A stretch of DNA of 64,000 nucleotides from a bacterium 1XD8-76. Its GTDB lineage: Bacteria; Bacillota; Clostridia; Lachnospirales; Lachnospiraceae. Each line of letters opens with the position of its first letter. Within the stretch, counting starts at the first letter, position 1. Under the pieces are notes generated by a model, which worked only from the letters and a program-made list of their open reading frames with translations, did no database searches and had not been told where the DNA came from. The position numbers and the translations under genes are program-made. This document shows positions 1 to 64,000 of this stretch, piece after piece. The DNA lies in the NCBI GenBank assembly GCA_003611955.1, contig RAZE01000010.1:1-64000 (forward strand). The letters are read 5' to 3'.

Positions 1-351
1 GCCCGTCTGAGCTGTTCCCGGATGGGTACGCGGTCAGTCTTTGCCTTATCCAGCACCCGGCGGGAATACTCGGAAAAACAAGCGGTGATAGCGTCCGCCT
101 GCCCGCTCTTGAAGAACAGCAGATTTCCCGGGGCGTGGCGTCCTTGCCGAAATACTTGTTCAATTCAGCGGCGGAAATAATCACTTTGTCTACCTCCTTT
201 TTTTCACGGCTCAAAATGCCGTCAATCACATCGCCGTTCAGTTTCCCGTCCTTATCCAGCTTTCCGGGGCAGGAGCATCCGCCGGGCCAGTATCGAACAA
301 GCTGGGCTGGGGATTTTCCTCCGGGCTCACGTTCAATTTTTCGTCTGCCAT
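1..351 (-). pseudogene. Frameshifted remnant of a conjugative-element protein with PcfB/DUF3801-like tail
   Basis: Read on the minus strand, an ATG at 351-349 behind AAAGGAGG starts MADEKLNVSPEENPQPSLFD and reaches a stop at 240-238. The +1 frame carries the sense on (KLDKDGKLNGDVIDG, then VIISAAELNKYFGKDATP). A second frameshift in a C run near 133-137 leads to GNLLFFKSGQADAIT and SRRVLDKAKTDRVPIREQL, which continues off the left edge. The last part resembles the C-terminal half of PcfB/DUF3801 proteins of clostridial conjugative transposons (LxFFKxxDADALTxAF). The first part resembles other cargo proteins of the same elements, so the gene may be a deletion fusion of two genes. At least two single-base shifts make a working product unlikely. 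Family assignment is from memory of motif shape. Confidence 0.55.
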
Positions 352-441
352 TCGTTACCTCCTTTTTTAATTTCGTGAATGTTGCACAAATCTTGTGCTA
401 AAACTTTGTTACTATTTTTTCGCCTCCCTCCCGGCTATCCA

Positions 442-485
442 CGCAAAAAAGCCGCCCGTTTTTTCATGCCGGACGGCTTTTTGCG
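442..485. terminator. Bidirectional hairpin terminator
   Basis: A stem of CGCAAAAA-GCCG-CCCG against CGGACGGCTTTTTGCG, with one mismatch and one bulge, carries A and T runs on both sides. It can end transcription in either direction between the element remnant and the following AT-rich genes. Confidence 0.65.
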
Positions 486-572
486 TAATGTGATAGCTCA
501 AATAATATTTTTTTGTGGTTGCTGGCTCCGAAAAGCCTTGATATTACAGTGTTCCTAATAGGAGTCATTCAT

Positions 573-896
573 ATGAATGTGGGATATAAATGTTACCATA
601 TGAAAAAATATGAGGGGGCTGATAACTTAGTTGCGGAAATGGCTTTCGGCGAGGAGCTTGTTGATCGGGATAATGCGGAGTCCGGAATGAAATATCATTT
701 GAATGGAACGGAAATTTCTTATGATGAATATACGGATTTATGCAGCAAAATTTTTGGCGAGGCTGATATTGTAGTTTGGGAAGAAGAATACAGGAATATA
801 TTGACTGGCAATATGATAGGAATACCAGTGACAAGTAGTAAGTTTGAAAAGATTTACTGTTTGGGGGGTGATATGCAACAATTCATGTTATATTAA
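573..896 (+). CDS. Hypothetical protein, 107 aa
   Basis: Not recognised. The ATG at 573 is preceded by AGGAG nine bases upstream. The same frame is open back to a TTG at 513, but that start has no ribosome site. The product is acidic and soluble-looking, with no membrane segment or signal peptide. It contains an EEEYRN stretch in its second half and ends MQQFMLY. Base composition is much more AT-rich than the core genes, as in the next gene, which suggests joint acquisition. It could be the C-terminal part of a larger accessory protein that lost its front end. Confidence 0.45.
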   Translation: MNVGYKCYHMKKYEGADNLVAEMAFGEELVDRDNAESGMKYHLNGTEISYDEYTDLCSKIFGEADIVVWEEEYRNILTGNMIGIPVTSSKFEKIYCLGGDMQQFMLY

Positions 897-985
897 TATG
901 GGAGAAACACTGAGTTGAGGATATTTACTTTGAATCACTGAAATAACCATAGAATGATATTGCTGGTTGGAGGAGGTAATGGTAG

Positions 986-1930
986 ATGAAGATGTGGATT
1001 GAAATGAGTAGAGATGAAGAGCATGGAGGTAGTGAATGGGGATTTACAAAATGTATATGGGCACCAACATATGCGGATGGTGAAAAAAGTAAAACGTGGC
1101 CATTTTGGGAGAACGTAAATAAAGTAAAGGCAGGAGATACTGTTTTTCATCTTAGAGGAAAAGGAAGAGAGGCATACTTTGTAGGTTTTTCAATTGCTAG
1201 GTCTGATGGTCATAAGACATCAGAACGTCCACAAAATCTTGGAAAGTGGGCATATTGCAAAAGTTTCTACAGAGCTTTTTTAAGTGATTATGTGAGCTTT
1301 AGTAAAGCCATTAATCTATATCAGTTATTTGAAGATAAGGAAATAGATTTAAAAAGATATTATAGGCAAAAAGGTAAGCCGAGAAATATATTTTATACAA
1401 TACAATCGGGTAAATTACAGTGTTTAAATGGAGGATATTTGTCTGAGGTTGATGAAATATTATTGGCGATTATATTTGGTGATTTTGAAACATTTAATGA
1501 TGAAAATGGTATTGAATTATCAGTGAATACATCTTTTGCAATAAGGCACATTAAAGCTCGGGTTGGCCATGCTCGTTTTGCAAAAAATGTGAAAGATAAT
1601 TATAATAACCGATGTTGTTTTCCGGAGTGTGGGATTTCAGACAGAGATTTTTTAATCGCTTCTCATATTGCTCGATGGGCTGATAATAGTGAAAAACGTG
1701 GAGATACATCAAATGGTTTATGCTTATGTCCCATTCATGATAGAGCATTTGAATTAGGCTGTTTTTCTTTAGATGATAATTTTAGAATATGTGTGAGTAA
1801 AAAAATTAATCACACTCAAATATTCGATAAATATATTGATAAATTTATAGGAATGACGATAGAAAAAGGATATATAGAACCAGATCGAGAGGCCTTGGCA
1901 GAGCATAGAAAAAGGAGTAAAATTTTTTGA
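986..1930 (+). CDS. EVE-HNH type endonuclease, probable modification-dependent (type IV-like) restriction enzyme
   Basis: 314 aa, ATG at 986 behind GGAGGAGG. Residues about 3-135 look like an EVE/PUA-like fold: a WGFTKCIWAPT strand, then WENVNKVKAGDTVFHLRG and VGFSIA, the usual layout of a domain that flips out modified cytosine. Residues about 195-275 form an HNH nuclease with the zinc-knuckle cysteines C210/C211-x3-C215 and C246-x-C248, and H227 (ASHIARW), N243 and H251 (CPIHDRAF) as the H-N-H set. Enzymes with this architecture (VcaM4I-type EVE-HNH) cut DNA containing 5-methyl- or hydroxymethylcytosine and act against modified phages. No methyltransferase partner is present, as expected for type IV. 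The gene is AT-rich and sits beside a mobile-element remnant, so horizontal transfer is likely. The HNH call is strong, the EVE call moderate and the substrate inferred. Confidence 0.75.
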   Translation: MKMWIEMSRDEEHGGSEWGFTKCIWAPTYADGEKSKTWPFWENVNKVKAGDTVFHLRGKGREAYFVGFSIARSDGHKTSERPQNLGKWAYCKSFYRAFLSDYVSFSKAINLYQLFEDKEIDLKRYYRQKGKPRNIFYTIQSGKLQCLNGGYLSEVDEILLAIIFGDFETFNDENGIELSVNTSFAIRHIKARVGHARFAKNVKDNYNNRCCFPECGISDRDFLIASHIARWADNSEKRGDTSNGLCLCPIHDRAFELGCFSLDDNFRICVSKKINHTQIFDKYIDKFIGMTIEKGYIEPDREALAEHRKRSKIF

Positions 1931-1936
1931 GGATAG

Positions 1937-2164
1937 ACGTTAATAGGTAATATCGTCATTTTGGTTGGGAGTATGAGAAAAAATGGCAATACAGACCTGC
2001 TTGCGCAGGCGTTTGCAGAAGGTGCCCGTAAAAATAACTCTGTGGAGATCGTATCGATTGCCGACTATAAGGTCAATCCTTGTATTGGCTGCAACTCCTG
2101 TTTTTACTTCATTTTTCCATCTGGAAGATGCAGGTATGGTGCTTGTGAGAGGTTTATGATTTAG
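1937..2164 (+). pseudogene. Fragment of an NADPH-dependent FMN reductase/flavodoxin-like protein
   Basis: The open stretch reads NIVILVGSMRKNGNTDLL, then NPCIGCNSC. This is the N-terminal flavin-binding loop (GSxRxxxNT) and the CxxCxxC region of the iron-sulfur flavoprotein/NAD(P)H oxidoreductase family. There is no ATG in frame before residue 1 of the fold (only a TTG at 1961). The homology stops after the cysteines, and the last residues look like the far C-terminal part of such a protein read out of frame. The family is normally about 180-210 aa, so most of it has been deleted. Confidence 0.6.
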
Positions 2165-2368
2165 GTTTGTTTGTGGAATGACGGAATCCTTCGACCGTAA
2201 AATAATGACTTGCAAACCGCGATCTTATAGCCTATACTTGTGATAAGTTTTCTTTCTTTTCAGAATTGTGTACCTATTGGGGAATAACTTATAAATATAC
2301 ATTATAAATATCAAATAAAGATTTTATGATCAGATATATAAACCGAAAGTTGTAGAGGAGATCCTCCT

Positions 2369-2785
2369 GTGAAAAACATAAGTGCAGAAGCTGAAATAAT
2401 AATGATTGAACGTTTTGGAAAAGACACTGTCATTGCGTTGGCAACAGTTGAGGACGGAGTTCCGTATGTAAGAAGTGTGAATGCATACTATGAAAATGGA
2501 GTATTTTATATTATTACATATGCACTTTCAAATAAAATGAGACAGATAAAAAATAACCCGATCGTTGCAATATCAGGCGAGTGGTTCACGGCACATGGAG
2601 AGGCTATTAATTTAGGCTATTTTAAGAGAGAAGAAAATCGGTTGATTGCAGAGAAACTGAAAAATGCCTTTGCTGAATGGATTGATAACGGGCATAATGA
2701 TTTTGATGATGAAAACACTATAATTTTATGTGTGAAACTGACGGACGGATTGTTATTATCGCATGGAACTGGATATAAGTTTTAA
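2369..2785 (+). CDS. Pyridoxamine 5'-phosphate oxidase-family FMN-binding split-barrel protein
   Basis: 138 aa with a GTG start behind GAGGAG at 2356-2361. The fold is visible as alternating strands: ALATVEDGVPYVRSVN, GVFYIITYALSNKMRQI and NPIVAISGEWF. These match the clostridial PPOX-like group in which a TYxxSxKxxxI strand contacts the FMN phosphate. The length is typical of single-domain members, which bind FMN or F420 and often act as small flavin reductases or antibiotic-modifying enzymes. It has about 200 bp of AT-rich DNA upstream and its own likely promoter. The exact reaction cannot be told from sequence. Confidence 0.8.
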   Translation: MKNISAEAEIIMIERFGKDTVIALATVEDGVPYVRSVNAYYENGVFYIITYALSNKMRQIKNNPIVAISGEWFTAHGEAINLGYFKREENRLIAEKLKNAFAEWIDNGHNDFDDENTIILCVKLTDGLLLSHGTGYKF

Positions 2786-2834
2786 CTTTTCCGAAAGGGA
2801 GTAAATTTTTGAAAAAGAGTGTGGAGATAGAGAC

Positions 2835-3674
2835 GTGAATGACAGCTATGTCGGTTTTGCGGAAGTTTATGATGAGTTGATGGACAATGTGCCCTATGAG
2901 GAGTGGGCGGAGTTTTTGATCGGCGTTCTGAGAGAGGAAGGCGTGGGGAGAGAGTCCGCGGCAGAGGAAGGCGGGGAAAGCTTGAGGGACGAGGAGCGCG
3001 CAAAAAATCTTGCTGTAGAGCGAAATACCGTGCTGGATCTGGGGTGCGGGACGGGGACGCTGACGGGGCTTCTGTACCGGGCCGGTTTTGATATGATAGG
3101 CATCGATAATTCGGAGGAGATGCTGGAGCTTGCGATGCGGAAGCGGGAGAGAAGCGGCAGCGATATCCTGTATCTTCTGCAGGATATGAGGGAGTTCGAG
3201 CTGTACGGGACGGTGGGAGCTGTGTGCAGTGTCTGCGACAGTCTGAACTATATGCTGGAAGATGCGGATATGGTAAAAGTCTTTTCGCTGGTGAACAATT
3301 ATCTGTATCCGGGCGGTGTCTTTGTCTTTGATTTTAATACGGTCTATAAATATGAGCAGGTGATCGGGGACGCGACGATCGCGGAGAACCGGGACGACTG
3401 CAGTTTCATCTGGGAAAATTATTATGATGCGGGGAGTCAGGTCAACGAGTATGATCTGACGGTTTTTGTCAGGGAGCCGGAGGGAGACCGCTTTCGGAGG
3501 TTTACGGAGACGCATTACCAGCGGGGATATACGCTGGGGCAGATGAAGGGCTTTCTGGAGGAGGCGGGGCTCCTGTTTGTGAGGGCGTTGGACGCGGATA
3601 CCCATGGGGAGGTCCGGGCGGAGAGCGAGCGGATCTATGTGATTGCTAAAGAGTGCGGGAAACGTACGGTATGA
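2835..3674 (+). CDS. Class I SAM-dependent methyltransferase
   Basis: 279 aa from a GTG at 2835. After an MNDSYVGFAEVYDELM lead, the SAM-binding motif I appears as VLDLGCGTGTLTG near residue 67, motif II as MIGIDNSEEML, and a CSVCDSLNYML stretch replaces the common DxLNYL strand. An acidic low-complexity insert (residues about 35-60) separates the N-terminal helix from motif I and is unusual in length. Clostridial homologues sit beside hslO, and here hslO follows after a lipoprotein and a broken toxin-antitoxin pair, so those look inserted. The substrate is unknown; the family includes small-molecule methyltransferases. Confidence 0.8.
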   Translation: MNDSYVGFAEVYDELMDNVPYEEWAEFLIGVLREEGVGRESAAEEGGESLRDEERAKNLAVERNTVLDLGCGTGTLTGLLYRAGFDMIGIDNSEEMLELAMRKRERSGSDILYLLQDMREFELYGTVGAVCSVCDSLNYMLEDADMVKVFSLVNNYLYPGGVFVFDFNTVYKYEQVIGDATIAENRDDCSFIWENYYDAGSQVNEYDLTVFVREPEGDRFRRFTETHYQRGYTLGQMKGFLEEAGLLFVRALDADTHGEVRAESERIYVIAKECGKRTV

Positions 3675-3699
3675 GATGAAACCGGAAAGAGGAGAAAAT

Positions 3700-4170
3700 A
3701 TGAAAACAGCAAAACGCTTCGGAGCAGTATTGGCAGTGGTATGTATGATAGTCGGATGCGGGGTGAATCCCATGCTTTCCATCTATGACGATGATACGAG
3801 GATAGCGAGCACTTTGAACACATACAACATCATGAATTGTGAGCAGGTACAGTCCGATCTGCATTTTATGGCGAGCGTCAGGAAAATGGAGGGAATGGAC
3901 ACTGTATGGGTGTTTGATGCGGAAGAAGATACGGCGGTTGACATTACTTACCGGATAAATGTTTCTTCCGGCAAAATGAAGCTTGTGTGGATCGATCCGG
4001 AGAATGAGGTTTCAATTATCGCGGAATGTGATTCAGAGATGGAGGATTCAGTTCAGGAAACGCTGCATATCAAAAAAGGAAATAACAGAATTAAGATCGT
4101 TGCAGGTGAGAATACACAGTTTGATGTTGATTTTACGATTTCACATGGTGGACTGAAAGAGTTAGGATGA
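3700..4170 (+). CDS. Putative lipoprotein, 156 aa
   Basis: ATG at 3700 is preceded by AGAGGAG; the frame is open further upstream but only this start gives a signal peptide. MKTAKRFGAVLAVVCMIVGC is a type II signal sequence with the lipobox cysteine at residue 20. The mature part begins GVNPMLSIYDDDTRIAS and is beta-rich and acidic (VDITYRINVSSGKMKLVWID), like small extracytoplasmic domains of unknown function in clostridia. It is probably anchored to the outer face of the membrane. No enzyme motif is visible. Confidence 0.65.
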   Translation: MKTAKRFGAVLAVVCMIVGCGVNPMLSIYDDDTRIASTLNTYNIMNCEQVQSDLHFMASVRKMEGMDTVWVFDAEEDTAVDITYRINVSSGKMKLVWIDPENEVSIIAECDSEMEDSVQETLHIKKGNNRIKIVAGENTQFDVDFTISHGGLKELG

Positions 4171-4188
4171 AAGGTTAGAGAGGAGGCA

Positions 4189-4341
4189 ATGTTTTTTATG
4201 TTGACTGATTCCAAAGAAAAAAGAACAAATACGATCTCAAAAAGGATTGGTATTGCAAAAGGGAAAGATTTATATGATGATAGTTATGATTTTGATGAAA
4301 TGAATCCTGAGATTGCCAGGCTGTTCGGAGGGGTGGAATGA
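4189..4341 (+). CDS. Small antitoxin-like protein (VapB-type partner of a PIN toxin)
   Basis: 50 aa, behind a perfect AGGAGG; a second in-frame ATG lies at 4198. The sequence has a basic N-terminal half (SKEKRTNTISKRIGIAKGK) and an acidic tail DFDEMNPEIARLFGGVE. That tail is typical of the toxin-wrapping C-terminus of small antitoxins paired with PIN-domain toxins. The stop codon overlaps the start of the next reading frame (ATGA), the usual coupling in toxin-antitoxin operons. That frame opens like a PIN toxin but is truncated. Function as an antitoxin is inferred from this context. Confidence 0.5.
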   Translation: MFFMLTDSKEKRTNTISKRIGIAKGKDLYDDSYDFDEMNPEIARLFGGVE

Positions 4342-4412
4342 GACTGCTATTAGATACGCATATCAGTGGTTCAGAGTTAATTCTATTTAAGGTGGGAAGA
4401 GAATTGCAATGA
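4338..4412 (+). pseudogene. Truncated PIN-domain (VapC-like) toxin start
   Basis: The frame starts MRLLLDTHI, the first strand and catalytic Asp of PIN-domain ribonucleases (LLLDTH). After nine residues it turns into unrelated sequence and stops at 24 codons. The rest of the roughly 130-aa toxin is missing, apparently by a deletion that brought hslO up against the stub; the hslO ATG overlaps its stop codon. Confidence 0.55.
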
Positions 4413-5296
4413 AGGATTACATGGTGAGAGGAACGGCGGCGAATGCCCAGCTGCGGGTATTTGCGGCGACAACGAGAGAGACAGTGGAGATGGCGCGTGG
4501 CGCCCACAATACGAGCCCGGTGATGACGGCGGCTCTGGGGCGGCTTCTGACGGCGGGGGCCATGATGGGCAGCATGATGAAGGGGGAGGAGGATATTCTG
4601 ACCCTGCAGATCCGGGGGGAGGGCCCCGGAAAAGGCCTTACCGTGACCGCGGATTCCAGAGGAAATGTCAAGGGGTATGCGCTGGTGCCGCAGGTGATAC
4701 TGCCGGCGAACGACAAGGGCAAGCTGGACGTGGGCGGCGCGCTCATGGGAGAGGCGGGCGGCGTGCTCAGCGTGATCAAAGATCTGGGTATGAAAGAGCC
4801 CTATGCTGGGCAGACTGCTTTACAGACGGGGGAGATCGCGGAGGATCTGACCTATTATTTCGCGGCCTCGGAGCAGACGCCGTCCTCTGTGGGGCTGGGA
4901 GTACTGATGGAGAAGAACAATACCGTAAAGCAGGCGGGCGGCTTTATCGTCCAGCTGATGCCCTTTGCGGAGGATGCGGTGATCGAGAAGCTGGAACAGA
5001 ATTTACAGCGCATCAAGTCGGTGACGACCATGCTGGAGGAGGGACTGACGCCGGAGGGGATTCTGGAGAGCGTGCTGGAGGGCATGGACATCGAGTGGAC
5101 GGATACGCTGCCTGTGCAGTTTCACTGCGGCTGTAGCGTGGAGCGGGTGGAGAAAGCCCTTGTCAGCATCGGGAAAAAGGAACTGACGGATATGATCGAG
5201 GAGGGAAAGTCCATCGAGGTGAAGTGCCATTTCTGCAGCCGGGCTTACGGGTTTGCGGTGAAGGATCTGGAGAATTTATTGGAAAGGGCGAAGTAG
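4409..5296 (+). CDS. hslO: Hsp33 redox-regulated holdase chaperone
   Basis: 295 aa, the family's usual length. The N-terminal domain begins DYMVRGTAANAQLRVFAATT, and the zinc centre is complete: C240-x-C242 and C273-x-x-C276. In Hsp33, oxidation of these cysteines releases zinc, unfolds the linker and activates cytosolic holdase activity during oxidative stress. The start overlaps the stop of the preceding toxin stub (ATGA), so hslO may now be read from the promoter of that broken operon. nadE follows three bases after its stop, indicating co-transcription. Confidence 0.95.
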   Translation: MKDYMVRGTAANAQLRVFAATTRETVEMARGAHNTSPVMTAALGRLLTAGAMMGSMMKGEEDILTLQIRGEGPGKGLTVTADSRGNVKGYALVPQVILPANDKGKLDVGGALMGEAGGVLSVIKDLGMKEPYAGQTALQTGEIAEDLTYYFAASEQTPSSVGLGVLMEKNNTVKQAGGFIVQLMPFAEDAVIEKLEQNLQRIKSVTTMLEEGLTPEGILESVLEGMDIEWTDTLPVQFHCGCSVERVEKALVSIGKKELTDMIEEGKSIEVKCHFCSRAYGFAVKDLENLLERAK

Positions 5297-5299
5297 AGT

Positions 5300-7213
5300 A
5301 TGCGGCACGGATTTATCAAAGTGGCGGCGATGACGCCGAAGATCAGGGTGGCAGACCCGGTGTACAACGCGGAACAGATCTGCGGGAAGCTGCGGGAGGC
5401 CTATGAGCGGAGAGCGAAGATCATCGTCTTTCCGGAATTGTGTATCACGGGTTATACCTGTCAGGATCTGTTTTTGCAGGAACTTCTGTTAAAGGAAGCG
5501 CTCGGCGCGCTGAAAAAGATCGCGGAGTGCACCAGAGGACAGGAGGCTCTTGTCTTTGTGGGGCTGCCGGTGGAGCGGAGACAGAAGCTGTACAATGTGG
5601 CGGCAGTGCTGCGGGACGGAAAGATACTGGGGATGATCCCCAAGACATATATTCCGAATTACGGAGAATTTTACGAGGCGAGACACTTTGCGCCCGGGAA
5701 CGGGACGACGGAGGAATTTGTGCTGGATCAGGAGAAGATTCCTTTCGGGTCAAAGCTGCTCTTTGCCTGCGGGGAGATGCCATCCCTTGTGGTGGGATGC
5801 GAGATCTGCGAGGATATGTGGGCGGTGGAGACGCCGGGCACGTCCCACGCGCTTGCGGGAGCGACCGTGCTGGTCAATCTTTCCGCGTCCAACGAGACCG
5901 TGACGAAAGACGAGTACCGGAGAATGCTGATAAGATCCGGCAGCGCAAGACTGGTCTGCGGTTATGTCTACGCCAGCGCGGGGGAGGGGGAGTCCACCCA
6001 GGACCTTGTTTTCTCCGGCCACAGTATGATCGCGGAAAACGGCAGCATTCTGGCGGAGGCAGAACGATTTGCCGGGGAGAGTGTATACGGGGAGGTGGAT
6101 GTGCACCGGATCGCGGAGGAGAGACGGCGGATGAGCACTTTCCTGACCGCGGAGAACGGTTACACGGTGGTGCCTTTTTCCCTTGAAATGGAAGAGACGA
6201 GACTGACGAGAAAATTCGGTAAAACGCCGTTTGTGCCGACGGAGGAACTTACGAGGAACAGGCGATGCGACGATATTTTAAAACTGCAGTCCTACGGGCT
6301 GAAAAAGCGGTACGAGCACACCGGGGCAAAGACGGCGGTGATCGGCGTGTCCGGCGGTCTGGATTCCACGTTGGCGCTGCTTGTGACGGCGAGATGTTTT
6401 GATCTGCTGGGGCGGGATCGAAGCGATATGATCGTCGTGACAATGCCGTGCTTCGGGACCACGGACAGAACCTATAGGAATGCTTGTAAGCTGGCCCGGA
6501 CTCTGGGGGCTGTGCTGAAGGAAGTGGATATCAGACTTTCCGTGACGAGACATTTCCAGGATATCGGACAGAGTATGGACAATCACGATGTGACCTACGA
6601 GAACGGGCAGGCCAGGGAGCGGACCCAGGTGCTGATGGATATCGCCAACCAGAATGGAGGTCTTGTGATCGGTACCGGCGATATGTCGGAGTTAGCTCTG
6701 GGATGGGCGACCTACAACGGGGACCATATGTCGATGTACGGCGTCAATGCGGGCGTGCCGAAGACGCTGGTGCGGCATCTGGTGTGGTACTATGCGGACA
6801 CCTGCGGAGACAGGGAACTGCAGGCGGTGTTGACGGATGTGCTGGATACGCCGGTGTCGCCGGAGCTTCTGCCGCCGGTGGACGGCAGGATCGCCCAGAA
6901 GACCGAGGATCTGGTGGGCCCCTATGAGCTGCACGATTTCTTCCTGTACTATGTGCTGCGCCTGGGCTTTTCTCCGGTGAAGGTCTACCGGATCGCCAGA
7001 GAGACATTTGGCGGCGAGTATGCCTATGAGGAGATCCTGAAGTGGCTGAGAACATTTTATCGAAGGTTTTTCTCCCAGCAGTTCAAGCGCTCCTGTCTGC
7101 CGGACGGCCCGAAAGTGGGCAGCGTCGCCGTCTCCCCCAGAGGAGATCTGCGTATGCCCTCGGATGCCAGTGCGGCGGTCTGGATGAGAGAAGCGGAGCA
7201 GCTGAGACTATAG
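5300..7213 (+). CDS. nadE: Glutamine-dependent NAD+ synthetase
   Basis: 637 aa with an N-terminal nitrilase-type amidase domain (residues 1 to about 280) fused to an NAD synthetase domain. The glutaminase triad is visible as Glu in VFPELCITGY, Lys in IPKTYIPNYGEFYE and Cys in VVGCEICEDMW. The synthetase carries the PP-loop SGGLDST near residue 350, TDRTYRNA, and GTGDMSELALGW for NaAD and ammonia handling. It makes NAD+ from nicotinic acid adenine dinucleotide, ATP and glutamine in the cytosol, the last step of NAD synthesis. It is probably transcribed with hslO, and a hairpin follows its stop. Confidence 0.95.
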   Translation: MRHGFIKVAAMTPKIRVADPVYNAEQICGKLREAYERRAKIIVFPELCITGYTCQDLFLQELLLKEALGALKKIAECTRGQEALVFVGLPVERRQKLYNVAAVLRDGKILGMIPKTYIPNYGEFYEARHFAPGNGTTEEFVLDQEKIPFGSKLLFACGEMPSLVVGCEICEDMWAVETPGTSHALAGATVLVNLSASNETVTKDEYRRMLIRSGSARLVCGYVYASAGEGESTQDLVFSGHSMIAENGSILAEAERFAGESVYGEVDVHRIAEERRRMSTFLTAENGYTVVPFSLEMEETRLTRKFGKTPFVPTEELTRNRRCDDILKLQSYGLKKRYEHTGAKTAVIGVSGGLDSTLALLVTARCFDLLGRDRSDMIVVTMPCFGTTDRTYRNACKLARTLGAVLKEVDIRLSVTRHFQDIGQSMDNHDVTYENGQARERTQVLMDIANQNGGLVIGTGDMSELALGWATYNGDHMSMYGVNAGVPKTLVRHLVWYYADTCGDRELQAVLTDVLDTPVSPELLPPVDGRIAQKTEDLVGPYELHDFFLYYVLRLGFSPVKVYRIARETFGGEYAYEEILKWLRTFYRRFFSQQFKRSCLPDGPKVGSVAVSPRGDLRMPSDASAAVWMREAEQLRL

Positions 7214-7224
7214 AGAGTATTGCG

Positions 7225-7261
7225 GCGCCATGGAAAGAGGATTCCTGTCTTTTCATGGCGC
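7225..7261. terminator. Hairpin between convergent genes
   Basis: A 14-bp stem (GCGCCATGGAAAGA with TCTTTTCATGGCGC, one G-T wobble) closes a 9-nt loop between nadE and the convergent 7269-7757 gene. There is no long T run, so termination strength is uncertain. Confidence 0.55.
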
Positions 7262-7268
7262 ATAGTGG

Positions 7269-7757
7269 TTACGGAGCCTGGATTTTGGCGAGCGTATCCC
7301 CGATGACTTCCAGCAGAAGTTCGGATGTGTAGGCGGCCTCCTCGGCGTAAGAGATATTTTCCAGAGACTGATTTTCACAGATCTGCTCGGAAAGCATGTT
7401 GAAGGAAGGCTCCAGCAGAGGGTACAGCGTGGAGATCTTGTCGCTTAAGGGCAGAAGCGTCAGGGAGACGATCTGCGTCTCATCCACGGTGAGGTTGATT
7501 TCCACTGTCTCATTTTCCAGGTAGAGGGCGCTCCGGTAGGTGCCCGGCTGGTAGATGGGTGTCTGTGCCCCGTCGGGCGCTTCCGTTCCCGTCTCTGTCT
7601 CTGTCTCGGGCGTCTGCGGCGCATCTTCCGGGGTTTCCTTATCCGAGCGGAACATGATAAAGAGCAGTATGATAAAGAGGATACCCAGAATGGCGAAGAT
7701 TCCCGTATAGATTAATTCTTTCAGGTGCAGTACGACAATTTTTGTTTTGGAACTCAT
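7269..7757 (-). CDS. Membrane-anchored extracytoplasmic protein of unknown function
   Basis: 162 aa. One membrane helix at residues about 15-37 (GIFAILGILFIILLFIMF) is followed by a Pro/Thr/Glu-rich linker of about 30 residues. A folded C-terminal domain begins YQPGTYRSALYLENETVEINL and continues as helices rich in Leu and Glu. The opening YxPGTY is reminiscent of FMN-binding/peptidoglycan-facing domains in clostridia, but the FMN-attachment threonine motif is not seen. The domain should face outside. The gene diverges from the next one at 7758-7874, so the two probably share a control region. Confidence 0.65.
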   Translation of the reverse strand: MSSKTKIVVLHLKELIYTGIFAILGILFIILLFIMFRSDKETPEDAPQTPETETETGTEAPDGAQTPIYQPGTYRSALYLENETVEINLTVDETQIVSLTLLPLSDKISTLYPLLEPSFNMLSEQICENQSLENISYAEEAAYTSELLLEVIGDTLAKIQAP

Positions 7758-7874
7758 AGGCTCTCCCAGGGTTAAAACCGATACTTTGTATAATCATATT
7801 AGCGAAGGGACGGATTTATGACAGGCAGGTGCGGCAAGCGGGGGAAAATGGGTAAAAAATGGAGGAGAATACAA

Positions 7875-10784
7875 ATGAAGAAAATTCTTTCCATACTTTC
7901 TGTTCCGGGCAGTGTGGCAGAGGTGGGGATCGCACTGTGTTACAGCTTATTTTCCATGCTCTTTCTGATGTTTGGTTATGAGGATTATCTGATAAACCGC
8001 AGATGGATTGTTCCAGCCGGATGTTTTTGCGCGATCGTGGTATTTCATTTTCTCATCGGTATGACGCTTGGGCATGTGAGCAGATATTTTGAAGGACATC
8101 CTGTTCTTTTTGGGGAAATGGGATGTTTTTTTGGAATAATCTATATATTGGGGGAAGAGTCATCATGGATATCGCGGCTCTGGGCGACAGAACAGGCAGA
8201 TATTTACGAGGTCTTATTGATCTTTTTGATCCTGTTTTATCTGTGGATATGTCCCTTTTTTCTTATGAAGAAATACGGGAAGACCGGAGCGCTGCATTAC
8301 CTGTTTTTGCTGGGCTTCAGCTTTTTTGTGTCGATAATGAATAAAATGATGTCTGCGGGCAGTGAATATGCGCTGATGGCCTGGGAGGTCCCCCTCTGGC
8401 TGACCTGTGCGTTTCTGTCCGGTCTTTTATGGCATCTGCTCTCCGCGGTATGGAGAAAAAGGGCGAAAGAGTCCGGGAAAAGACGAATCTGTCTCCGAAG
8501 AGTGTGTACGACGGTTCTGAGCGGGGGCATTGTGTTTTTTCTCCTTGTAGTTGTTTCCGGAGAAACGGGAGAGCAAATGCTGTCGCCTTCCCCGCGCAGG
8601 GACGAGGAAGGATATTATCTTTTGTGCTCAAGGGAGGGGTTTGAGTGGTTTCTTGATCGGATAAACACTAAGAGTGAGGAGCCGGATATCAACGTCAGGA
8701 TGACGGCGGATATTGTGCTCAATGATACTTCCGGCTGGGAGAAATGGGAGGAGCAGCCGCCGGAGAATGCGTATAAATGCATGAAAGCTTACAGGGGGCA
8801 TTTTGACGGGGACGGGCACACGCTGGAGGGTTATTATTCGGCGTGGGAACTGCCCATCTTCGCGACCCTGGAAGAGCAGGCGGCGGTGACGGATCTGAAG
8901 ATCAGGAAGGCGCTGTTTCGGAGCACCTATGAGAAGAACCGTTATGAGGACGACGACGGGAAAGTCAATGTGGTTCCGGCTTCCGCGCTCTGTTACAGAA
9001 ATGAAGGGAGGATAGAGGGGTGCGATGTGGAGGCGATAGTGTTGGGAGACTGGGGAGCCGGGGGAATCGCGTGCATCAATGAAGGCCTTATGAAAGACTG
9101 CCGTTTTACGGGGACGGTGGAGAGCGGGAGGTGGTCTGAGGAGGGGGACAAAGAGGAGAGATGGGCAGTGGTGAATATGAATACGGGGGGAATATGCAGG
9201 TCCAACGGCGGCAGTGTGGAGAACTGCCGGAACGAGGGGACGATTCTGTCCGGGGTGATCACGGATACGCATCATATGCACTATAACTGCGGAGGTATCG
9301 TCGGATCGATCCGGGAAGGCGGCAGTGTGGAGAACTGTGAGAATCTGGGACATGTGGAGAGCCCCCAGATCTGCGGCGGGATCGCCGGTATAAGTTCGGG
9401 AGAGATACGGGAGTGCTCCAATGCAGGAGAGGTCCATGTGGATCAGAAGACGGTTGGGTATGCCACGTCTGTGATCACCGCCGGGATCTGCGCTTCCAAC
9501 GGGGGACTGGTGGACTCCTGTTTTAGTACGGGGGAGGTGTCCGTCGATCAGAGCTCGCTGAGCACCTGCGCGCCGGTGTACGGCATTGCCTGTAATCTGG
9601 ACAATACCGAGAGGGGGCAGACGAAAAACTGCTATTATCTTCCGGGGAAGGCGGTGCAGGATTACCGCCAGAATGGGGTGTACAAGCTGTCGGCGGCACA
9701 GATGGCGGAAGTTGAGATGTACATAGAGGCGGGGCAGGCGGCAAGGAAGGGAGCAGACCTCATATCTGACACATATGTCATTTCAGATGTAGATTCCCTG
9801 GAGCTGTTTTCGGTATTTCCGGATTTTCCGGGGACAGACCGGGACGACTATATCCATCTGCGCCTGGGGCCGGAGCAGGATACGGTGTATCAGGTACAAA
9901 GCGGAGATACCCTGTGGGGGATCGCCGAGAAGTTTTATGAGGACGGGATGTATCATTCGGTGCTGATGAAAGAGGGAAAACCGGTCGGGGAGACGATCTA
10001 TCCGGGGGAGGAGATCGTGGCGCCCCGTCTGGACCGCTATCTGCTGTGCGGCAGCGAGGAGGAGGGGTTTGGGATGGCGTTCTGTGAGAACGCTTCCGGA
10101 AACATGTGTCCCACCCGGTATTTTATGGCAAAGCCGGTGGACTGGTATTACGGGGATATGGAATTTGCCGCGGGAAAAGGACTGGAGGTGCTGTGGCCGA
10201 AGGAGGAAGAGCAGGGGTACGGTGCGGCTGCCGGGGATATCCGGATCCTGTATTATCTGGACGGCAATGAGGAGGGGGATTTTTTCGCTGGCGACTGGGA
10301 GGAGACCAAGGAGAAGATCAGAGAGAGCGCCAAAGTCTGCTGCGGCGAGGGGATCGAAAGCTTACGTTTCTATCGGTATGGGCTGGACGGAGGTGAATTC
10401 CTCTATGGGTATTCTTTCCGGCTGTATCCCGACCGGTGTCCTTTTGAGAGTACGCTTCGCAGCGAGGCGGACGGACAGACTTCTGCCAGGATGCAGGAAG
10501 CGTTGAACTGCGCGGTGTTTTACCGGCTGCGGAAAGGGTTTGTGGCGGAGTTTATCGGTATTGAGCCTGTGTCCGGAGATATGCATGTGCTGGAGCGGAC
10601 GAGGTATTTTGCCGCCAGAGTCGCGGACGGTCCTGCACTCCCGGATACAAAATATACTGAGAAGGATTTTTACGGCTGGGAGGACTGGGCTTTTGGAAGG
10701 CTGCACAATCCTTTTGCGGCGGCGCTGGAGTACAGTCCTGATGCGGAATGCGATCCTTTTATGCTGGTCAGGGGAACGCAGTAG
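7875..10784 (+). CDS. Large multipass membrane protein with GLUG repeats and a LysM domain
   Basis: 969 aa from the ATG at 7875, behind GGAGGAG; the frame extends upstream but without a better site. Residues about 10-230 hold six or seven membrane helices. An external region follows. At about 375-575 come at least five GLUG-type repeats of the form GGIxxxNxGxVxxCxNxG (for example GGICRSNGGSVENCRNEG and GGIAGISSGEIRECSNAG). A LysM peptidoglycan-binding module lies at about 671-717 (YQVQSGDTLWGIAEKFY). The last 250 residues are acidic and aromatic and match nothing I recognise. GLUG repeats occur in surface adhesins and proteases, so a wall-associated role is likely, but joining them to a polytopic N-terminus is unusual. 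Confidence 0.8.
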   Translation: MKKILSILSVPGSVAEVGIALCYSLFSMLFLMFGYEDYLINRRWIVPAGCFCAIVVFHFLIGMTLGHVSRYFEGHPVLFGEMGCFFGIIYILGEESSWISRLWATEQADIYEVLLIFLILFYLWICPFFLMKKYGKTGALHYLFLLGFSFFVSIMNKMMSAGSEYALMAWEVPLWLTCAFLSGLLWHLLSAVWRKRAKESGKRRICLRRVCTTVLSGGIVFFLLVVVSGETGEQMLSPSPRRDEEGYYLLCSREGFEWFLDRINTKSEEPDINVRMTADIVLNDTSGWEKWEEQPPENAYKCMKAYRGHFDGDGHTLEGYYSAWELPIFATLEEQAAVTDLKIRKALFRSTYEKNRYEDDDGKVNVVPASALCYRNEGRIEGCDVEAIVLGDWGAGGIACINEGLMKDCRFTGTVESGRWSEEGDKEERWAVVNMNTGGICRSNGGSVENCRNEGTILSGVITDTHHMHYNCGGIVGSIREGGSVENCENLGHVESPQICGGIAGISSGEIRECSNAGEVHVDQKTVGYATSVITAGICASNGGLVDSCFSTGEVSVDQSSLSTCAPVYGIACNLDNTERGQTKNCYYLPGKAVQDYRQNGVYKLSAAQMAEVEMYIEAGQAARKGADLISDTYVISDVDSLELFSVFPDFPGTDRDDYIHLRLGPEQDTVYQVQSGDTLWGIAEKFYEDGMYHSVLMKEGKPVGETIYPGEEIVAPRLDRYLLCGSEEEGFGMAFCENASGNMCPTRYFMAKPVDWYYGDMEFAAGKGLEVLWPKEEEQGYGAAAGDIRILYYLDGNEEGDFFAGDWEETKEKIRESAKVCCGEGIESLRFYRYGLDGGEFLYGYSFRLYPDRCPFESTLRSEADGQTSARMQEALNCAVFYRLRKGFVAEFIGIEPVSGDMHVLERTRYFAARVADGPALPDTKYTEKDFYGWEDWAFGRLHNPFAAALEYSPDAECDPFMLVRGTQ

Positions 10785-10831
10785 AGCTGGCTTTTCTGGC
10801 TTTTCCGCCGCCAAACTTCCGCTCCCGGGGA

Positions 10832-10860
10832 TTGACAAATATTCACAGGTCGGGTATTAT
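10832..10860 (+). promoter_or_regulatory. Sigma-A-type promoter of glnA
   Basis: TTGACA (10832-10837) and TATTAT (10855-10860) are separated by exactly 17 bases. Transcription should start near 10867, just before the leader hairpin. Confidence 0.75.
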
Positions 10861-10873
10861 TTTGAGAGACAAA

Positions 10874-10909
10874 GGCGTTCTTATACTGAGGGGTAAGAGC
10901 GCCCTTTTT
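10874..10909 (+). terminator. Leader terminator/attenuator in front of glnA
   Basis: A 10-bp stem (GGCGTTCTTA with TAAGAGCGCC, one G-U pair) closes a 10-nt loop and is followed by TTTTT at 10905-10909. It lies between the glnA promoter and its ribosome site, so it would stop most transcripts unless relieved. The ANTAR antiterminator-type protein encoded after glnA is the obvious candidate for relieving it. In clostridia NitR, an ANTAR protein, sits next to glnA in the same way. The loop contains ACUGAG, with A and G at positions 1 and 4 as in ANTAR-binding loops, but the usual second upstream hairpin is not seen. Confidence 0.65.
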
Positions 10910-10929
10910 AGATAGAAGAGAGGTAAGCT

Positions 10930-12261
10930 ATGAATAATTTGACGAAGCAGGATATCATGAATCTTGTGGTGGAGGAGGATGTGGAGTTTATCCGGCTGCA
11001 GTTTACGGATATATTCGGCAATCTGAAAAATGTGGCGGTGACGTCGAGCCAGCTGGAGCGGGCGTTAAACAATGAGTGCATGTTTGACGGTTCCTCCATC
11101 GAGGGCTTTACCGGCAGGGTGGAGTCGGATATGTATCTGTATCCCGATCTCGACACGATGACGATCTTTCCCTGGAGGCCCCAGCAGGGCAGAGTGGCGA
11201 GGATGATCTGCGATATCTACCGGCCCAACGGAATGCCCTTCGAAGGGGATCCGCGCTATATTCTGAAAAAGGCGATAAAGGAAGCGGCTGATATGGGGTA
11301 CACCTTCGACGTGGGGCCGGAGTGCGAGTTTTTCCTGTTTGATATGGACGAGAACGGCGCGCCCACGACGAACACGAGGGAACAGGCAGGCTACTTCGAC
11401 ATGGGAACGGTGGACTTTGGCGAGAATGCCAGAAGGGATATGATCCTGACCCTGGAGGAGATGGGCTTCACCGTGGAGTCCTCCCATCACGGCAAGGCTC
11501 CCGCCCAACATGAGATCGACTTCCGGTATGGGGAGGCGCTTCGGGCGGCGGACAATATCATGACCTTCAAGCTGACGGTAAAGACCATCGCCAAACGGCA
11601 TGGCCTCCACGCCACGTTTATGCCGAAGCCGAAATTCGGCGTGCCGGGCTCCGGGATGCACATCAATATGTCCCTGAACCGGAACGGAGAAAATATTTTT
11701 GGCGACGTCTCCGACAAAAACGGCCTGAGCAGGGAGGCGTACTATTTTACCGGCGGCATCATGAAGCATCTGAAGGGGATGACGGCGATCACCAATCCGC
11801 TGGTCAATTCCTATAAGCGGCTGGTGCCGGGGTACGACGCGCCGGTGCATATCGCCTGGAGTATGGGAAACAGAAGCCCGCTGATCCGCGTGCCGGCCAC
11901 GGACGTCAGACATGCCCGAATTGAGCTGCGCAATCCGGATCCCTGCACAAATCCGTATCTGGCGCTGTCAGTGTGTCTGCGCGCCGGTCTGGAGGGAATC
12001 AGAAATCATATCATGCCGCCGGAGAGCGTAGATAAAAATATACAGGAGATGAACAGGGAGGATGTCCGGCGGGAAGGCATCGAGTCCATCCCCGCAACAT
12101 TGCTGGATGCATTGCACGAACTGGAGAAGGATGCTCTGGTGACGGAAACGCTGGGAGAACATGTGACGAATAATTATGTGAGAGCCAAAAGACAGGAGTG
12201 GCAGGAGTACATCTCCAGCGTCTCCGAGTGGGAAATCGGACGCTATCTGCTGAACTGTTAG
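10930..12261 (+). CDS. glnA: Glutamine synthetase type I
   Basis: 443 aa, the size of the GSI-alpha form without the adenylylation loop. Key motifs are MFDGSSIEGF, the ATP- and Glu-binding PAQHEIDFRYG, the GSGMHINMS strand, and NRSPLIRVPA with the catalytic arginines. It joins ammonia to glutamate with ATP in the cytosol as a dodecamer. Expression appears doubly controlled by its own 17-bp-spaced promoter and by a leader terminator at 10874. An ANTAR regulator gene follows 80 bp after the stop. Confidence 0.96.
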   Translation: MNNLTKQDIMNLVVEEDVEFIRLQFTDIFGNLKNVAVTSSQLERALNNECMFDGSSIEGFTGRVESDMYLYPDLDTMTIFPWRPQQGRVARMICDIYRPNGMPFEGDPRYILKKAIKEAADMGYTFDVGPECEFFLFDMDENGAPTTNTREQAGYFDMGTVDFGENARRDMILTLEEMGFTVESSHHGKAPAQHEIDFRYGEALRAADNIMTFKLTVKTIAKRHGLHATFMPKPKFGVPGSGMHINMSLNRNGENIFGDVSDKNGLSREAYYFTGGIMKHLKGMTAITNPLVNSYKRLVPGYDAPVHIAWSMGNRSPLIRVPATDVRHARIELRNPDPCTNPYLALSVCLRAGLEGIRNHIMPPESVDKNIQEMNREDVRREGIESIPATLLDALHELEKDALVTETLGEHVTNNYVRAKRQEWQEYISSVSEWEIGRYLLNC

Positions 12262-12341
12262 GGACATGGTATTACTACTTCTGCAATAAAAAGAGACCGA
12301 CGCAGGCAAAAGTCTTCGGATGGTCCGGAAAGGGGGTGCGC

Positions 12342-12914
12342 ATGACCGGTATTGTAGTAGTTTTCCCCCGCATGGAAGATGCCAGAGGGATCAGGAATCT
12401 CCTTGTCAGAAGCGGCTTTTCGGTACATGCGGTATGCACCACCGGAGGCCAGGCGATCAGTTCACTGGAGGATTTAAATGACGGTATTGTCATAAGTGGA
12501 TATAAACTGGCAGATATGATGTATCTGGAGCTGAAAGAGTGTCTGCCGAAGGGATTTGCGATGCTGTTACTGGCCACGAGACAGCACCTGGCGGAATGCG
12601 AGACGGGGGATATCACCTGTCTGCCGATGCCCCTGAAGGTACATGAGCTGGTGGATACGGTGCGCATGTTAGAGCGCCAGTGTGACAGAGATCGGAAAAG
12701 ACGCAGGGAGGAGCCGAGGGAGAGGAGTCCGGAGGAGAAGGAACTGATCGCGCGGGCGAAGGCGCTTTTGATGGAAAAAAGGTCTATGACCGAGATACGG
12801 GCTCATAAATATCTGCAGAAATGCAGTATGGACAGCGGAAGGAGTATCGTGGAGTCGGCGCAGATGATACTCATGCTGCAGAAGGATGATCGGAAAGGAG
12901 TAAAAGAGGAATGA
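12342..12914 (+). CDS. ANTAR-domain RNA-binding antiterminator (NitR-like)
   Basis: 190 aa from an ATG at 12342 behind AAAGGGGG. Residues 1-110 look like a degenerate receiver domain (VVFPRMEDARGIRNLLVRSGF) in which the phospho-acceptor Asp is not evident. A basic, helical linker leads into the ANTAR domain at about 125-185 (ELIARAKALLMEKRSMTE, then AHKYLQKCSMD). ANTAR proteins bind hexaloop hairpins in nascent RNA and prevent terminator formation. The location directly after glnA, which has a leader terminator, fits the clostridial glnA-nitR arrangement and suggests control by nitrogen status. The stop overlaps the dapF start by 4 bp. Confidence 0.85.
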   Translation: MTGIVVVFPRMEDARGIRNLLVRSGFSVHAVCTTGGQAISSLEDLNDGIVISGYKLADMMYLELKECLPKGFAMLLLATRQHLAECETGDITCLPMPLKVHELVDTVRMLERQCDRDRKRRREEPRERSPEEKELIARAKALLMEKRSMTEIRAHKYLQKCSMDSGRSIVESAQMILMLQKDDRKGVKEE

Positions 12915-13756
12915 GATTTACGAAAATGCATGGCTGCGGGAATGATTATATCTATGTAAACGGGATGGAGGAAAGGATCGAGCCGGATAAAAAACCGGAG
13001 ATCGTGCGCCGGATGAGCGACAGGCATTTCGGCGTAGGCGGGGACGGCGTAATCTTTATCAACCCTTCCGATGCGGCGGACTTTGAGATGGAGATGTGGA
13101 ACGCCGACGGCACAAGGGGTGAGATGTGCGGAAACGGTATTCGTTGTGTGGCGAAATATGTGTACGATAAAGGGCTGACGGATCAGACGAAGATCAGCAT
13201 TGTCAGCGGAGGGCAGATCAAGTATCTGGAGCTGGAGGCTGAGGGCGGCAGGATGCTGACCGCAAGAGTCAATATGGGAAATCCCGTCCTTACACCCGCG
13301 GAGATTCCGGTGGTGATGCCGGAGAACGCGGAGAATGCGATAGATGTGGAGATCGAGGTGGATGGAAAGACCTATAATATGACATGTGTGTCGATGGGAA
13401 ATCCGCATGCTGTCATATTTGTGGAAGATGTGTCAGGTCTTGACCTGGAGAGAACGGGTCCTCTGTTTGAAAATCATGAGCGGTTTCCCAGACGGGTCAA
13501 TACGGAATTTGTGAAGGTGCTGGACAGGAACCATGTGGAGATGCGCGTCTGGGAACGGGGAAGCGGGGAGACGCTGGCCTGCGGGACCGGGAGCTGTGCG
13601 ACGGCTGTCGCCTGCGTGTTAAATGGTTTGACGGATAATAGGGTAACTGTTAAACTGTTAGGTGGTGAACTGTTGATAGAGTGGGATCGGGAGGCCAACG
13701 TGATCTATATGACCGGTCCGGCTTCCACCGTTTTTGAAGGAGAATATGAGATTTAG
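12911..13756 (+). CDS. dapF: Diaminopimelate epimerase
   Basis: 281 aa. Both catalytic cysteines are present: one in EMCGNGIRC and the other in LACGTGSCATA. The entrance motif MHGCGNDYIY and the GNPHAVIF strand are also visible. It converts LL- to meso-diaminopimelate for lysine and peptidoglycan. It overlaps the ANTAR gene by ATGA and is followed 12 bp later by dapL, the step before it, so they form one translational unit. Confidence 0.96.
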   Translation: MRFTKMHGCGNDYIYVNGMEERIEPDKKPEIVRRMSDRHFGVGGDGVIFINPSDAADFEMEMWNADGTRGEMCGNGIRCVAKYVYDKGLTDQTKISIVSGGQIKYLELEAEGGRMLTARVNMGNPVLTPAEIPVVMPENAENAIDVEIEVDGKTYNMTCVSMGNPHAVIFVEDVSGLDLERTGPLFENHERFPRRVNTEFVKVLDRNHVEMRVWERGSGETLACGTGSCATAVACVLNGLTDNRVTVKLLGGELLIEWDREANVIYMTGPASTVFEGEYEI

Positions 13757-13768
13757 GAGGTTGTGGGA

Positions 13769-14983
13769 ATGTACAGAATTAATGAGGATTATTTAAAACT
13801 GCCGGGGAGCTACCTGTTTTCGACGATCGGGAAAAAGACAAATGCCTACAGGGAGAAACATCCGGAGAAAGATCTTGTGCGGATGGGGATCGGGGATGTG
13901 ACGCAGCCCCTTGCGCCGGTGATCATCGAGGCGCTGCACAGAGCGGTGGATGAGATGGCGCGACCAGAGACATTCCACGGCTATGCGCCGGATCTCGGGT
14001 ATGAATTTCTGCGGAATGCCATTGTGAAGAACGATTATCAGGGGAGAGGATGCGATATTGCGGCGGATGAGATATTTGTATCCGACGGCGCAAAGTGCGA
14101 CTGCGGAAATATTCAGGAAATTTTCAGCAAGGACAATAAGATCGCGGTCTGCGATCCGGTGTACCCGGTCTATGTGGATACCAATGTGATGGCGGGCAGG
14201 ACGGGCACCTACGATGCAAAAAAGGAGACCTGGAGCGATGTGATCTACATGCCCTGTACCGCGGAGAACGGTTTTTCTCCGGAACTGCCGGAGAGGACGC
14301 CGGATATCATCTATCTGTGCTACCCCAATAACCCGACGGGAGGCGCGATCACGAAGGATGAGCTGCAGGTGTGGGTAGATTATGCGAACAGGGTGGGGGC
14401 TGTCATTATCTATGACGCGGCCTACGAAGCGTATATTTCGGAGGAGAATGTGCCGCACAGCATCTATGAGTGCGAGGGGGCGAGAGGCTGCGCGATCGAG
14501 ATCCGTTCTTTCTCAAAGAACGCGGGATTTACCGGCGTACGGTTAGGCTTCACCGTGATTCCGAAGGATCTGGAAGCGGGCGGGACAAAGCTGCACGCGC
14601 TCTGGGCGCGCCGCCATGGGACAAAGTACAACGGAGCTCCCTATATTATCCAGAAGGCCGGCGAGGCAGTCTACAGCGAGGAGGGGAAAAAACAGCTGGC
14701 AAAACAGGTGGCTTACTATATGAACAACGCCGCCTGTGTGCGGGACGGTCTGAAGGAGGCGGGCTACACGGTATACGGCGGCGTGAACGCGCCCTACATC
14801 TGGATGAAGACGCCCGACAATATGACGAGCTGGGAGTTCTTTGACTATCTGCTGGAAAACGCCAACGTGATCGGCACGCCGGGCTCCGGCTTTGGTCCCA
14901 GCGGAGAAGGCTATTTCAGGCTGACGGCGTTCGGGACATACGAGAATGCTGTGGAGGCCCTGCGGAGGATCAAAGCGCTGTAA
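13769..14983 (+). CDS. dapL: LL-diaminopimelate aminotransferase
   Basis: 404 aa. A GTG at 13763 is in frame, but AGGAGG at 13755-13760 is correctly spaced (8 nt) only for the ATG at 13769. The fold-type I PLP enzyme shows PNNPTGGAI and the Schiff-base lysine in RSFSKNAGFTGVRLGF. The N-terminus MYRINEDYLKLPGSYLFS and the EKDLVRMGIGDVTQPL stretch are diagnostic for DapL. It makes LL-DAP directly from tetrahydrodipicolinate and glutamate, bypassing the acyl-blocked pathway. Confidence 0.95.
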   Translation: MYRINEDYLKLPGSYLFSTIGKKTNAYREKHPEKDLVRMGIGDVTQPLAPVIIEALHRAVDEMARPETFHGYAPDLGYEFLRNAIVKNDYQGRGCDIAADEIFVSDGAKCDCGNIQEIFSKDNKIAVCDPVYPVYVDTNVMAGRTGTYDAKKETWSDVIYMPCTAENGFSPELPERTPDIIYLCYPNNPTGGAITKDELQVWVDYANRVGAVIIYDAAYEAYISEENVPHSIYECEGARGCAIEIRSFSKNAGFTGVRLGFTVIPKDLEAGGTKLHALWARRHGTKYNGAPYIIQKAGEAVYSEEGKKQLAKQVAYYMNNAACVRDGLKEAGYTVYGGVNAPYIWMKTPDNMTSWEFFDYLLENANVIGTPGSGFGPSGEGYFRLTAFGTYENAVEALRRIKAL

Positions 14984-15053
14984 AGTATCTGCCAGGATTG
15001 CAGATCAGCGGGGAATGCATCGGCAGGACGCTCGGGAAAAGGAGGATTGTGAG

Positions 15054-15446
15054 ATGAAATGGAACGCAATTCATCATGTTGCGATCATTGTGTCGGATAT
15101 CCATGCCGCAAAAGAGTTCTATGTGGATAAACTCGGCTTTGAGGTCGTGAGAGAAAATTATCGGGACCATAGGAAGGACTGGAAACTGGATCTAAGGATC
15201 GGAGACGGACCGGAGGCGGTGGAGCTGGAAATTTTTGCGGAGCCGGATCCGCCGAGACGCGTCACCAGACCGGAGGCCTGCGGCCTGCGTCATCTGGCAT
15301 TTCGCGTGGAAGATGTGGAGAGCGCGGCCGCTGAGCTGGAGAAATGCGGGATAGAGTGTGAGCCGATCCGGTATGATGAATATACACAGAAAAGGATGAC
15401 TTTTTTCTTTGATCCGGACGGTCTGCCTTTGGAACTGCATGAGTGA
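15054..15446 (+). CDS. VOC-family (glyoxalase I-like, YaeR/SMU1112c-type) metalloprotein
   Basis: 130 aa from the ATG at 15054 behind AAAAGGAGG; upstream in-frame codons overlap dapL and lack a site. Two beta-alpha-beta-beta-beta modules are visible. The first starts NAIHHVAIIVSDIHAAKEFY and the second LRHLAFRVEDVESAAAEL. Candidate metal ligands are His in IHHVAI, Glu in ELEIF, His in RHLAF and Glu in GLPLELHE. The length and the FFFDPDGLPLELHE ending match the YaeR subgroup. True glyoxalase activity is not certain. gatC follows after 38 bp. Confidence 0.85.
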   Translation: MKWNAIHHVAIIVSDIHAAKEFYVDKLGFEVVRENYRDHRKDWKLDLRIGDGPEAVELEIFAEPDPPRRVTRPEACGLRHLAFRVEDVESAAAELEKCGIECEPIRYDEYTQKRMTFFFDPDGLPLELHE

Positions 15447-15484
15447 GGCGGATTGGATATCGGAGGAACAGGGGAGACCAGAAA

Positions 15485-15778
15485 ATGGCGAATGTGATAG
15501 ATGACGCTACAATGGAATACGTAGGGATCCTGGCGAAACTGGAGCTTTCGGATGAGGAAAGGGAAGCGGCGAAGAAGGACATGGGGCGGATGCTCGACTA
15601 TATCGATCTGCTGAACGAGCTGGACACTTCGGGCGTGGAGCCGATGTCCCATGTGCTGCCTGTGCGGAATGTGCTTCGGGAGGATGTGGTGACAAACGGG
15701 GACGGCCGGGAGGCGGTTTTGCTGAACGCGCCGGAGCGGAAGGAAGACATGTTTGTGGTGCCGAAGACGTTCGAGTGA
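15485..15778 (+). CDS. gatC: Asp/Glu-tRNA amidotransferase subunit C
   Basis: 97 aa from the ATG at 15485. It shows the standard GatC pattern: LAKLELSDEEREAAKKD helix, MLDYIDLLNELDTSGVEPM and VLREDVV, ending in DMFVVPKTFE. GatC wraps around GatA and stabilises the GatCAB complex that amidates Asp-tRNA(Asn) and Glu-tRNA(Gln). A GNAT gene separates it from gatA, which is unusual. Confidence 0.95.
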   Translation: MANVIDDATMEYVGILAKLELSDEEREAAKKDMGRMLDYIDLLNELDTSGVEPMSHVLPVRNVLREDVVTNGDGREAVLLNAPERKEDMFVVPKTFE

Positions 15779-15843
15779 ATGGGTTGATCTTTGGAAGCGG
15801 CATGATAGGGCCGCGGGATCGCAGAAGCAGCGGGAGGAACAAT

Positions 15844-16371
15844 ATGGAGCATATTGAGATACGGGAAATGATGCCGGAGAATGCGGAGGAGCTGATCGCC
15901 TGTATGAAGAGGACGGGCGCAGAGACGGATAATCTGACTTTCGGGAAGGAAGGGCTTCCCGCCACGGTGGAGCAGGAGAGGGAGTATTTAGAGCAGATGC
16001 ACCGCTCGGAGGGGTTCGTCCATTACGGTGCGTGGAAAGACAAAGAACTGGTAGGCAACGGAAGTCTGAGAGGAATGCCGCGCCGGATGAGCCATTACGC
16101 CGACATGGGACTGGCGGTGGTGAAGTCGGAGTGGAATCAGGGGATCGGCGGTATGCTTCTTGAGAGACTGATCGGGTACGCCCGCGGGGCGGGGATCGAG
16201 TTCCTGAAGCTTGAGGTGAGGAGCGATAATGCGGCGGCGATCCATCTGTATGAGAAATACGGGTTTAAACGTGTGGGCAGGCTGCCGGGATATTTTAAGA
16301 TAGGACACGAGTATTTTGATTTCGAGATCATGTGTCTTGATTTGAGAGTTGAGCCGGCCGTTGACAGATAA
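15844..16371 (+). CDS. GNAT-family N-acetyltransferase
   Basis: 175 aa from the ATG at 15844 behind GGGAGGAAC; the open frame to 15775 precedes any site. The acetyl-CoA-binding P-loop appears as VVKSEWNQGIGGMLLERL (Q-x-x-G-x-G/A type). Strand 5 and helix 4 are LKLEVRSDNAAAIHLYEKYGF, the signature of the RimI/YhhY-like branch. The ending KIGHEYFDFEIMCLDL resembles YhhY-type acetyltransferases. It lies between gatC and gatA on the same strand, so it is expressed with the tRNA amidotransferase. The substrate is unknown. Confidence 0.87.
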   Translation: MEHIEIREMMPENAEELIACMKRTGAETDNLTFGKEGLPATVEQEREYLEQMHRSEGFVHYGAWKDKELVGNGSLRGMPRRMSHYADMGLAVVKSEWNQGIGGMLLERLIGYARGAGIEFLKLEVRSDNAAAIHLYEKYGFKRVGRLPGYFKIGHEYFDFEIMCLDLRVEPAVDR

Positions 16372-16407
16372 GAGAAGCGGGTCGGAACAGACAGGAAGAA
16401 CGGAAAA

Positions 16408-17880
16408 ATGAGTATTCTGGATTATACGGCGGCGGAGCTTTCCCGGAAGATAAAGGAGGGGAAGCACACCGCCATAGAGGCGATGGAGGCGGTGTTTGAG
16501 CGCATCGGAGAGAAGGAGGAAGAGTACCGCTGCTATATCACGGCGGACAGGGAGAGCGCGCTGATCCGGGCGGCCGGGGTACAGAGAAAGATAGAGGCCG
16601 GGGAACTTTGCGGCCCTCTGGCGGGCGTACCCGTGGCGGTGAAAGACAACCTCTGTACGAAAGGGGTGCCGACAAGCTGCGCTTCCAGGATCCTGGCGAA
16701 TTTTATCCCTCCCTACTCCGCCACGGCGGTGGAAAATCTGGAGAGAGCGGGGGCGGTGATGATCGGGAAGACCAACATGGATGAATTTGCCATGGGGTCC
16801 ACCACGGAGACCTCCTTTTATGGCGTGACAAAGAACCCCGTGGATCCGGGCCGTGTGCCGGGAGGGTCTTCCGGCGGTTCCGCCGCCGCGGTGGCGCTGT
16901 CGGAGTGCTTTATGGCTCTGGGGTCCGATACGGGGGGCTCCATCCGGCAGCCGGCGTCCTACTGCGGCGTGGTGGGATTGAAGCCGACTTACGGTATGGT
17001 GTCACGGTACGGTCTGGTGGCCTATGCCTCCTCCCTGGACCAGATCGGCCCAATCACAAAGAATGTGGAGGATGCGGCATACCTTCTGGAGGCGGTGGCT
17101 TCCTACGATGAGAAGGACTCTACCTCGGCTCCGGACGCGGAGAGAGATTTTGCGGAAGCTTTGACGGAGGATGTGAAGGGGATGCGGATCGGCATTCCGA
17201 GAGACTATTTCGGAGAAGGGCTGGACGCGGAGGTGAGAGAGGCGGTGCTGGCGGCTGCGGAGACGCTGAGAGCTGCGGGCGCTTTCGTGGAGGAGTTTGA
17301 TCTGGGTATGGTGAAATATGCTGTCCCGGCCTACTATACGATCGCCACGGCTGAGGCGAGCTCCAACCTGGAGCGGTTTGACGGCATCAAGTACGGTTAT
17401 CGGACAGGAGACTTTGAGGGGCTTCACAACATGTATAAAAAGACGCGGTCCGAGGGATTTGGCGAGGAGGTGAAACGCCGGATCATGCTGGGCAGTTTTG
17501 TGCTCAGCTCCGGTTATTACGATGCCTTTTATCTGAAGGCGCTGCGGACGAAGGCGCTGATCAAAAAAGCCTTTGACGAGGCTTTCGCAGAGTTTGATCT
17601 GATCCTGGGACCGGTGGCGCCGTCCACGGCACCGAAGCTGGGGGAGAGTTTATCGGACCCTCTGAAAATGTATCTGGGAGATATCTACACGATCGCGGTG
17701 AATCTGGCGGGACTGCCGGGGATCTCCGTGCCCTGCGGGAAGGACAAAAACGGACTGCCCATCGGGATGCAGCTGATCGGGGACTGCTTTGCGGAAAAGA
17801 AGCTGATCCGGGCGGCGTACACCTATGAAAAGAGAAAGGCGGGGGCGGATGCATGGGCAAAAATTATGAGACGGTCATAG
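16408..17880 (+). CDS. gatA: Asp/Glu-tRNA amidotransferase subunit A
   Basis: 490 aa, normal length. The amidase-signature catalytic triad is visible: Lys in VPVAVKDNLCTKG, and the cis-Ser and nucleophile Ser in RVPGGSSGGSAAAVA plus DTGGSIRQPAS. GatA hydrolyses glutamine and channels ammonia to GatB. Its last 28 bases overlap the gatB start, which implies translational coupling. Confidence 0.97.
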   Translation: MSILDYTAAELSRKIKEGKHTAIEAMEAVFERIGEKEEEYRCYITADRESALIRAAGVQRKIEAGELCGPLAGVPVAVKDNLCTKGVPTSCASRILANFIPPYSATAVENLERAGAVMIGKTNMDEFAMGSTTETSFYGVTKNPVDPGRVPGGSSGGSAAAVALSECFMALGSDTGGSIRQPASYCGVVGLKPTYGMVSRYGLVAYASSLDQIGPITKNVEDAAYLLEAVASYDEKDSTSAPDAERDFAEALTEDVKGMRIGIPRDYFGEGLDAEVREAVLAAAETLRAAGAFVEEFDLGMVKYAVPAYYTIATAEASSNLERFDGIKYGYRTGDFEGLHNMYKKTRSEGFGEEVKRRIMLGSFVLSSGYYDAFYLKALRTKALIKKAFDEAFAEFDLILGPVAPSTAPKLGESLSDPLKMYLGDIYTIAVNLAGLPGISVPCGKDKNGLPIGMQLIGDCFAEKKLIRAAYTYEKRKAGADAWAKIMRRS

Positions 17881-19286
17881 GTCTTGAGGTACATGTGGAG
17901 CTTGCCACGAAAACGAAGATATTCTGCGGCTGTTCCACCGCGTTCGGCGGGGAACCGAACAGTCATACCTGCCCGGTCTGTACCGGTATGCCGGGATCTC
18001 TTCCGGTTCTGAACAGACAGGTGCTGGAGTACGCGATCGCGGTGGGACTGGCCACAAACTGTGAGATCACAAGGGACGCCAAATTTGACAGGAAAAATTA
18101 CTTTTATCCGGATAATCCGCAGAATTACCAGATTTCCCAGCTCTATCTGCCGATCTGCAGAAACGGCAAAGTGGAGATAGAGACAAAGAAGGGAAAGAAG
18201 TACGTGGGCATCCATGAGATCCATATGGAGGAGGATGCGGGAAAGCTGATCCACGATGAGAGGGAGGACTGCTCGCTGGTGGATTACAACCGCTCGGGCG
18301 TGCCCCTGATCGAGATCGTTTCGGAGCCTGACATGCGGGATGCGGAGGAAGTGATCGCTTATCTGGAGAAGCTGCGGATGCTGATTCAGTATCTGGGGGC
18401 CTCCGACTGCAGGATGCAGGAGGGATCCATGCGGGCAGATGTGAATCTGTCCGTCAGGGAAACCGGGGCGAAAGAGTTGGGGACGAGGACGGAGATGAAA
18501 AATCTGAACTCTTTCCGGGCGATCATGCATGTCATCGAACATGAGACGCAGCGGCAGATCGATCTGCTGGAGGAAGGAAAAGAGGTTGTACAGGAGACCA
18601 GAAGGTGGGATGACAACAAGGGATATTCCTACGCCATGCGCAGCAAGGAGGATGCCCGGGATTACCGGTATTTTCCGGATCCGGATCTGATGCCGGTCCA
18701 TGTCAGCGGGGAAATGCTGGAGGAGATACGGGCGAAGCAGCCGGAGTTTCGAACGGAAAAGATAGAGCGCTACAGGCGGGAGTTTGACATTCCGGCGTAT
18801 GATATCGGTATCCTTACGGAGACGAAACAGATGGCGGACCTGTTTGAGGAGACGACGGCGCTGTGCGGTCAGCCCAAGAAAGTCTCCAACTGGCTGATGG
18901 GAGAGACGCTGCGGCTCTTGAAGGAACGGAACGAAGATCCGGAAGATATCCGGTTTTCACCAGAACATCTGGCAAAGCTGATCTCCCTTGTGGACGCGAA
19001 GGCGATAACGGGAGCTGTGGCGAAGGATGTCTTTAAGAAGATGTTTGAGGAGGACATCGATCCGGAGGCTTATGTGGAGGAGCAGGGACTGAAGACCGTC
19101 AATGACGAGGGCGCACTGCGGGAGACCGTGGAAAGGGTGCTGGCGGAAAATCCGCAGTCTGTGGCGGACTATAAGGGAGGCAAGCAGAAGGCGATAGGAT
19201 TCCTTGTGGGACAGACCATGAAAGCCATGAAAGGGAAGGCAGATCCCGGGCAGGTGAACCGGATGTTGAAGGAACTGCTGGGGTAA
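17853..19286 (+). CDS. gatB: Asp/Glu-tRNA amidotransferase subunit B
   Basis: 477 aa. The N-terminal GatB/GatE catalytic region is clear (YETVIGLEVHVELATKTKIF, then CPVCTGMPG with zinc-type cysteines, and DNPQNYQISQ). The helical and YqeY-like tail ends GQTMKAMKGKADPGQVN. It phosphorylates and amidates mis-acylated tRNA. The overlap with gatA is long (28 bp) and in another frame. glnS also exists at 36.1 kb, so GatCAB here may serve mainly Asn-tRNA synthesis. Confidence 0.97.
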   Translation: MGKNYETVIGLEVHVELATKTKIFCGCSTAFGGEPNSHTCPVCTGMPGSLPVLNRQVLEYAIAVGLATNCEITRDAKFDRKNYFYPDNPQNYQISQLYLPICRNGKVEIETKKGKKYVGIHEIHMEEDAGKLIHDEREDCSLVDYNRSGVPLIEIVSEPDMRDAEEVIAYLEKLRMLIQYLGASDCRMQEGSMRADVNLSVRETGAKELGTRTEMKNLNSFRAIMHVIEHETQRQIDLLEEGKEVVQETRRWDDNKGYSYAMRSKEDARDYRYFPDPDLMPVHVSGEMLEEIRAKQPEFRTEKIERYRREFDIPAYDIGILTETKQMADLFEETTALCGQPKKVSNWLMGETLRLLKERNEDPEDIRFSPEHLAKLISLVDAKAITGAVAKDVFKKMFEEDIDPEAYVEEQGLKTVNDEGALRETVERVLAENPQSVADYKGGKQKAIGFLVGQTMKAMKGKADPGQVNRMLKELLG

Positions 19287-19313
19287 AGTATTTTTGTTGG
19301 AGGAAGAAGGAAG

Positions 19314-19946
19314 ATGAAAAAAAGAATCGTCTGTTTTGGCGACTCGAATACCTGGGGGTACAATGCGGCGGACGGTTCCCGGTATGGGGAGGAGATCCGC
19401 TGGACGGGGAGGCTTCAGAAACTTCTCGGGGAGGAGTATACCGTTATTGAGGAGGGACACAACGGAAGGACTACGGTGTGGGACGACCCCATCGAGAATC
19501 GCCTTGCGGGACTGACTTATCTGTGGCCCTGCATGGAATCCCATTCTCCGTTCGATCTGCTGATCATTATGCTGGGAACAAACGATACGAAGACATATTT
19601 TAATGTGCAGGCAAAGAGCATCGCGGACGGAGCGGGAAGACTGGTGAAACTGGCGCAGCAATCCGATTTCGGCATCGGCAAAAAAGCGCCGAGGGTGCTG
19701 CTTGTCTCGCCGGTCAGAATCGAAGAGAGCGGCAATGCATGGAATATATTCGGAAGACAGGCGGCAGAAAAATCAGAGGGCTTTTCGCAGGCCTTTCAGG
19801 AGGTCGCAGAGGAATTCGGGTGTTATTTTCTGGATGCCGCCCGGTATGCCGGCCCGGGAGAGCTTGACGGGGTACATCTGGACGAGGCGGCGCACGAGAA
19901 GCTTGCCAGTGCGGTCTATGACAAAATTAAATGTATTTTCGGATAA
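19314..19946 (+). CDS. SGNH/GDSL-type esterase or lipase
   Basis: 210 aa. The four SGNH blocks are present: nucleophile Ser in CFGDSNTWGY, Gly block, GTNDT with the oxyanion Asn, and the Asp/His pair in DGVHLDEAAH. There is no signal peptide, so it is cytosolic. The arrangement and length match the arylesterase/acyl-CoA thioesterase-like members common in clostridia. It follows gatB by 27 bp on the same strand. Confidence 0.88.
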   Translation: MKKRIVCFGDSNTWGYNAADGSRYGEEIRWTGRLQKLLGEEYTVIEEGHNGRTTVWDDPIENRLAGLTYLWPCMESHSPFDLLIIMLGTNDTKTYFNVQAKSIADGAGRLVKLAQQSDFGIGKKAPRVLLVSPVRIEESGNAWNIFGRQAAEKSEGFSQAFQEVAEEFGCYFLDAARYAGPGELDGVHLDEAAHEKLASAVYDKIKCIFG

Positions 19947-19974
19947 TTGCGGGGAATGTTCCGGGATGACGGAG

Positions 19975-20043
19975 ATGGTCAATACAGACAAAACGGGCTC
20001 CGATGCGGTGGCAAGTCGCCCTTATTTTGTCTGTATTGACCAT
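19975..20043. repeat. Long perfect inverted repeat between SGNH gene and maf
   Basis: A 19-bp arm (ATGGTCAATACAGACAAAA, 19975-19993) is matched without error by its complement at 20025-20043. The 31-nt interior can pair again (GGGC with GCCC). This is far longer than the other terminators in the window and lacks a tail of Ts on the plus strand. It may be a bidirectional terminator, a small-RNA hairpin or a short mobile repeat. Confidence 0.7.
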
Positions 20044-20113
20044 TCCCGGTGCATCGGGAGAAAATTTTGCAATGATCCGAATGCACTATAGATAAGAGGA
20101 GAAAGATATCATT

Positions 20114-20704
20114 ATGAAGAAGATCATATTGGCGTCCGCATCTCCGAGGAGAAGCGAGCTGCTCGCGCAGATCAGTCTGGAATTTACGGTGATGCCAAGC
20201 GACGTGGAGGAAAATCCGAAGAGCACGCTGCCCCAGGATATTGTGATAGAGCTGTCAAAAGAAAAAGCCAGGGATGTCTGGGGGAAGATCGGGCAAAATA
20301 ACACAGGTGACAGCCTTGTGATCAGTGCTGACACGGTTGTCAGTATAGAGGGCGAGATCCTGGGTAAGCCCAGAGATGAGGAGGATGCGGTGCGCATGCT
20401 TGGACTTCTCTCCGGAAAAGAACATCAGGTCTATACCGGCGTCACTTTGATCTGGATCGACGGGGAGGGAAAGCAGGAGGAGTACTCTTTCTATGTCTGC
20501 ACAGGGGTTTTGATGTACCGCATGAGCAGGGCGGAGATTCTGGAGTATGTTTTGAGCGGGGAGCCCATGGACAAGGCGGGTGCCTATGCCGTGCAGGGAA
20601 AGGCGGCGGCTTTTATAAAGTCCATCAGAGGCGAATACAGCAATGTGGTGGGACTTCCCACGGGGAGGCTCTACCAGGAGATGAAGGCGTGGGATCTGGC
20701 GTGA
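20114..20704 (+). CDS. maf: Maf-family nucleotide pyrophosphatase
   Basis: 196 aa. The signature SASPRRSELLAQ opens the protein, followed by ISADTVVSIEGEILGKP and the catalytic-Asp region GEPMDKAGAYAVQGKA. Maf proteins hydrolyse non-canonical or canonical nucleoside triphosphates (dTTP, UTP, or modified forms) to monophosphates and are linked to septum control. A terminator follows about 90 bp after the stop. Confidence 0.93.
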   Translation: MKKIILASASPRRSELLAQISLEFTVMPSDVEENPKSTLPQDIVIELSKEKARDVWGKIGQNNTGDSLVISADTVVSIEGEILGKPRDEEDAVRMLGLLSGKEHQVYTGVTLIWIDGEGKQEEYSFYVCTGVLMYRMSRAEILEYVLSGEPMDKAGAYAVQGKAAAFIKSIRGEYSNVVGLPTGRLYQEMKAWDLA

Positions 20705-20791
20705 GGGAACCGGAGCGTTTTTGTCACAGGTTTGCGTTTGAGGGGAAGAAGGTTTTGATCGGCTGATGATGCCGACCCCCATAGACAAGGA

Positions 20792-20822
20792 ACAGCGGGA
20801 GACGAAAGCCCCGCTGTTTTTT
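20792..20822 (+). terminator. Rho-independent terminator after maf
   Basis: ACAGCGGG (20792-20799) pairs with CCCGCTGT (20810-20817), followed by a run of six Ts. It closes the transcription unit that ends with maf. The rest of 20705-21009 holds only this and the promoter of the next gene. Confidence 0.85.
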
Positions 20823-20943
20823 GCGCTGCCCGACGGGAGAAGCACATTTTGAAGTCCATTTCACGGGAAAAACCCGATGATGTATTTGATGGATAGCCAT
20901 TTGTGGATAAAAGAGCATTAAAAAAATTAAAATGGATAGTACA

Positions 20944-20972
20944 TTGACTAAAAAATAATAAAATGTTACCAT
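20944..20972 (+). promoter_or_regulatory. Probable promoter of the GntR-ARH regulator
   Basis: TTGACT (20944-20949), a 17-base A/T spacer, and TACCAT (20967-20972) lie in AT-rich DNA. An ATAGCCAT element at 20893-20900 recurs upstream of the ARH operon at 23067-23074 and could be part of a shared operator; this is tentative. Confidence 0.45.
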
Positions 20973-21009
20973 ATTTATCAAATGAATGGGCATAGGAGAA
21001 TGGTTTGAC

Positions 21010-22782
21010 ATGGATAAAACGGATAAGAGGCAGCGGGGATCCGTCTACATGAATATCTGTTATCAGATTATCGATGACATTGTAAAGAACAAGTATTCAG
21101 TTGGCGATCTGATACCGACACAAAACGAACTCGCGGAGAAATTTCAGGTCAGCAGGACGACGATCCGCGAGGCGATCAAGGAGTTGATCCGGCGCAATAT
21201 ATTAAAAGCAGTCAAGGGGAAAGGGACTTTTGTGGTGGCAAAACCGGGGGAGCTTGCCCGGAATAGCCATACGGAGGGGTTTTCGGGAGCGCAATTCCGA
21301 AATATCGGAAGGGAAGTACATTCCAAGGTGATTCTGCTGGAAGAAATACCTGCCGACAAAAAGTTGAGCAATAAGCTGGTCGTTCCCGAAAAAAGCAGCA
21401 TTACGCACATCCGGAGGATCCGGTATGTGGATCTGATTCCGCTGTGTGTGGACGATGCGTACCTGGTGACGAAATATCTCGGCGGAATCGATTTTTTGAA
21501 GGAGGATCTCGAGACAGGCTCGCTGTATAAGATTCTGGAGGAGAAAGTCGGAATATATTTCAGGTATGTGGAGGAAAAATACCGGGCCGTGGCCTGCTCC
21601 AAGGAGTTTGCGGCCTATCTCGGCATCAGCGCCAATGAACCGGTTTTAGAGATCGAAATGATTTCCTGCGATGAATTTGGAAAGCCGGTGGAATACTGTG
21701 AAAATTATGAGCGCTCCGATCTGTTTTACACGGTGGTGCAGTTTAGAAAGACGGCGCAGAAGAAGATAAAAAAGAATATTTATGATAAAATACTGGGCGC
21801 TTTTTTGGGAGCGGCTTCCGGGGATGCGCTGGGAGCGCTGGAAAAAGAGGGGGCTCTGGATATGGAACAGGCCGGACAGTATATTGAGGCCTTTGCGGAG
21901 AGCGAGCAGATGGACGATGAGGGGGATTCCCGGCTGAAAAAAGGCAGTGTGACGGAAGCGTTCAGTCTGGCATATTTTCTGGCGCTTGAGATGGTAAAGT
22001 GGAGCGGCGGCGTGTCGGAGGACGGCGTCAGGAACGTATTCCTGAAATGGGCGGAATATTTAAATTATCTGGAATTTTCGGATGAAGAGATCCAAAATAT
22101 CGTGAGAGCCTGGAAGAGTGATGTGAGAGAGCAGGAGGTCCGGATAACGGAATCTTCCAACAGGGCTGCCATGATGATCTTTCCCATCGGGCTGGCAAAT
22201 GAGGGGAACTGCTTAAAAGCGATACAGGAGGCGGTCAATTTTACACTGCATATTTGTTCTTCGGGATCTTCGGCTGCGGCTGCGGCTGCAGTCGCGGCTG
22301 CAGTTGCCAAAGCGATGGAATCGGAAGCCGGGATGACTGACGTGCTGGAGGCAGGAGTGCGGGGAAGTGCGGAAGGTTATCGGATCAGTCTGGAGAACGG
22401 GGCAGCTGCGGGCGGCGCCTCCGTGGAAAAAAGGATACGCCTGGCGATTGAGATCGGACACAAGGGGAATTCCCCGGAGGAGGTCATGGAGGAACTCAGG
22501 GATCTGATTGGAACGGGTTATACGGCGACGGAATCCATACCCTGTGCGTTCGGGATACTGGCGGCCTGCGATGATGATCTGATCCGGGCCATAAAGATGG
22601 GAATCAGTATCGGCAATGAAACCAATATTATCACTTCGGTTATCGGGGCGATCGCAGGCTGCCTTTACGGCAGCAAAAAGATTCCCAGGGAATGGCTTGA
22701 CAGAATAAACCTTGTCAATAACTTTGATCTGGATTGGATCACCAGAAATGTGTCGGCCGAATACTATGAAATAGAGAGATAA
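21010..22782 (+). CDS. GntR/UTRA regulator fused to a catalytically dead ADP-ribosylglycohydrolase domain
   Basis: 590 aa from the ATG at 21010, with AGGAGA 12-15 nt upstream; an ATG at 20986 is in frame but has no site. Residues about 10-75 are a GntR winged helix (NELAEKFQVSRTTIREAIKE, KGKGTFVV). Residues about 85-245 are a UTRA ligand-binding domain (SSITHIRRIRYVD, PVEYCENYERSDLFYT). From about 254 the chain is an ADP-ribosylglycohydrolase-like domain opening GAFLGAASGDALGALE. The metal site is lost: the family TDD motif is T315-E316-A317, and the DDTDT motif is N536-E537-T538-N539-I540. The two free-standing ARH enzymes downstream keep both motifs. I infer a regulator in which a former enzyme domain senses substrate or product of the following operon. 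It has its own promoter and terminator. Confidence 0.88.
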   Translation: MDKTDKRQRGSVYMNICYQIIDDIVKNKYSVGDLIPTQNELAEKFQVSRTTIREAIKELIRRNILKAVKGKGTFVVAKPGELARNSHTEGFSGAQFRNIGREVHSKVILLEEIPADKKLSNKLVVPEKSSITHIRRIRYVDLIPLCVDDAYLVTKYLGGIDFLKEDLETGSLYKILEEKVGIYFRYVEEKYRAVACSKEFAAYLGISANEPVLEIEMISCDEFGKPVEYCENYERSDLFYTVVQFRKTAQKKIKKNIYDKILGAFLGAASGDALGALEKEGALDMEQAGQYIEAFAESEQMDDEGDSRLKKGSVTEAFSLAYFLALEMVKWSGGVSEDGVRNVFLKWAEYLNYLEFSDEEIQNIVRAWKSDVREQEVRITESSNRAAMMIFPIGLANEGNCLKAIQEAVNFTLHICSSGSSAAAAAAVAAAVAKAMESEAGMTDVLEAGVRGSAEGYRISLENGAAAGGASVEKRIRLAIEIGHKGNSPEEVMEELRDLIGTGYTATESIPCAFGILAACDDDLIRAIKMGISIGNETNIITSVIGAIAGCLYGSKKIPREWLDRINLVNNFDLDWITRNVSAEYYEIER

Positions 22783-22794
22783 GCATTGATTTTT

Positions 22795-22835
22795 ATAAAA
22801 AGCGCAGCGAAAAAGTAAGTAGCTGCGCTTTTTAT
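22795..22835. terminator. Bidirectional terminator after the regulator gene
   Basis: A 14-bp perfect stem, ATAAAAAGCGCAGC with GCTGCGCTTTTTAT, has A and T runs on either side. It separates the regulator from the ARH-transport operon, so the operon needs its own promoter. Confidence 0.88.
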
Positions 22836-22902
22836 AATGTAAAGCTGCTGAAAATGCAAACGCATTTAAGAAATGTCCGACTGATTATTCGGAATATAAG
22901 AA

Positions 22903-22992
22903 TTGCCATTTTATGGAAAATGTCAAGAAATGAGCAATTTTTATATAAATGGCAAGTTATATGTTGACAATATAAGTCAAAGGTGATAATAT
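22903..22992 (+). promoter_or_regulatory. Promoter and candidate operators of the ARH-transport operon
   Basis: TTGACA (22964-22969), a 17-base spacer and TAATAT (22987-22992) make a near-ideal promoter. An imperfect palindrome, AGTTATAT-n7-ATATAAGT (22955-22977), is centred on the -35 box and would block polymerase if bound. A second inverted pair, TTGCCATTT (22903-22911) and AAATGGCAA (22947-22955), lies just upstream with centres 44 bp apart. These fit repression by the neighbouring GntR-type protein, but the binding site is a guess. The remainder of 22836-23102 is AT-rich and shows no gene. Confidence 0.6.
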
Positions 22993-23102
22993 TTCTTCAA
23001 CAGAGATATTTATTATGGTAAAATTAAATAAAATGACTATAAAACTTTTTTTATATGCATAAATGAATAGCCATAATAAAATGAAAAAGATAAGGAGGGA
23101 AG

Positions 23103-24119
23103 ATGAAAACAAATGAAAAGCTATTAGGAAGCATATATGGGGCGGCCCTGGGGGATGCGATGGGTGCGCTGACGGAGACCAGAAGCGCCGAAATGATCAA
23201 GGAGGATTTTGGCGGTTTTGTGGAGACGCTGTTTTTGCCGCCGGAGGACTGTTTTGCCCACGGGATGCCTCTGGGCACGGTCACGGATGACTTCAGTCTG
23301 GCCTATTTTACAGGAGTTGAGCTCGTAAAGAGCGCGGGAGTGGTGGATGAAAAGGCGGCGAGAAATGCTGTCCTGGAATGGGCAAAGCACCCGGAATTCT
23401 TTCGCTTTGCAGGGCCGACGACGCAGGCGGCCGTACTGGAGATGGAAGGAGGAGAGAGCGTAAATGCGAAAGCATATCTGGCATGTGACAATTCAAAGGC
23501 GACAAACGGAGCCGGAATGAAGATATTTTGTGTCGGCCTCATCAATCCCGGAAATATGGACAAAGCGATCGAGGACGCCGTGACGATCTGCATGCCGACC
23601 CATCCGAGCAACACGGCGATATCGGGAGCCTGCGCTGTTGCGGCGGCAGTGTCGAAAGCGATGGAGGAGAAGGCGGGCTTAAAGGATGTGATAGAGGCGG
23701 GGATGTACGGCGCGGCCAAAGGATTTAAGCTGGGGACGGAGAAAGGGAGACGCCTGGCAGTTCCCTCTGTCGAAAAAAGAATCCGGCTGGCGGTGGAGAT
23801 CGCGGAGAGGGGAGCAGGATGGGAAGAGACTATGCTGGAACTTCGCGATGTGATCGGAGCCGGGCTGATGGCGGCGGAAGCCATACCGTGCGTATTCGGT
23901 ATACTGGCGGCAAATCCGCAGGATGCTTTTGGCGCGGTGAAGATGGGCGTAAATATCGGGGACGATACGGATACGGTGGCGACTATGGTCGGGGCGGTTG
24001 CGGGAGCCCTGTACGGGATGAGCAATCTGCCGGTGGATTATCTCAAACTGATCAGTGAGACAAACGGGCTCGATATAGAAGGCCTTGCAAAAAAAATAGA
24101 GGAAGTGTTTTACGTATGA
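23103..24119 (+). CDS. ADP-ribosylglycohydrolase-family enzyme (first copy)
   Basis: 338 aa, single ARH/DraG-type domain. Metal-binding residues are intact: T61-D62-D63 (GTVTDDFSLAYF) and D287-D288-T289-D290-T291 (NIGDDTDTVATMVG). The opening LLGSIYGAALGDAMGAL is typical. The family uses two magnesium ions to hydrolyse N- or O-glycosidic bonds to ribose, such as ADP-ribosyl-arginine or related small molecules. The setting in a sugar-import operon points to a metabolic rather than protein-modification role (inference). It is the first gene after the operon promoter, with AAGGAGGGAAG as ribosome site, and it overlaps the kinase gene by ATGA. Confidence 0.9.
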   Translation: MKTNEKLLGSIYGAALGDAMGALTETRSAEMIKEDFGGFVETLFLPPEDCFAHGMPLGTVTDDFSLAYFTGVELVKSAGVVDEKAARNAVLEWAKHPEFFRFAGPTTQAAVLEMEGGESVNAKAYLACDNSKATNGAGMKIFCVGLINPGNMDKAIEDAVTICMPTHPSNTAISGACAVAAAVSKAMEEKAGLKDVIEAGMYGAAKGFKLGTEKGRRLAVPSVEKRIRLAVEIAERGAGWEETMLELRDVIGAGLMAAEAIPCVFGILAANPQDAFGAVKMGVNIGDDTDTVATMVGAVAGALYGMSNLPVDYLKLISETNGLDIEGLAKKIEEVFYV

Positions 24120-25051
24120 GCGGAGAGAAATATGTGGTGGCGGTCGGCGCGGTCTGCATAGATGAATACTATCGAGGAGAGAGCTGGCCGGAGGAAGGCG
24201 ATAAGAGCCTGGTAAAGAGCGACGGAAGCAGAGTCGGAGGCATGATACCCAATGCGGCCTGCGTATTTGCGGGCTACGGGGTAAAGACTTATTTTTATGA
24301 TGTTGTCAATGAAAGTGACCAGACGAGAAAAATGCTGGAGGATCTTCAGTCCTACGGGCTGGATATCTCTCCGGTGGTGTATGATCCGTCTCTTCCGGAT
24401 ACGAAATGTATCATCGTACTGACAAAGGGGGAGAGGACAATACTGGTGGTGGATTCGGAGAAACCGACGCTGGAGTTGGAAGGAGAGCGCCTGGAGCTGT
24501 TTCGCAATGCGGCGTATATCTATTCGTCGGTGAGTGAGATGAAACATTTTGTCGATCCGGTGAAGCTGGCAAAGGATCTGAAAGCCCACGGTGCGCAGCT
24601 GGTATTTGATGTGGAGACGGCAAACTATTCGGGGGAGGACGAAGAACTGCTCATGTGCGCTGATATTTTATTTTATAATGAGTATGCATTTGATTATTTC
24701 AAGAGAGATAAGAGCAGTGAAGAATACATTGAGTATCTTTTAGAGAGAGGGGTAAAGATCATTACAGTCACTTACGGGGAGAAGGGAAGCAGGACTTACA
24801 CGCCGGGGGAAAGAAACCGGACAGAGGCCGCCAAAATGGAAGTGTCCGATCCCACCGGAGCGGGAGATACTTTTAACAGCTCTTTTGTGAGATGCCTTCT
24901 GGAAGGAATGGATATCCACAGAGCAGCCAGCTTTGCCAATATGGCGGCCGGTTATGCGGTGACCCGCCTTGGCCCGAAGGGAGGGGTACAGTCCGCGGAA
25001 CATGTGGAGCGCCTGCTGAAGGAAAATCCTTTAAAGCAATTGAAACAATAA
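24116..25051 (+). CDS. PfkB-family carbohydrate kinase (ribokinase-like)
   Basis: 311 aa. The N-terminal GAVCIDEYYRGESWPEEGDK and the C-terminal anion-hole motif DPTGAGDTFNSSFVRCLLEG, including the catalytic Asp, define a PfkB sugar kinase. The VGGMIPNAACVFAGYG stretch is the second signature region. Ribose, deoxyribose, a related pentose or a nucleoside is a plausible substrate given the ARH glycohydrolases around it. Translation is coupled to the preceding ARH gene by a 4-bp overlap. Confidence 0.9.
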   Translation: MSGEKYVVAVGAVCIDEYYRGESWPEEGDKSLVKSDGSRVGGMIPNAACVFAGYGVKTYFYDVVNESDQTRKMLEDLQSYGLDISPVVYDPSLPDTKCIIVLTKGERTILVVDSEKPTLELEGERLELFRNAAYIYSSVSEMKHFVDPVKLAKDLKAHGAQLVFDVETANYSGEDEELLMCADILFYNEYAFDYFKRDKSSEEYIEYLLERGVKIITVTYGEKGSRTYTPGERNRTEAAKMEVSDPTGAGDTFNSSFVRCLLEGMDIHRAASFANMAAGYAVTRLGPKGGVQSAEHVERLLKENPLKQLKQ

Positions 25052-25084
25052 GAATTTGAAGTATCAGGAAAGAGGTGATTTATA

Positions 25085-26593
25085 TTGTCGGAACCTGTTT
25101 TACAGACGAAGGGAATTGAAAAGTGTTTTTTTGGCGTCCAGGTGCTCAAGGGAATCGATTTTGAAGTCCGCAGAGGTGAGATCATGGGGCTTGTGGGAGA
25201 AAACGGAGCCGGAAAGTCCACGCTGATGAAGATCATTACCGGGCTGTATACAAACGACGGCGGAACGATTCTGTTTGAGGGAAATCCGGTGGTGTTCCCG
25301 GACCCGAGCAAAGCGCGGGATGTTGGAATATCCATTATTCATCAGGAATTCAATCTGTTTTCTCAGCTGTCTGTCGCGGAAAATATTTTTCTGGACAGAA
25401 AGGATTACAGAAACCGGTACGGTATCGTTGACTGGAAAAAGATGTACGGCGATGCGGAACGCATTCTGAGGGAACTGGGGACGGATCTGGATGTGCGCAT
25501 GCTTGTCAGACAGCTTTCGGTCAGGGAACAGCAGCTTGTGGAGATCGCAAAAGCCGTCTCCGCCAATGCAAAAGTTCTGATCATGGATGAACCGTCTGCC
25601 GCACTGCCGGACAATGAAGTGCAGAAAATGTTCCATGTGGTTAGAATGCTGAAAGACAGAGGAGTCGCCATCGTCTATATCTCGCATCGAATGAAAGAGA
25701 TCGAGGAAATCTGCGACCGGGTGAGCGTGCTGCGGGACGGCAGGAACGAAGGCGTGGTGGAGATGTCGAAAGGAAAAGTCGATGACGTGATATCCATGAT
25801 GATCGGACGCGAGATCAGCGATTATTATCCGCACAGCAGGAGATCTTTCGGCCAGGTGGTTCTGCGCGTGGAAGGTGTTTCCGGACAGGGGTTGGAGGAG
25901 ACATCTCTGGAGATAAAATCCGGGGAAGTCGTAGGTCTTTACGGCCTTGCCGGTTCGGGGACCACCGATTTTGCGGAGATCGTCATGGGACTCTCCAGAA
26001 GAAGCGCCGGGAAAGTTTTTTATAAGGAAGCGGAGGTAAAGAGGGACTCCATAAAGGCGGCGATGAGCGCCGGAATGGCTTATGTACCGCCTGACAGGCG
26101 GAAAGAAGGAATCATCGTGATGATGGATATCACACAGAATACCGTGATGGCAAATCTGAGAGCATATGAGAAGGCGGGTGTTCTTCAAAACAAAAAGATA
26201 TATGAGAAAGTGGAGGAACATGTGGAAAATCTGCAGATCAAATGCGCGGGACAGAGCCAGCAGGTACTGCGCCTTTCCGGCGGGAATCAGCAGAAAGTCG
26301 TGCTGGCAAAATGGCTGGACAGAAATCCGGGGCTTCTGATTCTGAACGAACCGACAAGAGGCGTGGATGTAGGCGCTAAGAGCGAGATCTACAGAATGAT
26401 CGATAAACTGGCGAACGAGGGACTGGGAATTCTCATGATCTCCTCGGAGGTGCCGGAAGTGCTGGGTGTCAGCGACCGGGTTGTCGTTATGTGCCGCGGC
26501 AGAGTAACAGGCGAGTACGTCAATGAAGGAATCGGGCAGGATATGCTGCTGAAAGCGGCGTCCAGCAATGCGGGAGGTGAAGAGAATGAATAA
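25085..26593 (+). CDS. Sugar ABC transporter ATP-binding protein (RbsA/MglA/LsrA type)
   Basis: 502 aa with two fused ABC domains, as usual for this class. It starts at a TTG (25085) behind AAAGAGGTGAT. Domain 1 has the P-loop GENGAGKST, Q-loop region IHQEFNLFSQL and the LSVREQQLVEIAKA signature, with MDEPSAAL as Walker B. Domain 2 has the family's atypical P-loop (GLAGSGTTDF), the signature LSGGNQQKVVLAKWL and LNEPTRGVDVG. It powers import through the two permeases encoded next. The stop overlaps the first permease gene by 8 bp. Confidence 0.95.
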   Translation: MSEPVLQTKGIEKCFFGVQVLKGIDFEVRRGEIMGLVGENGAGKSTLMKIITGLYTNDGGTILFEGNPVVFPDPSKARDVGISIIHQEFNLFSQLSVAENIFLDRKDYRNRYGIVDWKKMYGDAERILRELGTDLDVRMLVRQLSVREQQLVEIAKAVSANAKVLIMDEPSAALPDNEVQKMFHVVRMLKDRGVAIVYISHRMKEIEEICDRVSVLRDGRNEGVVEMSKGKVDDVISMMIGREISDYYPHSRRSFGQVVLRVEGVSGQGLEETSLEIKSGEVVGLYGLAGSGTTDFAEIVMGLSRRSAGKVFYKEAEVKRDSIKAAMSAGMAYVPPDRRKEGIIVMMDITQNTVMANLRAYEKAGVLQNKKIYEKVEEHVENLQIKCAGQSQQVLRLSGGNQQKVVLAKWLDRNPGLLILNEPTRGVDVGAKSEIYRMIDKLANEGLGILMISSEVPEVLGVSDRVVVMCRGRVTGEYVNEGIGQDMLLKAASSNAGGEENE

Positions 26594-27530
26594 GATACTG
26601 AAAAGACAGGAAACGCTTATCGCCATATTTTCCCTGCTTGTGTTTGCCGTGTTCTCGGTCTGCTCGGATAACTTCTTCACGGCCACCAATATCCGGCTTT
26701 TGTTCCAGCAGTATGCGGTAAACGGCATCTGCGTGCTGGGAGTCGGCATCGTTGTTATTTTAGGGGGAATCGATCTCTCGGCGGGCTCCATTCTGGCTAT
26801 ATCGGGAGCGCTGGGCGGCACCCTTGTAAAAATGGGGGTTCCGACGATCTTATCCATACTGGCGAGTGTTCTGACAGGTATGTTTTTGGGCGTTGTAAAC
26901 GGTACGATCATCACAAAACTCCATGTCCCTGCGATCATCGCAACGATTGCCACCAATTATGTGTTCCGGGGAATACTGGTGATCATCACGGGCGGGTTCT
27001 GGGTAAACAATTTCCCGAAATCGTTTACATCCATGGTGACGGGACGGTTTCTCGGGTTATCCAATGTCTTCTGGATGGCCATGGTATTTTTGGCGGTGCT
27101 GACATTTGTGCTGCACTATACCAATTTCGGAAGGAAGATCTATGCGGTTGGGACCAGTGCCGAGACAGCGGAAAAATGCGGCATCAATGCGGACAGGATC
27201 TATATCCTGGGGTTTGTGATATGCGGCGCGATGATCGGCTATGCGGCGATGATGTATGCCGGGCTGTATGGGGCGATCAGTACGTCGGGAACCGGGGCGT
27301 CGCTCGGGACGACGGTGTTGGCGGCAACTCTCGCGGGCGGCATCAATTTTAACGGGAGGGGTACGCTGATCGGCGGTACGATCGGGATGTTTCTGATCAC
27401 GATCATCAATAACGGCCTGATCCAGATGAGAGTCTCGGAATACTGGATCAATGCCGTGACCGGGGCGATCATTCTGCTGGCGCTGATCCTGAATGCGATG
27501 AACGCGAAAAATGCAGGGAGGGACATGTGA
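26586..27530 (+). CDS. Sugar ABC transporter permease 1 (RbsC family)
   Basis: 314 aa from the ATG at 26586, inside the end of the ATPase gene. It is a hydrophobic protein with eight to ten helices and the family pattern GIVVILGGIDLSAGSILAISG, then NGTIITKLHVPAIIATI and the GGINFNGRGTLIGGTIG loop that contacts the ATPase. With the second permease it forms a heterodimeric channel as in LsrCD, rather than the RbsC homodimer. It overlaps the next gene by ATGA. Confidence 0.94.
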   Translation: MNKILKRQETLIAIFSLLVFAVFSVCSDNFFTATNIRLLFQQYAVNGICVLGVGIVVILGGIDLSAGSILAISGALGGTLVKMGVPTILSILASVLTGMFLGVVNGTIITKLHVPAIIATIATNYVFRGILVIITGGFWVNNFPKSFTSMVTGRFLGLSNVFWMAMVFLAVLTFVLHYTNFGRKIYAVGTSAETAEKCGINADRIYILGFVICGAMIGYAAMMYAGLYGAISTSGTGASLGTTVLAATLAGGINFNGRGTLIGGTIGMFLITIINNGLIQMRVSEYWINAVTGAIILLALILNAMNAKNAGRDM

Positions 27531-28480
27531 TGAGAAAATTTCTGGCTGATTACATAAAAAAAGACGGAAACAGGAACGTTGTACTTCTGATCGTGTATCT
27601 GGTGATCCAGACGGCTGCATTTTCCATCTTATTGCCGAATTTTATGACTGTGTCGAACTTTCAGAACCTGATGCGCCAGAGTGCGGAACTGGGGATGGTG
27701 TCCATTCCGCTGGCGATCGTGCTGATGACGGGAAATATCGATCTTTCCATCGGCTCGGTGATGGGAGTGTGCGCGATTTCCATGGCGAGAATGCTGAGAG
27801 CGGGGCTTCCGATTCCGGCGGCGGTACTCTTTACGGTGTGTATCGGAGCGCTGGCCGGCAGTCTGAACGGATTCTGCGTCGCGAAACTGCACCTGGACGG
27901 TCTGGTGGCCACGATAGGGACGCAGGTTATGCTCAGAGGATTCTGCTATATTCTGACAGGAGGGAGATCCGTGAGCGGGCTTCCGTCGGAATTTACGAGG
28001 GTGTCCAAAATGTATGTTCTGGGCGTGCCGATCAGCTTTTTGCTGATGCTGGCCATATTCGCCGTCGCTATTTTTGTAATGCAGAAGACGAGGATCGGCA
28101 TCCAGGTTCACGCAGTGGGTTACAATGCCAGGGCGAGCAGATTCTCGGGTATAGAGGCGGATAAGATAAAATTTAGACTGTTTGTCATGAGCGGATGCGT
28201 TGCGGCGATCGCTTCCATGTTTATGCTGATGCGTTTTGCGAGTGCGGAGTCCGAGTTTGCAAACGGGTACGATACGGACACGCTGGTGGCGATCCTGTTA
28301 GGCGGCATCAATATTGCCGGTGGTTCCGGCAATATGCTGGGGGCTTTTCTGGGTCTGATCACAGTGGCGATTTTGAAGAACGGTCTGAACCATATCGGAA
28401 TGACGGCGACTTATCAGCAGTTTATCGTGGGGCTGCTCATCGTGATCTCCGCTGTGAGATTACCGAAAAAACGTGACTGA
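27527..28480 (+). CDS. Sugar ABC transporter permease 2 (RbsC family)
   Basis: 317 aa. Paralogous to permease 1: VLMTGNIDLSIGSVMGVCAI, NGFCVAKLHLDGLVATIG and LLGGINIAGGSGNMLGAFLG. Two different permeases point to the LsrCD/RhaPQ branch, agreeing with the LsrB/RhaS-like binding protein that follows. It begins inside the stop of permease 1. Confidence 0.94.
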   Translation: MMRKFLADYIKKDGNRNVVLLIVYLVIQTAAFSILLPNFMTVSNFQNLMRQSAELGMVSIPLAIVLMTGNIDLSIGSVMGVCAISMARMLRAGLPIPAAVLFTVCIGALAGSLNGFCVAKLHLDGLVATIGTQVMLRGFCYILTGGRSVSGLPSEFTRVSKMYVLGVPISFLLMLAIFAVAIFVMQKTRIGIQVHAVGYNARASRFSGIEADKIKFRLFVMSGCVAAIASMFMLMRFASAESEFANGYDTDTLVAILLGGINIAGGSGNMLGAFLGLITVAILKNGLNHIGMTATYQQFIVGLLIVISAVRLPKKRD

Positions 28481-28527
28481 TCAGTCTCTATGGACTGTCA
28501 AAATATTATACAAAAAGGAGAAAAATT

Positions 28528-29607
28528 ATGATGAGGAAAAGAAGGAACAAGGTACTGGCAATCGTGTTGTGCGGCGGGCTGATGGCAGGCATTCTGAGTG
28601 GCTGCGGAGCCGGGCAGGAAGCATCTCAGGACACGGCGCCCGCGGCGGAAGAGACTGCGGACGCGGCGAAGGAGAATGCGGAACAGGGGGAGGCCGGCGG
28701 GAAGTCTCTGTTTCTCTGCCCGAAATGTGTGGGTTATGACTACTGGACTTCCTGTGAGACAGGAGCGAAAGCAGCGGCCGATGAACTGGGATATGATCTG
28801 ACATTCAACGGACCGGCGGCGACGGACTCCGCACAGCAGATCACCATGATGGAAGATGCGATGACCCAGGGGATCGCGGGACTCGGCATCTCGGCAAACG
28901 ATGCGGATGCCGTGATCGATACGATCGCGACGGCGAAAGAAAAAGGCATCTACACGGTAGCGTTTGACAGTGATTCCCCGAATTCCGACAGAGACTACTG
29001 TGTGATTCCCGAGTCGGATGCGGCGATGGGGGAACAGCTGGCAGAGATGATCGCACAGGAGATGGGCGGTGAAGGAAAACTGGCGTTTATGGTGGCTTCC
29101 CTGAGCGCTGAGAACCAGGTGTCCAAATTCGAAGCGGCGGAAGCTTATATCCATGAAAACTATCCCGATATTGAGATCGTGGCAACGCTGTGCTCCGATG
29201 ATGAAAATGAGCATGCGTACGAAAACGCTCAGACACTGCTTTCCACATATCCCGATCTGAAAGGTATTCTGGGCTTTGCGGGGGCGGAAGCACCCCAGGC
29301 GGCAGCGGCGGTAGGACAGGCGATCGACAACGGAGACCTTGAGATGGGACAGATCTGCGTGACGGGGATCGGCTTCCCTTCCCAGTGCAGAGAAGGATTG
29401 AAGAGCGGCGTGCTGAAACAGATCTTAAGCTGGAATCCCCAGGAGACAGGGAAAGTGACAGTGTATGTTCTGGATGCGCTGCTGAATGGAAAAACCATAG
29501 AAGAAATTGAGATCGACGGGATCGAACTCCGGCTGGACGGTTCCTATGTATATCACGGATGTGTTTTACTGACACCGGAAAATGTGGATGATTACAATTA
29601 TGCGTAA
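28528..29607 (+). CDS. Periplasmic-type sugar-binding lipoprotein (LsrB/RhaS-like)
   Basis: 359 aa. The signal peptide with lipobox ends GILSGC near residue 26, followed by an Ala/Glu-rich linker. The type I binding fold shows TSCETGAKAAADELGYDL, FNGPAATDSAQQITMMEDA, TVAFDSDSPNSDRD and VYVLDALLNGKTIEE. These match the AI-2 (LsrB) and rhamnose (RhaS) binding-protein group more than ribose or galactose binders. The ligand-loop segment CPKCVGYDYWTSC contains three cysteines where LsrB has non-cysteine residues, which is odd. It captures the ligand outside the cell for the two permeases. Confidence 0.9.
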   Translation: MMRKRRNKVLAIVLCGGLMAGILSGCGAGQEASQDTAPAAEETADAAKENAEQGEAGGKSLFLCPKCVGYDYWTSCETGAKAAADELGYDLTFNGPAATDSAQQITMMEDAMTQGIAGLGISANDADAVIDTIATAKEKGIYTVAFDSDSPNSDRDYCVIPESDAAMGEQLAEMIAQEMGGEGKLAFMVASLSAENQVSKFEAAEAYIHENYPDIEIVATLCSDDENEHAYENAQTLLSTYPDLKGILGFAGAEAPQAAAAVGQAIDNGDLEMGQICVTGIGFPSQCREGLKSGVLKQILSWNPQETGKVTVYVLDALLNGKTIEEIEIDGIELRLDGSYVYHGCVLLTPENVDDYNYA

Positions 29608-29634
29608 AGCGTTTGGAAATTCAGGAGATAAAAC

Positions 29635-30141
29635 ATGAAAAAAATAAAAGCGGTACCTGTTACAAAAGAGAATTTTGCACCTTATGGAAGATATTTTAAT
29701 TTTTTTGATATTCCCGCCAGAGTCAGTGAAGATTTTACGGCGTACACAAGCGTTTCGGAACTGGCAGATGAACCGATGAACCTCGGCATAACGGTATGCA
29801 GGGGAGCAAATCAGTTTACATCGGTGAGTATGGAGCGGCATATGCTGACGGAAGAACCCCAGTTTTGCGGCGACGGGGCGATGGTTCTGACGGTGGCGGA
29901 CAGCGACCCGGAAAAATATCCGGAGGCGGAAGATGTAAAAGCGTTTCTCATGAAACCGGGGGATGTCGTGGTACTTGCAAAAGGAATATGGCATGACGCA
30001 AACCATGGGACGGAAGAAGGAAAGGATGTTTTATATTACTTTATGGCGACAAATAAGGAACCGGATAATCTCCGCGAGATCGAATGGGTAAAGATATCTC
30101 CGGAACCGGTCCTGGTGGAAGTAAGAGGTGAAGAAAAATGA
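29635..30141 (+). CDS. Ureidoglycolate lyase-fold (AllA-like cupin) protein, first copy
   Basis: 168 aa. The opening VPVTKENFAPYGRYFNFFD is the family hallmark (xPLTxxxFAPYG). The cupin barrel follows, with VLTVADSDPEKYPE and the exit motif MKPGDVVVLAKGIWHDANHG. AllA proteins release urea from ureidoglycolate. In a sugar-transport/ARH operon the substrate may instead be another ureido or hydroxy-acid compound. It overlaps a paralogous gene by ATGA; the pair may form a heteromer. Confidence 0.75.
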   Translation: MKKIKAVPVTKENFAPYGRYFNFFDIPARVSEDFTAYTSVSELADEPMNLGITVCRGANQFTSVSMERHMLTEEPQFCGDGAMVLTVADSDPEKYPEAEDVKAFLMKPGDVVVLAKGIWHDANHGTEEGKDVLYYFMATNKEPDNLREIEWVKISPEPVLVEVRGEEK

Positions 30142-30611
30142 CGATAAAAGCGATACCGCTCACGGAAGAAAATTTTGCACCCTATGGGAAATATGTAAAG
30201 GTGATGGAAGGCGAGGGAAGAACGGGAGAGGGAGGATGGAGAGCCTGGATGAGCGAGGATGTATGCATGGACGTTCCTGCGAACATCGGATTTACACAGG
30301 TGGACGGAATGCCGCTTGTGGTGGATTCCATGGAAGTACACAATCTGACAACGGAATTTCTCGCCTGCGGCAATAAACCGATCGTGCTTGCCGTGGCAGA
30401 TTCCGATCCTCACGGAAAGGGCGCCGAAGCATCCGATATCCGGGCCTTTGTCCTGCAGCCGGGAGAATTTGTCGTGATGGACAAAGGAATATGGCATGAC
30501 GCCTGCAGAAGCGCCGAGGGAGATGAATGCTATTATTATTTTATGGCACAGAATCTGGAAGTGCCGGAGTTTGTTCCGATCATAGGAGAAGCTGTCAGGG
30601 TGGAATTATAG
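30138..30611 (+). CDS. Ureidoglycolate lyase-fold (AllA-like cupin) protein, second copy
   Basis: 157 aa and clearly paralogous to the preceding gene: IPLTEENFAPYGKYVKVM, VLAVADSDPHGKGAEA and LQPGEFVVMDKGIWHDACRS. Both copies keep the GIWHDA histidine that would coordinate ligand or metal. Tandem AllA-type genes with a 4-bp overlap are unusual, since known AllA is a homodimer. The role is inferred from the operon only. Confidence 0.75.
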   Translation: MTIKAIPLTEENFAPYGKYVKVMEGEGRTGEGGWRAWMSEDVCMDVPANIGFTQVDGMPLVVDSMEVHNLTTEFLACGNKPIVLAVADSDPHGKGAEASDIRAFVLQPGEFVVMDKGIWHDACRSAEGDECYYYFMAQNLEVPEFVPIIGEAVRVEL

Positions 30612-30650
30612 GGTCTGGCAGGAAACAGAAAGAAACGAGGAATTATTAGG

Positions 30651-31682
30651 ATGAATCAGAGTAAATACAGCAAGATTTTGGGGAGCCTGGTCTATTGCGC
30701 GCTGGGCGATGCGATGGGAGCGGTCACGGAAAATCTGACGTTTGACCAGATCAGGGAAATGTATAACGGCGGCCTGCGCGAACTGGCAGAACCCGGCAAA
30801 ACCGCTTTTGCTTACGGAAACAAGGCGGGGCAGATCACGGATGATTTTTCCCAGACCTATCTTCTGACGGAGGAGATCATCAAAAATAACGGAGTAATAG
30901 ATCAGGAGTGCGTGGAGAATATGCTGATCCGCTGGTCGGGTATCCCGAGGTATTTCAATCGGTTTGCGGGACCAACCACCCGGAGCGCTATCGACGTGCT
31001 GAAAGCGAAGAAGGAGGGCAGGGATTATAGGCCGGAAGGAGTGATCGACTATGCCAGACAGGCCACAAACGGCAGCGCGATGAAGATATCTCCGGCGGGG
31101 TTCTTTAACCCATGCGATGTCGATAAAGCGATCGAGGATGCCGTGCGCATCACGCAGGTGACTCATGATAACCATCTGTCCATCTCGGGAGCCTGCGCGG
31201 TGGCAGCGGCGATCAGCAGTGCGTTCGAGGAGGACGCCACATTGTACAGCGTTATGCAGGCGGGAATTTACGGCGCAAAGCGCGGGGAGGAGATAGGGAA
31301 GGAAAGATCCAGGGTCGTAGGAGGTCCCAGCGTGGTGACAAGGATGGATTATGCGATCTCCGTTGCCTTAAGTTCCGTCACGAAAGAAGAAAAGTTGAGA
31401 CAGATCTATGAGATCGTAGGGACGGGACTTCACATATCGGAAGCCGTTCCGGCGGCCTTCGGTATTATAATGATCTGTGAGGGGAATGCCTGGGACAGTG
31501 TCTGCGAAGCGGTGAATGTGGGCTATGACACGGATACGGTGGCGGCGATAACCGGTTCTGTGGTGGGAGCGCTGGAAGGCGCGGAGAAAGCGGATCCCGC
31601 TCTGATCCATGTCATGGATCGGGAAAATGATATCCGGATAGAGGAACTGGCGAGGAAAGCGGCGGAGTGCCTCGGCGATTAA
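30651..31682 (+). CDS. ADP-ribosylglycohydrolase-family enzyme (second copy)
   Basis: 343 aa. Metal ligands are intact: T63-D64-D65 (QITDDFSQTYLL) and D293-T294-D295-T296 (NVGYDTDTVAAITG). It is collinear with the first ARH gene (shared KAIEDAVRI, GACAVAAA and PSVVTRMDYA-type segments) but well diverged, so the two enzymes may act on different bonds or anomers. It is the last gene of the operon; a terminator hairpin follows 15 bp after the stop. Confidence 0.9.
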   Translation: MNQSKYSKILGSLVYCALGDAMGAVTENLTFDQIREMYNGGLRELAEPGKTAFAYGNKAGQITDDFSQTYLLTEEIIKNNGVIDQECVENMLIRWSGIPRYFNRFAGPTTRSAIDVLKAKKEGRDYRPEGVIDYARQATNGSAMKISPAGFFNPCDVDKAIEDAVRITQVTHDNHLSISGACAVAAAISSAFEEDATLYSVMQAGIYGAKRGEEIGKERSRVVGGPSVVTRMDYAISVALSSVTKEEKLRQIYEIVGTGLHISEAVPAAFGIIMICEGNAWDSVCEAVNVGYDTDTVAAITGSVVGALEGAEKADPALIHVMDRENDIRIEELARKAAECLGD

Positions 31683-31696
31683 CAAAATTTTTTACT

Positions 31697-31726
31697 AAGC
31701 CTCCTGTCTTAAAAACCGGAGGCTTT
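31697..31726 (+). terminator. Terminator of the ARH-transport operon
   Basis: AAGCCTCC (31697-31704) pairs with GGAGGCTT (31718-31725); the T run after it is short. Confidence 0.65.
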
Positions 31727-31773
31727 GCTGGCTTTTGCGCCAAAAATTTATTACTTTTTGCATAATCTGACGG

Positions 31774-31802
31774 TTGAATAAGTCGGGCAAATATATTATG
31801 AT
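31774..31802 (+). promoter_or_regulatory. Promoter upstream of the DUF6106-like gene
   Basis: TTGAAT (31774-31779) and TATGAT (31797-31802) have a 17-base spacer. The predicted start of transcription lies within the palindrome at 31806. Confidence 0.55.
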
Positions 31803-31805
31803 AAT

Positions 31806-31847
31806 CTGTAATACAATTTTCTTAAAGAGATTGTATTACAGTTTTTT
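31806..31847 (+). promoter_or_regulatory. Palindrome/hairpin with T tail at the transcript start
   Basis: CTGTAATACAAT (31806-31817) and its perfect complement (31830-31841) enclose 12 nt and are followed by TTTTTT. Because it sits between promoter and gene, it could be an attenuator hairpin or a repressor operator (GntR/YtrA-like sites also contain TAATACA). Confidence 0.5.
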
Positions 31848-31879
31848 CATATTTTATTACAGATGATTGGAGGTGGCGT

Positions 31880-32377
31880 ATGAGTGAATCTTATGTAGAA
31901 TGCCTTGTGAAACATAAGACGCCGACGGTAAAAGTATTTTTGAGAATATTTTTTACCGTGTTGACTGTGTTGTTTGTTCTGCTCTTTTTTATAGTAGGCA
32001 TTCCGGCAATAATCATGGCGATGGTGAGCGGTGTACTGAGCTATTTCATGTCGTTAGAGTGCAATGTGGAGTATGAGTATCTCTATGTGGACAGGGAGAT
32101 CAGCATTGATAAGATCAGCGGGCAGAAGAGAAGAAAGACAATAGAAAAATTGAATACGGAAAAGATTGAAATTCTGGCACCCGTGAAATCATGGCATCTG
32201 GACGAATACAAAAACAGGGAGCTGAAACAGAAGGATTACAGTATCGGTTACGAGGCGCAGCCGGATCAAAGATATGTGCTGATCTATAATAATGAAGCAA
32301 GAGTGCTGCTCTCACCAAATTCTGCTTTTGTAGCTGCTGTTAAAAGTGTTGCCCCCAGAAAAGTGTTTACGGACTGA
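31880..32377 (+). CDS. Small membrane protein of the DUF6106-like type
   Basis: 165 aa. Two adjacent helices form a hairpin at residues about 22-60 (FFTVLTVLFVLLFFIVGIP, then MAMVSGVLSYFM). A cytosolic-looking domain follows: YEYLYVDREISIDKISGQKR, IEILAPVKSW and YNNEARVLLSPN. This is a PH-like bacterial domain pattern seen in clostridial DUF6106 proteins, which often precede guaB. The function is unknown. The ribosome site is TTGGAGGTGG. Confidence 0.7.
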   Translation: MSESYVECLVKHKTPTVKVFLRIFFTVLTVLFVLLFFIVGIPAIIMAMVSGVLSYFMSLECNVEYEYLYVDREISIDKISGQKRRKTIEKLNTEKIEILAPVKSWHLDEYKNRELKQKDYSIGYEAQPDQRYVLIYNNEARVLLSPNSAFVAAVKSVAPRKVFTD

Positions 32378-32408
32378 CGGGATTTTTTTATATTTTACGA
32401 AACTATAA

Positions 32409-33914
<1,506 letters not shown>

Positions 33915-33917
<3 letters not shown>

Positions 33918-34075
33918 GCCGTGCATTAGTGCAGATAAACAGACCGTGACAGCTTGCCGGCTAAGGTCTGATTACCTGCACTGATATAGGGCGAAGCCCG
34001 CCATGAAATAAATCGGCCGGGACATGCAAATGCATGAAGGGAGTGAAAGGCCGATTTATGAATGGACACGGCTCA
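33915..34075 (+). ncRNA. Candidate structured RNA with a four-way junction between guaB and purO
   Basis: A 9-bp closing stem, TGAGCCGTG (33915-33923) with CACGGCTCA (34067-34075), encloses three hairpins. P2 is AGTGCAG/CTGCACT (33928-33934, 33976-33982) with an inner CAGACC/GGTCTG. P3 is GGGC-GAA-GCCC (33989-33999). P4 is a perfect 11-bp ATAAATCGGCC/GGCCGATTTAT (34008-34018, 34049-34059) capped by CATGC-AAAT-GCATG. The element ends 55 bp before purO. No obvious terminator follows P1. It may be a riboswitch-like leader for purO or a processed small RNA; I match it to no family I know. Confidence 0.6.
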
Positions 34076-34130
34076 TAACGCGGCGAATTGAGAAGTTTCC
34101 CGTCAAAACTGAATTCAGGAGAACAACATT

Positions 34131-34847
34131 ATGGAAATAAAATCTTTGCAGAGAGAACTGCAGAACAACGCATACCCGGGCCGCGGCATTGTGATAGGAA
34201 GGACGTCTAACAGAAAGTACGCGGTAAACGCCTATTTTATCATGGGAAGAAGCGTGAACAGCCGCAACCGGATTTTTGTGGAGGAGGGCGAAGGGATCCG
34301 TACGGAGGCCTTTGATCCGTCCCAATTGAGCGATCCGAGCCTGATCATCTATGCGCCTGTGCGGGTACTTGGAAGGCGGACGATCGTGACGAACGGCGAT
34401 CAGACCGACACGATCTACGATGGGCTGGCAGCGGGAAAAAGCTTTGAGGAAGCACTGGCGGCGAGGGAGTTTGAGCCCGACGCACCAAACTATACGCCTA
34501 GGATATCAGGTCTTATGGAATTGGCGGAGGGAGCGTTTTCCTATAAGATGTCCATTCTGAAGAGCGCGGACGGCGATCCTTCCTGTTGCTGCAGGTATAC
34601 TTTTTCCTATGATAAGCCGCTTGCAGGAGAGGGACGTTTTATCCATACTTATCAGCAGGACGGTGATCCTCTGCCCAGTTTCCAGGGGGAACCGACGCGG
34701 ATCGCTGTGGGCGGGGAAGATATCGACAGCTTTGCGAAAGGGATCTGGGAGAGCCTGGACGCGGAGAATAAGGTATCTCTGTTTGTGCGCTATATCGAGA
34801 TCGAAACCGGAAGATATGAGAGCCGGATCATAAACAAAAATGTTTGA
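34131..34847 (+). CDS. purO: IMP cyclohydrolase, PurO type
   Basis: 238 aa. The N-terminal nucleophile-hydrolase-like fold of PurO is recognisable from YPGRGIVIGRTSNRKYAVNA, FIMGRSVNSRNRIF and the VTNGDQTDTIYDGL strand. It closes the ring of FAICAR to IMP, the last step of purine synthesis, replacing the cyclohydrolase half of bifunctional PurH. PurO was first known from archaea, and bacterial copies occur in some clostridia. It is paired with a stand-alone AICAR transformylase 23 bp downstream, giving a split PurH. Confidence 0.9.
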   Translation: MEIKSLQRELQNNAYPGRGIVIGRTSNRKYAVNAYFIMGRSVNSRNRIFVEEGEGIRTEAFDPSQLSDPSLIIYAPVRVLGRRTIVTNGDQTDTIYDGLAAGKSFEEALAAREFEPDAPNYTPRISGLMELAEGAFSYKMSILKSADGDPSCCCRYTFSYDKPLAGEGRFIHTYQQDGDPLPSFQGEPTRIAVGGEDIDSFAKGIWESLDAENKVSLFVRYIEIETGRYESRIINKNV

Positions 34848-34870
34848 CAATAAAAAACAGGGGAAAGAAT

Positions 34871-36049
34871 ATGAATGAATTAGAGTTAAAATACGGCTGC
34901 AATCCAAATCAGAAGCCGTCCCGCATCTATATGGAGAACGGCGGGGCGCTTCCAATCGAAGTGTTGAACGGCAGACCGGGGTACATCAATCTGTTAGATG
35001 CCTTCAACGGCTGGCAGCTTGTGCGGGAATTGAAGGAAGCTACAGGGCTTCCGGCGGCCACATCCTTTAAACATGTATCGCCCGCGGGAGCGGCAGTGGG
35101 GCTTCCGTTGTCTGAGCTGGATAAAAAAATATACTGGGTGGATGAAAATGCACCTCTGACGCCGTTAGCCTGCGCCTACGCCAGAGCCAGAGGAGCGGAT
35201 CGAATGTCCTCCTTCGGAGATTTTATCGCGCTGTCGGATGTCTGTGACAGGGAGACCGCGCTGCTTGTCAAGAGGGAGGTGTCGGATGGCATCATTGCGC
35301 CGGGGTACGAGCCGGAAGCGCTGGAGATACTGAAAGCAAAGAAAAAGGGCGGCTACAATGTGATTCAGATAGACCCGGCGTATGTGCCGGAGAAGCTGGA
35401 GCGCAAGCAGGTGTTTGGCGTGACCTTTGAGCAGGGCAGGAACGATCTGAAGGTGGACGAGGCGCTGTTTCAAAATATTGTGACGGAAAATAAGGAACTG
35501 CCCAGGGAGGCGGTGATCGATCTGATCATATCCATGATCACCCTGAAATACACCCAGAGCAATTCTGTCTGCTACGCGAAAGGCGGGCAGGCGATCGGGA
35601 TCGGCGCGGGGCAGCAGTCCAGGATCCACTGTACGAGGCTTGCCGGGACAAAGGCGGACAACTGGTACCTGCGGCAGGCGCCCCAGGTGTTGGAACTCTC
35701 CTTCGTGGACGGCATCGGCAGGGCGGACAGGGACAATTCCATCGACCTGTATATCGGCAACGAGTACGAGGACATTTTGACAGAAGGGACATGGCAGAAG
35801 TTCTTTAAGGAGAAACCGCCCGTCTTTGCGAGGGAGGAGAAGGAGGCGTGGCTTGCCGGCAATACGGATGTGGCGCTGGGATCTGACGCGTTCTTTCCGT
35901 TCGGGGATAATATCGAGCGGGCGCACAAGAGCGGCGTGAAGTACGTGGCGGAACCGGGCGGATCGATCCGGGACGACAATGTGATCGAGACCTGCGACAA
36001 GTACGGGATGGTGATGTGCTTCACAGGGATTCGGCTGTTCCACCACTAA
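34871..36049 (+). CDS. Stand-alone AICAR formyltransferase (PurH C-domain homologue)
   Basis: 392 aa from the ATG at 34871 behind GGGGAAAG. It matches only the transformylase part of Pur[16 protein letters not shown], the catalytic KHVSPAGAA (Lys-His), [20 protein letters not shown] and [14 protein letters not shown]. The N-terminal cyclohydrolase (MGS-like) domain is absent, which explains the neighbouring purO. It transfers a formyl group from 10-formyl-THF to AICAR. Confidence 0.92.
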
Positions 36050-36077
36050 TATAGATTATTACGGGAGATGTTGTTAT

Positions 36078-37745
36078 ATGGCTGAGGAAGTTATTTCAAG
36101 AAATTTTATTGAGCAGGAGATTGACAAAGATTTAGCGGAGGGGGTGTACGATCATGTCTGTACCAGATTTCCGCCGGAACCGAACGGGTATCTGCATATC
36201 GGGCACGCGAAGAGCATTCTGTTAAACTACGGGCTGTCCAGACAGTACGGCGGGAAGTTTAACCTGCGGTTTGACGACACGAATCCGACGAAGGAGAAGA
36301 CGGAGTTTGTGGAGTCCATCATCGAGGATGTAAAGTGGCTGGGGGCGGACTATGAGGACAGGCTGTTTTTTGCCTCCAACTATTTTGAGAAGATGTACGA
36401 GGGAGCAGTGAAGCTGATCCGAAAGGGAAAGGCCTATGTGTCGGATCTGACGGCGGAGCAGATGCGGGAGTACCGCGGAACCCTGACGGAGGCGGGGAAG
36501 GAGGATCCCAGCAGGAACCGCAGCGTGGAAGAGAATCTGGCGCTCTTTGAGGCGATGAAGAACGGGGAGTTTCAGGACGGCGAGAAGACACTGAGGGCGA
36601 AGATCGACATGGCTTCCCCGAATATGAATATGCGGGATCCGATCATCTACCGGGTGGCGCACATGTCCCACCACAATACGGGGGATAAGTGGTGCATCTA
36701 TCCGATGTACGACTATGCCCATCCCATCGAGGACGCGGAGGAGGGCGTGACGCACTCCATCTGTACGTTGGAGTTTGAGGATCACAGGCCGCTCTACGAC
36801 TGGGTGCTCAGGGAGCTGGAGTATGAGGAGCCGCCGAGACAGATCGAGTTTGCCAAGATGTACCTGACCAATGTGGTGACGGGAAAGAGATATATCAAGA
36901 AGCTGGTGGAGGAAGGCATTGTGGACGGCTGGGATGATCCGAGGTTAGTGTCCATCGCCGCCCTGAGGAGACGGGGATTCACACCGGAGTCGATCAGACG
37001 TTTTGTGGACTTATGCGGCGTCTCCAAGGCTCACTCGTCCGCGGAATACTCCATGCTGGAATACTGCATCAGGGAGGATCTGAAGCTGAAGAAGCCGCGG
37101 ATGATGGCGATCCTGGATCCGGTAAAGCTGATCATCGACAACTACCCGGAGGGGCAGACGGAAGAGCTGGAAGTGGCAAATAATCTGGAGAATCCGGAGC
37201 TCGGCAGCAGGAAGGTTCCCTTCGGAAGAGAGCTTTACATCGAGCGGGATGATTTTATGGAGGAGCCGCCGAGAAAGTATTTCCGGATGTTCCCGGGGAA
37301 TGAAGTGCGGCTGATGCACGCATACTTTGTAAAGTGTACGGGATGTGAGAAGGATGAAAACGGCAATGTCACCGTGGTGCATGGAACTTACGATCCGGCA
37401 AGCAAAGGCGGCAACAGCCCGGACGGCAGGAAAGTGAAGGGGACGATCCACTGGGTGAACGCGGAGACGGCGGCGCGGGCGGAAGTGCGGCTGTATGAGA
37501 ATATTGTGGATGAGGAGAAGGGCGTGTACAACGAGGACGGTTCCCTGAATCTGAACCCAAATTCACTGACCGTGTTAAAGAAGTGTTATATGGAGCCGGC
37601 GCTGGAGGAGGCCGCGGTATCCGAGAGCTTCCAGTTTGTCAGACAGGGGTTCTTCTGTGTGGACAGCAGGGATTCCGAGCCGGGAAAGCCGGTATTTAAC
37701 AGAATTGTATCGCTGAAAAGTTCATTTGTGCTGCCAAAAGGGTGA
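36078..37745 (+). CDS. glnS: Glutaminyl-tRNA synthetase
   Basis: 555 aa class I synthetase. HIGH appears as [16 protein letters not shown], followed by [13 protein letters not shown] and the [15 protein letters not shown] insertion typical of GlnRS. The KMSKS-equivalent loop reads [14 protein letters not shown], so the usual MSKR is replaced by TGKR, retaining only KR. The C-terminal anticodon-binding barrels end SFVLPKG. A glnS together with gatCAB in one genome segment suggests direct Gln-tRNA charging, with GatCAB used for Asn-tRNA. GlnRS in Firmicutes is usually regarded as acquired. Confidence 0.93.
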
Positions 37746-37828
37746 CAGGATAGCCCATGAGGGCGTATGATGTAATAACCATGTCTGGAAATAAGTAGTT
37801 TCGGTAGTTATTGGATGGAGAGATTTAA

Positions 37829-40402
37829 ATGAAAGAAAAACCGGTCACAAGGGAAAAGCACAGAGGAATAACGCTGCTCGTCTCCATTGTACTGGTTTTT
37901 TGTATTTTGGGGACGATCGTATATGCGGTGGCGAGGAAAATATCGGAGGAGATGTCGGATGCGGCGATCCAGAATCTGAGTGAGAGCCTGGATCTGATCC
38001 AGTATACCATTGAGGCAATTTTGACAAATGAAACAGAGTTTCAGGAGCTGATCGCCGGAGAGGCTGCGAGGGCGGATGACCCGGAGGAATATGTCCGCAC
38101 CTACCAGATAAATCAGACCATGGTGAAAATGTCTTTTATTCCGAAGGGAAAGACGGAGGGAGTATCCAACACGGGGGAAATTTTTACCGGAGAGGAGCTG
38201 GACTTCTCTGGGGGAGGTATTGTGAACGGCATGCCGGTCTCAAAGTCCTATGTAAATTACATGGGGGCGTGGGCCTACACGGTAAAATGTCCTGTCATGC
38301 GGGAGGATGAGGAGATTGGAACGCTGTATATCGAATATATTTATGAGAATATCGATCGGTCCCTTCCAAATGGATTTTATAATAAACAGGCGACTTTGTA
38401 TGTGATGGATGCGGAGAGTGAACGTTTTATTCTGAAACCGAAGGGAATGGGGATGAGGAGCGCCGGACATCTGAATCTGGACGATTTTTATCGGGCAAAT
38501 GATATCAGGGACGAAGGAATTCGGACGGAGGTGGCCAGATGTCTGGATGAGGGGGATTATATCCTGTTTTACCATGATATCCGGGGCGTAGAAGCTCTGA
38601 ACTATATGTGGCCGGTCAGCGGCGGGACGATTTTTTTGGTGGGATATGTGCCGGTGGAGGCGATCCAGCAGGAGGGGAGCACCGTCAATCAGAATATCTT
38701 TCTCGTGGTAGTCGCCATGCTTGTGGCGTTTCTGGTGTGCGTGCTGCTGTACTATTTTAACTGGAGGCAGCGGGATAAGGACCGCAGAGAGCGGGAGGCG
38801 GAACGAAAACTTCACAATGAACAGCTTGCGGAGGCTCTGCAGGCGGCCCGGATCGCCAGCAATTCCAAGACTATGTTCCTCTCCAATATGTCCCATGATA
38901 TCCGTACACCGATGAATGCGGTTCTGGGATTTACGACGCTTTTGGCGAAGGACGCGGATGATCCGGTGAAGGTGCGCGAATACACGAAGAAGATCACTGC
39001 CTCCGGCCAGCATCTTCTCGGGTTGATAAACGATGTGCTGGATGTCTCCAAGATCGAGAGCGGAAAAGTCGTCCTCAATTTTGAAAAGTTTACACTGAGC
39101 GACGTGATCTCCTCCGTGGAGGCGATCATCATGCCGATGGCGAAGGAGAAGAAGCAGGAGTTTCATGTGGCGGTGACGGGCGTCAGACATGAGGATCTGG
39201 AGGGGGATGAGACGAGGCTCAATCAGATTCTGATCAATCTTTTGTCCAACTCCGTGAAATATACGCCGGAAGGCGGAAGTATCTGGCTGCGCATCCTCGG
39301 ACTGAAACAGCATTCGGCACAGTATGAGCACATACGGATCGAGGTGGAGGACAACGGATACGGCATGACGTCGGAATACGTGAAGACTGTCTTTGACGCC
39401 TTCACCAGGGCGGAGAACAGCACCACGAACAAGGTGCAGGGGACAGGGCTCGGGATGGCTATCACAAAGAGCATCGTGGAGTTGATGGGCGGCACGATAG
39501 ATGTCTCCAGCGAAGTGGATAAGGGAACGCTCTTCCGGGTGGAGTTGGAACTGCGCATTCAGGAGAGAGAGGAGGACGGTCGGTTCTGGGAGGAGAAAGG
39601 CATATCCAGAATACTGATCGTGGATGAGGACGCGGGAAATTGCGATAATGTGCGTGAGCTGATGCGGGACAGGGGAGTCGCCGCGGACGCCATGGGAATT
39701 GAGATGGCTCTGGAATGTCTGCAGGCGGATAACGGCTCCTATCAGCTTGTGCTGATGGACTGGGATGTGTCGAAGACGGAGGGGATAAAGGCGGCGAAGA
39801 AGCTGCGGGAGCTTCTCTCCGTTACCGTGCCGATCGTGCTGCTGGCGGAATATAACGAGGAGGGAGTGGAGGAAGCGCTTCAGGTAGAGAATACGGATCT
39901 GCTCACAAAACCGTTCTTTGTATCCACACTTCGGGACAAGATCGCACAGATGTGGGGAGACGGAGAAAAGCTGCCGGATGAAAAGCCCGAAAAGGCGGAG
40001 AGTCTGGAAGGCCTGCATTTTCTGGCGGCTGAGGACAATGAGATCAACGCGGAGATTCTGGTGGAGATTCTGAAAATGGAGGGAGCTTCCTGCGAGATTG
40101 CAGAGAACGGGCGGGCGGCGTTAGAGCGCTTTGCACAGGCGGAGGAGGGCGAGTTTGACGCGATCCTGATGGATGTGCAGATGCCGGTGATGAACGGATA
40201 TGAGGCAGCCAGAGCCATTCGCTCTCTGGAGAAAAAAGAGGCAAAGCGCATACCGGTTATTGCCATGACGGCGAATGCCTTCGCGGAGGATGAGAAGGAG
40301 GCGCTGAAGGCCGGAATGAATGCCCATGTGGCAAAACCGCTGGATGTGGAAATGTTAAAAAAGGTGATAGGACAGTATATAAAACGGGCAGGTGAAGTTT
40401 AA
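37829..40402 (+). CDS. Membrane hybrid sensor histidine kinase with two receiver domains
   Basis: 857 aa. TM1 is at about 12-34 and TM2 at about 290-312, bracketing an external sensor region of about 255 residues. HisKA follows with H356 (MSHDIRTPMNAVLGF), then HATPase_c (N box SNSVKYTPEGGS, G boxes DNGYGM and GTGLGMAI). The first receiver at about 590-700 is weak (LIVDEDAGNCDNV, LMDWDVSKTEG). The second at about 728-850 is well formed (AAEDNEINAEIL, MDVQMPVMNGYEA, MTANAF). There is no separate DNA-binding regulator. The binding lipoprotein encoded two bases downstream may present ligand to its external domain, as in other kinase/binding-protein pairs. Confidence 0.92.
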   Translation: MKEKPVTREKHRGITLLVSIVLVFCILGTIVYAVARKISEEMSDAAIQNLSESLDLIQYTIEAILTNETEFQELIAGEAARADDPEEYVRTYQINQTMVKMSFIPKGKTEGVSNTGEIFTGEELDFSGGGIVNGMPVSKSYVNYMGAWAYTVKCPVMREDEEIGTLYIEYIYENIDRSLPNGFYNKQATLYVMDAESERFILKPKGMGMRSAGHLNLDDFYRANDIRDEGIRTEVARCLDEGDYILFYHDIRGVEALNYMWPVSGGTIFLVGYVPVEAIQQEGSTVNQNIFLVVVAMLVAFLVCVLLYYFNWRQRDKDRREREAERKLHNEQLAEALQAARIASNSKTMFLSNMSHDIRTPMNAVLGFTTLLAKDADDPVKVREYTKKITASGQHLLGLINDVLDVSKIESGKVVLNFEKFTLSDVISSVEAIIMPMAKEKKQEFHVAVTGVRHEDLEGDETRLNQILINLLSNSVKYTPEGGSIWLRILGLKQHSAQYEHIRIEVEDNGYGMTSEYVKTVFDAFTRAENSTTNKVQGTGLGMAITKSIVELMGGTIDVSSEVDKGTLFRVELELRIQEREEDGRFWEEKGISRILIVDEDAGNCDNVRELMRDRGVAADAMGIEMALECLQADNGSYQLVLMDWDVSKTEGIKAAKKLRELLSVTVPIVLLAEYNEEGVEEALQVENTDLLTKPFFVSTLRDKIAQMWGDGEKLPDEKPEKAESLEGLHFLAAEDNEINAEILVEILKMEGASCEIAENGRAALERFAQAEEGEFDAILMDVQMPVMNGYEAARAIRSLEKKEAKRIPVIAMTANAFAEDEKEALKAGMNAHVAKPLDVEMLKKVIGQYIKRAGEV

Positions 40403-40403
40403 G

Positions 40404-41708
40404 ATGTGCGGAAGGAAGGAAAAAAGAAGATGGCTGGCATGGATCCTGACGGGGGTTGTGATGTTAGCGTTTACAGCCTGTGGAAAAGAGGAGGAACAAA
40501 AGAATCTGATCAGGGAGGACAGAGAGGAGGAACGAATCGTCAATTTCTTCAGTCCCATGGAAAAATCTGATCCGGGCGCGGAGAACGTGGCGAGAAGCGC
40601 GTCCGAGTTGACAGTTATCATGGCGGAGGAGGAACTGGGTGTCACGATGGCGTACAGGACCTACACGGCGGAGCATTATCAGGACAAAACCTATGACGAT
40701 GTGGCCCTGGAGAGAGCGCGCAGCAACATGGATGATCTGTACCTTCTGAATCCGGATGTGATCCTGAAGCTGGGGGCGGAAGGGAAGCTGATGGATCTGT
40801 CGGGGTTGGAGAGCGCTGAGAATCTTCGGGAGATCATAAAGATCGCCAACACGGTGGATGGGAAGCTGGTGGCGATCCCCCAGGAGGTGGCGGCGTACGG
40901 ATTGTTTGTCAACAAGGATATGTTTGACGAATACGGGCTGGCACTGCCGGAGACGCCGGAAGAGTTTCTGGAATGCTGTCGGGTGTTCAAGGAGAACGGA
41001 ATTGAGACGCCCGTCGGCGCGAATCGCTGGTGGCTGGAGACTTTCGTCTTCGCGCAGGCCTACGCAGAACTCTACAATGGCGGAAACACGGAGGCGGAGA
41101 TCGCGGCTCTCAACAGCGGGGAGGTGAGATACAGCGACTATATGCGTCCCGGGTTTGAGTTTTTGCAGGAACTGATCGATCAGGGGTATATCGATGCGGA
41201 GAAGGCCCTGGTCAGCGAGGCGATCGAAGGTGAGGGAGAGGATTTCCTGGCACAGAAAACCCCCATTGTGATGGCGTACTGGGGCGCGGCGAACACGAAG
41301 ACAGCTTACGGAGAAACGGATTTTGAGATGCAGGTCATCGGTTTTCCGAGCAGTATGGGGCAGATGCCGGTGATACCCATGACGGGTTACGGTGTGGGCG
41401 CCAATGCGGAACACAGAGAGGATGCAGCGGAGATGTTGGATATCATGATCTCCGATGAAGCGCTTCAGGTGTACTCGGAGACGAACCGGGTGATCTCGCC
41501 GTCGAAGAACGTGTCGGTGGAGTGCGTTCCTGCCCTGAGACCGCTCAACGACAGGATCGAGGAGGGCGTCTATGTCCTCGGCTCCAACGCGGGCATGAAG
41601 GTGGAGCAGTGGGGCAACACCTGTCTGATCGTGCGGGAGCTGCTCGGCGGCGCGTCGGTGGATGAGTGTATGGCGATGTTTGATGAATTGCAGGATGAGA
41701 CGCTGTGA
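40404..41708 (+). CDS. Extracellular solute-binding lipoprotein (family 1), kinase-linked
   Basis: 434 aa from the ATG at 40404, just after the kinase stop; a GTG at 40392 is also in frame. The type II signal peptide has its lipobox Cys at residue 26 (AFTACGKEEEQ). The fold is a family 1 oligosaccharide-binding protein (DVILKLGAEGKLMDLSGL, VAIPQEVAAYGLFVNKDMFDEYG read in two pieces, EDAAEMLDIMISDEAL). No permease or ATPase gene is linked, so a sensing role with the upstream hybrid kinase is likely. The 3' end was copied in the downstream duplication (44758). Confidence 0.88.
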   Translation: MCGRKEKRRWLAWILTGVVMLAFTACGKEEEQKNLIREDREEERIVNFFSPMEKSDPGAENVARSASELTVIMAEEELGVTMAYRTYTAEHYQDKTYDDVALERARSNMDDLYLLNPDVILKLGAEGKLMDLSGLESAENLREIIKIANTVDGKLVAIPQEVAAYGLFVNKDMFDEYGLALPETPEEFLECCRVFKENGIETPVGANRWWLETFVFAQAYAELYNGGNTEAEIAALNSGEVRYSDYMRPGFEFLQELIDQGYIDAEKALVSEAIEGEGEDFLAQKTPIVMAYWGAANTKTAYGETDFEMQVIGFPSSMGQMPVIPMTGYGVGANAEHREDAAEMLDIMISDEALQVYSETNRVISPSKNVSVECVPALRPLNDRIEEGVYVLGSNAGMKVEQWGNTCLIVRELLGGASVDECMAMFDELQDETL

Positions 41709-41715
41709 CGGGACA

Positions 41716-42946
41716 TCATTCTTTTTTGATTAATGTGATAATGCTGTGGAAAGTTGCCGTCTCATTACTGTAATACATCTGCATATCGCCATGATATTTG
41801 CCGACTGTTTTCCGAATGCTTTTCAGACCGAAGCCGTGTCTTTGACCGTCAGATTTGGAAGCAGGCATAAGACCAAGACCAGCGCGCACATGGCGTGAAA
41901 ATGGGTCATTTCGGCAGGAGTTGACCATTGTTATGACGGTAAAAGGCGTATGTTCTCTTTTTTGAACAGTCATTTCAATAAACGCTTCCGGAATGCCCCA
42001 GCAGGCTTCCACCGCGTTATCCAGCAAATTGCAGAATAGAGAAGTGATATCATTATCTGCCATAAAGTCTACAGTGCCGCTGCGTATATCGGTAAGAAAG
42101 GATATATGCAGAGAGAGGCACTGTTTTTTGTATCGTCCGAGAATAGCATTTAAAAGCGCATTGTCGCATAACTTTGCGGCATCCTTTAAGTCCGAGGAAA
42201 GCAAAAGCTGTTTGATATAAACGGAAATTTTTTCATGGTCATGCTGATCGTTTAAGAGATCGATAGACTGTAGGTGCTTTTTGATGTCGTGGATCAGGAT
42301 GCTCTGGTTGTCGTACTGGGAGAGGAGCATTTTGTAATATTGGGCGGAATCGGATTCTTTTTGGAGAAGGAGCAGGGTTTCGGTGTATTCGGAATGTTTA
42401 TTTTGAATATACTGGTTTAGAACAAAGACCAGTAAACTGATACCCAAAAGGAATATGGAACTTAATGTGATCATCCAGTCTGATTTGTTTGAAAGAGCAG
42501 TATTTTCTCCAATATTGACAAAGGTGATTATCACAAAAACAGAGGTAATTGGGATAAAGCTAAGCAAAAAAGCAGAGATATTTTGAGACGGATTATAGTA
42601 TCTCTTTCCCTTTAAAAGATGAATAAGGATATATATGATTAAAAAAATGAAATTTTGCTGAAAACGGATAAAATAGCAAGATTTCGGAAATAGGAAGCTT
42701 CAGCAAAAAAATGTGGAGAGTGTCGCAAAAGGATACCGAATGGAATCAATTCGCACGTGCTCATAATAGCGGTTAAGATGGCAGAATGGAATAGTGCTGA
42801 AAACCATTTTAGTTGATTTGAGTATATAAATATATAAAATTTATTAAAAAATATAAAAAGGCATTTAACCATGTTATTTCTGCTATCGATACTGCAAATA
42901 AGAGCAGATATAAAAGGGTAAGCAGTAATACACGTCTCTTTTCCAA
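41716..42946 (-). pseudogene. AgrC-like sensor kinase, frameshifted copy
   Basis: On the minus strand the frame opens at TTG 42946 (LEKRRVLLLTLLYLLLFAVS). It is interrupted by a 1-base loss near 42829 (stop after YLYTQIN) and another in a T run near 42641 (stop after FSKISFF). It then runs from about 42567 to 41716 with the whole cytoplasmic GHKL part (LIHDIKKHLQSIDLLN, FMADNDITSLFCNLLDNAVEA, HGFGLKSIRKTV). The N-terminal helices remain recognisable in the three frames by comparison with the intact copy at 44799-46028. A 194-bp tract (42026-42219) is identical between copies. Confidence 0.85.
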
Positions 42947-43071
42947 TCCCTTATGGGAATCAGCAGAATTAAAAAATTTGTGCGCTGATTTTTTATTTTT
43001 GGGAGGAAAAAGGTTGGAAGAATATTGCCAGAGAATAACGGCTTCCGTTAAAATGCCGAAGGAATAGCAAA

Positions 43072-43536
43072 TTACATTGTTCTGACCAGAGCTTCTACAG
43101 CGATGATGGAAGATGCGGGAAGCGATACGCCCTGTCGGGTTTCGATGGGGAGGGTTCTGGTCAGATTGTTATACAGGTCGATAGCATCCTTCATATTACG
43201 AAAAAAGCGCTGTCTGTCGAGAGGCTTGGACAGGTAGCGAAATACATGGAAGCGCATGGCATCGTCAAGATATTCTATGTAGGATGTGATAATCAGGATA
43301 ATAATATTTTGGTTTCGCTTTTTCAGCTCATAACCGACATAAATACCGTTCATCCCCGGCATTTCCACATCAAGAAAAAGGATATCGATATCTCCCTGAT
43401 CCGCAAGCAGAGCTTCGCCGTTGTCAAAAGAGGCTGTTTCAGGGCATTTTAAATGAGCGCCTGCAAAATAAGTTCGGAAGTATTTTTGTAATTGTTCAGT
43501 TATCAGAGCATCATCGTCACAAATACAGATCCGCAT
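43072..43536 (-). CDS. Truncated LytTR-type response regulator (AgrA-like)
   Basis: 154 aa. The receiver domain is complete: ICICDDDALITEQL acidic pair, phospho-Asp in ILFLDVEMPGMNGIYVG, and the Lys in FRYLSKPLDRQRF. The LytTR DNA-binding domain should begin at SLPASSIIAVEALVRT but stops there, against about 235-245 aa for intact AgrA-type regulators. It can probably be phosphorylated but not bind DNA by itself. A promoter (TTGCAA-17-TATAAT) lies just upstream. It precedes the broken agrC copy in the same direction. Confidence 0.75.
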   Translation of the reverse strand: MRICICDDDALITEQLQKYFRTYFAGAHLKCPETASFDNGEALLADQGDIDILFLDVEMPGMNGIYVGYELKKRNQNIIILIITSYIEYLDDAMRFHVFRYLSKPLDRQRFFRNMKDAIDLYNNLTRTLPIETRQGVSLPASSIIAVEALVRTM

Positions 43537-43576
43537 AGTTTTGTTTGCCCTCGCCTTTCAAATGAAACTGGTTTTT

Positions 43577-43605
43577 ATTATACACTGCAGTATGTGAAAT
43601 TGCAA
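43577..43605 (-). promoter_or_regulatory. Promoter of the truncated AgrA-like gene
   Basis: On the minus strand TTGCAA (43605-43600) and TATAAT (43582-43577) are 17 bases apart, about 40 bp before the gene start. Confidence 0.65.
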
Positions 43606-43650
43606 AAGGGTTTGCATGAAAAGACATTTTCAGGCGTTTTTTGGTTTACG

Positions 43651-44609
43651 GCTTGAAATACTCCGACTTTTATGATATAGTCAGAGGAAAGCAGATTATT
43701 TTCATAACTATAGTCTCTATATTGAGATTGTCTGTCAGGCGGCGTTCTGCCGTATCTTGCCGAAAGGCGTCCTGAAGATTCCTGCTTTTAGATTCAAAAT
43801 CATTAAATGAAAAAGCAGGAGAAGAGGGGATGACGTATATGTTCTCCTGCGGGAAAGGAGAAAGTGGTATGTCAAATGTAACAAGAAATCATAAGGACAA
43901 TGTATTTTGTCTGCTGTACAGGGAGAAGAAAAATTTACTCTCTCTGTATAATGCGATGAACGGCACATCCTATGAGAATGAACAGGAACTGGAGGTAGTC
44001 ACATTAGAGGAAGCGATCTGTATGAAAATGCGGAATGATGCGGCGTTTGTGATTGATTCAACGCTGAACCTGTACGAACAACAGGCGAGTGTCAATCCAA
44101 ACATGCCGCTCCGCGATTTATATTATGTGACGGAGGAACTGAAGAAAATTGCTCCGCCAGGCAGACTGCACTGGACAACGAAAGTGAAAATCCCGGCACC
44201 GCATTTTGTAATGTTTTATAACGGAGCGGCAAAGCAGCCGGAGAGAATGACTTACAGGCTTTCGGAATTATTCTTCAGAGAGGAAAAAGAACCGGGATTG
44301 GAGTTGGTAGTCACTGCGGTTAATATTAACCCGGGGTGCAGCCAAGAACTGCTGGATAAGTGCGAGAGCTTGAGAGGATATATGGCTTTTGTGGAGAAAG
44401 TCCGGGTTAAACTGGCTGCTGAGGTAAAATTGGAAGAGGCTGTGCGCCAGTCGGTAAATGAGTGCATTTCAGAAAATATCCTTGAGGATTTTTTCAGGGA
44501 ACACAGGGAGGAGATCGTAGAAATGGGGATTTTCGAGTTCGATCAGGAATTGCATGACAGGGTACTTCGAGAAGATGGGGAAGCGATTGGGATAGAAAAA
44601 GGAATAGAG
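43651..44609 (+). repeat. Duplicated Rpn cassette, copy 1
   Basis: About 960 bp closely matching 48497-49454, starting at GCTTGAAAT some 215 bp before the Rpn start and ending near codon 247. The upstream part contains a hairpin-prone section (CAGGCGGCGTTCTGCCG, AAAGGCGTCCTGAAGA) and is at least as conserved as the coding part. This explains most of the gap 43537-43868. Confidence 0.85.
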
Positions 44610-44729
44610 TGGGCGTCTCTTGTTTTTCACAAAGTGCAGGATGGGGAAACGGATAATATAATCATTGCAAAATCCATTGGCTGTGCACCCGGAGAAGTGG
44701 AAAAGATAAGAAAGCAGTTTAGGATTTGA
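43869..44729 (+). CDS. Rpn-family PD-(D/E)XK nuclease-like protein (transposase_31 type), copy 1
   Basis: 286 aa from the ATG at 43869 behind GAAAGGAG. The pattern NHKDNVFCLLYREKKNLLSL, LYNAMNGTSYEN, then AFVIDSTLNLYEQQ and MPLRDLYYVTEEL is the common Lachnospiraceae form of recombination-promoting nuclease. Asp in FVIDS and Glu/Gln in YEQQ are the likely nuclease residues. The C-terminal tail (GCAPGEVEKIRKQF) looks like the short helix-turn-helix-like tail of the family and differs from copy 2 after residue 247. Members promote RecA-independent recombination or act in phage defence, but no partner gene is seen here. Confidence 0.8.
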   Translation: MSNVTRNHKDNVFCLLYREKKNLLSLYNAMNGTSYENEQELEVVTLEEAICMKMRNDAAFVIDSTLNLYEQQASVNPNMPLRDLYYVTEELKKIAPPGRLHWTTKVKIPAPHFVMFYNGAAKQPERMTYRLSELFFREEKEPGLELVVTAVNINPGCSQELLDKCESLRGYMAFVEKVRVKLAAEVKLEEAVRQSVNECISENILEDFFREHREEIVEMGIFEFDQELHDRVLREDGEAIGIEKGIEWASLVFHKVQDGETDNIIIAKSIGCAPGEVEKIRKQFRI

Positions 44730-44757
44730 ATGGTTATGGATCTGTCAAACTCCCACG

Positions 44758-44791
44758 TTTGATGAGCTGCAGGATAAGACGCTTCGATAGA
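44758..44791 (+). pseudogene. Duplicated 3' end of the solute-binding protein gene
   Basis: The bases TTTGATGAGCTGCAGGAT and following read FDELQDKTLR-stop, against FDELQDETL-stop at the end of the gene at 40404-41708. The scrap precedes the second agrC copy as the real gene end precedes the first, so it marks the left border of a duplication of 41679-42946. Confidence 0.7.
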
Positions 44792-44798
44792 GGCTGTG

Positions 44799-46028
44799 TT
44801 ACATTTTTTGATATTTTAATGTGATAATACTGTGGAAAGTGGCCGTCTCATTATGGTAATACATCTGCATGTCGCCATGGTACTTGTCGACTGTTTTCCG
44901 GATGCTTTTCAGACCGAAGCCGTGTCGTTGACAGTCGGGTTTGGATGTAGGTATAAGACCGCCGCGCGAAACACGGGAAAACGGATCGCTTTGGCAGGAA
45001 TTTACCATCGTGATAACGGCAAAAGGCGTATTTTCCTTTTTTTGAACAGTCATTTCAATAAGTGCTTCCGAAATGCCCCGGCAGGCTTCCGTCGCGTTAT
45101 CCAGTAAATTGCAGAATAGAGAAGTGATATCATTATCTGCCATAAAGTCTACAGTGCCGCTGCGTATATCGGTAAGAAAGGATATATGCAGAGAGAGGCA
45201 CTGTTTTTTGTATCGTCCGAGAATAGCATTTAAAAGCGCATTGTCGCATAACTTTGCGGCATCCTTTAAGTCCGAGGAAAGCAAAAGCTGTTTGATATAG
45301 GCGGAAATTTTTTCATGGTCACACTGATCATTCAGAAGATCGATGGACTGCAGGTGCTTTTTGATGTCGTGGATCAGGATGCTCTGGTTGTCGTACTGGG
45401 AGAGGAGCATCTCGTAGTATTTTGCGGTGTCGGACTCCTTTTGGAGAAGGAGGAGGGTTTCGGTGTGTTCGGAATGTTTTTTCTGGATATAGCAGTTTAA
45501 ACCGAATATAAGTAAATTAATACATAAAAGGAAAGCTGCGCTCAGTGAGATCATCCAGTCTGATGTCTGAGGAAGAGCAGTATTTTCTCCAATAAGGAAG
45601 AAAGTGAGTATTACAAAGACAGAAGCGGCAGAAATAAAGCAGAGTAAAAAGGAGGAGGGATTTCGCGATGCATTGTCGGAGGTCTTTCCTTTAAAAAACC
45701 AGATCAGTATATATATGATAAAGAAATTTAATATTTTACTGAAAACGGTTAAAAGGGCAAGATTTCGGAAGTAAGAGGTTTCGGCAAAAAAATATGGGAT
45801 GTAGAGAGAAATAATGCCGTATAGTAGTAATTCACATGCGCCCATAACAGCGGTGAATATAGCGGAGTGGAATATAGCCGTTAAACACTTTAAATGGTAT
45901 TGGGTTTGCAGATATGTGTAGTTTGCTAAAACAAACAAAATGGTATTTAGCCATTTTATTTCAAAGACTGATACAAAAAACAGGAACAGATACAAGAAGG
46001 TGAGAACTAATAATTTTTTGTTTTTCAA
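44799..46028 (-). CDS. AgrC-like quorum-sensing histidine kinase (GHKL), intact copy
   Basis: 409 aa with a TTG start (46028). Six or seven N-terminal helices (residues 1 to about 190) would bind an autoinducing peptide. The dimerisation helix holds the phospho-His in ILIHDIKKHLQS. The GHKL ATPase has NLLDNATEAC and HGFGLKSIRKTVDKYHG. It diverges from agrB (46191). No intact response regulator or agrD is close by; the only regulator (43072-43536) lacks its DNA-binding domain. It is the parent or product of the duplication that gave the broken copy at 41716. Confidence 0.88.
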   Translation of the reverse strand: MKNKKLLVLTFLYLFLFFVSVFEIKWLNTILFVLANYTYLQTQYHLKCLTAIFHSAIFTAVMGACELLLYGIISLYIPYFFAETSYFRNLALLTVFSKILNFFIIYILIWFFKGKTSDNASRNPSSFLLCFISAASVFVILTFFLIGENTALPQTSDWMISLSAAFLLCINLLIFGLNCYIQKKHSEHTETLLLLQKESDTAKYYEMLLSQYDNQSILIHDIKKHLQSIDLLNDQCDHEKISAYIKQLLLSSDLKDAAKLCDNALLNAILGRYKKQCLSLHISFLTDIRSGTVDFMADNDITSLFCNLLDNATEACRGISEALIEMTVQKKENTPFAVITMVNSCQSDPFSRVSRGGLIPTSKPDCQRHGFGLKSIRKTVDKYHGDMQMYYHNETATFHSIITLKYQKM

Positions 46029-46190
46029 TACTTTTTGTGAACGATCTGAAGAGAAGCATGTATTATATTGAATTTTGCCGAGAAACTTTGTTATTTTATA
46101 GCTGTGAAATTCAATGGCGAATTCTGCATCGTGTATTATGGGCTATCAGCCTAAAGCACCGAAAGAACTGACAAGATACAGGAGAACGAA

Positions 46191-46769
46191 ATGATAGAAA
46201 AAGGCACGGAGGCAGCGGTTCGCTGGCTGATAGCCTGCGGTGCTGTAAAAGAGGAAGAAAAAGAAGTGTATTGCTACGCGGCATACAGTTTTCTGTTATC
46301 CATCGCGCCGCTGTTATTGGCCGCGGCATTCGGCCTGTGTCTGGGATGTGTAAAACAGAGTGTGCTGATCGTCGTTCCGTTTATGGCACTTCGCAAGTTT
46401 AGCGGTGGGTATCATACGAAGCATCTGTGGACATGTCTGATGTTTTCCAGTATATTGCTGCGTCTGTGTATTTTGTTTTCTCTTGTTGCAGTCTGTGATG
46501 GGAGACTGCTTGCGGTCACATTGCTTGCGGGGATCAGTCTGGTTATATGGAGCCCGCTGGATCATGAAAACAGAAAGCTGGAACCGGAAGAAAAAGTCTG
46601 CTATAAAAAGATAACAGCAGTGCTTACGGCGGTATTTTTGATGACAGGTCTATTGTTTTATTTTATGAAAATACCTGCCTGTGCAATTTCTGTCTTTACA
46701 GGCATTATCTTGTCGGCGGGGATGCAGATGCCGGTTGTATTTAAGAAACTGTTTATAAAAATACACTGA
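46191..46769 (+). CDS. AgrB-like peptide-processing membrane endopeptidase
   Basis: 192 aa. The catalytic region RKFSGGYHTKHLWTC holds H75 and C82 in the correct spacing. The rest is four to six membrane helices. AgrB cuts and cyclises the AgrD precursor into a thiolactone peptide signal. No agrD-like small frame with a central Cys follows; the stop is succeeded by a terminator and then fragments. Either agrD was lost, or AgrB acts on a peptide encoded elsewhere. The ribosome site is ACAGGAG. Confidence 0.88.
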   Translation: MIEKGTEAAVRWLIACGAVKEEEKEVYCYAAYSFLLSIAPLLLAAAFGLCLGCVKQSVLIVVPFMALRKFSGGYHTKHLWTCLMFSSILLRLCILFSLVAVCDGRLLAVTLLAGISLVIWSPLDHENRKLEPEEKVCYKKITAVLTAVFLMTGLLFYFMKIPACAISVFTGIILSAGMQMPVVFKKLFIKIH

Positions 46770-46806
46770 CAACAAAGTTGACAGAGCGATAAGTGTGTTT
46801 GGAAAG

Positions 46807-46851
46807 AGAAAAGAGTATCTGAAACGAATTTCAGGGCTCTTTTCTTTTTTT
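46807..46851 (+). terminator. Terminator after agrB
   Basis: AGAAAAGAG (46807-46815) and CTCTTTTCT (46837-46845) flank an inner CTGAA/TTTCAG hairpin; T run 46845-46851. Confidence 0.8.
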
Positions 46852-46987
46852 GTATGTGGATATATTGGAAAACGACCAAAAAGGCTTTTGAAATGTCGTT
46901 TAGCGCAGATGGGGTCGAAAAGGGTGGAAAAAGATGGATAATAAGGGCAGTCATTGATTTCACGGTTACACGAAATAAAAAATCTGG

Positions 46988-47341
46988 CTGGAGGAAAAAA
47001 GAGAAATCAGACTTGGCGCTTTGTTGATGGCGGCGATAATGGCGATGCCGGTTCCGGTGATGGCGGCAGAAAAGGGGAATTTAGAGGTCGTTGATAAAAG
47101 CGTAGTAGGAGGTCGGGATGAAGATACAGGCTATTTCATCAATGCGGATGTATATAGCAAGAAATTTACTATTAACGAGGAAATGACGTTAGCAAACTCG
47201 GAACCTAAACATACAGGAACGAGAGAAAGAAATGATGATGAGTCGACAACGCGTTTCCGCGCACATGGGTGGACTACATGGACAGATACTTTTTGGGGCA
47301 GCAGGAATAGCGGGAATTGTAGTATCACTGATATGCTATAG
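46988..47341 (+). pseudogene. Remnant of a small secreted protein gene lacking a start codon
   Basis: The frame reads EIRLGALLMAAIMAMPVPVM and then AAEKGNLEVVDKS, a clear signal peptide with an AxA-type cleavage site. Its natural start (expected just after GGAGGAAAAAA at 46991) is missing; only a late TTG (47021) or CTG is available. After RFRAHGWTTWTDTFWG it changes character and stops, while another frame continues as a membrane segment. This suggests a deletion fusing two genes near 47290. A bacteriocin-like exported protein is possible, but I see no diagnostic motif. Confidence 0.5.
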
Positions 47342-48266
47342 CGTCGGAATAACGGCTGATTCGGAGGAACCGCTTTTGAGAAGAGGAAGCAGCAGATATA
47401 CTGTGAAAGATAATTATTATGATGAGGACGGTTTTTATGAATTCAGGCAGAGCGAAAATAACATAAATATGCTGGCGGATTTTTATAATGAATGTTATGA
47501 CTCAAAAGTAATGACGTTGGTGTCGGTTTTTAATCAGTCTCTGTTTATAGAAAGCTTTATGGGTGATAAAAGGTTTTATTATAACAGTGATGAGTTTATG
47601 GAAGGCAGTCAAAATACACAAGTTGGTATAAAGTCTGTGCAGATGAACAGAAAAACATTTGAATTCTATAAAATGGATATCGAGGATGGAACAGAGATTG
47701 ATTGGGAAAGCATAGCATATAAGGATAATGTGGAAATACCTGTTTTACTGGGGACGGATTACAGAGATACATATAAAAGTGGCGATGTAATCACCGGTAA
47801 TTTATACGGAAAAGAGTTTGAATTTGCAGTGGCAGGCTTTTTAAAGGAAAACTCTTGTATTTATTATAAAACTGCGTCAGAGTTTTGCCTGGATCAGTAT
47901 ATAGTGATTCCGTATCTGGTAAAATTGTGGGAAGTAGAACCGAAAAATTTTGAGTTTGAGGGAATCTTATATTTTGCAATGATCAACTGTGATCTGATTA
48001 CAGATGCAGGTCATGAAGCATTTATAGAAGAGGTAAAAAGAATATCGGACAAGACAGGATTTACTGAATTTTCAATTATTGGTATTGATGAATTTATGAT
48101 AAAGAATATCCCCCTTATCGTCTTCGTCTGGGAAAATATAAATATAGTATACTTTGGAGCGGCATGTGTTTATCTTTTGTGGCTGTCTATTTTATATAAA
48201 ATTTCATACGTTATTATAAATGATAAAGAAAAGAAAGATATGAAATTTGTCTCTAAAAAATTTTAA
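47232..48266 (+). pseudogene. Truncated ABC permease-like protein (TM plus MacB-like external domain)
   Basis: A natural-looking sequence begins at about 47286 with a membrane helix (GIAGIVVSLICYSVGIT). An external domain of about 240 residues follows (VPVLLGTDYRDTYKSGDVIT-like strand, YGKEFEFAVAGFLKE), resembling the MacB/FtsX periplasmic core. A second helix (IVYFGAACVYLLWLSIL) follows before a stop at 48266. The usual last two helices are displaced into the next frame at 48275. The upstream start (ATG 47232) lies inside the secreted-protein remnant and is probably not native. Read as a gene fused and truncated by deletion. Confidence 0.5.
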
Positions 48267-48274
48267 CAATAAGC

Positions 48275-48430
48275 ATGGTATCATTGTCTGGAGCGATTCT
48301 TGTGCCATATTGTTATATGGGAAATCTTTTCGGAAAGCCGGTTGCCATAATGGCATTTATAATAGCAGTTTCCGGATGCTTATTGTATATAAAATGGTTA
48401 CGGTATTTACGCAAAAAGAGTTATTGCTGA
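48275..48430 (+). pseudogene. C-terminal membrane fragment of the same permease
   Basis: 51 codons from an ATG at 48275 with no good ribosome site: two hydrophobic helices (AILVPYCYMGNLF, AIMAFIIAVSGCLLYI) and a basic end LRYLRKKSYC. This is the expected end of an FtsX-like permease, shifted out of frame from 47232-48266. Confidence 0.4.
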
Positions 48431-48496
48431 GCAGAAGAATATGCTCCGGAATGTTACCCGCTCCGTGATATACCGAGGTTTACGATTAAGGTTACT

Positions 48497-49454
48497 GCTT
48501 GAAATGATCTGACTTTTATGATATAGTCAGAGGAAAGCAGACTATTTTCATAAATATAGTCTCTATATTGAGACTGTCTGTCAGGCGGCGTTCTGCCGTA
48601 TCTTGCCGAAAGGCGTCCTGAAGATCCCTGCTTTTAAATTCAAAACCAGTTAAATGGAAAAGCGGGAGAAGAGGGGATGACATATACTTTCTCCTGCGGA
48701 AAGGAGAAGAAATATGTCAAATACGGAGAGAAATCATAAGGATAATGTATTTTGTCTGCTGTACAGAGATAAGAAGAATTTACTATCCCTGTATAATGCC
48801 ATGAATGATACATCCTATGAGAATGAGGAGGAACTGGAGGTAGTTACATTAGAGGAGGCAATCTGTATGAAAATGCGGAATGACGCGGCGTTTGTGATCG
48901 ATTCAACGCTGAACCTCTATGAACAGCAGGCGAGCGTCAATCCAAACATGCCGCTTCGCGATTTATACTATGTGACAGAGGAATTGAAAAAGATTGCTCC
49001 GCCGGGCAGACTGCACCGGACGACAAAGGTGAGGATCCCGGCGCCGAGGTTCGTGGTTTTCTATAACGGGTCGGCAGATCGGCCGGAGAGAATGACTTAC
49101 AGGCTCTCGGAATTGTTCTCCAGGGAGGAAAAGGAACCGGAATTAGAGTTGGTGGTCACTGTGGTTAATATTAATCCCGGGTGCAGCAGAGAATTGCTGT
49201 ATAAATGTGAGAGCCTGGGAGGATATATGGCTTTTGTTGAGAAAGTCCGGAATAAATTGGCCGCTGAACTAAAAGTGGAGGAAGCTGTGCGCCAGTCAGT
49301 AAATGAGTGCATTTCAGAAAAGATCCTTGAGGATTTTTTCAGGGAACACAGGGAGGAGATCGTAGAAATGGGGATTTACGAGTTCGATCAGGAATTGCAT
49401 GACCAGGTACTTCGGGAAGATGGGGAAGCGATTGGGATGGAGAAAGGGATAGAG
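48497..49454 (+). repeat. Duplicated Rpn cassette, copy 2
   Basis: Matches 43651-44609 over upstream DNA and coding region and diverges after about codon 247. The two copies are in the same orientation 4.85 kb apart, so recombination between them would delete the agr and permease remnants. The copied upstream DNA fills the gap 48431-48713. Confidence 0.85.
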
Positions 49455-49571
49455 ATCGGTAGAAGAGAAGCTATAGAAAATTTGATGGATACGTTGAATT
49501 TAACAGAGGAGCAGGCGATGGAGGCATTGAAAATCCCGGAGAGTGAGAGAAAAAAATACAGCGTCAGTTAG
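48714..49571 (+). CDS. Rpn-family PD-(D/E)XK nuclease-like protein (transposase_31 type), copy 2
   Basis: 285 aa. Same layout as copy 1: NHKDNVFCLLYRDKKNLLSL, NDAAFVIDSTLNLYEQQ, VAFVEK-type helix and a conserved DFFREHREEIVEMG region. The C-terminus differs: GIEIGRREAIENLMDTLNLT and TEEQAMEALKIPESER, a helix pair usual in this family for regulating the nuclease. The switch in tails with a constant body suggests exchange of the C-terminal region. The ribosome site is AAAGGAG. Confidence 0.82.
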   Translation: MSNTERNHKDNVFCLLYRDKKNLLSLYNAMNDTSYENEEELEVVTLEEAICMKMRNDAAFVIDSTLNLYEQQASVNPNMPLRDLYYVTEELKKIAPPGRLHRTTKVRIPAPRFVVFYNGSADRPERMTYRLSELFSREEKEPELELVVTVVNINPGCSRELLYKCESLGGYMAFVEKVRNKLAAELKVEEAVRQSVNECISEKILEDFFREHREEIVEMGIYEFDQELHDQVLREDGEAIGMEKGIEIGRREAIENLMDTLNLTEEQAMEALKIPESERKKYSVS

Positions 49572-49574
49572 TTT

Positions 49575-49630
49575 TCCGCGTTGCATTTTTCCGGAAAAAA
49601 CTGCATGCAGGGATGATTTTTCAGTATCTG
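49575..49630 (-). pseudogene. 56-bp scrap of a tetR gene
   Basis: Matches the plus-strand bases 51230-51285 inside the tetR gene with about six differences. On the minus strand it reads QILKNHPCMQFFPEKCNAE against QVLKNYPCMQLFLEKCNAE. It indicates that a tetR relative once stood here, before the DUF1266 gene, and was deleted. Confidence 0.65.
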
Positions 49631-49655
49631 TGGAGATAAAAAGGAGGAACTTTCC

Positions 49656-50943
49656 ATGCATTTGTTTCAGATTCATAAGCATAAACGCAAAGCCAGGATT
49701 TGGTTCGGCATTTCGATGGCGGCAATACTTCTTGCTGGCTGCGGAAAGAAAATACCCAGGCTTTCCGAGGAGGAATTGGCTGCTTTGCAATATAGAGAAA
49801 ATGGAGGTGGAGGATTACTACGGAGACGGAGTATAATACGAGGCTTACGTTCCGAAAGGAAGCAGTTATCAGGATGGCAGTGTGTCCTACTTTGACCACG
49901 GAATTACATATTTCGCTTCCGCCTGCAGTTTGGAGTCCACGTCTTACCTGTATGAATACATGGGTGATACAGTGCAGTACACCGTGAATGACTGGCAGGA
50001 TGAGAACTTCGGCAATGCGGACCAGGTAGAGTTGAGCAAAATGAAGAAAAACGGCGACGACAGAAAATATTTTTGATGGGAGTAAGTTTGGCGCCAGGGC
50101 GGTCTTTTATTTGGATGTGCAGGAAGAAGGTGCCGGCGTTTTGTGGAATCTGGAATTGGATGAAGGAAATGTAGATGAAGAGACGGCGTCTATTATCCAT
50201 GAAATAGCGACATGCTACCGCATTGATTTGGAGGAGATAGAGACCGCTGTGGCGGCGAGGGAGAAAAGCAGCTTCCCGATACTGTTCTGTGGTTCAATGC
50301 AACGTATGCGACGTTGACATACAGCAATTCGGGGGACTGGAGACTGGTAGGCGGGGTAGAGCCCGCAGGGATGGACAGCAGTCTGGTGCAGTATGCGTTG
50401 AACAGAGATTGGAACATAGAGGATAAGGAATCTGCGTTAGAAACCGTAGAGTCTCTCAAGCTGGAAGGACACAGGGCAAAATGCCGGGAGTGTATGGAGG
50501 AACTCGAGGAGATGGGAATGCTTGAATACGGCGAGGAAGAGTTTGTGCAGAAGCTTCAGGAGTCAGGAATCGAGGAAAACCTTTTCCGGTATGTGATCGC
50601 CTATTACCTCTATCAGAACGGACAGGATGAAAATTATATCGCGGCCTGGGATCTGTGCAGAGTCAATCAGTTATATGCAGATTTCTATATCTGTGAGTAT
50701 ATGACATATGAGGAGGCGATGAATGCTTCGTTAGAAAACTCAAAGAATTTACAGCAGATGTACTCTTTCTGGGAGGAGATGATAGATTCCTATATGATGG
50801 GCTATCAGTTTTGGCAGAGCGATCCCGCTGTGACGGAAGATTCTCCGACATTGAAGCGCTATGGTTACTATGAGACATTGCACGCAATGGATGACGGTCC
50901 CTATACTTTGGATTGGGATATGGAACTTAAAAAGAGCTGGTGA
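49656..50943 (+). pseudogene. DUF1266-type lipoprotein, multiply frameshifted
   Basis: It starts as a lipoprotein (MAAILLAGCGKKIPRL, ribosome site AAAGGAGG). It shifts frame near 49800, meets an in-frame TAA at about 49851, continues as YEAYVPKGSSYQDGSVSYFD, shifts again near 50073 and once more near 50255. It then runs openly to 50943. The last 200 residues are a DUF1266 domain: RDWNIEDKESALETVESL, LEGHRAKCRECME and AAWDLCRVNQLYADFYICEY. With at least three shifts and one stop it cannot give a full product; the 50314-50943 part could be translated only from weak starts. Confidence 0.75.
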
Positions 50944-50976
50944 GACAGAACGGAGATTCGGAAGTAAAAAGTGCCG

Positions 50977-51576
50977 CTAAAAAGAGAATCTCTCCAGAAA
51001 CTCAATATAGGCAATATTTTCCTGATAGAGCAGTTCGGCCTGAAAACTGCCCGTGAGAAAACGATCTTCCATCAGGCTTTTCAGAGTATAGCGTAGAATA
51101 TGGCGCAGTTTGACAGCGTCTGTTTCCGCGGGAAGATGGCTGAAATCCGCCTGGGCGTCGAAAGCATCATACAGATCCGTCAGCTCCCTCTTTTTCTCTT
51201 CAATGGCGGTCAGTGCTTCCGGCGTGATCTCCGCGTTGCACTTTTCCAGAAAAAGCTGCATACAGGGATAATTTTTCAGTACCTGAAGCCGCCCCGCCTC
51301 CATCTGTTTCTGCAGAGTGAAATAGTTCGTCTCTTTTGCGTCGACGGCAGCCTTTAGTTCCATGGACATAAAACGCACGCTGTAATCGTATATAAAACTG
51401 TAAAGTCCCAGCTTGGAACCGAAATAATGGAAGAGCAGTCCCTTGCTGATGCCGGCTTCTTTCACGATATCGTCCGTACTGGCAAAGGAATAACCGCGCA
51501 TACCGAAAATTTTTAATGCGGCGTTGATCATGCGGTCCTGTTTTTCTTTTTTCAGATCAAAAAATTTCTCATTCAT
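50977..51576 (-). CDS. TetR-family transcriptional regulator
   Basis: 199 aa from the ATG at 51576, which has GGAAA upstream; an ATG at 51588 is also possible. The helix-turn-helix is at residues about 15-60 (RMINAALKIFGMRGYSFAST, DDIVKEAGISKGLLFHYFGS). The ligand-binding half is helical and contains CMQLFLEKCNAE. A palindrome 30 bp upstream (TGACT-n5-AGTCA, 51606-51620) could be its own operator. The divergent acidic membrane protein gene at 51754 may share control. The ligand is unknown. Confidence 0.9.
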   Translation of the reverse strand: MNEKFFDLKKEKQDRMINAALKIFGMRGYSFASTDDIVKEAGISKGLLFHYFGSKLGLYSFIYDYSVRFMSMELKAAVDAKETNYFTLQKQMEAGRLQVLKNYPCMQLFLEKCNAEITPEALTAIEEKKRELTDLYDAFDAQADFSHLPAETDAVKLRHILRYTLKSLMEDRFLTGSFQAELLYQENIAYIEFLERFSF

Positions 51577-51605
51577 TCGTATTTCCATTCTTTCGGGTGT
51601 AAAAT

Positions 51606-51620
51606 TGACTTTGACAGTCA
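51606..51620. promoter_or_regulatory. Candidate TetR operator
   Basis: TGACT-TTGAC-AGTCA is a perfect 5+5 palindrome in the 178-bp divergent region between tetR and the 51754 gene. Assigned by position only. Confidence 0.35.
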
Positions 51621-51753
51621 GTTCTATAACTATATCACATTTGCCGGGAGACGGCAACCCAAAATAATAAAATTTCCTCTTTTCATATGAGGCATTTCGT
51701 ATTAAGATACTAGTAAGCAATAAAATTGAAATATGCAGGAGAAGGAGAGAAAA

Positions 51754-52245
51754 ATGGCTAAAAAATTTGGGAAGTTTTTGGTGGCAGCGACAGCGATAGG
51801 TGCGGCGGCGGTCGGCGCATACTATTATCTTCAGGGGAAAGACAAAGTGGCGAGACCTGTGGAGGACGAGGACGACGATTTTGACGATTTCAGCGATGAC
51901 CTGGATGAGGACGAGGGGGAGAGAGGATATGTGACGCTGACGCCGGAGCGGGTGAGCGAGACAGTGAAAAAAGCGGCTGAGGAAGCGAAGGATTTCGCGC
52001 AGTTTGCGGCGGGGGAGGCGAAAGAATTTGCCCACGGTGTGATCCAGGGGACAAAAGAGGCTCTCGCGGCGAGAAAAGAGAGCGCGAAGGAAGCGGAGGA
52101 ATCGGCAGTGGAAGTACCTGCGGAGGAGGCGTCGCCGGAGGAGGAAGCAGTGAAAGAGCCGGAGGCCGTAACGGAGGAAACCGTTCCGGTGAATGGATCA
52201 AAAGTGGAAACCTTTCTGGATGAGGAAGAGGAAGACAACGAATAA
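51754..52245 (+). CDS. Acidic single-pass membrane protein of unknown function
   Basis: 163 aa from the ATG at 51754 behind GGAGAAGGAGAG; the in-frame ATG at 51733 lacks a site. One N-terminal helix (KFLVAATAIGAAAVGAYYYL) has a Gly/Ala-rich YtxH-like look. It is followed by a strongly acidic stretch (EDEDDDFDDFSDDLDEDEGE). A helical region follows with repeated ETVKKAAEEAKDFAQFA-type segments and a Glu/Ala/Pro tail. Similar small stress or envelope proteins occur in clostridia. It lies 24 bp before addB. Confidence 0.65.
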   Translation: MAKKFGKFLVAATAIGAAAVGAYYYLQGKDKVARPVEDEDDDFDDFSDDLDEDEGERGYVTLTPERVSETVKKAAEEAKDFAQFAAGEAKEFAHGVIQGTKEALAARKESAKEAEESAVEVPAEEASPEEEAVKEPEAVTEETVPVNGSKVETFLDEEEEDNE

Positions 52246-52269
52246 CATCAGGATATAGGGAATATTTTT

Positions 52270-55200
52270 ATGCTGTCATTTGTTTTTGGCGGTTCTGGTT
52301 CGGGAAAGAGCAGTATCTTGCAGGAGCGGATGATCCGGGAGTCCATGGAGCATCCGGAAAAAAAGTATCTGTTTCTTGTCCCGGATCAGTTCACGATGGA
52401 GACCCAGAGGTCGCTTGTGGAAAAACATCCCTGGCATGGCATTATGAACATCGATGTTCTGAGCTTTGGCAGGCTGTCATACAGAGTTTTTGAAGAAACC
52501 GGCGGAGTATCTCAGCCGGTTTTAGACGATACGGGGAAAAATCTGATCCTGCGGATCGTGGCGGACCGGCTGAAACCGGAGTTAAAGGTGTTGGGCGGTT
52601 ATCTGAAAAAGCAGGGATATATTCACGAGATCAAATCCGCGATCTCGGAATTTATGCAATATGGGATAGGGCTTGCGGAACTGCGGAAGATAATCGATTT
52701 TTCCGGGAACCGCGGGGCGTTAGCCGGGAAACTGAAAGATCTGGCGGTCCTGTATCAGGGGTTTGAGGATTATATCAGGGATCATTACCTGACGAAGGAA
52801 GAATCATTACAGGTGTTATCAAACAGGGTAGCAAAATCCCGTCTGCTGAGGGGGTGTTCGATCGTCTTTGACGGCTTTACCGGTTTCACGCCCATTCAGC
52901 TCCAGGTGATCCGCGAGATCATGAAAACGGCGGAGAACGTGTATTTTACGCTGCTTTTCGACGGGAGGGAAGACCCCTGGAAGGAAGCGGGGGAGCACAG
53001 TCTGTTCGCGCTCTCGAGAAAGACCCTGAAGGCTCTGGAAAAGTGCGCGGAGGATACCGGAACGGATAGAGGGGAGGATATCTTTCTGAGGGAAGTGCCG
53101 GTGCCCAGGCTGAAAAGCATGCCTGCTCTCTCCCATCTGGAACAGAATCTGTTCCGCTATCCCCAGAAGAGCTTTTCCGGGGAACCGCAGGGAATCCGTC
53201 TCGCCTTTTTGCCGGGGATGCAGCAGGAGGCGAGGTACGCGGCGAGGATGATCAGACGTCTGATCCGGGAGGAGGGCTACTGCTTCCGGGATATCGGTGT
53301 GGTCTGCGGCAGTCTGGAAAACTATGAGACCGTGATCGGCAGCGAATTTTCCAAGTTGGGCATCCCGTTTTTTATCGACCAGAACAGGGGGATCCTGCTG
53401 AATCCCTTTGTAGAGTTTATTCGCAGCGCACTTCGGCTTGTCAGTCAGGATTTTTCGGCGGACGCGGTAAATCACTATATCAGGACGGGGCTGACGGAAC
53501 TCTCGCCGGAGACGGCGGACGAGCTGGACAATTATATCCGGGAGATGGGGATCCGCGGCTTTGGCAGATGGAGCAGAATGTTCGCGGGGCTGCCGAAGGA
53601 GGAAAGCGGAAGAAAGTCTTCCGGGGAAGACGCGGAAAAGGAAAGCGCGGATCTGCTTGTGAGATTGAACGAGGCGAGGGAGGAGGTACTGCGCTGCGCC
53701 GTCTTTCTGAAGGGGATGGGAAAGACCGCTTCGGAGAAGGTGCGGGCGCTCTATGATTTTATTGCGGAGAGCCGTATTCAGGAAAAGCTGGCGGCTTTTG
53801 AGCGGGAGTTTGAGGCGCATGGGGATCTGGCCCGGGCGAGAGAGTACCATCAGATCTACCCGTTTATTATCGATCTGCTCTCGGAGATCGTGGAACTTTC
53901 GGGGGAGGAGGAGATGACGGATCAGGAGTTTGCGGATCTGCTGGACGCCGGCTTTTCGGAGATGCGGGTGGGGACGATACCTCAGAATGTGGATCATGTG
54001 ACGGTGGGGGATATGCAGCGAAGCCGCCTGAAAGAAATACGGGTGTTATTGTTTATCGGCATCGACGATACGAATATTCCGGGCAACGCCTCCGGCGGTG
54101 GTATTCTCTCCGATATAGACAGGGAGTTTCTGCAGGGGTCGGAGTATGAGCTGGCGCCCTCGCCGAGGCAGAAGATGTATACGCAGAGACTGTACCTGTA
54201 TATGAATCTGACAAAGCCCTCGGAGAAGCTGTATATGACCTGGGCAGGCTGCGATCAGGATGGAAAGACTCTCAGACCTGCCTATCTGATAGAGATAATA
54301 AAAAAGTTATATCCAGATTTAATTATAGAATACCCGGAGGAAGAGGAGATATTCGAGAGACTGGAGACCTGGGAGGACAGCTATGACTATGCGGCGGAAG
54401 GGCTGCGCGAAGCGGTCGCCGGGCGACTGCCGGCGGAGAGGGAATCCCTTTTGCTGCAGCTGCTCAGGGTGATGCGGGAGAGAGACGAGACGGCCGCGGA
54501 GACGGAGAAGCTTCTGCGGAGCGCTTTCGCGGGGTACAGAGAGACAAGGCTTCCCGGACATCTGGCGCTTGCCCTGTGTGGAGATCATCTGGTGGGAAGC
54601 ATCACGAGACTGGAGATCTTTGCCGCCTGTGCCTATGAACACTTTCTGAAATACGAGCTGAAGCTGGAGGAGCGCAGAGAATTCGGGTTCGAAGCGGTGG
54701 ATATGGGAAATCTGTTTCATGAGGTGCTGGCAGGATTTTCGGAGAGGCTTACTGAGACAGAGTACAGCTGGCTGGATTTTCCGCAGGAAGAGGGGGAGAA
54801 GCTTTTGCGGGAAGTGTTGGAGGAGCGGAGCGCGGCGTACGGAAACGCGGTGCTCTATGAGACTGCGAGAAGCCGGTATGCCCTGAACCGGATCGGGCGG
54901 ATTTTGCGGCGGGCGGTCTTTACCCTGCAGCATCAGCTGCGCCAGGGGCAGTTTACGCCGAAAGAGTTCGAGATGTCCTTCTCCACTCTGGAGGATCTGG
55001 AGTCGGTCAATGTGGCGCTGTCGGAAAAAGAGAAACTCTATCTGGTGGGAAGGATCGACCGGCTGGATACCTGCGAAGAAGATAACGTATGTTATGTAAA
55101 AGTCATCGACTACAAGTCGGGGAAGAATAATTTTGATATCGTGGCGCTGTATCACGGGCTTCAGCTGCAGCTTGTGACTTACCTGAACGCGGCGCTGGAA

Positions 55201-55722
55201 TATGAAGAAAAGCGGCAGCCGGAGAAGGAGATCGTGCCGGCAGGTATTTTATATTATCATATCGACGATCCGATTCTGGAACTCAGGGAGGAAAAAACGC
55301 CGGAGGAGATCAATGCGGAACTGCGCAAAGTGCTTCGCCCCACTGGTATCGTGAACGATGACGAGGGGATTATCGAGAGGATGGATGCTTCGCCGGGACC
55401 GGTGAAGGAGGCGCTGCCGCTCACCCGGAAGAAAGACGGGAGTTTTGCGGAGAACGGACTGTTGATGAGCAGAGAGAACATTGATCTGGTATCCTCCTAT
55501 GCGGCGGATAAGCTGAAGGAGCTGGGCGGCGGCATTCTGGACGGAGAGATAGGAATGCACCCTTACAGCAGAACGGACAGGGAGGCCTGTACTTTCTGCC
55601 CCTACGGTAAAGTGTGCGGTTTCGACAAAAAGCTGCCGGGCTATGAGAAGCGGGTCCTGCCGGAGGAGGGCAGGGAAGAGATCCTGGAGAAAATGAGAGA
55701 GCGGTGCGGGGGAAGCGTATGA
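52270..55722 (+). CDS. addB: ATP-dependent nuclease-helicase subunit AddB
   Basis: 1150 aa, normal size. The degenerate N-terminal helicase carries the P-loop FGGSGSGKSSIL. The C-terminal RecB-like nuclease shows VKVIDYKSGKNNFD near residue 950. An iron-sulfur cluster is formed by one Cys near 797 (FAACAYEHFLKY) and three at the end (CTFCPYGKVCGFD). AddB recognises Chi and degrades the 5' strand during double-strand-break repair with AddA. The stop overlaps the addA start. Confidence 0.97.
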   Translation: MLSFVFGGSGSGKSSILQERMIRESMEHPEKKYLFLVPDQFTMETQRSLVEKHPWHGIMNIDVLSFGRLSYRVFEETGGVSQPVLDDTGKNLILRIVADRLKPELKVLGGYLKKQGYIHEIKSAISEFMQYGIGLAELRKIIDFSGNRGALAGKLKDLAVLYQGFEDYIRDHYLTKEESLQVLSNRVAKSRLLRGCSIVFDGFTGFTPIQLQVIREIMKTAENVYFTLLFDGREDPWKEAGEHSLFALSRKTLKALEKCAEDTGTDRGEDIFLREVPVPRLKSMPALSHLEQNLFRYPQKSFSGEPQGIRLAFLPGMQQEARYAARMIRRLIREEGYCFRDIGVVCGSLENYETVIGSEFSKLGIPFFIDQNRGILLNPFVEFIRSALRLVSQDFSADAVNHYIRTGLTELSPETADELDNYIREMGIRGFGRWSRMFAGLPKEESGRKSSGEDAEKESADLLVRLNEAREEVLRCAVFLKGMGKTASEKVRALYDFIAESRIQEKLAAFEREFEAHGDLARAREYHQIYPFIIDLLSEIVELSGEEEMTDQEFADLLDAGFSEMRVGTIPQNVDHVTVGDMQRSRLKEIRVLLFIGIDDTNIPGNASGGGILSDIDREFLQGSEYELAPSPRQKMYTQRLYLYMNLTKPSEKLYMTWAGCDQDGKTLRPAYLIEIIKKLYPDLIIEYPEEEEIFERLETWEDSYDYAAEGLREAVAGRLPAERESLLLQLLRVMRERDETAAETEKLLRSAFAGYRETRLPGHLALALCGDHLVGSITRLEIFAACAYEHFLKYELKLEERREFGFEAVDMGNLFHEVLAGFSERLTETEYSWLDFPQEEGEKLLREVLEERSAAYGNAVLYETARSRYALNRIGRILRRAVFTLQHQLRQGQFTPKEFEMSFSTLEDLESVNVALSEKEKLYLVGRIDRLDTCEEDNVCYVKVIDYKSGKNNFDIVALYHGLQLQLVTYLNAALEYEEKRQPEKEIVPAGILYYHIDDPILELREEKTPEEINAELRKVLRPTGIVNDDEGIIERMDASPGPVKEALPLTRKKDGSFAENGLLMSRENIDLVSSYAADKLKELGGGILDGEIGMHPYSRTDREACTFCPYGKVCGFDKKLPGYEKRVLPEEGREEILEKMRERCGGSV

Positions 55723-58700
55723 AGAGGCAGTTTACGGAAGATCAGCAGCAGGCTATCGAGCTGCGGGACAATAATATACTGGTATCGGCCGCCGCCGGGA
55801 GCGGAAAGACGGCGGTGCTGGTGGAACGCATTATCCGCAGGATCAGCGAGGGGGAGGACCCGGCGGATATCGACAGACTTTTGATCGTGACGTTTACCAA
55901 GGCGGCAGCCAGCGAGATGAGGGAGCGGATCAACGCCGCCATCTCCGAGAAGCTGGTATTGCAGCCGGAGAATGAGCATTTACAGCGGCAGTCCACCCTG
56001 ATCCACAATGCGCAGATCACAACGATCCACAGTTTTTGTCTGTTTGTGATAAGGAATCATTTTCAGGAGATCGGGTTGGACCCCGCCTTCCGGGTGGCGG
56101 ACGAGGGGGAGATGGGGCTGTTACAGCAGGATGTGCTGGAGGATGTGCTGGAGGAGGCCTTCGCGAAGTCGGAGGAGGACGCGGTCTTCCGTCAGCTGGT
56201 GGAGGCCTACAGTACCGGAAAGAAGGAAAAGCTGCTGGAGGAGAGCATTCTGTCTCTTCATCGGTTTGCGATGAGTTATCCCTGGCCCTCCGAGTGGCTG
56301 AAAGAGCACGGAGCCGACTATGAATTTTCTTCGGTGGACGAGCTGGTTCATTCCCCGTTTATGCGGTATATCATGGAATATGCGGGAAATATGCTGCCGG
56401 AGATGGCGGATACCCTGCGGCAGTGCATCCGGATATGTGAACAGCCGGACGGGCCCTACATGTATGCGGAAAATCTGGAGAAGAGCTGCGAGGCTCTTGC
56501 GGCGGCGGGCGCTGCAGAGAGTTTTTCCCTGCTCCGGGAGGCTCTGGGGAGGGTGGGATTTGACCGGCTCTCCTCCAAAAAGGATGAGACGGTAGACCCG
56601 GAGAAGAGGGAGACGGTAAAGCAGATCAGAAACGGCGTAAAAAAACAGCTGGAGCAGATGCGGGAGCAGTTTTTCTTGCTGGGCGAGGAGGCGCTTTTTG
56701 AGCAGTGCGGGCAGGTCTCCCCGGTGGTGCGGAAGCTGGCGGAGGTGACGATCCGTTTCGGCGAGCGGTTTGCGGAGAAAAAGAGGGAGAAGAATCTGAT
56801 CGATTTTTCGGATATGGAGCATCTGGCGTTGGAGATCCTCTGCCGGCGGGGCGAGAAGGAAGAGGGCATGGCAGTGGAACCCACGGCGGCGGCCTTAGAG
56901 CTGCGGGAATATTTCCGGGAGATCATGATAGACGAGTATCAGGACAGCAATCTGGTGCAGGAATGCATCCTGCGCTGCCTGTCCGGGGAGGATGCCGGAC
57001 GCCACAATCGTTTCATGGTGGGGGATGTAAAGCAGAGCATTTACAAATTCAGGCTGGCCAGGCCCGAGATTTTTATGGAAAAATTCCATAATTATGACGA
57101 CGGCACGGAGAAGTGCCGCAGGATCGATCTGCACCGAAATTTCCGAAGCCGCAAAGAGGTGATAGAAGCCGTCAATCTGCTGTTTTGTCAGCTTCTCGCC
57201 CGCAGTCTGGGCGGCATTGATTACGATGAAAAGGCGCAGCTTCGCTACGGGGCGGCATATTATGATGGGACGGCGAAAGACGGGGAGACGAAAAATAAGG
57301 CGGAACTGCTGTTCATAGAGCGGTCGGAAGATCCGGTAAAGTCTGTGATCGAGCAGGAGGCGGAGGTGATCGCCCTGCGCATAAAGAAGATGATGCGGGA
57401 GATGGAGGTGCTGGGCGAGGATGGAAAAATGCGGCCTCTGCGCTATGGGGACATCGTCATCCTGCTGCGCAGCAGCAGCGGCATCGACGAGGTGTTTCAG
57501 GAAGTGCTCGGGAGACAGGAGATCCCCTGCTTTATCAGCTCCAGAACGGGGTATTTTGAGACCTCGGAAGTGCAGAATATCCTGCAGCTTCTGCGCGTGT
57601 TGGACAATCCGCTGCAGGATATTCCGCTCTTCGGGGTCATGAAGTCCTGCTTCGGGTCTTTCACGGATGTGGAGGCGGCAGAGATCGCGGCGGCCTTTCC
57701 GGAGCGGATGAGACTCTATAAAAAGATAAAGAAGTACGGGGAACTCACCGACGCTCTCGCGGAGAAATGCCGCGGTTTTTTGGAGTGGTATGGGAGACTG
57801 CGCCGCCAGGCGGTGTGGCTCTCCATACGGGAGCTGCTCTCGAAGATCATGGAGGAGACGCATTATCTGGAGTATGTGACGGCTTTGCCCGGCGGAAAAC
57901 AGAGGCGCGCCAACGCGCAGATGCTGCTTCAGAAAGCGGCGGCCTTTGAGAAGACCAGTTTCAAGGGGCTCTATCATTTTGTCCGTTATATCGACCAGAT
58001 GGAGAAATACAGCATGGATTCCGGGGAGGCGGGGACCCAGGATGAGCTGGCGGATGTGGTCAGGATCATGACGATCCACAAGAGCAAAGGACTGGAATTC
58101 CCGGTCTGTATCGCGGCGGGTATGGGCAGGAAGATGAATCGCAGGGACGCATCCGCTGCCGTGCTGATGGATGTGGACCTGGGGATGGCGGTGGATCTGG
58201 TGGATCCGGTTGTGCGCGTCAAAAGGCGGACGCTGCGCAAGGCAGCTCTCTCCCGGAAGATCCTGCTGGATTCCCAGGCGGAGGAGTTGAGAGTTCTGTA
58301 CGTGGCGTTGACCAGGGCGAAGGAAAAACTGATAATAACGGGTGTTACTGATGACGCAGTGAAATTGCTGCAGGGGAAGGCAGGTATCTGCCGCAGAGAG
58401 GAAGTCTCATTGCCCTACTCGGTCAGAAGCGGTGCGGGCAGCTTTCTGGAACTGCTGGCTGCCTGTATCATGCGGACAGAGGAAGGCAGAGAGCTGCTGG
58501 CGGAATGCGGGGTGGAAATGGGGGATCCGGCACTTCTTCTTCCGGGCGGTATCGCCTGTAAAATCGTGAGAAACAGGGATCTGCAGGAGGAGTCGATGGC
58601 GGAGGATCGCAGAAATATAAATGACGCGAAAACCTTCAAATTGAACCTGGAGACCTGTGCGGTAGAGACCGAAATGAAGGAATACCTGCAAAAACGATTC

Positions 58701-59456
58701 GGTTATCTTTACCCCCATGAGAATCTGCAAAAGCTGTACGCAAAGACCACCGTCTCGGAACTGAAGATGGCAGCCATCCATAACAGGATAGGAGTCAGCG
58801 CGGAGGAGATGGCCGGGGAGTCGGATGACGGCGGCAAAAAGTTGTTTGAGGAGGAAGTGCCGGCGCCCTACCTGCCCCTGTTTTTGAAAGAACAGGAGGA
58901 GGAGAAGATTTCCGGCGCCATGCGGGGCAGCGCTATGCATCGGACGATGGAGCTGATGGATTTTGCGGGTTTGAGCGAAGCGGTATCCGGCGGGGAAACG
59001 CTCTGTTATGATATGGAAACGTTGGAGAGAGATCTGGAAAACTGGTGCGGGGAAGGACTTTTGTCGGAGGAGTACCGGAAAGCCATAAATAAAAAGAAGA
59101 TTTTATATTTTATGAACAGCTCTGTGGCAGGGAGGATGCAGCTGGCGGCGAGGACGGGAAAACTGTGGCGGGAACAGCCGTTTATGCTGGGAATCAGCGC
59201 GGATCGGTTGTCGGAGGAATTCCCCGATACGGAGATGGTGCTCGTCCAGGGGATTATCGACGTGTTTTTCGAGGAGGATGATGAGATCGTTCTGCTGGAT
59301 TACAAAACGGATGTTATTGAATCGCCGGAGGAACTGGCGGAGCGTTACCGGGTGCAGCTCGACTACTATGAGGAGGCGCTGGCAAGGCTGACGGGAAAGA
59401 AGGTGAAGGAGAGGATCCTGTATTCGTTCTATTTGGGAGCGGAAGTACGGGTATAA
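55719..59456 (+). CDS. addA: ATP-dependent nuclease-helicase subunit AddA
   Basis: 1245 aa from the ATG at 55719, overlapping addB by 4 bp. UvrD-type helicase motifs are complete: SAAAGSGKTAVLVERI, VTFTKAAASEMRERI, IDEYQDSN, VGDVKQSIYKFRLA, RNFRSRKEVI and LYVALTRAKEKL. The C-terminal nuclease has LLDYKTDVIESP. Together with AddB it resects DNA ends and loads RecA. A long coupled addBA unit follows from position 52270. Confidence 0.97.
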   Translation: MKRQFTEDQQQAIELRDNNILVSAAAGSGKTAVLVERIIRRISEGEDPADIDRLLIVTFTKAAASEMRERINAAISEKLVLQPENEHLQRQSTLIHNAQITTIHSFCLFVIRNHFQEIGLDPAFRVADEGEMGLLQQDVLEDVLEEAFAKSEEDAVFRQLVEAYSTGKKEKLLEESILSLHRFAMSYPWPSEWLKEHGADYEFSSVDELVHSPFMRYIMEYAGNMLPEMADTLRQCIRICEQPDGPYMYAENLEKSCEALAAAGAAESFSLLREALGRVGFDRLSSKKDETVDPEKRETVKQIRNGVKKQLEQMREQFFLLGEEALFEQCGQVSPVVRKLAEVTIRFGERFAEKKREKNLIDFSDMEHLALEILCRRGEKEEGMAVEPTAAALELREYFREIMIDEYQDSNLVQECILRCLSGEDAGRHNRFMVGDVKQSIYKFRLARPEIFMEKFHNYDDGTEKCRRIDLHRNFRSRKEVIEAVNLLFCQLLARSLGGIDYDEKAQLRYGAAYYDGTAKDGETKNKAELLFIERSEDPVKSVIEQEAEVIALRIKKMMREMEVLGEDGKMRPLRYGDIVILLRSSSGIDEVFQEVLGRQEIPCFISSRTGYFETSEVQNILQLLRVLDNPLQDIPLFGVMKSCFGSFTDVEAAEIAAAFPERMRLYKKIKKYGELTDALAEKCRGFLEWYGRLRRQAVWLSIRELLSKIMEETHYLEYVTALPGGKQRRANAQMLLQKAAAFEKTSFKGLYHFVRYIDQMEKYSMDSGEAGTQDELADVVRIMTIHKSKGLEFPVCIAAGMGRKMNRRDASAAVLMDVDLGMAVDLVDPVVRVKRRTLRKAALSRKILLDSQAEELRVLYVALTRAKEKLIITGVTDDAVKLLQGKAGICRREEVSLPYSVRSGAGSFLELLAACIMRTEEGRELLAECGVEMGDPALLLPGGIACKIVRNRDLQEESMAEDRRNINDAKTFKLNLETCAVETEMKEYLQKRFGYLYPHENLQKLYAKTTVSELKMAAIHNRIGVSAEEMAGESDDGGKKLFEEEVPAPYLPLFLKEQEEEKISGAMRGSAMHRTMELMDFAGLSEAVSGGETLCYDMETLERDLENWCGEGLLSEEYRKAINKKKILYFMNSSVAGRMQLAARTGKLWREQPFMLGISADRLSEEFPDTEMVLVQGIIDVFFEEDDEIVLLDYKTDVIESPEELAERYRVQLDYYEEALARLTGKKVKERILYSFYLGAEVRV

Positions 59457-59487
59457 AGTATTAAATTTATAAAGTTTTCAGAAAATT

Positions 59488-59530
59488 TTAGCACTCGCCT
59501 ATTGACGTGGCTAACAAACGGTGTTATCTT
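59488..59530 (+). promoter_or_regulatory. clpB promoter with a half CIRCE-like element
   Basis: TTGACG (59502-59507) and TATCTT (59525-59530) have a 17-base spacer. A TTAGCACTC half-site (59488-59496) is followed nine bases later by CGTGGCTAA, which keeps only the inner GCTAA of the CIRCE right arm. HrcA control is possible but the second arm is degenerate. No CtsR repeat was seen. Confidence 0.45.
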
Positions 59531-59583
59531 ATAATCGCAGTGAGAAAGACAGCACATAATAATAGAGATAGGGAGGTGCTTTT

Positions 59584-62178
59584 ATGAATATTTCAAAATT
59601 TACGCAAAATTCCATCCAGGCGGTGGAGAGATGTGAGAAACTGGCTTACGAATACGGCAATCAGGAGATCGAGCAGGAGCATCTGCTGTACAGTCTGCTG
59701 ACGATAGAGGATTCTCTGATCTTAAAGCTGATTGAGAAGATGGAGATCCAGAAGGAATATTTTGTGAACCGTGTGAAACAGGCGCTGGAGAAGCGGGTCA
59801 AGGTGCAGGGAGGCCAGGTCTACATCGGGCAGTATTTAAACAAGGTACTGATCTCCGCGGAGGACGAGGCGAAGCAGATGGGGGACGAATACGTCTCCGT
59901 GGAGCATCTGTTCCTGTCGATGATCAGAGAACCAAACAGGGAGATCAAGGAGATCTTCCGGGAATTCGGCATCACAAGGGAGCGTTTTTTGCAGGCATTG
60001 TCCACGATCCGGGGCAATCAGCGGGTGACGAGCGATAACCCGGAGGCTACCTATGGTACGCTGGAGAAATACGGGCAGGAGTTGGTGGAGAGGGCGAGGC
60101 AGCAGAAGCTTGATCCCGTGATCGGCAGGGACAACGAGATACGCAATGTGATCCGCATCCTGTCCAGAAAGAGCAAAAACAATCCGGTGCTGATCGGTGA
60201 GCCGGGCGTGGGTAAGACTGCGGTGGTGGAAGGGCTGGCGCAGCGGATCGTTCGGGGCGATGTGCCCCAGGGGTTGAAAGATAAGAAGATCTTTGCGCTG
60301 GATATGGGAGCGTTAGTAGCCGGGGCAAAATACCGGGGTGAGTTTGAGGAGCGGCTGAAGGCGGTGCTGGAAGATGTGAAAAAATCCGACGGGCAGATCA
60401 TCCTGTTTATCGACGAGCTGCACACGATCGTCGGGGCAGGTAAGACCGACGGAGCGCTGGATGCCGGAAATATGTTGAAGCCCATGCTGGCCAGGGGAGA
60501 GCTGCACTGTATCGGTGCGACTACGCTGAACGAGTACAGACAGTATGTGGAGAAGGACGCGGCGCTTGAGCGGCGTTTTCAGCCGGTGTTGGTGGAGGAG
60601 CCAACGGTGGAGGACACGATCTCCATTTTGAGAGGGCTGAAGGAAAGGTACGAAGTCTACCATGGCGTGAAGATCCTGGACACGGCGCTGGTGACGGCGG
60701 CGGTCCTGTCGAACCGTTATATCTCCGACAGGTTTCTGCCGGATAAGGCGATCGACCTGGTGGATGAGGCCTGCGCGCTGATCAAGACGGAGCTGGATTC
60801 CATGCCGACGGAGTTGGATGAGCTGAACCGGCGTGTGATGCAGATGGAGATAGAGGAGGCGGCGTTAAAGAAAGAGGACGACAGCCTGAGCAGAGAGCGG
60901 TTAGCCAATCTGCAGAGAGAGCTGGCGGAGGAGAAAGCGGAGCTCGATAAGCGGAAAGCCCAGTGGGACAACGAGAAACATTCGGTGGAGAAACTGTCCA
61001 AACTCCGGGAGGAGATCGAGGCTGTGAACGGTCAGATCGAGGTTGCCCAGAGGGAGGGCAATTACGAGAAGGCGGGAGAGCTGCAGTATTCCAAACTTCC
61101 CGCTCTGAAACGCCAGCTGGAGATCGAGGAAGAGACTGTGAAGAACAAGGATCTGTCGCTGGTGCATGAGAAGGTGACGGAGGAGGAGATCGCAAGGATC
61201 ATCTCCCGCTGGACCGGCATCCCGGTGGCGAAGCTGACGGAGAGCGAGCGGAACAAGACGCTTCATCTGGACGAGGAGCTGCATAAGCGAGTGATCGGAC
61301 AGGACGAGGGCGTCACCAAGGTGACGGAGGCGATCATCCGTTCCAGGGCCGGCATCAAGGATCCGGGGAAACCGATCGGATCGTTTCTGTTCCTCGGACC
61401 TACCGGCGTGGGCAAGACCGAACTGGCAAAGTCTCTGGCGGCATGTCTGTTTGACGATGAAAACAATATGGTGCGGATCGACATGAGCGAGTATATGGAG
61501 AAATACTCCGTATCCAGGCTGATTGGGGCGCCTCCCGGATATGTCGGATATGAGGAGGGCGGACAGCTGACCGAGGCGGTTAGAAGGAAGCCCTACTCGG
61601 TAGTGCTCTTCGATGAGATCGAGAAAGCACACCCGGATGTGTTCAATGTCCTGCTGCAGGTGCTGGATGACGGGCGGATCACGGACTCCCAGGGGCGCAC
61701 CGTGGATTTTAAAAACACGATTCTGATCATGACCTCGAATATCGGCGCGCAGTATCTGCTGGAGGGAATTCAGGAGGATGGCAGTGTCAGTGAGGATTGT
61801 GAAAATGCTGTTATGGAAGAGCTGCGCGGCCGTTTTCGCCCGGAGTTTTTGAATCGTCTGGATGAGCAGATATTGTTCAAGCCGTTGACAAAAGAGAATA
61901 TCGGCGGTATTATTGCGTTGATCATCGATGATCTGAACAGACGGCTTGCCGATAAGGAACTGTGCATCGCGTTGTCGGAGGACGCGAAGGACTATATTAT
62001 TGAGCAGGCGTACGATCCGGTCTACGGAGCAAGACCGCTCAAACGGTATATACAGAAATATGTGGAGACTCTGTCGGCGAAGTTGATCCTCTCGGGTGAG
62101 GTGCATGAGAAGGATGTGATACGCATCGTGTATGAGGGCGGCTGCCTGTCGGCAAAGAGAGAGGAGAATAATCTATGA
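59584..62178 (+). CDS. clpB: ClpB disaggregase
   Basis: 864 aa. N-domain ([20 protein letters not shown]), first AAA with [15 protein letters not shown], long coiled-coil M-domain at about 400-525 ([19 protein letters not shown]), second AAA with [15 protein letters not shown] and the pore loop [13 protein letters not shown]. The M-domain length separates ClpB from ClpC. It threads aggregated proteins with DnaK help under heat stress. A DUF4250 gene starts inside its stop codon. Confidence 0.96.
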
Positions 62179-62348
62179 TACCATCCGATCCGATTATGTT
62201 GCTCAGCTTTGTGAATTTAAAGCTGCGGGATTATTACGGAAGCCTCGACGCGATGTGCGAGGATCTGGATCTTTCCAGGGAGGACATCACGGCGAAACTG
62301 GAGGCGGTGAACTACTGCTATGACGCGGAGAAAAATCAGTTTGTCTGA
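62175..62348 (+). CDS. DUF4250 small protein
   Basis: 57 aa, starting in the clpB stop (ATGA) behind GAGGAGAATAA. The sequence [20 protein letters not shown], then [18 protein letters not shown] and ending NQFV is the compact DUF4250 pattern of clostridia. The fold is probably a small helical DNA-binding-like unit, but its role is unknown. Overlap makes it translationally coupled to clpB. It was too short to attract attention as an isolated frame. Confidence 0.85.
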
Positions 62349-62369
62349 GTGCAGAGAGAAGTATAAGGG

Positions 62370-62396
62370 GAGGCGCCTGTCCGGGCGTCTCTTTTT
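62370..62396 (+). terminator. Terminator of the clpB transcript
   Basis: GAGGCGCC (62370-62377) pairs with GGCGTCTC (62384-62391), including one G-T, followed by TTTTT. Confidence 0.85.
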
Positions 62397-62477
62397 CATA
62401 TAACAGGTGTACTTGCATTTTGAAATATTTCGAGACATAAAATGTGTAGAACGAAAGTTTATGAGTTGAGGAGCAGT

Positions 62478-63203
62478 ATGGCTGTTTTAAAACGGATCTT
62501 GAAAAAGTGGGATGTGATTTTTCCTGTTTTTGAGGCAGTGGCGGTGGTTCTTCTGATCATGGGCTACAGAGAAGCGCTGACCAGAAAGGTCGATACATGG
62601 AGCAAAGGAATTGACATTCATGTCAGTGAGAGGAAAACGGATGTGACAGAGGAAAAGATCGCCATCACATTTGATGACGGGCCCCATCCCGTCTACACGG
62701 AAAAACTGCTGGATGGCTTGAAAGAGAGGGGGGTTAAGGCCACTTTTTTCGTGCTGGGGGAGAAAGCGAAGGAGCATCCCGAGATTATAGAGCGGATGCA
62801 GAAGGAAGGTCATATCATAGGAAACCACACCTATACGCACATCCAGCTTCGAAGCAGCAACCGGGACAAATTTCGGGATGAACTTGTGTTGACCAATCAG
62901 GTCATACAGGAGATAACGAAACAGGAAGTGCAGTATGTGCGCCCGCCCTATGGAACCTGGGACAAAAAACTGGAGGACGAACTGAATATGTTTCCGGTTC
63001 TCTGGAATGTAGATCCAAACGACTGGTGCACGGGAAACACCGATAAGGTGACAAAAAGTATTGTGGATAAGGCGAGAGACAACAGCGTTATTTTACTGCA
63101 TGATTGTTACCAGAGCAGTATAGACGCGGCGTTTGCCTCCATCGACATTCTGGTGGAGAGAGGATTTGAGTTTGTGACGGTGGAGGAGATACTGTTTGAG
63201 TAG
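62478..63203 (+). CDS. Membrane-anchored polysaccharide deacetylase (NodB domain)
   Basis: 241 aa from the ATG at 62478 behind GAGGAG; the ATG at 62442 has no site. One N-terminal helix at about 14-32 (VFEAVAVVLLIMGY) anchors it outside the membrane. All NodB motifs are present: MT1 TFDDGPHP with the base and metal Asp, MT2 NHTYTH, MT3 RPPYGTWD, MT4 DPNDWC and MT5 LLHDC. It probably removes acetyl groups from peptidoglycan N-acetylglucosamine or N-acetylmuramic acid (PdaA/PgdA-like). A convergent degV gene begins after 7 bp. Confidence 0.93.
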   Translation: MAVLKRILKKWDVIFPVFEAVAVVLLIMGYREALTRKVDTWSKGIDIHVSERKTDVTEEKIAITFDDGPHPVYTEKLLDGLKERGVKATFFVLGEKAKEHPEIIERMQKEGHIIGNHTYTHIQLRSSNRDKFRDELVLTNQVIQEITKQEVQYVRPPYGTWDKKLEDELNMFPVLWNVDPNDWCTGNTDKVTKSIVDKARDNSVILLHDCYQSSIDAAFASIDILVERGFEFVTVEEILFE

Positions 63204-63210
63204 GGCAGCA

Positions 63211-64000
63211 CTATTGCTGCCCTGTTTCATTTTTTTTCATAAACAGCAACCCGAAGGAACCGGAGCCGCAGTTGCAGGCGACAGCGGAAGAGACTTTCTG
63301 CAGGTAAACCCGCTCGAAGGGACAATACTGTTTTACAAGAGACTGGACAAACCGCAGTTTTTCATCGTCCATCCCAGCGTAGGTGATAAAGAGAACACGT
63401 CGGTCTATATTTCGTGCGCCGACAAACATTTTTCGCACATAATGCCTGGCGACATGCGCGAAACTGCCTATCGCCAGACCGCTCACGGTCATTTTGCTCT
63501 GGTGCAGACCAATGATGGGATGCAGCAGCAACGCGTCGCAGAGGCCCTGCATCCGCCTGGAGATTTTTCCTGCTTTGTACATCATGTAGGTGCTGTCGAT
63601 GATCGAGGTGGTGGAAACATATCGCCTTAAGGTTTTCACAGCCTGGATGATCTCCGCCTTTGAAGCGTGCTTTTCAGCCATGGAGGCAGCGTGGAGGACA
63701 ACGAGCCCAAGCCCGCAGGAGAGGTGCCCGGAATCCAGCACCGTCACATTCTCGAAAGACTTCGCCGCTTCGAGGGCATTGAGATATCCCTGGCTGGCAT
63801 GCTTTGCCATGGTGATATGGATGACATTCTGGGCTTCGGTCAGTTTTTCGGCAAAGAATCTCTCGTAATCTTCCACGTCCGGCGGCAGGGAGAAACCTTC
63901 CTTTCCGCTGGCCACATGGGAGAGCAGATCATCAGCCGTTATCTCGAGCCCATCGAGAAAACGTCCCTGTTCCGTGCAGATGTAGTAGGGGCATACGGAG
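63211..64000 (-). CDS. DegV-family fatty acid-binding protein (5' end beyond the window)
   Basis: The frame runs from the stop at 63211 through the right edge; the first codons visible read SVCPYYICTEQGRFLDG, so the true start lies outside and the GTG at 63915 is internal. The DegV pattern is clear: VIHITMAKHASQGYLNALEA, VTVLDSGHLSCGLGLVVLHAA and LHPIIGLHQSKMTVSGLAIG. DegV/FakB proteins hold a fatty acid for phosphorylation by FakA. The ending differs in having KVSSAVACNCGSGSFGLLFM, the usual end-strand with extra cysteines. Confidence 0.88.
   Translation of the reverse strand, partial: SVCPYYICTEQGRFLDGLEITADDLLSHVASGKEGFSLPPDVEDYERFFAEKLTEAQNVIHITMAKHASQGYLNALEAAKSFENVTVLDSGHLSCGLGLVVLHAASMAEKHASKAEIIQAVKTLRRYVSTTSIIDSTYMMYKAGKISRRMQGLCDALLLHPIIGLHQSKMTVSGLAIGSFAHVARHYVRKMFVGARNIDRRVLFITYAGMDDEKLRFVQSLVKQYCPFERVYLQKVSSAVACNCGSGSFGLLFMKKNETGQQ

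Follow-up and report, generated by a model that had tools for sequence, protein, structure and literature searches.

What is the product of a gene in which a GntR-type regulator continues, without interruption, into a domain of the ADP-ribosylglycohydrolase (ARH) family that has lost most of its catalytic residues, and what may such a domain contribute to a regulator encoded close to two intact ARHs? The question is raised by a locus in the window, i.e., the whole stretch of 64,000 nucleotides that was analysed, and by its counterparts in two other genomes of the same genus.

Architecture of the fused gene

The fused gene and its predicted domains are located as follows:

21010..22782, forward strand: fused regulator gene, 590 aa from the ATG at 21010; the open frame extends back to the ATG at 20986
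21052..21234, forward strand: GntR winged-helix DNA-binding domain (PF00392, 64.8 bits; residues 23-83 of the 598-aa frame)
21307..21726, forward strand: UTRA effector-binding domain (PF07702, 120.1 bits; residues 108-247), with the lowest dN/dS of the gene
21796..22692, forward strand: degenerate ADP-ribosylglycohydrolase domain (PF03747 ADP_ribosyl_GH, 104.5 bits at a cut-off of 26.2; frame residues 271-569; profile positions 1-287 of 287)

The open frame at 20986-22782 of the forward strand comprises 598 codons and is predicted to encode a single polypeptide, in which GntR and UTRA domains are followed by a C-terminal ARH domain. A sequence-only reading of this DNA had described a winged helix, a UTRA sensor and a complete ARH-like domain, and the Pfam matches bear this out, the last of them covering the full profile. 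The presence of PF00392 followed by PF07702, both above their cut-offs, assigns the protein to the HutC (UTRA) subfamily of the GntR superfamily, and the full-profile match assigns the fused domain to the ARH/DraG family. Of the 25 NCBIfam families listed, none attains its cut-off or extends over the entire fusion protein. No Nudix family occurs among the Pfam matches of the protein (E up to 0.001), and no aminotransferase family either, which places it outside the NrtR and the MocR/PdxR regulators, respectively; models of the MocR type match it over the helix region only and far below cut-off.

The fusion is uninterrupted in the genome of the window (G000) and in the two others, where it is 98% (G008) and 84% (G001) identical. 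The same uninterrupted frame in these two genomes and dN/dS values well below 1 make an assembly artefact unlikely. The start codon at 21010, which had been chosen in the earlier reading, is also preferred by us, since it is ATG in all three genomes, AGGAGA is present ten bases upstream (20994-20999), and position 20986 is occupied by ATA in G001.

The sequence around the junction makes the synthesis of a separate ARH protein from an internal start unlikely. In-frame starts listed there are GTG 202, ATG 225, GTG 235, GTG 250, GTG 251, TTG 274, ATG 293, ATG 309, and GTG 322, and those up to codon 251 would keep the ARH domain whole. As judged by eye, GTG 202 is preceded by GGAGG at a long spacing of about 14 bases, and no Shine-Dalgarno sequence was recognised before GTG 250 or GTG 251. 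A purine run, GAGGGGG, is located 8 bases upstream of ATG 293, but a start at this codon would cost the domain its GDALG motif along with the first ARH helix, and Met is absent from this position in G001.

Loss of catalytic residues in the fused ARH domain

The metal motif of ARHs is given as E ... [T/S]DDT ... DTDT (PMC6309922), and D77, D78, D314, and D316 are named as metal-coordinating residues of human ARH3 (PMC8141533). The ARH3 residue numbers were mapped onto the fusion protein by alignment, which also indicates the following replacements:

21844..21846, forward strand: Lys287 replacing the motif Glu (Glu25 of ARH1)
21952..21960, forward strand: TEA replacing TDD
22615..22629, forward strand: NETNI (NETSV in G001) replacing DDTDT

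The Glu and the two Thr of the motif we take to be further metal ligands. Six of the seven ligand positions defined in this way (Glu, T-D-D, D-x-D-T) are changed in each of the three fusions found, only the first Thr being kept, so the losses noticed in a single sequence are conserved. The intact neighbours, ARH1 and ARH2, have TDD with DDTDT and TDD with YDTDT, respectively, at the aligned positions, which confirms that TEA and NETNI stand in place of both motifs. The accompanying statement that all metal-binding acids are lost was too strong, as two Asp became Glu: the equivalents of ARH3 D77 and D314 are Glu in the fusions, and those of D78 and D316 are Ala and Asn (Ser in G001). The last Thr of DDTDT is replaced by Ile (Val in G001), and other changed sites include GPT, which is DEE (DQE in G001), TNG, which is SNR (SNK), and a His, which is Cys. 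Having K ... TEA ... ETNI (ETSV in G001), all three fusions lack the residues of a dinuclear metal site, and no fusion with intact TDD/DDTDT motifs was found among the genomes searched.

The table of motifs used for this comparison comprises 75 ARH rows. The [T/S]DD and D-x-D-[T/S] motifs are kept by 65 of them, the exceptions being the three fusions, five rows of an unfused degenerate lineage described below, and two partly degenerate rows. Invariant columns were taken from 27 intact-looking rows of the nearer subfamily, whereas 48 of the 75 were left out (three fusions, seven degenerate or partly degenerate rows, 11 YegU-like or other rows, namely those of E. coli, G132, and the nine loci L112-L120, and 27 distant or background rows). 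The fusions retain 17 of these 32 columns, many of them Gly, and lose 15, if a difference in G000 or in G001 suffices for a column to be scored as lost (in the case of one Gly, it is only G001 that differs). The lost columns represent 13 of the 17 active-site columns vs. two of the 15 others (Fisher p 0.0005, with the column classes being our choice). The pattern of replacements indicates that the catalytic site of the fused domain is very probably dead, and we infer from it a loss of hydrolase activity.

Occurrence of the fusion and of its unfused counterparts

The fusion was found in three of the nine genomes of the genus, certain of which are 85-87% complete. Searches of 195, 397, 392, 299, and 9 genomes (overlapping sets), with at most 3 to 6 candidates scored per genome in the first four, gave no further GntR-UTRA-ARH fusion among the matches listed, and a species-wide scan of contigs, which reaches close relatives only, gave two records, those of G008 and G001. 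Six of 72,556 plasmid records cover at least 80% of the fusion protein, each as two pieces of 28-31% identity; five of the six are annotated as encoding ARH and GntR proteins by separate genes, and the remaining record lacks annotation in this region. Nine long ARH proteins (eight from 30 loci and one other) contain no HTH domain according to Pfam and have other companions or none. The scan of viral contigs provided alignment rows only in the case of ARHs and no match in the case of GntR-UTRA proteins. Companion domains have been surveyed across 761 genomes, with a count of 76 for GntR, and the words 'UTRA' and 'ADP' are absent from the main text of that survey (PMC5882156). We found no paper on the GntR-UTRA-ARH combination among the open-access full-text papers listed, as judged by titles and abstract starts, which agrees with the earlier remark that no described regulator of this architecture was known to the reader.

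A gene encoding a GntR/UTRA-like protein is present in 14 of 22 ARH-flanking stretches of fusion-free genomes (12.9 to 19 kb; BLAST 1e-6), these stretches being drawn from the better matches and not all independent. In G023, such a gene precedes an intact ARH gene by 24 bp and is followed, beyond the latter, by genes of a PfkB kinase and an ABC transporter; the gene order is the same in G798, which belongs to the genus of G023. In G1214, a GntR/UTRA-like gene adjoins an intact ARH gene with a PfkB gene beyond. The E. coli genes yegU (ARH) and yegW are located near each other in a neighbourhood similar to that of the fusion, and regulator and ARH genes lie nearby in a similar neighbourhood in one Salmonella enterica and one Yersinia frederiksenii plasmid. 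As the regulator and the ARH are separate neighbours in these cases, the fusion joins partners that are often located close together elsewhere.

Origin of the fused domain and a second degenerate ARH lineage

In a tree of 52 rows, the three fused domains cluster together (100/100) on a long stem and group with ARH1 and the ARH of G005 (94/87). The latter grouping is retained (94/88) in a tree of 48 rows, from which 42 motif columns and four background rows were removed. The narrower alternative, in which the fused domain joins ARH1 only, is neither demonstrated nor rejected (p-AU 0.374), and within this genome the closest match of the fused domain is ARH1 (42%). Judging from these relationships, the fused ARH most likely derives from a duplication of the ARH belonging to this operon and has since diverged.

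Five genomes (G046, G776, G781, G1209, and G1286) encode unfused degenerate ARHs with the motifs TDA, GMT, and xETSA or DETCA, in all five cases directly beside an intact ARH. The proteins of this TDA/xETSA lineage have Ala at the D78 position, Glu for D314, Ser or Cys for D316, and Ala for T317, and keep the motif Glu, the D77 position, and the His. Their common origin with the fusions obtained a p-AU of 0.056 with the motif columns included (52 rows) and of 0.022 without them (48 rows); this test does not settle the matter, and the ARH trees contain long branches. In view of the low p-AU values, we read the shared changes of Asp to Ala and Asp to Glu as independent losses, and the two lineages thus appear to be a case of convergence.

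Promoter-like sites, shared box and neighbouring operon

The fused gene is flanked by the following features:

20944..20972, forward strand: promoter-like site TTGACT-17-TACCAT upstream of the fusion gene, by match to consensus; the stretch is conserved in the three genomes
20958..20973, reverse strand: copy 1 of a shared box, TATGGTAAMATTWWAT, overlapping the -10 element of the above site; core present in the three genomes
22793..22837, forward strand: hairpin downstream of the fusion gene, with 16-bp perfect arms and a 13-base loop; probable terminator
22964..22992, forward strand: promoter-like site TTGACA-17-TAATAT upstream of ARH1, with TG before the second hexamer, by match to consensus; largely conserved
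23014..23029, forward strand: copy 2 of the shared box, with its start 22 bases downstream of the -10 element of the ARH1 promoter-like site
23103..24119, forward strand: ARH1, intact ADP-ribosylglycohydrolase, by Pfam and motifs
24116..25051, forward strand: PfkB-family carbohydrate kinase (PF00294, 130.7 bits; best NCBIfam score ribokinase, below cut-off)
25085..26593, forward strand: sugar ABC transporter ATPase, by Pfam (best NCBIfam score RbsA, below cut-off)
26568..28480, forward strand: two permeases (26568-27530 and 27527-28480; PF02653)
28528..29607, forward strand: sugar-binding protein (best NCBIfam scores RhaS and LsrB, below cut-offs)
30651..31682, forward strand: ARH2, second intact ADP-ribosylglycohydrolase, by motifs, 1 kb beyond the gene of the sugar-binding protein

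The hairpin is present in G000 and G008, and G001 differs in this place; it was missed by our terminator scan, which allows loops of 3-8 bases only. The Rfam search over 19000-33000 and the tRNA scan of the window were empty.

Over the 4.02 Mb genome, the 16-bp box pattern is matched exactly at two places and no more, one upstream of the fusion gene and the other upstream of ARH1; two further places match with one mismatch, and the pattern read backwards has no match. As the pattern was written from its own two sites, only its rarity and conservation count; G008 and G001 retain the two sites, with the exception of one base after the core at the operon site of G001. The 12-bp core occurs a third time, at 589-600, but this copy was set aside, being located within an open frame. 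The presence of the box at both promoters, in places where a repressor could act, makes autoregulation together with control of the ARH1 operon the natural reading, and both would be exerted by the fusion protein.

The company in which ARH genes are found suggests that the substrate of the operon may be a riboside or a nucleoside. The ARH of G005 is accompanied by two PNP_UDP-type proteins and a second PfkB kinase, an Indigoidine_A protein is encoded beside the ARH pair of G781, and the Salmonella and Yersinia plasmids contain a gene annotated as aminoimidazole riboside kinase and UshA, respectively.

Fold and selection

In the structure model of the 590-aa protein, the mean pLDDT is at least 80 in 25 of the 32 ten-residue blocks of residues 261-580. 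Ten of the 13 rows behind the model are ARHs, a composition that favours an ARH-like outcome for the C-terminal part. The N-terminal half is modelled poorly (pLDDT below 50 at 60-162 and 203-255). The best Foldseek matches of the model are MJ1187 and ARH3, with TM scores by target length of 0.79-0.83 in the first eight rows. The domain thus models as an ARH, as had been supposed, and its fold appears to survive.

The dN/dS values of G000 vs. G001 (NG86/YN00) are 0.049/0.069 for the helix domain, 0.014/0.028 for UTRA, and 0.087/0.131 for the pseudo-ARH domain, as compared with 0.069/0.058 for ARH1, 0.092/0.101 for PfkB, and 0.026/0.035 for ARH2; the rates are rough, since dS ranges from 0.6 to 3 depending on the gene and method. 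Pseudo-ARH is the fastest-evolving part of the fusion gene, and its protein identity between these genomes (77.7%) is the lowest among the parts compared. These rates indicate that it is nevertheless under purifying selection.

Within four residues of the active-site columns, 57 of 76 positions are identical in the fusions, vs. 205 of 263 elsewhere, a comparison that rests on two effectively distinct fusion sequences. The respective values are 75/76 vs. 220/265 for ARH1 (p 9e-5) and 76/76 vs. 249/270 for ARH2 (p 0.006), and windows of 6 and 8 residues give similar results. This is suggestive of the loss, in the old pocket of pseudo-ARH, of the special constraint seen in the active paralogues; with this constraint gone, a scaffold or an interaction domain fits as well as a sensor.

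Proposed working and role of the degenerate domain

The explanation that we favour, and which as a whole we hold to be reasonably probable, is that of a box-binding repressor that arose by fusion with an ARH duplicate and carries the dead ARH as an accessory module. According to the tree and gene order, the fusion would have joined the regulator gene of an ARH-kinase-transporter operon to a second copy of the ARH gene from the same operon, and this copy would then have lost its active site and kept its fold. A homodimer of the product would bind the box TATGGTAA(A/C)ATT both in the promoter of its own gene and in that of the ARH1 operon, repressing the two, and would be released when an inducer resembling a nucleoside or a riboside, taken up through the transporter of the operon, binds to UTRA. 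UTRA is an effector-binding fold and is probably the main sensor of the fusion protein. The dead ARH domain would serve as an accessory regulatory module. In this role it may offer a second binding site, in a remodelled pocket, for a related compound, for which we see nearly an even chance; it could, with a lower probability, mediate protein-protein contacts, either in self-assembly or by binding ARH1 or ARH2, so that repression would respond to how much enzyme is present; or it may be, which is rather improbable, a passive scaffold.

That the dead ARH domain is instead the main ligand sensor, with its old pocket binding ADP-ribose or the operon's substrate without cleavage, seems to us doubtful. 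The kept fold, the lost catalytic residues, and the adjacent intact paralogues are consistent with such a role, and a precedent exists in NrtR/BtAraR regulators, in which a Nudix domain without catalytic residues is described as binding the ligand (PMC4666351). A dead ARH can also bind well, given that the ARH3 variant D77A, which has lost one Mg, is reported to bind ADP-ribose 23-fold more tightly. Against this role, the same report states that D314E removes MgB, an ion important for binding, and that D314A reduces the affinity 44-fold (PMC8141533), and the fusions have the equivalent of D314E. The fusions also lack the His and, within the aligned GPT, the Gly; the surroundings of the pocket are conserved no better than the rest, and an effector domain of lower dN/dS, UTRA, is already there. 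The earlier picture of a pseudoenzyme beside intact paralogues stands in that the fusion is real, its site is very probably dead, and its ARH fold is modelled; what does not follow from the pocket comparison and the dN/dS of UTRA is a "classic enzyme-to-sensor conversion".

A further possibility, likewise a tentative one, is that the dead ARH engages in pairing, either homotypic or with intact ARH1 or ARH2, so that the abundance or occupancy of the enzyme would modulate repression. The loss of pocket constraint in a domain that still models as an ARH is consistent with such pairing, as is the adjacency of unfused degenerate ARHs to an intact ARH in all five cases, which might be expected of subunits of mixed complexes.

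It is improbable that the fusion is a recent accident and its ARH domain a tolerated passenger heading for loss. The restriction of the fusion to three of nine genomes and the lowest identity of pseudo-ARH among the parts compared would fit a passenger, but dN/dS of 0.087-0.131, the absence of stops and frameshifts in three genomes, and the concentration of losses at the active site, with 17 of 32 invariant columns kept, argue against it. A bifunctional trigger enzyme, whose ARH domain would still hydrolyse with Glu in place of Asp, is very improbable even though Glu replaces two of the four motif Asp and TDD retains its Thr, as six of the seven ligand positions are changed, the motif Glu is Lys, and in human ARH3 D77A, D78A, D314A, and D316A are each reported to impair PAR hydrolysis (PMC8141533).

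Comparison with known systems

By membership, the fusion protein is best regarded as a GntR regulator of the UTRA (HutC) kind, and by way of working its nearest analogue would be the NrtR family. Regulators of this family are likewise described as transcription factors whose companion domain is a hydrolase fold without catalytic residues. In NrtR proteins, however, this is a Nudix fold, located N-terminally and acting as the sole effector domain, whereas in the fusion it is an ARH fold, located C-terminally behind UTRA. In the MocR/PdxR subfamily, the GntR helix is also fused to an enzyme-derived domain, in that case an aminotransferase fold in place of UTRA.

The locus resembles E. coli yegW/yegTUV, where the gene of a GntR-family regulator lies beside those of an ARH (yegU) and of a putative sugar kinase (yegV). 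YegW presumably contains a UTRA domain. Unlike in the fusion, YegW and YegU are separate proteins, YegU keeps TDD and GDTDT, and the transporter of yegTUV is one predicted symporter, while the operon linked to the fusion has an ABC system. YegW (GgaR) has been reported as a repressor of yegTUV with ADP-glucose as the effector (PMC10819704).

Among ARHs themselves, the unfused TDA/xETSA lineage resembles the fusions in its parallel losses but differs in being unfused and placed elsewhere in the tree. ADPRHL1, the vertebrate ARH pseudoenzyme, is not known to have a DNA-binding domain. Like the fused domain, it belongs to the ARH family; it is described as devoid of residues on which catalysis depends, and has been studied for heart development (PMC10601310).

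Significance

Regulators derived from dead enzymes are already known, as in the NrtR family, and an ARH-derived one was not found described in the open-access literature searched. The fusion is well placed for testing how such a regulator works, having intact paralogues adjacent, the unfused arrangement in relatives, and a separate lineage with similar losses. As far as gene context can indicate, the neighbourhoods of bacterial ARH genes of this kind, which include a regulator, PfkB, a transporter, and proteins of the nucleoside-phosphorylase type, point to riboside metabolism rather than to protein de-ADP-ribosylation. It is conceivable, though we would not call it likely, that pseudo-ARH is a resident decoy that senses the state of the operon by competing for substrate or by pairing with the intact enzyme. 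If so, one protein would compare the inducer, through UTRA, with the enzyme or its substrate, through pseudo-ARH, and the ARH fold would have been turned repeatedly from catalysis to regulation in this phylum, with the pseudo-ARHs of the TDA/xETSA lineage as a convergent case.

Candidate operators and other genes

A 16-bp box has exactly two exact matches genome-wide, one before the gene of the GntR-UTRA-ADP-ribosylglycohydrolase (ARH) fusion and the other before ARH1, the intact ARH gene of the adjoining operon, and is a candidate operator. The inverted arms between the two genes may constitute a second operator element.

20958-20973, minus strand: 16-bp box upstream of the fusion gene, exact match
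23014-23029, plus strand: 16-bp box upstream of ARH1, exact match
22903-22955: inverted arms TTGCCATTT ... AAATGGCAA

By eye, AAATGGCAA recurs 5' of unfused regulator genes in genomes G023 and G798 (loci L073 and L109). Between gatB and the fusion gene, genome G001 carries two genes (L035:1757-4766), by eye presumably a restriction-modification M + S pair; the window carries different genes there (19314-20704). The 314-aa protein encoded at window 986-1930 is, judged by eye, a putative HNH-type endonuclease.

Other degenerate and fused ARHs

Unfused ARHs with a common degenerate signature (TDA, GMT, and xETSA or DETCA) represent a second pseudo-ARH lineage, apparently convergent with the fused domain. 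An intact ARH is immediately adjacent in all five members found, and the degenerate protein is possibly one half of a mixed complex.

L070:9576-10610, L106:8650-9690, L107:7898-8944, L123:1691-2755, L124:2339-3541: unfused degenerate ARHs
L071:8901-9932, L072:9086-10117: partly degenerate ARHs (GNAMG, SYD, DQA or DRA, NDSDT)

The latter two are of a third kind, which also stands beside an intact ARH. Further ARH fusions were found in the bacterium's class:

L037:1471-2931: ARH with uracil-DNA-glycosylase-like domain
L039:451-2445: ARH with SseB and macrodomain
L053:919-2415: ARH with macrodomain
L061:550-2595: ARH with microbial PARG domain

The genes adjoining ARH genes in two genomes, encoding PNP_UDP-type, SIS and PfkB proteins in G005 (L069:4268-8262) and an Indigoidine_A protein in G781 (L107:7131-7904), hint at nucleoside or riboside catabolism.
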